From a virus: 27,884 nucleotides of DNA. Position 1 is the stretch's first letter. Each line of letters begins with the position of its first letter. Below the pieces are notes generated by a model. The model made no database searches and was not told the DNA's origin. It saw only the letters and a list, made by a program, of their open reading frames with translations. Location: IMG/VR virus record IMGVR_UViG_3300030328_002028, positions 1-27,884 of that record; one strand, written 5' to 3'. Made by a program: the position numbers and the translations under genes. Shown in pieces: positions 1 through 27,884 of this stretch.

Positions 1-796
1 TAGGAATGGATAAACGTTCTGCCTGATTTTGCATTTCTTGTGTTCTCTGTTGCACCACTGGGTCAGCACTTGTTCTTAATTCAAACAACTTAGCAAGGTT
101 GTCCATCGTAAGATTGTCAGGATTCTGTGCCCACTGTACAAAGTTATTCGCCTTATTCGCATCCCATCCGTATGAATTGACAGCATGGCTATGAGCCTGT
201 GTCTGCATCATGTGTGTCTGTTGTTGCTGCATCTGTGCTTGGTACTGTGCTTGCATTTCCTGTTCTCTAACCTGATCTTTTTTTTGTAAAAAACTAAGAT
301 AGTTATCACGATACTCTTCCTTAGCCAATCGATGCTTAAATGACTCACTTTCTGGATCATTATAAGCATCTACCTCATTGTATGAATGTGGTCTTTCAGG
401 CGCTATAGGCTCCTTCAATGAAGACTCTTGCAATCCGTTAGGGTATGCTTGAGGTTGTCCATTGGAGGGTGCTTGTTCTAACTGGTCAAGAACTTGTGGA
501 TTATTACGAATCATCTGCTCAACAGGAGCAAGACTATTCTTATAGTAATCCAATTCTTGACGAATTTGTCCCAATTCACCCTTGGCTTTGTCAGCTTGTG
601 ATTGCCAATATTCAAAACGAGTTGAGTCGTCTTTAGAGGAAGCTTCTTGTGCTACTTCTTGAGTAATTGGTTGATCCACACCTGCAGTATTATCTACAGG
701 TACTTCCTCTGTAGGCATTACAGGTTGTTCTGTTACCAGACCAGCTTGTTCTACCTGTGCATCACCAGCATTACTCACTTCTATGATATTCTCCAT
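1..796 (-). CDS. Scaffold-like head assembly protein (partial, C-terminus off the left edge)
   Basis: The frame is open from an ATG at 794-796 to the window edge, giving 265 visible residues. The protein begins MENIIEVSNAGDAQVEQAGL. It is acidic and rich in Q, E and N, with an early low-complexity part (about residues 10-50) and a predicted helical, Gln-rich stretch around residues 170-200 (runs such as QAQYQAQMQQQQTHMMQ). I see no hydrophobic segment, enzyme motif or cysteine cluster. This composition, with the position after portal in the head module, is typical of phage scaffolding proteins, which guide procapsid assembly and then leave. Assignment is by composition and place, not by a recognised family. 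A good ribosome site (AAAGGA) lies inside the preceding micro-ORF, whose TAA overlaps this ATG as TAATG, suggesting translational coupling. The major capsid gene would be expected just beyond the left edge. Confidence 0.6.
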   Translation of the reverse strand, partial: MENIIEVSNAGDAQVEQAGLVTEQPVMPTEEVPVDNTAGVDQPITQEVAQEASSKDDSTRFEYWQSQADKAKGELGQIRQELDYYKNSLAPVEQMIRNNPQVLDQLEQAPSNGQPQAYPNGLQESSLKEPIAPERPHSYNEVDAYNDPESESFKHRLAKEEYRDNYLSFLQKKDQVREQEMQAQYQAQMQQQQTHMMQTQAHSHAVNSYGWDANKANNFVQWAQNPDNLTMDNLAKLFELRTSADPVVQQRTQEMQNQAERLSIP

Positions 797-852
797 TACT
801 TTTCCTTTGCGATTTGGTTATTTCCAGCAACCGCTTTCTTCAATTCTTTCAT
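796..852 (-). CDS. 18-aa micro-ORF coupled by TAATG at both ends
   Basis: This frame reads MKELKKAVAGNNQIAKEK and then TAA. Its ATG overlaps the TAA of the upstream 94-aa gene by one base, and its own TAA overlaps the ATG of the scaffold-like gene by one base. It fills the only gap in a chain whose other junctions are all TAATG. The peptide is short, basic and Lys-rich. It has no strong Shine-Dalgarno of its own, so translation would depend on re-initiation by ribosomes ending the 94-aa gene. Its DNA carries the AAAGGA ribosome site of the scaffold-like gene. It may be a real micro-protein, or only a translated bridge that keeps ribosomes on the message. The double overlap is the only evidence that it is translated. 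Confidence 0.4.
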   Translation of the reverse strand: MKELKKAVAGNNQIAKEK

Positions 853-1136
853 TATTTAAAATGCTTTACTGTTATGGTATCTCCCTTTGGGAGACCTTTT
901 GTAAATATGGCACTTGTTTGCATAAGGGGAGTATTAGGACTCCACTTGCTACCACCACTATTTATCTTTAAACTTCTTTCCACTTTAGTACTCACAGTCT
1001 CTTCTTCAATAGTTGGGACTTCTTCAGTCATCAATGGCACTTGTTTTTCATCCATGAAGTAAGTTTCACTTACTTGATTCTTTTGAGTAACAAACCTTAC
1101 CTTATCAAGCATTCTTTTAAACATGCCATTGACCAT
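852..1136 (-). CDS. 94-aa head-module protein with conserved C-terminal tail
   Basis: No family recognised. The N-terminus (MVNGMFKRMLDK) resembles that of the upstream 160-aa protein (MAYGKILKQVLDK). The middle is charged and looks disordered. The last 17 residues are FTKGLPKGDTITVKHFK, aligning without gaps to the last 17 residues of the two genes upstream. There is no cysteine and no membrane segment. The start is the ATG overlapping the TAA of the 160-aa gene (TAATG), with GGAG about ten bases upstream inside that gene. I infer a small structural or assembly protein that shares a docking, sorting or processing signal with its neighbours. It looks like the most diverged and shortest member of a small paralogous set, with K or H where the others have D, Q or R. 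Confidence 0.7.
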   Translation of the reverse strand: MVNGMFKRMLDKVRFVTQKNQVSETYFMDEKQVPLMTEEVPTIEEETVSTKVERSLKINSGGSKWSPNTPLMQTSAIFTKGLPKGDTITVKHFK

Positions 1137-1618
1137 TATCTAAAATCTCCTGTACCCATAGTATCGCCTTGTGGTAGATCTTTAGTAAAGGGATTATCAT
1201 CATAAATAACCCGTTCATCTTCTACTCCAGTCATTGTGGGAGCACCTTCTTTTTTCTGTGCCATTTGTAAAAAAGCAAGGACATAATCTGTCGCTTTTTC
1301 ACTTGCCGCAGATCTAGGAACTAGCATTGTATCTAATTCATTAGTTAGTTCTCTCTGTAGTCTTTGCATTGCTTTATTCACATATTCAGGATCATTGTCT
1401 GGATCCCAAGGCTTATCTTTCCATTGTTTTAATTCTTCGCCAAATGCATCAAATTTCTGCAAATGCTTTTCTTCATTTATAGGATCATATATCAATTGAT
1501 CCATTAAAAATGCTGTTCCTCCAATGCCTGCACCACCTACTAATAATTCATCTTTGTATTTAGAACCAATACTTTTTCCTTTATCTAAAACTTGTTTTAA
1601 TATTTTGCCGTATGCCAT
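1136..1618 (-). CDS. 160-aa head-module protein with glycine-rich hydrophobic segment and conserved tail
   Basis: No family recognised. Residues about 26-42 (LLVGGAGIGGTAFLMDQ) form a Gly-rich, moderately hydrophobic segment of glycine-zipper type that could insert in or lie against a membrane. The middle (residues 55-125) is charged and probably helical. The last 17 residues, FTKDLPQGDTMGTGDFR, are the shared tail. The ATG overlaps the upstream TAA (TAATG), with a GAGG ribosome site in the codons of the upstream tail, and its own tail codons carry GGAG for the next gene. Head-module position and a membrane-active segment fit an internal virion or ejection-type protein. That is inference, and a pure assembly factor is equally possible. 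Confidence 0.72.
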   Translation of the reverse strand: MAYGKILKQVLDKGKSIGSKYKDELLVGGAGIGGTAFLMDQLIYDPINEEKHLQKFDAFGEELKQWKDKPWDPDNDPEYVNKAMQRLQRELTNELDTMLVPRSAASEKATDYVLAFLQMAQKKEGAPTMTGVEDERVIYDDNPFTKDLPQGDTMGTGDFR

Positions 1619-2055
1619 TATCTAAAATCCTCTGGAATCATTGTTTCACCTTGAGGCAAATCTTTTGTAAAAGGATTAAATACTTCATTTAATATTGACT
1701 CATCTAACTTAAAACCATATGGAGCTAAGTTTTCTCTTTTCATTATTTCTGCAACTTCTTTAACAGACATCTCTGGCTTAATAACTTTGTTACTAGCTGC
1801 AACACGCAAAGCTCCTATAGAATAACCTATATCGCCATCTCCATATTGTGCAATTGTTGGTTCTATAATATCTTTATGCCTATATAAATAATCCATAGTA
1901 ACAGCTTGTTTTTGCCTTGATTTATCTGCGCCATGAACAGCTAAACCACTTCCAATTGCACCTGCGGCTGCTCCTAAAGCTCTGCTACCTCCAGCTTTAA
2001 TTAATCCGCCACCTATACCTCCACCTATAGTTGCTAATAAAGTTAATGGATCCAT
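1618..2055 (-). CDS. 145-aa head-module protein with N-terminal glycine zipper and conserved tail
   Basis: No family recognised. The N-terminal 45 residues are strikingly Gly/Ala-rich and hydrophobic (IGGGIGGGLIKAGG, then ALGAAAGAIGSGLAVHG), a glycine-zipper pattern typical of membrane-inserting or tightly packing helices. The remainder is soluble-looking and mixed charge. It ends FTKDLPQGETMIPEDFR, the 17-residue tail shared with the next two genes. The ATG overlaps the portal stop (TAATG) and is preceded by GGAGGAG at the portal C-terminus, the strongest ribosome site in this chain. A minor virion protein placed at the portal vertex is a reasonable guess, but no direct evidence of function is visible. 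Confidence 0.72.
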   Translation of the reverse strand: MDPLTLLATIGGGIGGGLIKAGGSRALGAAAGAIGSGLAVHGADKSRQKQAVTMDYLYRHKDIIEPTIAQYGDGDIGYSIGALRVAASNKVIKPEMSVKEVAEIMKRENLAPYGFKLDESILNEVFNPFTKDLPQGETMIPEDFR

Positions 2056-4277
2056 TACTCCTCCAGCCTTAACATTTCTTCATTCATTTGTCTTGATGTA
2101 TTTCTACGTTCATCAAACTCTGCTATATCTTCTTTAGCTAATTTAAGTTCATCTGCAAGGCGTGTTTGGTATAACTTCTGTGCCATTTCTACTTTAGCTT
2201 CAGCTTTAGCTAGTTTCTTTTCAAATTCTTTTACTTCTACACGCTTTCTATCATGTAAGGACTCTCTTTGCGCTGTCTGAAGATCTCCCTTGAGATTCTT
2301 TATCTCTTCTGTCTGCTGTTGTATTTGAGATTGCATTTGTTGCATTTGACCAGCACGTTCCAATACACCTTCCATATCAGCGACATCTGTTTGTTTCAAT
2401 ACTTCTATCTGATCAATAAGACCACTTTGATATAATTGCATATAGTACTCAAACCGTGCCCAGCGATTAGATGGAAGAGTTGAACCTGATAAAACAATAA
2501 CATCATATTTTCCAACAGTAATATCATTTACTTTACCCATTAGGTTTCCAATATCATCATATAGAGGACTATTGATCTCCATTTCAAGAGGTCTATTATT
2601 AGGCTGCATCAATCTAAATACCTTTTGATCTGTATAGACATATTGAATAAGACCTACCACTACTTTAGATAACTGATTAAGGCACTCTTCTATATCATCT
2701 CTTTTTGATTTGATCCTTCTTTGACCAAACTCATCCATTGCCACAGTTCCTTTAAAAGTCTGTGGAGATGATCCAACATCACCTTGCATCATAGCGTATA
2801 TTCCTAAGATTCTTTCTATATCTGCTTTAGCATCTGCTTCATTCTTATATAGCTCATTAGGTAATGGTACAGGGCCAGCAACAATTGGTTGACCTAATTC
2901 AGGGTCAAATTCAATGACTGCTGTACCAGCCTTACCCCATTCAGCTTCTAAATGAGCTTTATCCATACTCCCTCTGGGAATCAAAAGCTTTACATTCGTA
3001 GAGCTGGAAGCATGAGCTACAATCAAAGAACGTATCTTATTAATATACTCTTGTAATCCCTTAACAAGCCTAACATCACTATTTGGATATGGATTACGAT
3101 TAAATCCATTCATAAAAGGGACTATTGGATATTCTTCTATTGGAAGATGAGCTAAGAAAAGCTTATCGTCTCCTACGCTTACGCACTGCTGTATCTGCGT
3201 TATCTCTATTTCATTTACCATTATCTCTTCAGATTCAATAAGAGCTTCTTTTGTAATAATATCAATAGTGGTTGTTGAATTAGGGATTGAACCACTATGT
3301 TCTTCACCAGCCATAGGGACTGGCTGTCCAGTCATTTGATCCATCATTAAATGAAATTTTCCACCAAACTGCTCATGCAATTGCATGTATTGACTTACAT
3401 TTGCTTTATCTGTATATATATTTTCACCTTCAGCATTAGTAACAATAACAACAGGTTCTTGCTTGTATTCTTCATAATCAACTTCATTTAAAACTTTTTG
3501 CTCATCACTTAATGGATCGTATATCTTGTAATATGGTAATTTTATCTTAGTGAACCTTTCAAACAACTCTAGTTCTCTTTCATCTGTAATGGTTTGACCT
3601 GTGAGCCTTCTTTTCAATGTGACATCTTCATTCATCATAGCATGTCTTGAATCAGAGGCTGTATTTAAATAACTGGTTTCACTACTGTTTCTTATTATAT
3701 CCTCAAATTCAGGATACATTGATATTAATTGAGTTTGAGTAATTATCTTTCCCACGACAATATGAGCTGCATCTCTACAGAATGGGTCTTTACTACTAGG
3801 ATCTATAAATAGCTCTAAAGGGTCAATAGCCTTTATGCTCACTTCACCTGCGCCAAAGTCGGCATCGGGATCTATATAAGCCATCATAACTCCCATGCCT
3901 TTTACATAGTAATCATCTATCGCCTGTTTTAACTCTACATTGCCATTGGAGTGATCCCAGATGTAAGCCATCAGATCGGAAAACATCCTGCCGACCTTAG
4001 CGTCACTATTTTCTCTTGCCGTTGATTGAAACTTTGGATTGTTTGCAGTAAGCATGGCTTTTGCTTGCTCTACCGCAGAATGCACTACATTAACCACTAA
4101 TGGTTCTTGTGCACGTTTACGTAAAGCAGTTACCTGCTCATCCGTCCACTGTTTACCATTACGAAACTCATTATCTTCAACGGCTTGCGTTACCCAGTTC
4201 TCACGGGAAGATGCATAATCAGATAATAGGTCTTGGGTTAGTTGTACGTCAATATCTTTATGTGTGTCTTGATGCAA
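2055..4277 (-). CDS. Portal protein, P22-type
   Basis: At 740 residues this is about the size of the P22-type portal (P22 gp1 is 725). The portal forms the dodecameric ring at one capsid vertex through which DNA enters and leaves and to which terminase docks. The N-terminal part is typical of the family: an early WTDEQ element, then a VVNVV..AVEQAKAMLTANNP stretch and a SIKAIDPLELFIDPSS segment of the wing region. The last ~110 residues are a long charged, Gln-rich helix (QMQSQIQQQTEEIKNLKGDL and onward), matching the C-terminal barrel of P22-like portals. The start is a TTG at 4275-4277 (MHQDTHKD); an in-frame TAA lies just upstream and no convincing Shine-Dalgarno is present. It follows large terminase after a 57-base gap, the usual packaging order. 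Confidence 0.9.
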   Translation of the reverse strand: MHQDTHKDIDVQLTQDLLSDYASSRENWVTQAVEDNEFRNGKQWTDEQVTALRKRAQEPLVVNVVHSAVEQAKAMLTANNPKFQSTARENSDAKVGRMFSDLMAYIWDHSNGNVELKQAIDDYYVKGMGVMMAYIDPDADFGAGEVSIKAIDPLELFIDPSSKDPFCRDAAHIVVGKIITQTQLISMYPEFEDIIRNSSETSYLNTASDSRHAMMNEDVTLKRRLTGQTITDERELELFERFTKIKLPYYKIYDPLSDEQKVLNEVDYEEYKQEPVVIVTNAEGENIYTDKANVSQYMQLHEQFGGKFHLMMDQMTGQPVPMAGEEHSGSIPNSTTTIDIITKEALIESEEIMVNEIEITQIQQCVSVGDDKLFLAHLPIEEYPIVPFMNGFNRNPYPNSDVRLVKGLQEYINKIRSLIVAHASSSTNVKLLIPRGSMDKAHLEAEWGKAGTAVIEFDPELGQPIVAGPVPLPNELYKNEADAKADIERILGIYAMMQGDVGSSPQTFKGTVAMDEFGQRRIKSKRDDIEECLNQLSKVVVGLIQYVYTDQKVFRLMQPNNRPLEMEINSPLYDDIGNLMGKVNDITVGKYDVIVLSGSTLPSNRWARFEYYMQLYQSGLIDQIEVLKQTDVADMEGVLERAGQMQQMQSQIQQQTEEIKNLKGDLQTAQRESLHDRKRVEVKEFEKKLAKAEAKVEMAQKLYQTRLADELKLAKEDIAEFDERRNTSRQMNEEMLRLEE

Positions 4278-4334
4278 TGTAGAAAGTTAGACTTTTATCC
4301 GCTTAAACGTTTACTTTAAGTAATTTGTTCCAAA
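4278..4334 (-). promoter_or_regulatory. Palindromic gap between large terminase and portal
   Basis: This 57-base gap is the only intergenic DNA between large terminase and the scaffold-like gene. It holds two adjacent palindromes: TAAACGTTTA (perfect, 10 bp) and TTACTTAAAGTAA (6-bp arms around one base). They could be a protein-binding site or a weak RNA structure in front of the TTG start of portal. No clear promoter or T-tract is visible. Confidence 0.3.
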
Positions 4335-5810
4335 TTAAGCTATTTTCCAGCTTATATTGTCCAAATTGTCTGAAGTATAAGACTTTTTATTTTCTTTTGC
4401 AACACTTTTATGATGCGGAGTATAACATTTTTTCATTGCATAGAAGAGTCCGTCTAAAAGATCGTCATGTTTCCCACGAGGATATAGCAAAAGCTCATCA
4501 CGTAATTCATCCATTGATTCTAGCATGAACATCTTTTTTTGAGCAAAATAAGGCTGCATGGTCTCTAATCTGGAAGATTTACTTGTTCTAGGGTTCTCCT
4601 TTATCTCAAGACCTGATATGAATATCTTTTCTTCATCACATCTTTGCTTTAGGTATTCCCTTAACATCTCCTGATAGCCTACGCTCTCTACACGTACCTT
4701 TACAGGCTTGAATATCTTAAAATATTCGATGATACTTTCAGCTAATTGCATGGGAGTTGCCCTTTGGCGGTAATACTGGAGAATATACCTGTTATTGTTT
4801 TCGTCTACCGCAACGGGCATGATTACAGAGTAGTCTGCCGTCTTGCGTACCGAAGAAGCAGGGTCAACCCCCATAAACACATTGACAGGAATCTCATTAT
4901 CATCATTCTTTAGATAATGCCTATCTTCCTTGTCTATCTTCAACTCATAATCATGAGTCTGTAAATAACTTTCTTGAAATAACTGATCTTCATCGCCCAC
5001 TATCTGGCACATATACTCTCTATAGAATACACTTGACCTACCTATGGACTCTAATTCGGCTTTCTTTTGTAATAATTTTGATATAGGCTGCCATTCTTCC
5101 CATAATGCTACTTCATTCTTAAGGTCTGGAGCAAAATGCATGTTTACCCAGCCTTTCATTTGTTTTAATATCTCAACCATGCATCTTTGATGCTGTGGAG
5201 TTCCAATAACAATTATCTTTCCTTTCTGAGGATCCAATGATGGCACAGCACTCTGCAATAGCCATCTAAGATTCTGTTCCATAGCTTCTGCCGTCTTAGT
5301 ATTGTTCTCATCCTCTGGATCATCTACTATTATAAGCGTAGGTCTTTGACTACCTACCTTTATACCACGTAACTGCTGTCCAGTACCCTTGCATATGATC
5401 ATAGAGCCATCTTTTAGCTCTACTTCCGTCTTTGACCATTGTTTAGCACTGTGCTGGCCCCAATATCCATAGATTTGCCTGAAGGTTTCGCTGTACTCTA
5501 TAGTATCCTTGATGGTTCCAAGGAGTTTGATGGCGTGGTCTTGGGTACGAGAGACCAGCACAATAAGTTTTGCCCCACTATCGTTCATGATGTGGAAGAG
5601 AGGGTACACGCCTCCAACAATGGAAGATTTAGCATGACCACGTGGGGCAATTATGTTTACTTGTTTCTGATTGTCGTTAGTGATTGCTTTCGCTATCTCA
5701 TAGTGAAAGTCTGGAGAGGCTGCAGAGAACATATTCGTCATGATAACCTTTCCAAACATGATCATATTGTCTTTTAGCTTTTTTTGTATATATTTTCTAT
5801 CGTCTGCCAC
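4335..5810 (-). CDS. Terminase large subunit (packaging ATPase-nuclease)
   Basis: The 491-residue protein is the motor that cuts concatemeric DNA and pumps it into the prohead through the portal. Visible motifs are a Walker A-type loop APRGHAKSS (residues 55-63), Walker B LIIVDDPED (159-167, catalytic acid D164 or E166), and the coupling motif VIGTP (201-205). The RNase-H-fold nuclease follows: GVDPAS (D316) with D326, VRVESVGYQ (E375) and HDDLLDGLFYAM near the C-terminus (D449, D450, D453). All expected catalytic residues appear present and the length is normal. The start is GTG at 5808-5810, chosen because an in-frame TGA lies 30 bases upstream. A weak GGAAAC lies before it. The first 14 bases overlap the end of the small Cys-rich ORF. 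Confidence 0.95.
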   Translation of the reverse strand: MADDRKYIQKKLKDNMIMFGKVIMTNMFSAASPDFHYEIAKAITNDNQKQVNIIAPRGHAKSSIVGGVYPLFHIMNDSGAKLIVLVSRTQDHAIKLLGTIKDTIEYSETFRQIYGYWGQHSAKQWSKTEVELKDGSMIICKGTGQQLRGIKVGSQRPTLIIVDDPEDENNTKTAEAMEQNLRWLLQSAVPSLDPQKGKIIVIGTPQHQRCMVEILKQMKGWVNMHFAPDLKNEVALWEEWQPISKLLQKKAELESIGRSSVFYREYMCQIVGDEDQLFQESYLQTHDYELKIDKEDRHYLKNDDNEIPVNVFMGVDPASSVRKTADYSVIMPVAVDENNNRYILQYYRQRATPMQLAESIIEYFKIFKPVKVRVESVGYQEMLREYLKQRCDEEKIFISGLEIKENPRTSKSSRLETMQPYFAQKKMFMLESMDELRDELLLYPRGKHDDLLDGLFYAMKKCYTPHHKSVAKENKKSYTSDNLDNISWKIA

Positions 5811-5955
5811 GTTTCTTTGGTTTCCAAGGGCATTTATTCATGTTAACTGTCATTGTTTCGGTAATATCGCCCTTTTCAAGCCCACAATGTACATTATTTT
5901 TATATCTTCCAGCAAATGGGCATCTCTTGCCCTTAATACTGCATATTTCAAACAA
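5797..5955 (-). CDS. 52-aa cysteine-rich protein, candidate zinc-binding
   Basis: Reading from a TTG at 5953-5955 immediately after the TAA of the 71-aa gene, this frame encodes 52 residues to TAG at 5797-5799. It has four cysteines (residues 5, 12, 24 and 42): ICSIKGKRCPFAG, NVHCGLEKGD and NKCPWKPKKRGRR. The C-x6-C...C...C spacing plus the basic C-terminus looks like a small metal-binding, possibly nucleic-acid-binding, protein. It exactly fills the gap between the 71-aa gene and large terminase and overlaps the terminase GTG by 14 bases. There is no clear Shine-Dalgarno and no ATG upstream of the first cysteine, so the start is uncertain (ATT or ATA are alternatives). The amino-acid pattern, not the start, is the support. 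Confidence 0.5.
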   Translation of the reverse strand: MFEICSIKGKRCPFAGRYKNNVHCGLEKGDITETMTVNMNKCPWKPKKRGRR

Positions 5956-6171
5956 TTAATCGTAATCTAATGAAAGATGTTCGTATAGATAGCCATATGT
6001 TTCCATTTCACGTAAGGCATCAATGGCGAGATTGTTTATATTAGACGTTTTCTCATCTCCCATTACTGCTATCACATGTAAGGCTCTTATAGCTATATCT
6101 AATTGCTGATGCTTCATTAAAGCATCATTCATTCCATCATATTCTTTTTCTGCTTCATTCAATTGCTTCAT
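5956..6171 (-). CDS. 71-aa protein of unknown function, packaging module
   Basis: No family recognised. A small acidic, probably all-helical protein (MKQLNEAEKEYDGMNDALMK, then HQQLDIAIRALHVIAVMGDE). It lacks cysteines and a membrane segment. It starts at an ATG at 6169-6171, inside the last codons of the probable small terminase (17-base overlap), with a weak GAGAAA ribosome site, and its TAA abuts the TTG of the Cys-rich ORF. The overlaps on both sides show that it belongs to the terminase operon. A helper of the packaging motor is possible but not shown. Confidence 0.68.
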   Translation of the reverse strand: MKQLNEAEKEYDGMNDALMKHQQLDIAIRALHVIAVMGDEKTSNINNLAIDALREMETYGYLYEHLSLDYD

Positions 6172-6928
6172 TTTTCTCGGATTTCCTTTGTAACGTCAGC
6201 TTCTTCTCTTCCTTAGCTATCGTATCGGCTATTTGCTTGGTCATATCCACCTGTATCGTATCTGTTATCATTTGTTTACTAGGTTTCATCTCTAATAGAT
6301 CCATTAGATAGTCATTTGCCTTCAAGAAGTTGTTGACATCGCCTTTTGATTCAGCCATCTGTAAGGCACGGATGATATTATCCACCGCAAATTCTTTATT
6401 GATGGCTTTATCGCTTAATAGTTCTTTTATTTTCTTTTCTACCATTCTCTTTGCTACTTTTTGTTTAAGAAATCTTCTAACGGTTGCTTCTGGCACTTGT
6501 TGATCAGGTCTATACATTTGTCCGAGAACCGAATAGTCAACACTACCATCAGAAAGTAGCATATTCGCATAAGCCTGTATAGTATTCTTAGCCCTAGTTT
6601 TCCCAGACTCCTCTGTTGTCCAGTCTCTTTTCGGGTTTGTTTTGCTATATACTCCATATTTCTGATTCTCCAAAAAATTTATTTTAGAAAAGCCACTATC
6701 CCATCCTACACCACAGGTAAGTTTAATGAATGTTTTAACCTTTCCATTCTTATCTGTGTAATTCTTCCTATCGTAGCATTCTGATACATGATCATCATCT
6801 GTCAATGCCCAATCACTTACTTCTGCTTGCCGCCAATATACAAAATCAAGCCTCTTTTTAATGGCTTCTTCTTTTGTATACACTGGATATTTACCAGTCT
6901 TTCCATTGATTCTTCTTTTAATTTCCAC
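6155..6928 (-). CDS. Probable terminase small subunit
   Basis: The 257-residue protein lies two genes upstream of large terminase, where small subunits usually sit. The C-terminal third (residues ~165-220) has the pattern seen in many small terminases: a helix ending ELLSDKAINKEFAVDNIIRA, then LQMAESKGDVNNFLKANDYL and MDLLEMKPSKQM, like the oligomerisation helices that precede a final lobe. The N-terminal half has no family I can name and contains a possible DNA-contacting charged region (EATVRRFLKQKVAKRMVEKK). The small subunit recognises the packaging site and regulates the large subunit. The start is GTG at 6926-6928: TAG lies three codons upstream in frame, no ATG follows nearby, and there is no good Shine-Dalgarno. 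Identity rests on gene order and the C-terminal pattern. Confidence 0.6.
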   Translation of the reverse strand: MEIKRRINGKTGKYPVYTKEEAIKKRLDFVYWRQAEVSDWALTDDDHVSECYDRKNYTDKNGKVKTFIKLTCGVGWDSGFSKINFLENQKYGVYSKTNPKRDWTTEESGKTRAKNTIQAYANMLLSDGSVDYSVLGQMYRPDQQVPEATVRRFLKQKVAKRMVEKKIKELLSDKAINKEFAVDNIIRALQMAESKGDVNNFLKANDYLMDLLEMKPSKQMITDTIQVDMTKQIADTIAKEEKKLTLQRKSEKNEAIE

Positions 6929-6995
6929 GTTTAGCTATATGTACATAGAGCTATATGGTCATATAGCTATATGGTTATATATATATCTCTATGTA
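6929..6995 (-). promoter_or_regulatory. Nested inverted repeat upstream of the small terminase
   Basis: This 67-base, very A+T-rich gap is built of nested symmetry. TACATAGAG (6942-6950) and CTCTATGTA (6987-6995) form a perfect 9-bp inverted repeat 36 bases apart. Inside are CTATATG-GT-CATATAG and the perfect 14-bp palindrome CATATAGCTATATG. Read leftward, the sequence GCTCTATGTACATA precedes the small terminase GTG and contains the core CTCTATGTA of the element repeated nine times on the plus strand. It may be a promoter or operator for the terminase genes, or an RNA hairpin. The inverted arms also place the same core on the plus strand at 6987. Confidence 0.4.
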
Positions 6996-7205
6996 TTAAT
7001 CCATACTCTCATGCGGAGGAGTTGGTAATCCCATATTCTGGGATACTATCCTCGTTACTATCTCATATTCGGCATTTATCTCTTCTACGTCCCTCTTTGA
7101 AGATTCTACAAACTCCAGATATTCCTCATCTGTCATTATCTTCGTCTGCCATTCACGAGTTACCATGTTGAATACTTCATACTCTCTTTTAGGGTTGTTT
7201 TTCAT
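6996..7205 (-). CDS. 69-aa protein, first gene of the leftward module
   Basis: Small acidic protein of unknown function. It begins MKNNPKREYEVFNMVTREWQ, followed by TKIMTDEEYLEFVE. The pattern YEVFN..T.E....MT..E...F......V...Y.IV distantly recalls short FmdB-like phage proteins with a YEF..K.TGEE.....S..E...FL motif. The zinc-binding cysteines of FmdB are absent, so this is only a hint. The ATG at 7203-7205 has a weak ribosome site. It is the promoter-proximal gene of the leftward packaging block and faces the divergent intergenic region. Confidence 0.6.
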   Translation of the reverse strand: MKNNPKREYEVFNMVTREWQTKIMTDEEYLEFVESSKRDVEEINAEYEIVTRIVSQNMGLPTPPHESMD

Positions 7206-7599
7206 AACTTGCTTTAAGTTAATAACAGTAAGTTCATAAATACAACGCTTTATATACGCATTAGTTTCAAGTACTCTTACGAATTTGTAACTAGAATGCG
7301 AGTGAGAGAGACATATTACAAGTACCCCCCTTGGAATCGGGTTGTGCCATCTGTTCTAGGTTGAGTTCAACGGTTGAGTTGGGTTCAATTGAACAGCTCG
7401 GTGTTCGCCTTGCTCACCCGTCTCTATGGCCCACCCGTAGTGACTCTTCGAGCATACCCTGTGTTCATACACTACACTCACACACCCTTGCTCAGGAAGA
7501 GTAACTAATATAAATCCATACAGTACAACAGCGTACTTATGTCTTTATACTTCCTCTATGTATGGCACTTATGCCTTAATATACATAAAGGATAACACT
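7206..7599. other. Divergent intergenic region, candidate control or origin region
   Basis: 394 bases separate the leftward packaging block from the rightward early block, with no credible gene. The part at about 7320-7500 is richer in G+C than its surroundings. It holds a perfect palindrome GTTCAATTGAAC (7383-7394), a related imperfect one GTTGA-GT-TCAAC (7360-7371), two GGTTGAGTT copies (7359-7367 and 7372-7380), two CCTTGCTCA copies (7408-7416 and 7486-7494), two CACCCG and two GTGTTC. The right end has AGGAAG (about 7495-7500) complementary to CTTCCT (7550-7555), enclosing the hairpin AGTAC-AACAGC-GTACT. Such clustered short repeats suit an origin or operator region. No tRNA cloverleaf was found on either strand. 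Confidence 0.45.
7551..7566 (+). promoter_or_regulatory. TTCCTCTATGTAT element, copy a
   Basis: First of nine copies. The sequence is TTCCTCTATGTATGGC and is followed by a short hairpin GGCA-CTTA-TGCC. Over 25 bases it differs from copy b at only two positions. It lies 34 bases upstream of the 79-aa gene start. Likely a phage-specific promoter or RNA-processing signal; which one is not decidable from sequence. Confidence 0.5.
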
Positions 7600-7839
7600 A
7601 TGGAAATACTAAAAGACATCAAAGATATAGTCTTTACTAACAATATATCAGAGCCTATTGTAATGCGATCACCTGCTGGATGGTACATCGGTACCATCTA
7701 CAATGATGATGGACTGATAATGCCAAATGAAAGGCTTACTAGTTATATGTCAAAGGATAATGCTATTGCATTGGAAGAAGTAATCGTTATAAATGATGAT
7801 GGACAAATTTACAATCCAACAAATATTAGAGGAGAATAA
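7600..7839 (+). CDS. 79-aa early protein of unknown function
   Basis: No family recognised. An acidic protein, MEILKDIKDIVFTNNISEPI..., with a likely beta-rich core (VMRSPAGWYIGTIYNDDGLI). I chose the ATG at 7600 because it follows AAAGGAT at good distance. An in-frame ATG at 7558 lies inside repeat element a and would add 14 residues without a ribosome site. It is first of the rightward genes and is closed by a strong terminator. Confidence 0.65.
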   Translation: MEILKDIKDIVFTNNISEPIVMRSPAGWYIGTIYNDDGLIMPNERLTSYMSKDNAIALEEVIVINDDGQIYNPTNIRGE

Positions 7840-7846
7840 AAAATAG

Positions 7847-7871
7847 AGCCCTACTTCGGTAGGGCTTTTTT
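7847..7871 (+). terminator. Rho-independent terminator after the 79-aa gene
   Basis: An 8-bp GC-rich stem AGCCCTAC/GTAGGGCT closed by a UUCG tetraloop is followed by six T residues. This is a textbook intrinsic terminator. The T-tract runs directly into copy b of the TTCCTCTATGTAT element, so termination and the next element share bases. Confidence 0.9.
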
Positions 7872-7885
7872 CCTCTATGTATGGC
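7870..7885 (+). promoter_or_regulatory. TTCCTCTATGTAT element, copy b
   Basis: TTCCTCTATGTATGGC begins in the T-tract of the preceding terminator. It is followed by the hairpin TATGGC-AATTAC-GCCATA at the presumed 5' end of the next message. The 85-aa gene starts 30 bases downstream with AGGAG. Confidence 0.55.
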
Positions 7886-7915
7886 AATTACGCCATATAA
7901 CCATAGGAGAATATT

Positions 7916-8173
7916 ATGTTAAGTAAAGTCAAAGGTATGTTAACAGATACAGCTTGGTTTGCTGTTGGCGTTACAGCCATAGCAGTTGAGAAAAGCTGTG
8001 AAGTTGTCAAAGACATCGCTAGTGAAGTCAAGGATGGTGCACCTCAAGAATATGCCAAATGGGTATATAGAGATACCAAGTACAAATGTCGTAAGATTCA
8101 TGCAAAGTATCATTGTCCTGATAATGAACCATTGCACTTCCATCACGATGGTTGTCCAGCCTGCGATGGCTAG
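7916..8173 (+). CDS. 85-aa protein with His/Cys-rich C-terminus
   Basis: No family recognised. The N-terminal half contains an amphipathic to hydrophobic stretch (TDTAWFAVGVTAIAVEKSCE) that might associate with a membrane. The C-terminal 30 residues are rich in Cys and His: KCRKIHAKYHC, then LHFHHDGCPACDG, a probable metal-binding cluster. The ATG follows AGGAG at good spacing. The gene stands alone between two terminator-plus-element junctions, so it is probably its own transcription unit. Confidence 0.7.
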   Translation: MLSKVKGMLTDTAWFAVGVTAIAVEKSCEVVKDIASEVKDGAPQEYAKWVYRDTKYKCRKIHAKYHCPDNEPLHFHHDGCPACDG

Positions 8174-8180
8174 TAAGATT

Positions 8181-8210
8181 ATAGCCCTGCTGTATAGTGG
8201 GGCTATATTT
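8181..8210 (+). terminator. Probable terminator after the 85-aa gene
   Basis: A 7-bp stem ATAGCCC/GGGCTAT (8181-8187 and 8200-8206) encloses a 12-base loop and is followed by ATTT and then element c. The U-tract is short, so efficiency is uncertain. The arrangement repeats that at 7847. Confidence 0.6.
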
Positions 8211-8224
8211 CCTCTATGTATAAC
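8209..8224 (+). promoter_or_regulatory. TTCCTCTATGTAT element, copy c
   Basis: TTCCTCTATGTATAAC directly follows the hairpin at 8181 and lies 4 bases before the structured leader of the 109-aa gene. Confidence 0.5.
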
Positions 8225-8227
8225 TAA

Positions 8228-8293
8228 CTAGGGAATTATAAACCAACTTGGATAGTGAACCTATCGTAGCACTTACCCAGACTAATTCCCTAG
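8228..8293 (+). ncRNA. Structured 5' leader with 11-bp closing stem
   Basis: CTAGGGAATTA (8228-8238) is perfectly complementary to TAATTCCCTAG (8283-8293). The enclosed 44 bases can form small hairpins: CCAA-C-TTGG (8243-8251), GATAG-TGAAC-CTATC (8251-8265) and GTA-GCACT-TAC. A ribosome site AAGGAG lies just after the closing stem. It could be a cis-acting leader controlling the 109-aa gene or a stability element. It matches no riboswitch class or tRNA that I know. Confidence 0.5.
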
Positions 8294-8314
8294 AAACTAA
8301 TAAAGGAGTCATTA

Positions 8315-8644
8315 ATGAAATTACCTGAAATAGTAAAAAGACCTAATATTCTATCAATAGAAGAACAAAAAGAGTTTCTTGAAAATTGCTCTCTTACTAA
8401 AGAAGATCTAATAGAGCTTGCCTCTATGGAAATGCATACAACAATAGAGCTAAGAAAAGTAAAACGAAGTCTTCTAAGGCAAATAAAAGAACTTTCACAG
8501 ATGAATGGAGAGTTAAGAAGAGAAATTCACGACCTTAATGATAGATACGATGAAGTTACAAAATCTTGGTTTTCTAAACTATTCGTATGGAAAAGAAAGT
8601 TGTTTAAACTTAGCATTAGGAATCCATTTTACATCCAAAGCTAA
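8315..8644 (+). CDS. 109-aa coiled-coil protein of unknown function
   Basis: No family recognised. The start MKLPEIVKRPNILSIEEQKE follows AAGGAG at good distance. Residues ~45-85 (ELRKVKRSLLRQIKELSQMN, then GELRREIHDLNDRYDEV) have heptad-like hydrophobic spacing and high charge, indicating a coiled coil. The C-terminus (WFSKLFVWKRKLFKLS) is basic and aromatic, possibly membrane- or nucleic-acid-associated. It lies alone between structured intergenic elements. Confidence 0.65.
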   Translation: MKLPEIVKRPNILSIEEQKEFLENCSLTKEDLIELASMEMHTTIELRKVKRSLLRQIKELSQMNGELRREIHDLNDRYDEVTKSWFSKLFVWKRKLFKLSIRNPFYIQS

Positions 8645-8648
8645 AACC

Positions 8649-8664
8649 TTCCTCTATGTATAAA
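8649..8664 (+). promoter_or_regulatory. TTCCTCTATGTAT element, copy d
   Basis: TTCCTCTATGTATAAA immediately follows the stop of the 109-aa gene. No gene lies between it and copy e 113 bases further on, so if it is a promoter it transcribes a non-coding RNA. Confidence 0.5.
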
Positions 8665-8779
8665 GTCCCTCTGTAAAATTCCCCATAATTGGGTTGGAGG
8701 GCAAATTTTAGACCTAAAGCATCTTGGTAGCCATACTTTTAAGTTTGAGCGTAAAACCTTGATCCTTTGGTCTATTTTT
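8660..8779 (+). ncRNA. Candidate small non-coding RNA with possible pseudoknot
   Basis: About 120 bases bounded by element d and by a stem with T-tract just before element e; no ORF with a ribosome site is present. CCCTC (8667-8671) pairs with GAGGG (8697-8701), while TAAAATT (8674-8680) pairs with AATTTTA (8704-8710). The order makes an H-type pseudoknot. CCC-ATAATT-GGG (8682-8693) can form inside the second helix. The 3' part is enclosed by TAGACC/GGTCTA (8709-8714 and 8769-8774), extended by AAAG/CTTT past a bulge, then TTTTT (8775-8779). This is promoter-structure-terminator layout. No known RNA family recognised. Confidence 0.45.
8709..8779 (+). terminator. Possible terminator with large loop
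   Basis: TAGACC-T-AAAG pairs with CTTT-GGTCTA (10 bp with one bulged T), followed by TTTTT that merges into element e. The large apical region makes it atypical for an intrinsic terminator. Confidence 0.4.
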
Positions 8780-8793
8780 CCTCTATGTCTAAA
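8778..8793 (+). promoter_or_regulatory. TTCCTCTATGTAT element, copy e
   Basis: TTCCTCTATGTCTAAA, overlapping the T-tract of the stem at 8709-8779, is 27 bases upstream of the 225-aa nuclease-like gene, which has AAGGAG. Confidence 0.5.
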
Positions 8794-8819
8794 CAATCTC
8801 AACAAGGAGTGATCTAACC

Positions 8820-9497
8820 ATGAAAAAGAATGAACTTTCTAAATTAAAAGCTAAACAGCTTAAACAAACAGAGACTGTAAAGTATAAAAAGACTTTTCAA
8901 TCTCTTAACAAAGATGTACCAAACAATAAGCGTAAAGGCGGTAAGCATCAGCCTTATAAATCTACTCGTAAAGAAAATAAAACTGCTATGTCTTATTTAA
9001 ATACTGCTATTATTGGTAAAATAGGAGAAAATAGAGTAGAAAACCATCTACTTGAGAATGGTTATCAAGTATTCAGCCCATCTGCTGATACTTGGGGAAT
9101 TGATTTTGTATGTTTCAAGCCAAAGCTATGGAATAACGAATGGAAAGTCAATTTGATAACAATTCAAGTAAAATACCACACTAGATGTTACAATACTTCA
9201 TTTGGTAAGTCATTAAAAGTGAATTTTACTGAAAATTATGCTGATTGGATTGCAGTACCTATTGACAGAGGATTTGTAGATGATCATGAACATATTATCT
9301 ACTATCCTAATGAAAAGAAAGGTGTTCGTCATGCAAGAGAGTTTTCCTTTAGGGATACCTCAACAATGATGCCTACGCATAAAAAGTATAAGAATCAACA
9401 TCCAAGACGCTGGGCTAAATATTGGTATGATCTACCAACACCTAGACCCAAAGGAGGTTGGGACAAACTGATCAAATCAAAGTTGAAGTTTGATTAA
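8820..9497 (+). CDS. PD-(D/E)XK nuclease-like protein
   Basis: The 225-residue protein starts with a Lys-rich basic tail (residues 1-55), then a domain with the signature of PD-(D/E)XK nucleases. A first helix with IGKIGENRVENHLLENGYQV (E70 or E74 candidate), GIDFVCFKP with D95, and ITIQVKYH with Q116-x-K118 form the D...(E/Q)-x-K active site. The arrangement resembles small group I-type homing nucleases and Holliday-junction-resolvase-like proteins. The C-terminal third is basic and aromatic (HPRRWAKYWYDLP). Likely a DNA endonuclease, whether in recombination, host DNA breakdown or exclusion of competitors is unknown. The ATG follows AAGGAG. It lies alone after element e, and a structured terminator region follows. 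Confidence 0.7.
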   Translation: MKKNELSKLKAKQLKQTETVKYKKTFQSLNKDVPNNKRKGGKHQPYKSTRKENKTAMSYLNTAIIGKIGENRVENHLLENGYQVFSPSADTWGIDFVCFKPKLWNNEWKVNLITIQVKYHTRCYNTSFGKSLKVNFTENYADWIAVPIDRGFVDDHEHIIYYPNEKKGVRHAREFSFRDTSTMMPTHKKYKNQHPRRWAKYWYDLPTPRPKGGWDKLIKSKLKFD

Positions 9498-9506
9498 CAA
9501 CAAACA

Positions 9507-9573
9507 GGGGGGCGTATAACAAGCTACGCTCCCCATTTAACCCTAGTAATCTCGTGTTTACGCTTGTTTTTTT
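9507..9573 (+). terminator. Terminator region with hairpin-loop pseudoknot potential
   Basis: GGGGGGCGTA (9507-9516) pairs with TACGCTCCCC (9525-9534), 10 bp with one G-T pair. The loop bases AACAAGC (9518-9524) are perfectly complementary to GCTTGTT (9562-9568), which is followed by more T residues (9569-9573). Either the loop pairs downstream as an H-type pseudoknot, or the AACAAGC/GCTTGTT stem forms a simple terminator. Confidence 0.55.
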
Positions 9574-9622
9574 CATTATACAACACCATCTTCACCTAAA
9601 CAATAATCAAGCTAAATACAGC

Positions 9623-9638
9623 TTCCTCTATTTATAAA
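9623..9638 (+). promoter_or_regulatory. TTCCTCTAT element, copy f
   Basis: TTCCTCTATTTATAAA, whose first bases are the 3' arm of the hairpin AAGCT-AAATAC-AGCTT (9609-9624). It precedes the structured non-coding stretch 9647-9891 by nine bases. Confidence 0.5.
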
Positions 9639-9646
9639 CATTTATA

Positions 9647-9891
9647 TGGGTAATTCATAAGTGTAAACAATTCCTTGACGATGGGAATAAACACCTGATA
9701 AGTTAAACTACAAATTTCCAATTGTTGGCACAGTTGAAGAACAAGCAATGTACAAATGTATAAGCTTAGAAATTTGTTACATCGGAATATTGTAAAAAAA
9801 ACAACCTTAGTCGTTATTTGCCACGATATTATACAGGTTTAACATTTTCTGCAGATTATGTTATTAACTTGGAGTCCTGTTGAATTACCCA
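9647..9891 (+). ncRNA. Candidate ~245-nt structured non-coding RNA
   Basis: TGGGTAATTCA (9647-9657) and TGAATTACCCA (9881-9891) are perfect 11-bp complements that close the interval. Inside lie GTGT/ACAC with ATTCC/GGAAT (9661-9694), CCAA-TTG-TTGG near 9719, ATGTA-CAAAT/ATTTG-T-TACAT (9748-9782), TCGT/ACGA (9811-9826) and AACAT/ATGTT (9841-9862). Element f starts 24 bases before it, and element g follows by six bases. No ORF has a ribosome site. A closing helix with several internal arms is the shape of a folded RNA. It resembles no family I know; short A+T-rich helices can also arise by chance, but the closing stem is long. Confidence 0.45.
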
Positions 9892-9897
9892 AAAAAC

Positions 9898-9913
9898 TTC
9901 CTCTATTTTTGGA
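9898..9913 (+). promoter_or_regulatory. TTCCTCTAT element, copy g, with 5' hairpin
   Basis: TTCCTCTATTTTTGGA; the hairpin TTTGGAT/ATCCAAA (9908-9914 and 9924-9930) overlaps its end, as at copies a and b. The 112-aa gene starts 44 bases later with AAGGAG. Confidence 0.5.
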
Positions 9914-9957
9914 TGCATTGTGTATCCAAATAATAACCATAAGAAAAGGAGTCAATC

Positions 9958-10296
9958 ATGACTGTTTTAAAGAACATTTTAAAATCATTTTCATCACTTG
10001 CTGATAAAGCACCTGAGAAAGAGTACGAAAATCTCTGGTTACAGCGATCTAAAGAAAATGATGATGGAACATACAGTAATCAAACTACTAGCATTGAAGT
10101 ATTGAAATCAGATACAACTGATGAATTTGTCTACAATGCTTGGGCTAGAGTTACTGAAGAGGGTCTATCAGATATGGATAAATTTGTAGAAGAAGAACTT
10201 ATACCTAATGGGATGAGACTTCTTAGAGATACAAAGTTGCTATCTGCTGATAGTGGTTCCATACGATTCATGATTGCTAGAAACATAGCATCATAA
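9958..10296 (+). CDS. 112-aa early protein of unknown function
   Basis: No family recognised. MTVLKNILKSFSSLADKAPE..., acidic overall, with an amphipathic N-terminal helix followed by mixed helix and strand (TSIEVLKSDTTDEFVYNAW). No cysteine or membrane segment. ATG preceded by AAGGAGT at good distance. It is flanked by element g upstream and a strong terminator downstream, so it is likely a monocistronic unit. Confidence 0.68.
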   Translation: MTVLKNILKSFSSLADKAPEKEYENLWLQRSKENDDGTYSNQTTSIEVLKSDTTDEFVYNAWARVTEEGLSDMDKFVEEELIPNGMRLLRDTKLLSADSGSIRFMIARNIAS

Positions 10297-10302
10297 CTAA
10301 AA

Positions 10303-10333
10303 AGGCACATGGGACATCCTATGTGCTTTTTTT
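10303..10333 (+). terminator. Rho-independent terminator after the 112-aa gene
   Basis: AGGCACAT pairs with ATGTGCTT (6 strong bp, extended by a wobble and A-T pairs) around a 10-base loop and is followed by a run of seven T residues. Clear intrinsic terminator. Confidence 0.88.
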
Positions 10334-10546
10334 ACGCTTCGCTACACTCAGCGGAACAGATTTTTAAAATGTGTTTTACCCAGTATATTTAAAAAAATGG
10401 ACAGTAAAAACAAGATTTGAGCAACAAGACTATTGACTGTAAATGCAGATATTAGTATATTTAACAGCTACAACAAGGAAGATGACAAGACTTTTAAAAA
10501 CAATATTACTTATGGTTAGGTAAAACAAGCTAAGGCTTGTGGATTA

Positions 10547-10583
10547 GGAGGCAGTGTGTAATAGCACTGCTTCCTTTATTTAT
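10547..10583 (+). terminator. Hairpin overlapping element h
   Basis: GGAGGCAGTG (10547-10556) pairs with CACTGCTTCC (10565-10574), 10 bp with one G-T pair, loop of eight, followed by TTTATTTAT. The 3' arm contains the first bases of element h. It may be a weak terminator. An 18-base copy of its 3' arm and tail recurs at 14646. Confidence 0.55.
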
Positions 10584-10586
10584 AAT
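10571..10586 (+). promoter_or_regulatory. TTCCTTTAT element, copy h
   Basis: TTCCTTTATTTATAAT; C-to-T variant of the core. It directly precedes the closed leader of the tiny-gene operon. Confidence 0.45.
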
Positions 10587-10671
10587 ATTGCCTATCTAAC
10601 GCAACAGTTGTTTCGCTCCATTTGATACACTGTGGCTCCGTTACAATCCGTTGGAGTCGGATATAGGCAAT
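10587..10671 (+). ncRNA. Structured 5' leader with 9-bp closing stem
   Basis: ATTGCCTAT (10587-10595) pairs perfectly with ATAGGCAAT (10663-10671). Inside, GGCTCC/GGAGTC (10634-10639 and 10653-10658, one wobble) encloses GTTACAATCCGTT. AAGGAG of the 93-aa gene follows. Same architecture as 8228-8293, with unrelated sequence. Confidence 0.48.
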
Positions 10672-10693
10672 AATTAACAAAAAGGAGTAAGTA

Positions 10694-10975
10694 ATGAAAT
10701 ACTTTACAGACGAACTTGCAGAGGAACTGCAAAAAGAGGCTGATGCTAGGCAAGTACCTATAGAGTCTTTATTAGCAGAAATGGAAATTCCACAAAGCAC
10801 ATTAGATGAAAAGATAAACTATAAACAATATCTGTTTATAAAAAGCATATCTAACTCAGCAGTAAAATATGGACTATTCGGATTGCTAGGCAAAGACTAT
10901 GAAAAAGAGATTAACTTGATTGACGATACGGCAGAAGTGACCAATAGTTGTATAGTAGATCTACTAAATCAATAA
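10694..10975 (+). CDS. 93-aa acidic protein of unknown function
   Basis: No family recognised. MKYFTDELAEELQKEADARQ... is strongly acidic and helical, with a hydrophobic middle (YLFIKSISNSAVKYGLFGLL) too polar to be a sure membrane span. ATG preceded by AAGGAG. First gene of a run of tightly packed small genes (10694-13047) behind element h. Confidence 0.68.
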   Translation: MKYFTDELAEELQKEADARQVPIESLLAEMEIPQSTLDEKINYKQYLFIKSISNSAVKYGLFGLLGKDYEKEINLIDDTAEVTNSCIVDLLNQ

Positions 10976-10991
10976 AGAAAAGGAATAGACA

Positions 10992-11210
10992 ATGGAAGAT
11001 CAACAATTAACATTTAATGAAAATGTTATAAAACAACTAAACAAATACTTAACCAACATGGAATATATAAATTCAGAATTAGATGCATTATGGGATAGAA
11101 TAGATAACCTTAAGGAATCTGTATCAGATATATCTGGAGAAATGGAATATCTAGGAGATGAAATGCGGAAAAAGATAGAAAATTTGAAAGAGGTTGAAAA
11201 TGATAACTGA
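10992..11210 (+). CDS. 72-aa coiled-coil protein
   Basis: No family recognised. Almost the whole chain has heptad spacing and high charge (YINSELDALWDRIDNLKESV, SDISGEMEYLGDEMRKKI), indicating a coiled coil. The ATG follows AAAGGAA after a 16-base gap from the previous stop. Its end overlaps the next gene by 11 bases. Confidence 0.65.
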   Translation: MEDQQLTFNENVIKQLNKYLTNMEYINSELDALWDRIDNLKESVSDISGEMEYLGDEMRKKIENLKEVENDN

Positions 11211-11382
11211 AAATGATATAATGATAGATGACATATCAGATGAAGTATTTGAAAATATAGAACAAGCAATAGATAGAGAGCTTGAATTTATTATGGAAGA
11301 ATACGGATTAAATATAGACATAATAAATCAATTGTATCATGCTTGGTTAATAAAAGAAACAAAGGAAGTAAACAATGAATAA
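11200..11382 (+). CDS. 60-aa acidic protein of unknown function
   Basis: No family recognised. MITENDIMIDDISDEVFENI..., very acidic, probably helical. I chose the ATG at 11200, which has GAGG six bases upstream. A TTG six bases earlier gives a longer frame without better support. It overlaps the genes on both sides (11 and 8 bases). Confidence 0.6.
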   Translation: MITENDIMIDDISDEVFENIEQAIDRELEFIMEEYGLNIDIINQLYHAWLIKETKEVNNE

Positions 11383-11653
11383 AACTACAACATTCGCAAC
11401 TGTCGCAAAAGGAGCAAGTTATTTAGCACTAGCTTTGAATCAGATGTTAAAACTGGCAACTAATGGTGCGAGATTAGCAATTGATTCCTTTGCTGACAGG
11501 AGACGATACAATATAGAACTATTAGTACAAGGTGCAACAATTGAAACTAAAGAAAATCAATCTGGAGCACAATTAAGTAGAATTGTAAGAATAATGGGAG
11601 AGGTTGGTGTAGACCAAGCGATCATAACAGATGTACAAAAGGATAAATCATGA
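11375..11653 (+). CDS. 92-aa protein with hydrophobic N-terminus
   Basis: No family recognised. MNKTTTFATVAKGASYLALA... has a moderately hydrophobic, small-residue N-terminal helix, then a basic region (RLAIDSFADRRRYNIELLVQ). It starts within the last codons of the previous gene, with GGAAG as ribosome site, and overlaps the next small ORF as ATGA. Confidence 0.65.
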   Translation: MNKTTTFATVAKGASYLALALNQMLKLATNGARLAIDSFADRRRYNIELLVQGATIETKENQSGAQLSRIVRIMGEVGVDQAIITDVQKDKS

Positions 11654-11805
11654 TAATACTAGACCTACCAAATTGGATGATCTATATATCATGGTTCATC
11701 TTTGTGAATATGGGAGCAGCTTTCAGTTTGATACTTTGGATGTGGGCATTGAATAAATGGGACATGAGAAAGGAGAAAACTAATGAGTTCAAAAGAATCC
11801 ATTAA
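11650..11805 (+). CDS. 51-aa small membrane protein
   Basis: The ATG overlaps the TGA of the 92-aa gene (ATGA). The 51-residue product has a clear membrane segment rich in W, I and F (NWMIYISWFIFVNMGAAFSL, then ILWMWAL), followed by a charged tail (NKWDMRKEKTNEFKRIH). It runs to TAA at 11803-11805 and overlaps the start of the next gene by 23 bases. Single-pass inner-membrane protein, perhaps holin-like in shape, but no lysis genes are nearby. Function unknown. Confidence 0.62.
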   Translation: MIILDLPNWMIYISWFIFVNMGAAFSLILWMWALNKWDMRKEKTNEFKRIH

Positions 11806-12130
11806 AAGACAATTAATAAAAGAAACAGCACTAAATGATTTAAAACAAGCAAATATGCTGAAAGGAATTGAAAATATGGGAAAAGTAAAAAGTTATTATC
11901 ATAACGAACTTCTATTGGAAAGAGAAAATGATATAAAGACTTTAAACAAAAATAATCAAGAGTTAAATAAATATGTAGCAAAATTAAGGTATGCTTTACT
12001 AGAAGTAAGAACAAACCTTATAGCTGTAAAAGCAGATATGCATGTAAATGTTCTTGAAAACATAGAATCAGCAACTGACAAAATAGACACTTGTCGTGTA
12101 ATCATAAAAGATGTCTTGAACGATGGTTAA
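11783..12130 (+). CDS. 115-aa coiled-coil protein
   Basis: No family recognised. The middle (LERENDIKTLNKNNQELNKY, VAKLRYALLEVRTNLI) shows strong heptad spacing, so a long coiled coil is likely. ATG at 11783 follows AAGGAG. It overlaps neighbours on both sides (23 and 8 bases). Confidence 0.65.
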   Translation: MSSKESIKRQLIKETALNDLKQANMLKGIENMGKVKSYYHNELLLERENDIKTLNKNNQELNKYVAKLRYALLEVRTNLIAVKADMHVNVLENIESATDKIDTCRVIIKDVLNDG

Positions 12131-12332
12131 TAAAATAACACCAGATAAAAGACCAGCATTGGCCTTTGATGATGCAGGCGAAGTAGAGATAATACAAATA
12201 GCATTAAGAACATATAAAAATAAGCAGGAGTTTTACGAGCCTAAACGAAGAGATATGTTTGTTAATAAAATTAACGGAATGCTAGATGAATTAGACAAGG
12301 TAATATTAATGTTTAATAAAAAGGAGAAATAA
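12123..12332 (+). CDS. 69-aa basic protein of unknown function
   Basis: No family recognised. MVNKITPDKRPALAFDDAGE..., mixed charge, helical C-terminus (MLDELDKVILMFNKKEK). The start overlaps the previous stop by eight bases, with a weak ribosome site (GATG context), so coupling is likely. A strong AAGGAG at its end serves the DUF932-like gene. Confidence 0.6.
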   Translation: MVNKITPDKRPALAFDDAGEVEIIQIALRTYKNKQEFYEPKRRDMFVNKINGMLDELDKVILMFNKKEK

Positions 12333-12333
12333 A

Positions 12334-13047
12334 ATGATGTTACTACATTGTGGAGGCCGTGCAGTCAGCTTTGCTGAACTACAAGGCGTTACACTACCAG
12401 AAAAAACAGATACTTACACACCAGTACCATTTGCAGATCTTGTAACAAATGCACAACAGGTAGCAGAAAACCTATTGACAGATTACAATTTTGTCGAAGG
12501 TAAATATGCATTAGCTGGAAAAGACCAGAGAATGTTTGCTACGCTTACATTTGAGGGAGAAGATCCAGATATGATGTTGTCACTTGGTATAAGGTCAAGT
12601 TATGACAAAAGTATGTCAAATGGATATTGCTTTGGTGGAAGTATAACAGTATGTGACAATCTTGTATTCGCAGGAGATTTTGTCATAATGCGTAAACATA
12701 CAAAAAATGTATTTGAAGATCTTCAGAAACAGTTAGTTGGAAGTATATATGACTTTCAAACAGGTTCTAAGTTTCAAAACATTATGGAAGACAGAGAATT
12801 GATGAAAAATATGAATGTCAATACAGATGACGCTTATCAATTCTTAGGAAGAATGTTTGGATACGGAGTACTGAAAGCAAGACAACTAACAACAGCATTG
12901 AATTGTTGGAAAAACCCACCATATGCTGAGTTTCAAGACAAAAACATGTGGTCATTGTATAATGCGTGTACGGAAGCATTGAAGAGCACGCCACCAAATC
13001 ACATTATACAAAAACACATAAAGTTGCACGAATACGCAACTACTTAA
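12334..13047 (+). CDS. DUF932-like (phage/plasmid-type) protein
   Basis: The 237-residue protein carries the core pattern of DUF932: LGIRSSYDKSMSNGYCFGGS (about residues 84-103), then VCDNLVFAGD and MRKHTKNVFEDL. This family (also called phage/plasmid-like protein) is widespread in phages and plasmids, and its biochemical role is not settled. The N-terminus is shorter than in many members, and the C-terminus (NCWKNPPYAEF to the end) fits the family. The ATG follows AAGGAG; a second ATG follows immediately. It is the last gene before a hairpin-containing gap, so it may end a transcription unit. Confidence 0.8.
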   Translation: MMLLHCGGRAVSFAELQGVTLPEKTDTYTPVPFADLVTNAQQVAENLLTDYNFVEGKYALAGKDQRMFATLTFEGEDPDMMLSLGIRSSYDKSMSNGYCFGGSITVCDNLVFAGDFVIMRKHTKNVFEDLQKQLVGSIYDFQTGSKFQNIMEDRELMKNMNVNTDDAYQFLGRMFGYGVLKARQLTTALNCWKNPPYAEFQDKNMWSLYNACTEALKSTPPNHIIQKHIKLHEYATT

Positions 13048-13061
13048 ATAACAACTTAAGT
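13042..13061 (+). other. Short hairpin at the end of the DUF932-like gene
   Basis: ACTTAA-ATAACAAC-TTAAGT, a 6-bp stem that includes the gene's TAA. No T-tract follows. Probably part of the folded 3' end or of the intergenic element immediately downstream. Confidence 0.35.
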
Positions 13062-13068
13062 AAACCAA

Positions 13069-13116
13069 AGCAGGGAACACTAGGCAATATTGCTAGATGA
13101 GCCAACCTTCCCTGCT
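13069..13116 (+). other. Intergenic closing stem, possible terminator or processing hairpin
   Basis: AGCAGGGAA (13069-13077) pairs perfectly with TTCCCTGCT (13108-13116), enclosing small CTAG/CTAG and GGC/GCC pairings. It is followed by GAAGTTTAAATAAT rather than a U-tract. It separates the DUF932-like gene from the next pair. Confidence 0.5.
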
Positions 13117-13143
13117 GAAGTTTAAATAATAAAGGAATAAACA

Positions 13144-13590
13144 ATGGAAACAACAAAAGTAAAAATACAACAAGGAGATGTTTTGTTTAAACAAGTAGAT
13201 CCTGAAGAGTTCAAAAACATGAGAAAAGAAATGGTAAGACAACAAGGTAAGGCTACTTGGAGAAACGACTGGGATATAAAATCTAGAATTTGTCCTGATT
13301 CACCTGATGGTACTAAATGCATAGTTGCATTAGGAGAAGCCACTGGGCATCATCATAGATTCGATACTGCACCAGAAGGAGCAATAGTCACTGCTTATGA
13401 CACTACATCATGGAGAAGTAAAAACAATCCAGCACAATGTGATTTTATTGCAATAGAAAATACAACTGAAGATGTAACTCTTACGCATGAAGAACATAAT
13501 CCAATACAAATACCAGCTGGTTATTACAAAATTGAAATAGTGAGAGAATTTGATCACTTTTCACAACTAGAAAGGAGCGTAGTAGACTAA
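13144..13590 (+). CDS. QGDVL / GHHHRF family protein
   Basis: The 148-residue protein begins METTKVKIQQGDVLFKQV and contains GEATGHHHRF (about residues 63-72), LTHEEHNPIQIPAG and YYKIEIVREFDHFS. I recognise this as the widespread uncharacterised family with QGDVL...GE.TGH.HR......LTHEEH.PI..P.G.Y.....RE. The conserved His and Glu residues look like a metal site on a beta-barrel, but no activity is established to my knowledge. Its TAA overlaps the ATG of the next gene (TAATG). The ATG follows AAAGGAATAA. Confidence 0.7.
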   Translation: METTKVKIQQGDVLFKQVDPEEFKNMRKEMVRQQGKATWRNDWDIKSRICPDSPDGTKCIVALGEATGHHHRFDTAPEGAIVTAYDTTSWRSKNNPAQCDFIAIENTTEDVTLTHEEHNPIQIPAGYYKIEIVREFDHFSQLERSVVD

Positions 13591-14582
13591 TGGCATGGGC
13601 AAATGAAATAGTATACTCTTGGGAAAATAATATTAGACCAAGACATAGTTTATCTAATATGATAAATAACTTTGTAAACTTAAAAACAAATCTACCCCAT
13701 TTTGAAAAAAGATACATAAATGGAAGTAGATATGCTTTATTTTGGGGAAACTCAAAGAAAGTAAATGTAGTATCAGATTGGAACCTGAGAGGTACATATG
13801 ATACAAAACTAGAAAAATCAATACCTTCTAGGGGGATCGATGCTCAAATTAATGTAAAAGACATGGTTATGACTGTCTATGATGCAGGTATACTAGAACA
13901 AGGTTCTAATATATTTGGCACAGATTTTCATGACAATGTACAAACTCATTATCATTACGGAACTGGTAATATCTACGAAGGAACTAAGCATGAAATAAAA
14001 GGTAAGGGTTCTTGGCGTGAGATCGTAACACCAAACAAAAAGAATCAACCTTTCTTTAGTGGAATGAAGTTAGACCTTAATACATTTGCAATACTAAATA
14101 AAGCACCTAAAGACGCTATAGAAACTGCTGAAACTTGGAAAGAAATAACTAGACTAAGAAGAAACGGCAGAAATAGAGCTAGAAATAGGGATTTAAGAGC
14201 ACAAGAAAGACTGCAAAAGTATCAAAATACAGGCGATATAAACCAGTTAGAGATGGAAGATGCTTTTAGATTGTTTAATGTATCCGAAAGAAGAATAGTT
14301 ATAGAAGCTTTTGGAATGGATACAATTCTTGCTAATTGCGAATCTAAAGTATTAGATAAACACGAAGTGGACGGAAGACCTTATGAAGTAGTTGAGGTAA
14401 TGATAGAAGACACAACAACACCTGATGGTGTTCGTGGATGCAATTATCTAAGAATGGTAAATCCTAGTACATCAGAAATCCATTTTGAAGGAATACCTAA
14501 TACCCAAACTAAGGTAACAGGAGCCTTACAATGGAGAGACAATGATGAAAACGGATATGTCAAACCAGTTGTATTAACTTAA
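13590..14582 (+). CDS. DUF6745-like protein, partner of the GHHHRF protein
   Basis: The 330-residue protein shows no motif I recognise in its first 230 residues, which include a His-rich stretch (DNVQTHYHYGTGN). Its C-terminal 100 residues match my recollection of the DUF6745 tail: SERRIVIEAFGMDTILAN, a disposable middle, then CNYLRMVNPSTSEIHFEGIP and a final KVTGALQWRDND...PVVLT. In many bacteria such a domain is found next to a GHHHRF-type gene, as here, and the two overlap as TAATG. This suggests the pair work together, in a role that is unknown. Family assignment is from memory of the pattern and not from a search. Confidence 0.6.
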   Translation: MAWANEIVYSWENNIRPRHSLSNMINNFVNLKTNLPHFEKRYINGSRYALFWGNSKKVNVVSDWNLRGTYDTKLEKSIPSRGIDAQINVKDMVMTVYDAGILEQGSNIFGTDFHDNVQTHYHYGTGNIYEGTKHEIKGKGSWREIVTPNKKNQPFFSGMKLDLNTFAILNKAPKDAIETAETWKEITRLRRNGRNRARNRDLRAQERLQKYQNTGDINQLEMEDAFRLFNVSERRIVIEAFGMDTILANCESKVLDKHEVDGRPYEVVEVMIEDTTTPDGVRGCNYLRMVNPSTSEIHFEGIPNTQTKVTGALQWRDNDENGYVKPVVLT

Positions 14583-14590
14583 TAAATAGT

Positions 14591-14655
14591 GAAGCAGTGT
14601 GATTCCATTTATATAATGGTAGGACTCCGCATCGTCCTTACCCTCGCACTGCTTC
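14591..14655 (+). terminator. Branched hairpin after the DUF6745-like gene
   Basis: GAAGCAGTGTG (14591-14601) pairs with CGCACTGCTTC (14645-14655), 11 bp with one wobble. Inside are CCATT-TATAT-AATGG and AGGAC...GTCCT. CTTTATTTT follows. It resembles a terminator but is branched, and its 3' arm is shared with element i. The 3' arm plus tail is an 18-base duplicate of 10564-10581. Confidence 0.5.
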
Positions 14656-14668
14656 CTTTATTTTCAAC
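14653..14668 (+). promoter_or_regulatory. TTCCTTTAT element, copy i
   Basis: TTCCTTTATTTTCAAC, the last clear copy. It precedes the replication genes: the annealing protein starts 30 bases downstream with AAGGAG. Confidence 0.42.
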
Positions 14669-14697
14669 TTTTATTTTAAACAAACAAAGGAGTTAGA

Positions 14698-15411
14698 ATG
14701 AATAAATTCTATTCAACATTGAGAAATGAAAACTATAAACCATTTGTGGAAACAAAAGGTGGCGGTAAATTCTCAGCTGATTATTTATCTTGGGCAGTAA
14801 TGCATGACTATCTGAAAAAGAACTTTCAGTATGTCAATTACAAGATACATGAATACACAGTAGTAAAAGAAAATGGTACATCGTTAACTGTTCCTTACAT
14901 GTTATTGCCAAATGGAACAGCCATTGTAAAAATAACGCTAACACTTGAAGATAATGATGGAGATAAACATTCACATGAAGAATGTTTGGCTATCAGAAAT
15001 CATTCAATGCAAGCAGCCAGCTCACCAGATTGTGCTCAAGTAGAAAACACAATAAGAAGATGTATAGCAAAAGCTGGTAGTATGCTAACTGGTTTTGGTA
15101 TTGAATTGTGGTTTGGGGAAGACATCAGAGACCTTGACTACAATCCAAATATACCTAATCACGCAGAACTTAGTGCAAATACCAAAGGAGAAGTAAAAAG
15201 CTTACCAAAGGACGCACCTAAGTTAAAAAGATTAGCTAACTCAAAATACTTTAAAGATGCAAAGACAAAGAGTGGAAAAAGCATTGAACAAGGTGTAACT
15301 GCTTGGCTAATGGAGAAAGATAGAACTAACGATGAAGTTCTTGCAAAATACATTGAACTAAAAGACTTAGAAGTAAAGTTCAAAAAAGAAAGTGAAAAGG
15401 AGAGTAAGTAA
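14698..15411 (+). CDS. Single-strand annealing protein, DUF1071 / Sak3-like
   Basis: The 237-residue protein has the DUF1071 pattern: YLSWAVMHDYLKKNF (residues ~29-43), a strand-rich core with PYMLLPNGTAIVKITLTLED, EECLAIRNHSMQAAS, and the helix VENTIRRCIAKAGSMLTGFG then IELWFGEDI. This is the Sak3 branch of the Rad52-like superfamily. Such proteins pair complementary single strands in phage recombination and form rings on single-stranded DNA. The C-terminal ~85 residues are charged and probably flexible, perhaps for partner binding. ATG preceded by AAGGAG. It heads the replication-recombination operon and its stop overlaps the next start (TAATG). Confidence 0.82.
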   Translation: MNKFYSTLRNENYKPFVETKGGGKFSADYLSWAVMHDYLKKNFQYVNYKIHEYTVVKENGTSLTVPYMLLPNGTAIVKITLTLEDNDGDKHSHEECLAIRNHSMQAASSPDCAQVENTIRRCIAKAGSMLTGFGIELWFGEDIRDLDYNPNIPNHAELSANTKGEVKSLPKDAPKLKRLANSKYFKDAKTKSGKSIEQGVTAWLMEKDRTNDEVLAKYIELKDLEVKFKKESEKESK

Positions 15412-15959
15412 TGCCTTACGAAAAAACAGCAACTGTTAAATCAGTTAAAATAGACTATGATGTTGAAAAACAATGGGGAAAATGGAATCCTACATTTGAC
15501 ATGTTCTTAACAGTTACATACAATGATGGACAAGACTGGGATAATGAACTTGAAATATACGGAATGGTCAAAAAGGAAATTGAAACCAATGATCAAAAGT
15601 CATGGGGATCTGCATTCAAAGTAAAGAACTTCTTTGAATCTACCTTAAAAGAAAAAGACCTGTATATGAATGATGATTATACTATACCAGATAAATGGCT
15701 TGATCAAGCAATTGGTAAGCAATTTATGGTCTGCTCATACAAAACTACAAAGTTGAAGAAAAGTGGTAAGAACTTTTGGGATACTTACAAAATTGTAGCT
15801 AGAGCTGATTCACCACAAGGTACATTGAAAGCTAAAGTAATGAAAGATGTTCAAGACGGATGGATAAAGAATTACTTTACCGAAGATATGGACAGAGACA
15901 TTAATTCATCTACACCTAATACAAATACTGCAAACGCAGATTTTGAAGTAGATATTTAG
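15411..15959 (+). CDS. Probable single-stranded DNA-binding protein
   Basis: The 182-residue protein is likely an OB-fold SSB. It has alternating strands and aromatic residues (QWGKWNPTFDMFLTVTYNDG; KSWGSAFKVKNFF; GKQFMVCSYKTTKL) and an acidic tail ending NADFEVDI, like the acidic tip by which SSBs recruit partners. It lies between the annealing protein and the primase-helicase, the usual place for a phage SSB. No family is named with certainty, and an unrelated replication accessory protein is possible. Its ATG overlaps the preceding TAA as TAATG, with a GGAG ribosome site. Confidence 0.6.
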   Translation: MPYEKTATVKSVKIDYDVEKQWGKWNPTFDMFLTVTYNDGQDWDNELEIYGMVKKEIETNDQKSWGSAFKVKNFFESTLKEKDLYMNDDYTIPDKWLDQAIGKQFMVCSYKTTKLKKSGKNFWDTYKIVARADSPQGTLKAKVMKDVQDGWIKNYFTEDMDRDINSSTPNTNTANADFEVDI

Positions 15960-15961
15960 TC

Positions 15962-16234
15962 ATGAAGATACCAACTGTAAAATACATAATGAAAAAATGG
16001 TTAAGACATAAACTTGATTTAGGTCTAGACACCGTTGCTTCACATGAAATTGAAACAGATTTGGTCACTTATGGAAAAGAGTACTGGGGGAAGTTACATA
16101 CCCCTAGTACCTATTCCCGTGCATGGCGAGATCTAAAGAGTGGAAAAGAGCTTGACGACATTGATGTTTCAAAAGTAAGAGAAGTAAAAACTAAAAGTGC
16201 GGAGACAACATGGAGACTAATAACTGGTGGGTAG
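15962..16234 (+). CDS. 90-aa basic protein, replication module
   Basis: No family recognised. MKIPTVKYIMKKWLRHKLDL..., basic at the start, with possible helix-turn-helix-like spacing in KYIMKKWLRHKL...ETDLVTYGKEYWGKLH. It overlaps the primase-helicase start by 25 bases and follows the SSB-like gene by two bases, so it is co-translated with them. Possibly a DNA-binding loader or accessory to the helicase, but this is only inferred from position. Confidence 0.62.
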   Translation: MKIPTVKYIMKKWLRHKLDLGLDTVASHEIETDLVTYGKEYWGKLHTPSTYSRAWRDLKSGKELDDIDVSKVREVKTKSAETTWRLITGG

Positions 16235-18033
16235 AATACGCCACTACAAGTGTTAGCAACAGAAATCATCTGTGTAGAGTTGCAGAATTTCCAGAAATAG
16301 CATCAAAACATCAGAACTTAGAAATATACAGAAGTATGTTTCTATATCATGAAGATATTGTAGAGTTTGTTGCTAAAAATGGAACTGTAACTGGCTTTAA
16401 CGGACTACAATCAATAGATAAACTTGTTATTGATATTGACTATGTTAAAAATGATAATGACATGGGAAATGAAACAAGATTAAAAGTCTTAGATGTAATT
16501 GACAATATGGAAAAACTACTTATACAGCCAAACCAATACAACATATGGTTTTCTGGTAAGGGTTTTCATATACATCTTGGCAATGTCTACGGATTTGAAG
16601 ATTCTAATCAACTAGCTAAACAAGTAAGAGCAACAATGCAGCGTGATTTTGGGGAACATATAGATATTATATATGATAGCCGAAGATTAATCCGTGCTGG
16701 ACACTCTTATCATAAAAGTTCTGGATTGTATAAAATACCAATATCATATAATGAATTAGATGAATTACAGTATTTTGACATAACAGAACTAGCTCAACAC
16801 ATTAGAACAGATTACAAACCTCATAAAATAGTTCAGGAAAAAGTCGTTGGATTAGACCCAATGGACATGAGCAGAAAAAACATTAAAGAAGTGCGTAAAG
16901 TCTTCGATAATGCAAAAGGAATATCAACAAGATACATTACTTGCGTACAACATATATATAATGCTGGATATGTGCCTAGCAATAGACATAAACATCTATT
17001 AGCATTAATAAGTATATGGAGAAAGAAATATGCATTTGATAAAGTAGCTTGTGATAATCTAGCAAGAGCATACATGTCTAAAATGGATAATCCATTAGAC
17101 CCAGTTGAAACAAGTAAGATAGTAAGTGACGCATTTAAGAATGATTACAATTATGGCTGCAGTCATCCAGTATTGCAACCTTATTGTGATAGTAAATGTC
17201 TATTGTATAAATACAAGAATCTTGATGAAGAAACAAACATATTAAATGCAGATGAGATGGTTAACAAACTCATAGAGCATTATACATCAGACTTCACAGA
17301 TAGATCCTTTGATTTAAAAGACATATTCACATTCATACCTAGAACGCATTTATTTACATCTGGACAGCTAGTAACTCTTATTGGCGATACAGGTTTAGGT
17401 AAAACAGCTTTCATTAGTTATATCATAACGCAATTACCAAAGATAAAGATATTATTTCTATCATTGGAAGTAGATGATATAACAATGTCAAGACGATTCT
17501 TACAAGCTTCAATGAGAAAATCAAAATCAGAAACACTAGAAATGTTGAAAAGTGGAGACATGGATTTGATTAACAAAGCAAAAAAGTCAATAGAACACAT
17601 AAAACTAGAAACAGTCAGTCCTGACATACAAGACTTAGCAAGTTTTGTGTCAGAAAGTGAATCAAAGATAGTTGTTGTAGATACTATTGACAGAATACCA
17701 GCTAAGTATGCTGGTAAAGATGATTTTGCTAGACAAGAAGTAATCGCAAATGGTTTAAAGGATTTAGCAATGAAAGAAGATGTAATAGTATTAGCGGTAC
17801 ATCATATTTCAAAGTCAGCCTCATATAACTTCAAAGAAACAAACACCTTGGACGTTCATAGCGGTAAAGGCAATAGTGCCATAGAACAGAAATCAGACCA
17901 GTACATAGCGTTTCAAGGAAAAGAAATGAGTAGGGCTAGAGTTGTAAAATCACTTAAAGCAAGAGACGAATCAAAGTTTGAATTGCTTCTCAACTATGAT
18001 TGGGATACTTTCACCTTTGATAAAAGAAACTAA
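16210..18033 (+). CDS. Primase-helicase: archaeo-eukaryotic-type primase fused to DnaB/RecA-type helicase
   Basis: The 607-residue protein makes primers and unwinds the fork. Its N-terminal part has archaeo-eukaryotic primase motifs: KLVIDIDYV (D75, D77), FSGKGFHIHL (residues 114-123) and YDSRRLIRAGHSYH (about 155-168). A helical linker with cysteines follows (C245, C317, C326, C330, the last three in GCSHPVLQPYCDSKCLLY), a possible zinc or iron-sulfur site. The C-terminal RecA-fold has Walker A GDTGLGKTAF (391-400), Walker B KIVVVDTIDR (VVVD at 487-490) and a sensor-like VLAVHHISK (H530, H531). All expected residues appear present. The ATG at 16210 follows GGAG and lies in the end of the 90-aa gene. 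Most phage primase-helicases use a TOPRIM primase, so this primase type is notable. Confidence 0.85.
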   Translation: METNNWWVEYATTSVSNRNHLCRVAEFPEIASKHQNLEIYRSMFLYHEDIVEFVAKNGTVTGFNGLQSIDKLVIDIDYVKNDNDMGNETRLKVLDVIDNMEKLLIQPNQYNIWFSGKGFHIHLGNVYGFEDSNQLAKQVRATMQRDFGEHIDIIYDSRRLIRAGHSYHKSSGLYKIPISYNELDELQYFDITELAQHIRTDYKPHKIVQEKVVGLDPMDMSRKNIKEVRKVFDNAKGISTRYITCVQHIYNAGYVPSNRHKHLLALISIWRKKYAFDKVACDNLARAYMSKMDNPLDPVETSKIVSDAFKNDYNYGCSHPVLQPYCDSKCLLYKYKNLDEETNILNADEMVNKLIEHYTSDFTDRSFDLKDIFTFIPRTHLFTSGQLVTLIGDTGLGKTAFISYIITQLPKIKILFLSLEVDDITMSRRFLQASMRKSKSETLEMLKSGDMDLINKAKKSIEHIKLETVSPDIQDLASFVSESESKIVVVDTIDRIPAKYAGKDDFARQEVIANGLKDLAMKEDVIVLAVHHISKSASYNFKETNTLDVHSGKGNSAIEQKSDQYIAFQGKEMSRARVVKSLKARDESKFELLLNYDWDTFTFDKRN

Positions 18034-18034
18034 A

Positions 18035-18068
18035 AATAGGGCGCAGATTACTTTATTTGTGCCCTATT
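18035..18068 (+). terminator. Hairpin after the primase-helicase gene
   Basis: AATAGGGC (18035-18042) pairs with GCCCTATT (18061-18068), extended by GCA/TGT with one wobble, around a loop containing ACTTTATTT, which resembles the core of elements h and i. No T-tract follows, so it may be an RNA-stability or processing hairpin rather than a terminator. Confidence 0.45.
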
Positions 18069-18089
18069 ACCACATACTAGGAGGCCATT

Positions 18090-18323
18090 ATGGCAATAAT
18101 AGAAATACATTTAAAGAATGAAAAATTGTATAAAGTAGAAGGACAGGACGCTATTGTATATGTACACGATCATGATATAAATGAAATTACTACAATGACA
18201 TTCAACAAACAGGAGAAGATAAATGAAAACTGGAAGAACGACAAGCCTGTTGGGATTTCCTTTATTAACGAGGATATTGATCCAAGACAAAGAAAGGACA
18301 GCATGGAAGATGATATTATTTAA
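18090..18323 (+). CDS. 77-aa acidic protein of unknown function
   Basis: No family recognised. It begins MAIIEIHLKNEKLYKVEGQD (strand-like), then turns highly charged, ending SMEDDII. ATG follows AGGAGG at good distance, the strongest ribosome site of this part. It starts a run of short overlapping genes downstream of the hairpin at 18035. Confidence 0.68.
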   Translation: MAIIEIHLKNEKLYKVEGQDAIVYVHDHDINEITTMTFNKQEKINENWKNDKPVGISFINEDIDPRQRKDSMEDDII

Positions 18324-18444
18324 AACATTTATGTTGTCAATAGGATATTCAACACTAGGAGGAGATAGTATTCAAGTAAGTATTGGTCTAATAAAATTAG
18401 AGCTATTTACCTCATTCACTATTAAAAAAGGATGGTTATTCTAA
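18310..18444 (+). CDS. 44-aa hydrophobic small protein (start uncertain)
   Basis: The frame ends at TAA 18442-18444. Starting at the ATG at 18310 it gives 44 residues (MILFKTFMLSIGYSTLGGDS...), moderately hydrophobic. A longer start at 18223 has a well-placed AGGAG, but would overlap the 77-aa gene by 101 bases and give an unusual composition. I prefer the shorter form, which overlaps by 14 bases. Its TAA overlaps the next ATG (TAATG). Confidence 0.4.
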   Translation: MILFKTFMLSIGYSTLGGDSIQVSIGLIKLELFTSFTIKKGWLF

Positions 18445-18506
18445 TGTTTGAATTTTTAACTATATGTATTTTACTATACATAGCATACTTACTGGAGAAA
18501 CAATGA
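18444..18506 (+). CDS. 20-aa membrane micro-protein
   Basis: MFEFLTICILLYIAYLLEKQ, a single hydrophobic helix with a charged tail. The ATG overlaps the preceding TAA (TAATG), and the TGA overlaps the next ATG (ATGA). GGAT upstream is an acceptable ribosome site. Composition and both overlaps support translation; function unknown. Confidence 0.5.
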   Translation: MFEFLTICILLYIAYLLEKQ

Positions 18507-18694
18507 AAAAAGTAACATTAAACATAGCAAGTGATAAAACTAAAAAGTTAATAGAAAACTTAGCTGATTTAGAACGTGTTGATAGGCAAAGAATGTCAAG
18601 TGATGGTAAGCATTACTTAGATGAAATATGGAAATTGTTAGGCTTGCCAACTTTTAACGAAATTAAAACAATACATTCAGAGGAAGAAGAATGA
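18503..18694 (+). CDS. 63-aa basic protein of unknown function
   Basis: No family recognised. MKKVTLNIASDKTKKLIENL..., charged and probably helical, ending in an acidic run (HSEEEE). I chose the ATG at 18503 because GGAG lies just upstream and it overlaps the micro-protein stop as ATGA. A longer frame from 18464 would run through that gene. Its stop overlaps the next start as ATGA. Confidence 0.62.
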   Translation: MKKVTLNIASDKTKKLIENLADLERVDRQRMSSDGKHYLDEIWKLLGLPTFNEIKTIHSEEEE

Positions 18695-18786
18695 GCGATT
18701 GTTGTAGTGCCCCAATATTTATATCAATTGAAACACCAATCTGTACTAAATGCAAAGAACATTGTGATGTTCAGGAGGAAAAATGA
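18691..18786 (+). CDS. 31-aa zinc-binding-type micro-protein (CCxAP family)
   Basis: MSDCCSAPIFISIETPICTK followed by CKEHCDVQEEK. The CC..P...C..C.EHC pattern matches very short cysteine-rich proteins common in phages and their hosts (CCGAP...CS.CKEH), taken to bind zinc. ATG overlaps the previous TGA, and its TGA overlaps the next ATG (ATGA both ends). Function unknown. Confidence 0.65.
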   Translation: MSDCCSAPIFISIETPICTKCKEHCDVQEEK

Positions 18787-19115
18787 GCGGTAAAGCACCA
18801 AAACAAAAAGGCAATAGAATCGAAAGAGAATGTGTTAATTTAGCTAAAGAATATGGCTTTAAATCTAAACGAGCATGGGGATCTGATGGTAGATCACTAG
18901 GCTGGCACGAAGAAGTAGACATGACTATAGAATGCAACAATATGGAAAACCTTAACCCAATGAAATTTCAGGTTAAAGGTCGCAAGTCTATAGCTGACTA
19001 TTTAAAACCATGTGAACATGTATTTGGACAAATACTAAAAGAAGACCGTAAAGAAGCATTGGTTGTTATAAAATACAAAGACTTGTTGAACATCTTTAAG
19101 ATGTTAGCAGGATAA
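18783..19115 (+). CDS. Hjc-like Holliday junction resolvase / PD-(D/E)XK nuclease
   Basis: The 110-residue protein has the layout of small archaeal-type Hjc resolvases and related phage nucleases. KQKGNRIERECVNLAKEYGF supplies the first acid (E14), followed by RAWGSDGRSLG, EEVDMTIE (D46), and MKFQVKGRKSI with Q63-x-K65. Such enzymes cut branched DNA so that recombined or concatemeric DNA can be resolved before packaging, consistent with the annealing protein and SSB nearby. The ATG follows GGAGGAA and overlaps the preceding TGA (ATGA). Q instead of E in the E-x-K motif is a variation seen in several families, so activity is likely but not certain. Confidence 0.75.
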   Translation: MSGKAPKQKGNRIERECVNLAKEYGFKSKRAWGSDGRSLGWHEEVDMTIECNNMENLNPMKFQVKGRKSIADYLKPCEHVFGQILKEDRKEALVVIKYKDLLNIFKMLAG

Positions 19116-19233
19116 CTTTCTTTGTCTGAACATAGGATTTCCTTAGGAAAAGAATGTTTTCACGAAGAAGGATTACAAATGATAGGGGGAGATAGGTTGG
19201 CGCTTGCTCCCCCTATAAAAAGGAGAATATAGA
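19116..19233 (+). other. Intergenic gap with palindrome and GC-rich hairpin
   Basis: TTTCCT-T-AGGAAA (near 19138-19150) is a near-perfect palindrome. ATAGGGGGAG (19182-19191) and CTCCCCCTAT (19207-19216) form a perfect 10-bp stem around 15 bases, followed by four A residues and the AAGGAG of the next gene. The hairpin has no U-tract and lies close to the ribosome site, so it could tune translation or processing. Confidence 0.5.
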
Positions 19234-19479
19234 ATGCCAACACCTTTTAGAAAATCTGATACTACTAAATCAGATGCAAAAAGAGCTGATAAGAACATTA
19301 AGGCTTGCCCTACTTGCAAAGTATGCTGGGAAATAGACAAAGATGCAACTAGCTCAGTTTGCAATAGAGAGAGAAATATAATAGTACATTCTTATTATGA
19401 GAATTTTCCAACATATGGAAAAAAGTTTGAGAAATGTCCAAGATGTAAAACTATATCAACAAAAAGGAGTCATGTATGA
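19234..19479 (+). CDS. 81-aa zinc-ribbon protein
   Basis: MPTPFRKSDTTKSDAKRADK..., a basic N-terminus followed by two cysteine knuckles, ACPTCKVCWE (about residues 24-33) and KCPRCKTIS near the C-terminus. Two C-x2-C pairs suit one zinc ribbon, with an extra C31 and C43. Similar ribbons bind nucleic acids or proteins. The ATG follows AAGGAG. Its end overlaps the membrane micro-gene. Confidence 0.68.
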   Translation: MPTPFRKSDTTKSDAKRADKNIKACPTCKVCWEIDKDATSSVCNRERNIIVHSYYENFPTYGKKFEKCPRCKTISTKRSHV

Positions 19480-19628
19480 AATTTTGGTTGCAATCTTTAC
19501 AAGAAGGTGGTTTTGACGTATTTATTGTAGTCTATCTAGCTGTATTATTCATAGCGTATCATTATTTAATGAGATGGTATATGAATAATAAGTTTGATGA
19601 ACTAAAGCAGTTGATGAAAAAGAGATAG
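19476..19628 (+). CDS. 50-aa membrane protein
   Basis: The ATG at 19476 follows AAGGAG and overlaps the previous stop. The 50 residues include a clear membrane segment (FDVFIVVYLAVLFIAYHYL) and a basic, helical tail (MRWYMNNKFDELKQLMKKR). Its TAG lies within the terminator stem. Last gene of the rightward block. Function unknown. Confidence 0.65.
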   Translation: MKFWLQSLQEGGFDVFIVVYLAVLFIAYHYLMRWYMNNKFDELKQLMKKR

Positions 19629-19652
19629 GGCTTCCGTCCTATCTTTTTTTTT
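19623..19652. terminator. Bidirectional terminator between convergent blocks
   Basis: AGATAGG (19623-19629) pairs with CCTATCT (19638-19644), then T x9 on the plus strand. On the minus strand the same stem is followed by CTCTTTTTC. It stops both the rightward block and the giant leftward gene, whose stop lies at 19651-19653. Confidence 0.88.
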
Positions 19653-22600
19653 AATCTCCTAAGAACTCTTCTATGTCCTCTAATTGCATTTGTTGCTTCT
19701 TAGCTCTTTCTATTCTGCTCTTCATTTGATTATAAGGGATTCTAAAGAGTATCTCTGGTGCTCTTTCTAAACCTCTAAAAGGTCTATCATCAGCTAACTG
19801 CTTGATTTGCCTTACACCACGACCAAATGGAAACATTGTATATGCAGTATAATTGGTAAAATCTTCCCATTGACCAGTCAATAATTCACCAAAAGCTTCT
19901 GGTACTCTAGCTATAGGTGGCTTGAGTACATTAAGTGGGCCAAGCTTTGAGCCAAAGAAAGCCATTTCTTTTTCTCTCTTATCACCAAAAGTATAATCAG
20001 CTAAAGCTTGAACCCAGTCCCAAGGTGGAGGCAATGTAGTATCAAACAGGCTAAACATGAATGCACCACCTAATGCATACATCATCATGTCTATAGCAAA
20101 AGTATCTTTATATCTTTCATAGGATTCACTACCTGCCTTGAATCCATTTAATTTTGCTTGTCTATAAAATTCTTTACGCATTCTAATGCTATTGAATACA
20201 AATAACTTGAATCTACCTAGAACTTTACCCATAGAAGTCCTCATAAAAGCTGGTCTATGAGCATTTTGATATAAGAACTGAGTCATTTCTATACCACGCT
20301 CTGCCCTTTCAAATACATATTGATCAGCTAAGGATAAATCCTTACCAGCTCCTTTAAAACTTTCAACAGCTTGTAGACCATGAGCTATAAAAGCATTCAA
20401 GCGATTAACTCTTTCAGATTGCTTCATGAGAAAACCACCAGTCTTCATCATTAGATCTTTTACACCATAACGATTAACAACATCCATAACATTTTCATCA
20501 CGATTACCTTTCTTGCTCTTAGCAGCTTTAATAAGGTCTCTTTGAAAATCTTTGATATTGACACCAGTTTTCTTTAATCCACTGGTCATGGTCTCATTAT
20601 ATTCAAATTCATTTTTAATAAAGTTATCAATAACACCACGCTCTTCTAGGAATGTCAATAATTCTTTCCTATTAGTAACTTTTGTACCATCTAATAGTTT
20701 TAATACAGCATTACCTTTAGCATCACTTAACAAAACATCATAAACACGTTTGTTATTGAAAGTGTTTGCATAATTCTTAATACCTGCACTACCAACAGTC
20801 ATAGTAGCACCACCAAATATATTTGTTGTCCATGTGCCTGTATTTGCCAGTAAACTCAATAACTCATACTGAGCTTCCATTCTTCCGAGATTGTGGATTT
20901 TGCGGCTAAAATACTCCTTTCTAGCTACAGGGTCTTTAGGTATTGCTTTGTTATTAAAGAAAGGTATGCTTCTTTTCTTTCCTAGCTTACTTTGATAGAG
21001 CTTTTCCATCTTATTTATGATAGCTTGGTCTGATGTACCATAATACATATTCTTCTTATTCAAATGAAGTAGTTGCCTACCTTGAGGAGTAGACATTCTA
21101 TCACTTAAAAAAGATTGGTGTCCTAATGAGTCTCTAGCATAAAGCCTTACATAATCAGCCCATACATCTAAATAATTCTTATATCTAAGCTCATTGGGTA
21201 TTCCACCAGATTCTACTGTGGTATCTTTTATACCCTTATATAAGTTTTTAAAAACCTTTTGCTCGTGCTTATTAGGCTTATAATCCTTATTGTTCTTCAT
21301 CATAAGGTCTATTTCATTCTGCGCTTTAAGTTTCATCAAATTCTTATGATAACCATTTATAACATTATTCTGGTAATCACTAATAACATCATATGACCTT
21401 TTAAAAGGCATTTGACCTTGTGTTTCAAAAACATTTGCACGCAAATTATTAAAATTAGGATCAGAGGTAGTCTTCATAGGAGCGTTAGGGTCGATACTTA
21501 ATACATCATTTGCATTGATGAATTGATTATCTGCCTGCATTAACCTTGCAGCTTCTTCTCGTTGTTCCTTAGGTAGACTAGCAATATACTTAGCTTGCTC
21601 TACAAGTAAACCTTCAGGAGCATTATTAAAAGAGTGATGCATATATTTATTATAATCACGTGGTTGAAATATCTTAGGCTGTTTATCTGCCCTTTTCTTC
21701 TCTCGGTACTCTTTTTCGTTCTTAGGCTTGTTGATACGTAAAGATTTTTCTATAGCTTGTTCGTGTTGATACCTAAGTACTCCCTCTATCCCCACCTTTT
21801 TGATGATGTCTTGTGATTGATTTCTAGCGTTCAAAACCTTATCATGAAACAATTTAAAATCCATACGACCATCCTTGTCGTACTTTATAAACTCATTTAT
21901 CTGACCATACTCTTTATCTTTATCTATCTTACTCCAATCAAAACGATTTCCATTCATATCTTTTGTTGTAAGCCAAGAGTTTTCCATCTTCTGCCAAAAC
22001 TTTGTCATCTCTGCATCAAGTTCCATGAATTTCTTCATGTTTATCTTCTTATCTACATTTTCAATGGTAAAAGAAACACCGTCTTTATCAATTCCTTCTC
22101 TGTAATTAAATAGGTTCTCCATGTAAAGTTTCTTTTCTGTCCTAGAAAGTGTGTTTATAATAGAATCTAATTTAGTAGTTTCTAAATTCATTCTACCTTG
22201 ATAGAGATTAATACTAGCTTCCATTTTTTTAAAATAATTAGCTATGTTACCAACAGGAGACATAATAACCTTTACATCACGCCTAACAGTACCTTTGCTT
22301 GTCTCTACTGGTACATTTAATATCTTATGATAGCCACCAAATAAACCTTTAGCTTGCATGACCTCATCAACAGTTAATGGATGTTGATAAAACTGAGCAA
22401 GTTTTAATTCCATATCTTTATTGCTATTCAAACTATCTATATATCTATTTACTAACTTAATGTCTTTCAGTTTTATAGTAGTAGCATCTTGAGGTTTGTT
22501 CAATACATTAGTAGTAAAACCAGTATACCACTCATTAAAATCTCTATTCATAACAGAATTGTTATTCAAAAGTTCTTGAAACTTGCGTATCTCACGTAAA

Positions 22601-25600
22601 TCTGATTCAAATAAAGCTAAGTTCTCTAACTTCTTATCTAATATAGCATCATTAATATTATTAGATAATTCTTTCTCCTTTACTAAAGGCGAATCTTTAA
22701 GGATGTTCTTAACATCAGCTTCTTTTATTTTAATCATACCATCTTCAGCTTTTACTCTGTCGTAAATAGTATCCATACGCTTATAAAAATCTCTTTTAGC
22801 TTGCATAGGAACCATATTAGAGGCATGAATAGACTTATAATATTGAGGCTGATTCTTGCCTTGCGGAGTTAAAGCTTTAATAGGACTTAATAACCAATAA
22901 TGGAAATAATCTTGTAACATACCTTCAGGTAATTTTTGCTGTACCTCTAGCTTAGCCAAACCTTTACGAGTGCTATGTATCAATGTATCAAGACTTTGAT
23001 TAGTTACATTATCTCTAGCTTTGTCTTGACCTAACTTAGATGCTAATTCTTTTACCTTATAAGCCCTTGTCTTTATCTTTGGGACTAGATCTTTAACTAC
23101 ATTAACAGAGCGACCTTGCTTGGTAATTTCATTATGCATCTTAACATATTGGTCTGTTAATAATTCCATTGTAGCGTATTGACCAAGTTCCTTACCAATA
23201 AAATCCAAAGCTATTTCTGGATTTGTTTGAAACATCTTATCAATTTGCTTAGGAGTAGCAAATGATAGTTCTTCTGATATTATCTTATAAAAATCCTCTA
23301 ACTGTTTAGACATTTTATTATTACGTAATTCAAAACGCCCAATAACGTTTTTATAAAAACCATCAGCTCCTAACATAGTTTCATATAGCTTTCTATGAAC
23401 TTCTTGGAGGTCTTTGAACTTGTAATTATTTGCTTCAAAACCTTTTTCCTGCATAAGTTTATTCAATGCAGCGGTAGCTATATCAGTACCTATTTCATTC
23501 TCTAAAGTCCTATTGACCTTTGAAACATTTTCCAATACTTCAAATATACTAGGGGAATAAGCATTACCCGATTGGTCATATAATTTTTGATGTGGTTTAA
23601 TATTATTACCAGCATCTATTATAGACTCTAAAGATGTATTTTTTATGGTCTTGGTAAATTCACTATATTTACTAATTTTACCACCATCTACTTCAAAAGC
23701 AGAATTAAATAACATGTCTCTAAATTTATTATAACCTATAAGATTGGGATCATTACTAGCATCGGCAGATACATTGACTATCTTAGTCCCTAAATCTAAA
23801 AAATACCTATGGGCATCTACACCTTCGTAAGGAGAGTTTTCTTTTAATCTGATCTTTATCTTATTCGAGTTGTTTCTACCATCTTGGTACTCTACTGTCC
23901 CACCATTAGCTTGAATAAAATCATACATATTCTGCATAGAAACTTTAGCAGATAAACCATACCCAAGTCCTTGCTTACTAGTGCTAGAATTTCTAGCTAC
24001 TTTAAATCTAAAAGATGGAGAGAACATCATTGTTTTATTATCCATAAAATCTTTTACAGTAATTTCAGGAGTAGCAGCTTGGAATAATTCATCTAATTTT
24101 TCAGAATACTCAGAGGGTTTTCCCTTACTGTTAAACCAATGCTTTCTTTCATTAGCATTTTTACTGTAATGCTTTATAAGGTCTTTAGGCATACCTTGAA
24201 ATATCTTTATACTATCAATATCCTTGTCGGCTCCACCGAGGTAGGCATTGTCCTTATCGTGGGTAAAAGATCCAGTTCCTTTCTGATTTGTAAATCCTCT
24301 AAAACGCAACTTACGTGTTCCAGAGATAGAATCAGCAGGAGTACGAATAGCAAGCATTGTAAAAACCTGATCCCATTCTTTTTGAGTTGGCTTTTTAACA
24401 CCTGTAGGCATGGTTGCTTTCCCAGTATACATGTCCCAAACTTCGCCAAGAGTGTATCGTTCACCGAACAATACCACAGGCATTTTGCGAAAACCGTTGT
24501 CAAGATATATTTCCCCCTCTTTCAAAGTTCTTGGAGACCATTCATTAATAAGCTTAACTAGTCGAACTGCATGGCTATCTTTTGCTTCAGGTTTAAAATA
24601 ACCTAGGGGTCTACCAGATAATTTTCCAGATCTAATATCGTTTAATATTCCATCTCTTTTATCTGGCATATATCCTTTGTCAGTTTTACCCCTTAACCAA
24701 CTTTCGTATCTTTCTATAGCTTCTTTTGTGCTCCCAGCTCTTATAAATCCTTTATTTTTATAATAAGATGGACTCTTATCGTAAACAGAGGGTATGATAA
24801 AAGGGTTTCCATACTTAGAGCCCCTCATTATATTTATAGAATTTGCTGAATCAGGCTTTACTATAGTGGTTTGAGTAATAGAATAAGGATCTATATCTGC
24901 ATAATTAAGCATCTCAGGTCTAAATCCTTTCAGTATAGATTTACCACCTGTTTCAATATGAGGATTAGCAAACGATTTTAATACATACTTACGTAATGCA
25001 TTGAAGTAATTCTTTTTATTAAAACCCATGCTATGTTTAGCAACAAACGTACCACGTAAAGCTTCAGCCAATACTCTATTGCTGTCATGGAATTGAGAAA
25101 AAGCAGCATCTGAATCAAATTCAAATGATTCATGCATAGCTTTATCTAGCTTACCTTCCATATCTAATCTCATTAATCTGTCGGATATAAGCTTACCCAT
25201 AGGTGTATCAGCTTTATTTAATAATGTGTCTATAACAAAATCAAAAGGAAGTTCTTCTAAACGAATATTCTCATCTTTGTATTTCTGAGCAAATGCATCT
25301 ATATCATTAGTCTTTTGAAATTCCTTAATAAGGTTTCTACCAGCTTGTGTTCCTTCTAAAGATGGCTTAACAACATTTTCTATGTATTCTTTAGAATAGC
25401 CTTTAGCTTGCTGGTTATTAGCCTGTCCCCAAAATTGGATAGGTAAGGAAGCTCCCTTAGTATCTTTAAAAGTATTTTCATATGTGCCAGAGCTTATTTG
25501 TAATGTATCTATAGGAATCTCAAGGACATTTAAATTATCTGATTCATACTTACCATCTTTATATTCTAACTTACTTAATTGATTAGAACCTCTAAGCTTT

Positions 25601-27884
25601 GCAGAGCTTTCATATACAACTCCATGTATATTGTTAGCCATCATCCATTCATTAAGAGCAGGAAATGCTTCTTGTCCATTTGACTTAGTAGCAAAGAAAC
25701 CATTAGCTGTCTTAGCAGCAATAACTGGCTTATTATGCCCTGTTACACTAGAATTTCTACCCATAGCATTACTCTGTGCATTCATGAAATCAGATCTAAA
25801 CTGTATCATACCATCAGTATCTGATTTTAATCCTACATCATCAATAACAATGATATTAAATTTTTCACCATTAGGCATACCATCTACATTTTCAAAACTT
25901 TGCTTGACCATAGGAGTCATCCTATTGGTAAATAAAGACATTCTTTTATTTAAGTCAGCTACGCTTTTGCCATAGTTACCTTCGGGTTGAGTTAATAACC
26001 ACGCCTTATCTAATGGTAAGTTATTCATCTCAGCCATATTCACTACATTAGAGATCCATTTTCTCTCATGTAACTTTTCAACTGCTGGAGTATCTCCAAA
26101 TATTTCTTTTTCTAAAGCGAGAGAACGTTTATAAGTTGCTTCAACACTATCCCTAGTTTCAAAGCTTTCTTTATTACTCAATATATCAAATATATTATCT
26201 AATGTAATGTTTTCATCTCTAAAACGACTGGTCATTACATGGTCTTTATCTTTAATACCATGTACAATATACCTACCATTCTCAGATAAAGAACTTTGCA
26301 ATATGCCAAGATCTTTTTGGTTCAAGGAATACTCTATCTCACCTTCACTATTTAACCTTTGCTCCATTATTTTAACTGCTTGAGGTTCAGGGTTCTTTGT
26401 CTTAGGATTGATTCCAGTCTTTATTACGTGAGACATAAGCTGAAACTCTGCTTCAGGTACTAAATATGTAGCTGGCATTATATCAAACTTCTCACCTATT
26501 GACACTTCACCTACTTTCTCTGAAGTAATAACACGATATTCTGCATTATTTCCTGATACGGATAAAGTAACAAGATCCATATTTTGTGGTTTCTGCATTC
26601 GTGTTCTAAACCAACCACGCAATTTAGATTCTTGTCCTTTTACAGCATTTTCACCTAACTCAGACCTTAGTGACCTTATAAACAATTCTACATTAGGAGC
26701 ATCGTTTTCAATAGAACGCTGAGCTATATTATCAATAGAAGAACCTACTTCTTTAGTAGTACCTAGTTTTTTAGAAGCATCACTAATATCACTAGCTATT
26801 TCTTTTATATTAAATAGTTCTTTTTCAGCTGAATCAGTCCTATCCATACGTTGATCATTTAATATAGAATTAGTTATAACTACAGCATCATTTAATGGGT
26901 TATTCCATTTATACAAGGAAGAAGCTTTTGTTCTATAGTAATCATGTATATTGTTTTCATTAACATCAAGCTTATTATCTCTTAAATGCCGTAAAGCTTC
27001 TTGCCTGTAAGATATTTTAGAACCATCGCCTCTTGAAGGATAGGTTCTTTCTAAATAAGATAGAGCAGCCCCTGTACTACCACCTAAGCCTTCAGAGTTC
27101 ATTTCTTTGGTCATAGGATGGTCTCTAATTATAAATTCTTGAGCATCCTTACTAACCTTATTCCATTCCTTGGATTTCTCAGGAGTGAATATCTCTTCTG
27201 GATTACGATTTTGATTTATCCATTTAGCAGCTTCTGTTTCTCTAGCAGGGCGAGTATTGTATCCAAAGAAACCACCTAATAAATATTCATATATCTGCAT
27301 TTCAGTAGGATCATTTCTTAAAGTAGAAGGTATACCCATAAATGCACTAGCAACACCAGCTCGTAATAATTTATTAGCCTGATCTACTTGTTGAGGTGTG
27401 CCTTTATATAAATTGCCTATAGATACAAAATTACCAATACCACCAAAGGCTCCACCAGCGATGGCTCCTCCAATATAAGAATCAACAATAGCATCTTGTC
27501 CCTTCCATACGTTACTTATAGCACTAGCAGATGCTAAGCCTAAAGCTTCTTCTGTTATTGCCCTAGTACGTGCTCCATGTTTTAAAAAATCTAATGATTC
27601 AGCTCCTGTCTTTTTTAAACCATAATCAAATAACTGCTTAGTTTTACGGGAAGCTATCATTGGTACAGCAACAGCGTCTAATGCATCTATTCCATCTAAA
27701 GCAGCCTGAGTAAATCTACCAAAACCTTCTTTTTGTACATTTCTTCCAGTTGCTTTAGCGCCTAGTTTAGCTAATCCAACTACAGGTGCTTTTAATATCG
27801 CAGGTGCAAAACCAGCAAGATGACCAAGCTGTCTAAAAATAGCTTCACCTGTATTACGAGGTTCTTTAGGAATAAGATCAAAAG
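19651..27884 (-). CDS. Giant polyvalent/internal-virion-type protein (partial, N-terminus off the right edge)
   Basis: The frame stays open to the window edge, so at least 2,743 residues are visible and the true start lies beyond. An ATG at 27660 is internal. The visible N-terminus is Gly/Ala-rich (GLASASAISNVWKGQDAIVD; YIGGAIAGGAFGGIGN), the pattern of membrane-active segments in very large phage proteins. At about 24540-24855 (residues ~935-1040 counted from that ATG) lies a DUF4326-like module, SKYGNPFIIPS...STKEAIERYESWL...LSGRPLGYFKPEAKDSH, with the usual C-W-C and C-H cysteines replaced. At 25560-25870 a D-rich module (IVIDDVGLKSDTDGMIQFRS...VVYESSAKLRG) recalls one met in other giant phage proteins. 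The last ~250 residues contain a hydrophobic span (MMMYALGGAFMFSLF). Such proteins are thought to be packed in virions and ejected with DNA. No peptidase, methylase or peptidoglycan-hydrolase motif was found by eye. Confidence 0.72.
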   Translation of the reverse strand, partial: FDLIPKEPRNTGEAIFRQLGHLAGFAPAILKAPVVGLAKLGAKATGRNVQKEGFGRFTQAALDGIDALDAVAVPMIASRKTKQLFDYGLKKTGAESLDFLKHGARTRAITEEALGLASASAISNVWKGQDAIVDSYIGGAIAGGAFGGIGNFVSIGNLYKGTPQQVDQANKLLRAGVASAFMGIPSTLRNDPTEMQIYEYLLGGFFGYNTRPARETEAAKWINQNRNPEEIFTPEKSKEWNKVSKDAQEFIIRDHPMTKEMNSEGLGGSTGAALSYLERTYPSRGDGSKISYRQEALRHLRDNKLDVNENNIHDYYRTKASSLYKWNNPLNDAVVITNSILNDQRMDRTDSAEKELFNIKEIASDISDASKKLGTTKEVGSSIDNIAQRSIENDAPNVELFIRSLRSELGENAVKGQESKLRGWFRTRMQKPQNMDLVTLSVSGNNAEYRVITSEKVGEVSIGEKFDIMPATYLVPEAEFQLMSHVIKTGINPKTKNPEPQAVKIMEQRLNSEGEIEYSLNQKDLGILQSSLSENGRYIVHGIKDKDHVMTSRFRDENITLDNIFDILSNKESFETRDSVEATYKRSLALEKEIFGDTPAVEKLHERKWISNVVNMAEMNNLPLDKAWLLTQPEGNYGKSVADLNKRMSLFTNRMTPMVKQSFENVDGMPNGEKFNIIVIDDVGLKSDTDGMIQFRSDFMNAQSNAMGRNSSVTGHNKPVIAAKTANGFFATKSNGQEAFPALNEWMMANNIHGVVYESSAKLRGSNQLSKLEYKDGKYESDNLNVLEIPIDTLQISSGTYENTFKDTKGASLPIQFWGQANNQQAKGYSKEYIENVVKPSLEGTQAGRNLIKEFQKTNDIDAFAQKYKDENIRLEELPFDFVIDTLLNKADTPMGKLISDRLMRLDMEGKLDKAMHESFEFDSDAAFSQFHDSNRVLAEALRGTFVAKHSMGFNKKNYFNALRKYVLKSFANPHIETGGKSILKGFRPEMLNYADIDPYSITQTTIVKPDSANSINIMRGSKYGNPFIIPSVYDKSPSYYKNKGFIRAGSTKEAIERYESWLRGKTDKGYMPDKRDGILNDIRSGKLSGRPLGYFKPEAKDSHAVRLVKLINEWSPRTLKEGEIYLDNGFRKMPVVLFGERYTLGEVWDMYTGKATMPTGVKKPTQKEWDQVFTMLAIRTPADSISGTRKLRFRGFTNQKGTGSFTHDKDNAYLGGADKDIDSIKIFQGMPKDLIKHYSKNANERKHWFNSKGKPSEYSEKLDELFQAATPEITVKDFMDNKTMMFSPSFRFKVARNSSTSKQGLGYGLSAKVSMQNMYDFIQANGGTVEYQDGRNNSNKIKIRLKENSPYEGVDAHRYFLDLGTKIVNVSADASNDPNLIGYNKFRDMLFNSAFEVDGGKISKYSEFTKTIKNTSLESIIDAGNNIKPHQKLYDQSGNAYSPSIFEVLENVSKVNRTLENEIGTDIATAALNKLMQEKGFEANNYKFKDLQEVHRKLYETMLGADGFYKNVIGRFELRNNKMSKQLEDFYKIISEELSFATPKQIDKMFQTNPEIALDFIGKELGQYATMELLTDQYVKMHNEITKQGRSVNVVKDLVPKIKTRAYKVKELASKLGQDKARDNVTNQSLDTLIHSTRKGLAKLEVQQKLPEGMLQDYFHYWLLSPIKALTPQGKNQPQYYKSIHASNMVPMQAKRDFYKRMDTIYDRVKAEDGMIKIKEADVKNILKDSPLVKEKELSNNINDAILDKKLENLALFESDLREIRKFQELLNNNSVMNRDFNEWYTGFTTNVLNKPQDATTIKLKDIKLVNRYIDSLNSNKDMELKLAQFYQHPLTVDEVMQAKGLFGGYHKILNVPVETSKGTVRRDVKVIMSPVGNIANYFKKMEASINLYQGRMNLETTKLDSIINTLSRTEKKLYMENLFNYREGIDKDGVSFTIENVDKKINMKKFMELDAEMTKFWQKMENSWLTTKDMNGNRFDWSKIDKDKEYGQINEFIKYDKDGRMDFKLFHDKVLNARNQSQDIIKKVGIEGVLRYQHEQAIEKSLRINKPKNEKEYREKKRADKQPKIFQPRDYNKYMHHSFNNAPEGLLVEQAKYIASLPKEQREEAARLMQADNQFINANDVLSIDPNAPMKTTSDPNFNNLRANVFETQGQMPFKRSYDVISDYQNNVINGYHKNLMKLKAQNEIDLMMKNNKDYKPNKHEQKVFKNLYKGIKDTTVESGGIPNELRYKNYLDVWADYVRLYARDSLGHQSFLSDRMSTPQGRQLLHLNKKNMYYGTSDQAIINKMEKLYQSKLGKKRSIPFFNNKAIPKDPVARKEYFSRKIHNLGRMEAQYELLSLLANTGTWTTNIFGGATMTVGSAGIKNYANTFNNKRVYDVLLSDAKGNAVLKLLDGTKVTNRKELLTFLEERGVIDNFIKNEFEYNETMTSGLKKTGVNIKDFQRDLIKAAKSKKGNRDENVMDVVNRYGVKDLMMKTGGFLMKQSERVNRLNAFIAHGLQAVESFKGAGKDLSLADQYVFERAERGIEMTQFLYQNAHRPAFMRTSMGKVLGRFKLFVFNSIRMRKEFYRQAKLNGFKAGSESYERYKDTFAIDMMMYALGGAFMFSLFDTTLPPPWDWVQALADYTFGDKREKEMAFFGSKLGPLNVLKPPIARVPEAFGELLTGQWEDFTNYTAYTMFPFGRGVRQIKQLADDRPFRGLERAPEILFRIPYNQMKSRIERAKKQQMQLEDIEEFLGD

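Follow-up and report, generated by a model that had tools for sequence, protein, structure and literature searches.

A repeated 15-base element in uncultured marine phages as a candidate early promoter for a phage-encoded two-barrel RNA polymerase

Introduction

The virion RNA polymerase of phage N4 is a T7-like enzyme that reads a promoter hairpin. For phage polymerases of the two-barrel type, promoters have been described in a few phages only. The virion polymerase of phi14:2 was reported to drive rifampicin-resistant early transcription (PMC10136315). In P23-45 one conserved AT-rich motif lies upstream of the pre-early starts, and a motif of this type is found only in those relatives that possess the fused polymerase (PMC10770324). 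The jumbo phages phiKZ and AR9 have one short early motif of ~10 nt centred near -10, which was first recognised by inspecting the genomes and has since been confirmed (PMC7598289).

The phage genome described here has the same trait, one conserved short motif before early genes and on the early strand. Computation establishes the repeat, its strand and position bias and its conservation, together with the two-barrel fold and catalytic signature of a polymerase encoded in the same genome. A literature search found no papers on this marine phage group or its motif.

Results

Nine copies of the element

The DNA analysed was a stretch of 27,884 nucleotides (IMG/VR record IMGVR_UViG_3300030328_002028; hereafter the window). 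A first-pass annotation had listed nine copies of a short sequence at early gene junctions, and all nine were found where it had placed them, all on the + strand and all noncoding; its count of 23 matching bases out of 25 between copies a and b was also correct. The copies and their neighbouring structures, with the predicted start (+1, see below), are:

7551 to 7565, + strand: element a, TTCCTCTATGTAT followed by GG, in the divergent gap; predicted +1 7564
7564 to 7575, + strand: 5'-terminal hairpin GGCActtaTGCC, beginning exactly at the predicted +1 of element a
7845 to 7868, + strand: terminator hairpin and T-run adjoining element b
7870 to 7884, + strand: element b, TTCCTCTATGTAT followed by GG; predicted +1 7883
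7883 to 7894, + strand: 5'-terminal hairpin GGCaattacGCC at the predicted +1 of element b
8180 to 8207, + strand: terminator-like hairpin adjoining element c
8209 to 8223, + strand: element c, TTCCTCTATGTAT followed by AA; predicted +1 8222
8649 to 8663, + strand: element d, without upstream hairpin, preceding a structured RNA; predicted +1 8662
8778 to 8792, + strand: element e, TTCCTCTATGTCT followed by AA; predicted +1 8791
9623 to 9637, + strand: element f, preceding the structured RNA at 9636-9897; predicted +1 9636
9898 to 9912, + strand: element g, TTCCTCTATTTTT followed by GG; predicted +1 9911
9911 to 9927, + strand: 5'-terminal hairpin GGATgcattgtgtATCC at the predicted +1 of element g
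10546 to 10575, + strand: terminator hairpin, its 3' arm overlapping the TTCC with which element h begins
10571 to 10585, + strand: element h, TTCCTTTATTTAT followed by AA; predicted +1 10584
14653 to 14667, + strand: element i, TTCCTTTATTTTC followed by AA, the weakest copy; predicted +1 14666

Two descriptions in the annotation needed to be narrowed. The copies had been said usually to continue as TATAA, but exact TATAA is present in only four, with TATGG in two and TCTAA, TTTGG and TTTCAA in one each; what comes closer to being constant is a T at position 13, replaced by C in copy i, and after it a purine at position 14. Likewise, most copies had been said to follow a terminator or hairpin, which clearly holds for those at 7870, 8209 and 10571, while those at 8778 and 14653 come after a structured RNA and no strong hairpin abuts those at 7551, 8649, 9623 and 9898.

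The regular expression TTCC[CT][CT]TATN[CT][ACT][TC][AG] returned exactly the nine copies from both strands of the whole window, with zero matches on the - strand. The expected number under a second-order Markov model of the same noncoding DNA was 0.023, with a maximum of 1 in 2000 simulations. Allowing up to three mismatches to the 15-mer gave 12 hits against 2.25 expected, a count that no shuffle reached. The packed gene run at 10694-14582 holds no copies. Rfam gave nothing at the gathering threshold, and no tRNA or tmRNA was found.

The giant protein and its polymerase

The - strand of the window carries the gene for a giant protein, with the following features:

19651 to 27884, - strand: giant protein gene, truncated at the N-terminus where the contig ends, with the predicted two-barrel RNA polymerase inside it
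23083 to 26535, - strand: polymerase region, aligned and modelled
25672 to 25731, - strand: KPVIAAKTANGFFATKSNGQ in the first barrel, where two of the lysines invariant in the family lie
24328 to 24348, - strand: IRTPADS, which supplies the R-x-P of the beta'-type barrel signature
24214 to 24228, - strand: DKDID, the DxDxD catalytic aspartate triad

The signature R-x-P...SGxR...GG-x-DxDxD was invariant in 15 near homologues, and GGxDxDxD was present in all 79 of the 79 wider homologues. Across 55 aligned sequences 17 residues were invariant, including the three aspartates and three lysines of the first-barrel region (K265, K280 and K309 of L180:604-3780), which their order in the chain suggests are the conserved first-barrel lysines. 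An AlphaFold2 model of L180, a homologue 81% identical to the window protein, had a pLDDT of 88.3 and a pTM of 0.86, and its ranked structural matches were nearly all RNA polymerases, including P23-45-type enzymes. The best Foldseek match was the virion polymerase of phi14:2, gp66 (PDB 6VR4; E=6e-12), with QDE-1 (1e-6), RDR2 and P74-26 gp62 also found; VIA-align to 6VR4 gave Z 13.2 over 742 residues. After the DxDxD motif the model has a 37-residue helix (733-769) in a place suitable for the bridge helix. The window's own AlphaFold2 model, made from 14 sequences and with a DUF4326 insert included, was weaker (pLDDT 61, second barrel poor), and its sole significant Foldseek match was again 6VR4 (E=6e-5). 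The catalytic signature and the match of the L180 model to phi14:2 together indicate that the giant protein contains a two-barrel RNA polymerase. Its gene position, its size and precedent suggest that the polymerase is probably carried in the virion.

Sequence similarity did not place the protein among the crAss-like virion polymerases (Crassvirales): hhalign against phi14:2 gp66 gave a non-significant E=0.31 and tblastn found no match in 50,697 phage records. Sequence searches against PDB chains returned nothing useful. Catalytic motifs of the N4/T7 type were looked for in the giant protein and were absent; a DTDG sequence (window aa ~614 from the ATG), at first considered as the site, proved not to be conserved and was discarded. 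PF00940 (T7-like polymerase) had no match in 29 related records, where the control likewise had none. No second phage RNA polymerase was seen.

The element in relatives and in unrelated DNA

Dozens of related marine phage contigs contain the element, and copy a is kept at the same place in five of them (L009, L011, L017, L115 and L128). In terminase-bearing relatives the early strand, which is the one opposite the terminase, has 90 copies and the terminase strand has 3. A scan of IMG/VR for the exact 15-mer found more than one copy in five contigs, every one of this clade. The annotation had asked whether the motif might occur just as often within genes and in DNA of other origin; with copies noncoding and on the early strand, and a density in unrelated contigs of ~0.1 per 10 kb, this check did not refute its proposal.

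More distant relatives bear their own drifted version of the element, and those carrying the polymerase mostly have a genome-specific version at their early junctions. A de novo motif search (EM with a Markov background and hard caps) in polymerase-bearing relatives gave TTCCTTTATNTNTGG, CTCCTTTATGTATAG, TTTCTATATTTATAG, TCTCCCTTTTTTATGA and others, and in four such genomes (G024, G036, G045 and G051) this automatic search gave no significant motif. Three versions are:

Window: TTCCTCTATGTATAA
G040: TCTCCCTTTTTTATGA
G044: CTCCTTTATGTATAG

Since the polymerase and the motif descend together, the fact that they drift in parallel does not independently prove that one recognises the other.

Copies in a divergent gap typically lie 18-60 nt ahead of the next gene, with the gene to the rear often at least 300 nt away. 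The small-gene cassettes vary among relatives, and the elements remain at the cassette borders. This pattern, and the asymmetry, single orientation and short gaps of the sites, might suit sites at which a repressor acts between genes, as at operators or the stoperators of mycobacteriophage L5, or else a linker through which the cassettes recombine. We find either role barely credible, as it would leave unexplained the hairpin register at position 14 and the fixed short distance to the Shine-Dalgarno sequence described below; in addition, an unsystematic look through the window noticed no integrase or repressor.

Predicted start site and flanking hairpins

We infer that the start lies at element position 14 (TTCCTCTATGTAT followed by RR). 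When all hairpin starts around the element were counted together, the peak at this position was weak (8 vs 2.3). Splitting the copies by their position-14 base revealed the signal: among the 18 copies with GG, 14 have a hairpin that begins exactly at position 14, compared with a shuffled mean of 2.6 and maximum of 8. This register lends indirect support to a start there. In the tightest copies the Shine-Dalgarno sequence starts 4 nt, and the start codon 14 nt, past position 13.

These spacings bear on whether the element could be a promoter for the host RNA polymerase, used through a host or phage sigma factor or by a phage-modified enzyme. TATAA is similar to a -10 box and the late genes require some polymerase, but a host sigma-70 reading, in which the start lies ~7 nt downstream of the -10 box, does not fit: the Shine-Dalgarno sequence and the start codon follow position 13 so closely that the leader would be removed. 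Moreover, a conserved -35 is absent and sigma-70-like sites occur at the shuffled level (34 vs 32.1), so that we consider a host promoter very improbable.

Upstream of the element, a strong abutting hairpin was found in 21 of 63 distinct copies, about a third (shuffled mean 0.7), and in G040 and G037 the 5' half of the element itself is a hairpin arm, and the element resembles a hairpin 3' arm and T-run. Part of the conservation of the element could thus be due to termination. The element might even be mainly a termination signal, for the phage polymerase or the host enzyme, in which a hairpin and T-rich tail end each early unit; a 26-nt motif does occur at the terminators of the P23-45 vRNAP (PMC10770324). 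However, 40 of the 63 copies have no upstream hairpin worth scoring, the divergent gap of many genomes holds a copy with no unit behind it, and in the window the gene ending at 10296 is followed by a classic terminator without the element. A terminator tail also needs neither the conserved TATNTNTRR nor a hairpin starting at position 14, and we regard termination as an unlikely main function.

Position 14 would equally be the 5' end left if a host or phage nuclease cut a longer early transcript at the element, leaving 5' hairpins, and the hairpin register fits such processing, which the annotation had also suggested. Several copies, however, come directly after strong terminators, which RNA from upstream would rarely pass, and the divergent-gap copy would require another promoter close upstream. 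Nor does processing explain why genomes in which no second repeated early motif is visible carry a polymerase, and it appears slightly less probable still than termination.

Discussion

Among the functions offered by the first-pass annotation, a promoter for a phage-encoded RNA polymerase is strongly favoured, given the two-barrel polymerase in the same genome, the versions of the element in relatives and the geometry at position 14. We consider it likely that the elements are promoters of an injected, phage-encoded RNA polymerase, and infer that the two-barrel enzyme described here is the one that reads them.

The 15-base element would then be the early promoter of the phage's own polymerase, a cellular-type, single-chain, two-barrel enzyme. 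The giant protein that houses it has about 2,700-2,800 residues and probably travels in the virion and passes into the cell along with the phage DNA. The polymerase would recognise TTCC(T/C)(C/T)TATNT(A/C/T)T and RNA would start at the position-14 purine, so that the element would cover roughly -13 to +2. Every early gene, small group of genes or structured RNA would be served by a separate copy, about a third of the copies being fused to the intrinsic terminator that ends the unit before, as a compact stop-start mark, and the late genes, on the other strand and without the element, would presumably be transcribed by the host enzyme.

On balance we lean, slightly, towards a wider picture of an uncultured marine lineage with fused two-barrel virion polymerases whose promoters have drifted by lineage, in which early genes and small RNAs are transcribed as separate units, often with a fused terminator-promoter mark, and which offers natural cognate pairs. 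Dozens of copies of the candidate promoter, with a predicted start base, come from a single genome family, in lineages where both polymerase and motif have diverged; promoter recognition by this polymerase class is therefore testable in vitro from sequence alone. The candidate cognate polymerase-promoter pairs may serve as laboratory tools, and the arrangement indicates how uncultured marine phages in which no other RNA polymerase gene was recognised may begin their infection program.

With N4 these phages would probably share a giant injected polymerase for early genes, but the fold is two-barrel and most copies of the element (the 40 of 63 above) have no hairpin. The early promoters of phiKZ and AR9 are similarly single short conserved motifs upstream of early operons, although the jumbo enzymes are multisubunit and the element here lies nearer its predicted start. 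P23-45 gp96 is likewise a polymerase fused to a giant virion protein, the tape-measure in that phage; here the fusion partner differs and the motif is pyrimidine-rich, with TTCC and TATNT. The differences from phi14:2 are that its gp66 has no significant sequence similarity to the giant protein, that the genomes here are about 40-47 kb with a P22-like portal and no recognised DNA polymerase, and that the checked intergenic gaps of phi14:2 contain no such element. Nevertheless, gp66 of this crAss-like Cellulophaga phage is the closest counterpart in structure, a single-chain two-barrel polymerase with DxDxD within a giant late-region protein.

Organisation of the genome and distribution of the repeated element

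The window is an entire IMG/VR virus record of 27,884 bases. The phage, which is uncultured and encodes a P22-like portal and a Terminase_6C large terminase, has the following arms:

up to 7205, - strand: late arm genes
7600-19628, + strand: early arm
19651-27884, - strand: late arm, gene for the giant protein

All nine copies (a to i) of a 15-base element reported in the first-pass annotation were found to be real: an expression describing the family matched the window exactly nine times, always on the + strand and in noncoding DNA, with 0.023 matches expected by chance under a second-order Markov model of that noncoding sequence. Element a lies in the gap between the divergent genes 6996-7205 and 7600-7839, and was classed as tandem by the automatic gene caller owing to a spurious small ORF. 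In an IMG/VR scan the exact 15-mer was present in 71 contigs, five of which, all of the window's clade, had more than one copy; contigs with the exact 15-mer and no multi-copy array had another 6 relaxed matches in their 575 kb. Relaxed copies in related terminase loci lay opposite the terminase strand in 90 cases versus 3 on that strand. In these relatives the elements occur at the edges of small early genes, where gene content is variable, and also in the divergent gap between the arms, typically 18-60 nt ahead of the first gene; the gene behind divergent-gap copies is often at least 300 nt away.

A structured RNA of about 260 nt (9636-9897, +; terminal stem GGGTAATTCA/TGAATTACCC; folding z-score -3.1) lies between elements f and g. 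The element contexts flanking it recur in two related loci (L115, L128), and it is probably a noncoding RNA made early from a promoter of its own. Just before element i is a structured leader (14590-14661, +) with a CAGTG/CACTG closing stem and a conserved GACTCCGCAT core that recurs in four related loci (L011, L017, L023, L050); it matched no Rfam family at the gathering threshold. On the late arm, three consecutive proteins (852-2055, -) have C-terminal tails that resemble one another (NPFTKDLPQGETMIPEDFR, NPFTKDLPQGDTMGTGDFR, FTKGLPKGDTITVKHFK) and may be a common tag for assembly or packaging.

Geometry of the element

Among 63 distinct copies, position 11 was T in 61, position 12 was A, C or T, and at position 14 there were 32 A and 31 G, counts that are partly by construction, as the search expression restricts position 11 to Y, 13 to T and 14 to a purine in this set. 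Of the 18 copies with GG at positions 14-15, 14 were followed by a hairpin beginning at exactly position 14 (shuffled mean 2.6, maximum 8), with stems differing in sequence (GGCA/TGCC, GGAT/ATCC, GGTATAGC/GCTATATC). The Shine-Dalgarno sequence of the tightest copies starts 4 nt past position 13, with the start codon 14-15 nt after it, so a transcript that keeps its Shine-Dalgarno sequence cannot begin any later than the end of the element. This geometry suits a promoter spanning -13 to +2 and does not suit a sigma-70 -10 box. Sigma-70-like sites showed no excess over shuffled DNA. Termination is a frequent neighbour of the element and not a constant part of it, because a strong hairpin adjoined the upstream side in 21/63 copies (shuffled mean 0.7) and 40/63 had no upstream hairpin that scored. 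In distant relatives (L303-L308; genomes G037 and G040) the 5' half of the element doubles as a hairpin's 3' arm (GGGAGA...TCTCCCTTTTTTATGA), which makes terminator and presumed promoter overlap fully. In the G015/G019 clade (L050, L067, L053; early strand), AACGTAGGAGTTA is repeated around start codons and is a strongly conserved extended Shine-Dalgarno sequence.

The giant protein carries a two-barrel polymerase signature

A family search of the window and related 40-47 kb records, part of which ran without a working control, detected no recognised RNA polymerase. In the giant protein, which is 2,656-2,826 residues long in three relatives, conservation is sharp in a single block, IRTPADSxSGTRxLRFRGF...GSxTHxKDxxYLGGADKDxDSIKIFQ. 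The GGxDxDxD motif was found in 79 wider homologues from IMG/VR, although it had served to pick the reading frame and was one of the two collection-search patterns. An alignment of 55 sequences contained 17 invariant residues, including lysines 265, 280 and 309, R629, P631, D668, D670 and D672; judged from the alignment, their order is that of a two-barrel RNA polymerase, with putative first-barrel lysines and second-barrel R-x-P and DxDxD. A DUF4326-like domain (24601-24849, -) is inserted between the barrels in the window and G007, and is absent from the G015 and G011 polymerases. Homologues of the polymerase in two bacterial bins, a Flavobacteriaceae MAG (L338; best segment 57%) and a 46,061-base contig from the Prochlorococcus single cell AG-436-M02 (L339; 29%), are possible host hints.

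A model of the window's own polymerase stretch was of mediocre quality (14 sequences; pLDDT 61), and its sole significant PDB match was the phi14:2 virion polymerase (6VR4; E=6.4e-5), from a crAss-like phage. A second model used 55 sequences and the homologue from G027, which is 81% identical to the window and whose genome has ten copies of the TTCC[CT][CT]TAT core. This model was confident (pLDDT 88.3, pTM 0.86); Foldseek again ranked 6VR4 first (E=6.0e-12), followed by QDE-1, RDR2, P74-26 gp62 and cellular polymerases, and VIA-align superimposed 742 residues on 6VR4 at 4.9 Å (Z 13.2). In BFVD the named top matches were mostly crAss-like phage proteins. The models suggest that the polymerase works like the crAss-type virion enzyme; the likeness is structural, and we do not assign it to that family because the sequence-only comparison with phi14:2 gp66 was not significant.

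Drift of motif and polymerase

De novo searches of polymerase-bearing relatives gave motifs scoring well above shuffled DNA: TTCCTTTATNTNTGG in G031, CTTCCTTTATTTCTG in G022 and G033, CTCCCCTATTTTTAG in G011, TTTCTATATTTATAG in G009, CTCCTTTATGTATAG in G044, GCTCTCCCTTTTTTA in G040 and CTCTTTTTTTATGTT in G046. No significant motif was obtained in G024, G036, G045 or G051, and by eye G023/G024 have a few TCTTTTTTATCTTTGA-like copies. Motif and polymerase drift together, as a recognition pair would, which is support and not proof, since a genome is inherited as a whole.

Proposed mechanism and comparison with known systems

The repeat, its strand and position bias and its conservation were established by computation, as were the fold and the catalytic signature of a two-barrel polymerase. 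In the mechanism that we propose, the giant protein would be packaged in the virion and then injected, as suggested by its late-arm position, its giant size and the precedents of phi14:2, P23-45 and N4 (PMC10770324, PMC10136315). RNA synthesis by the polymerase would begin at position 14 of every element, some messages may be protected by +1 hairpins, and late genes would be transcribed by the host polymerase.

No named relatives of the polymerase were present among 50,697 phage records, and a search of a literature library found no paper on this phage group or motif. Known virion polymerases have early promoters that consist of one short conserved motif near -10 (PMC7598289). Within the P23-45 group, phages have the motif only if they have the fused polymerase (PMC10770324). 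The phage would pair a two-barrel polymerase, probably carried in the virion, with an early promoter of its own.
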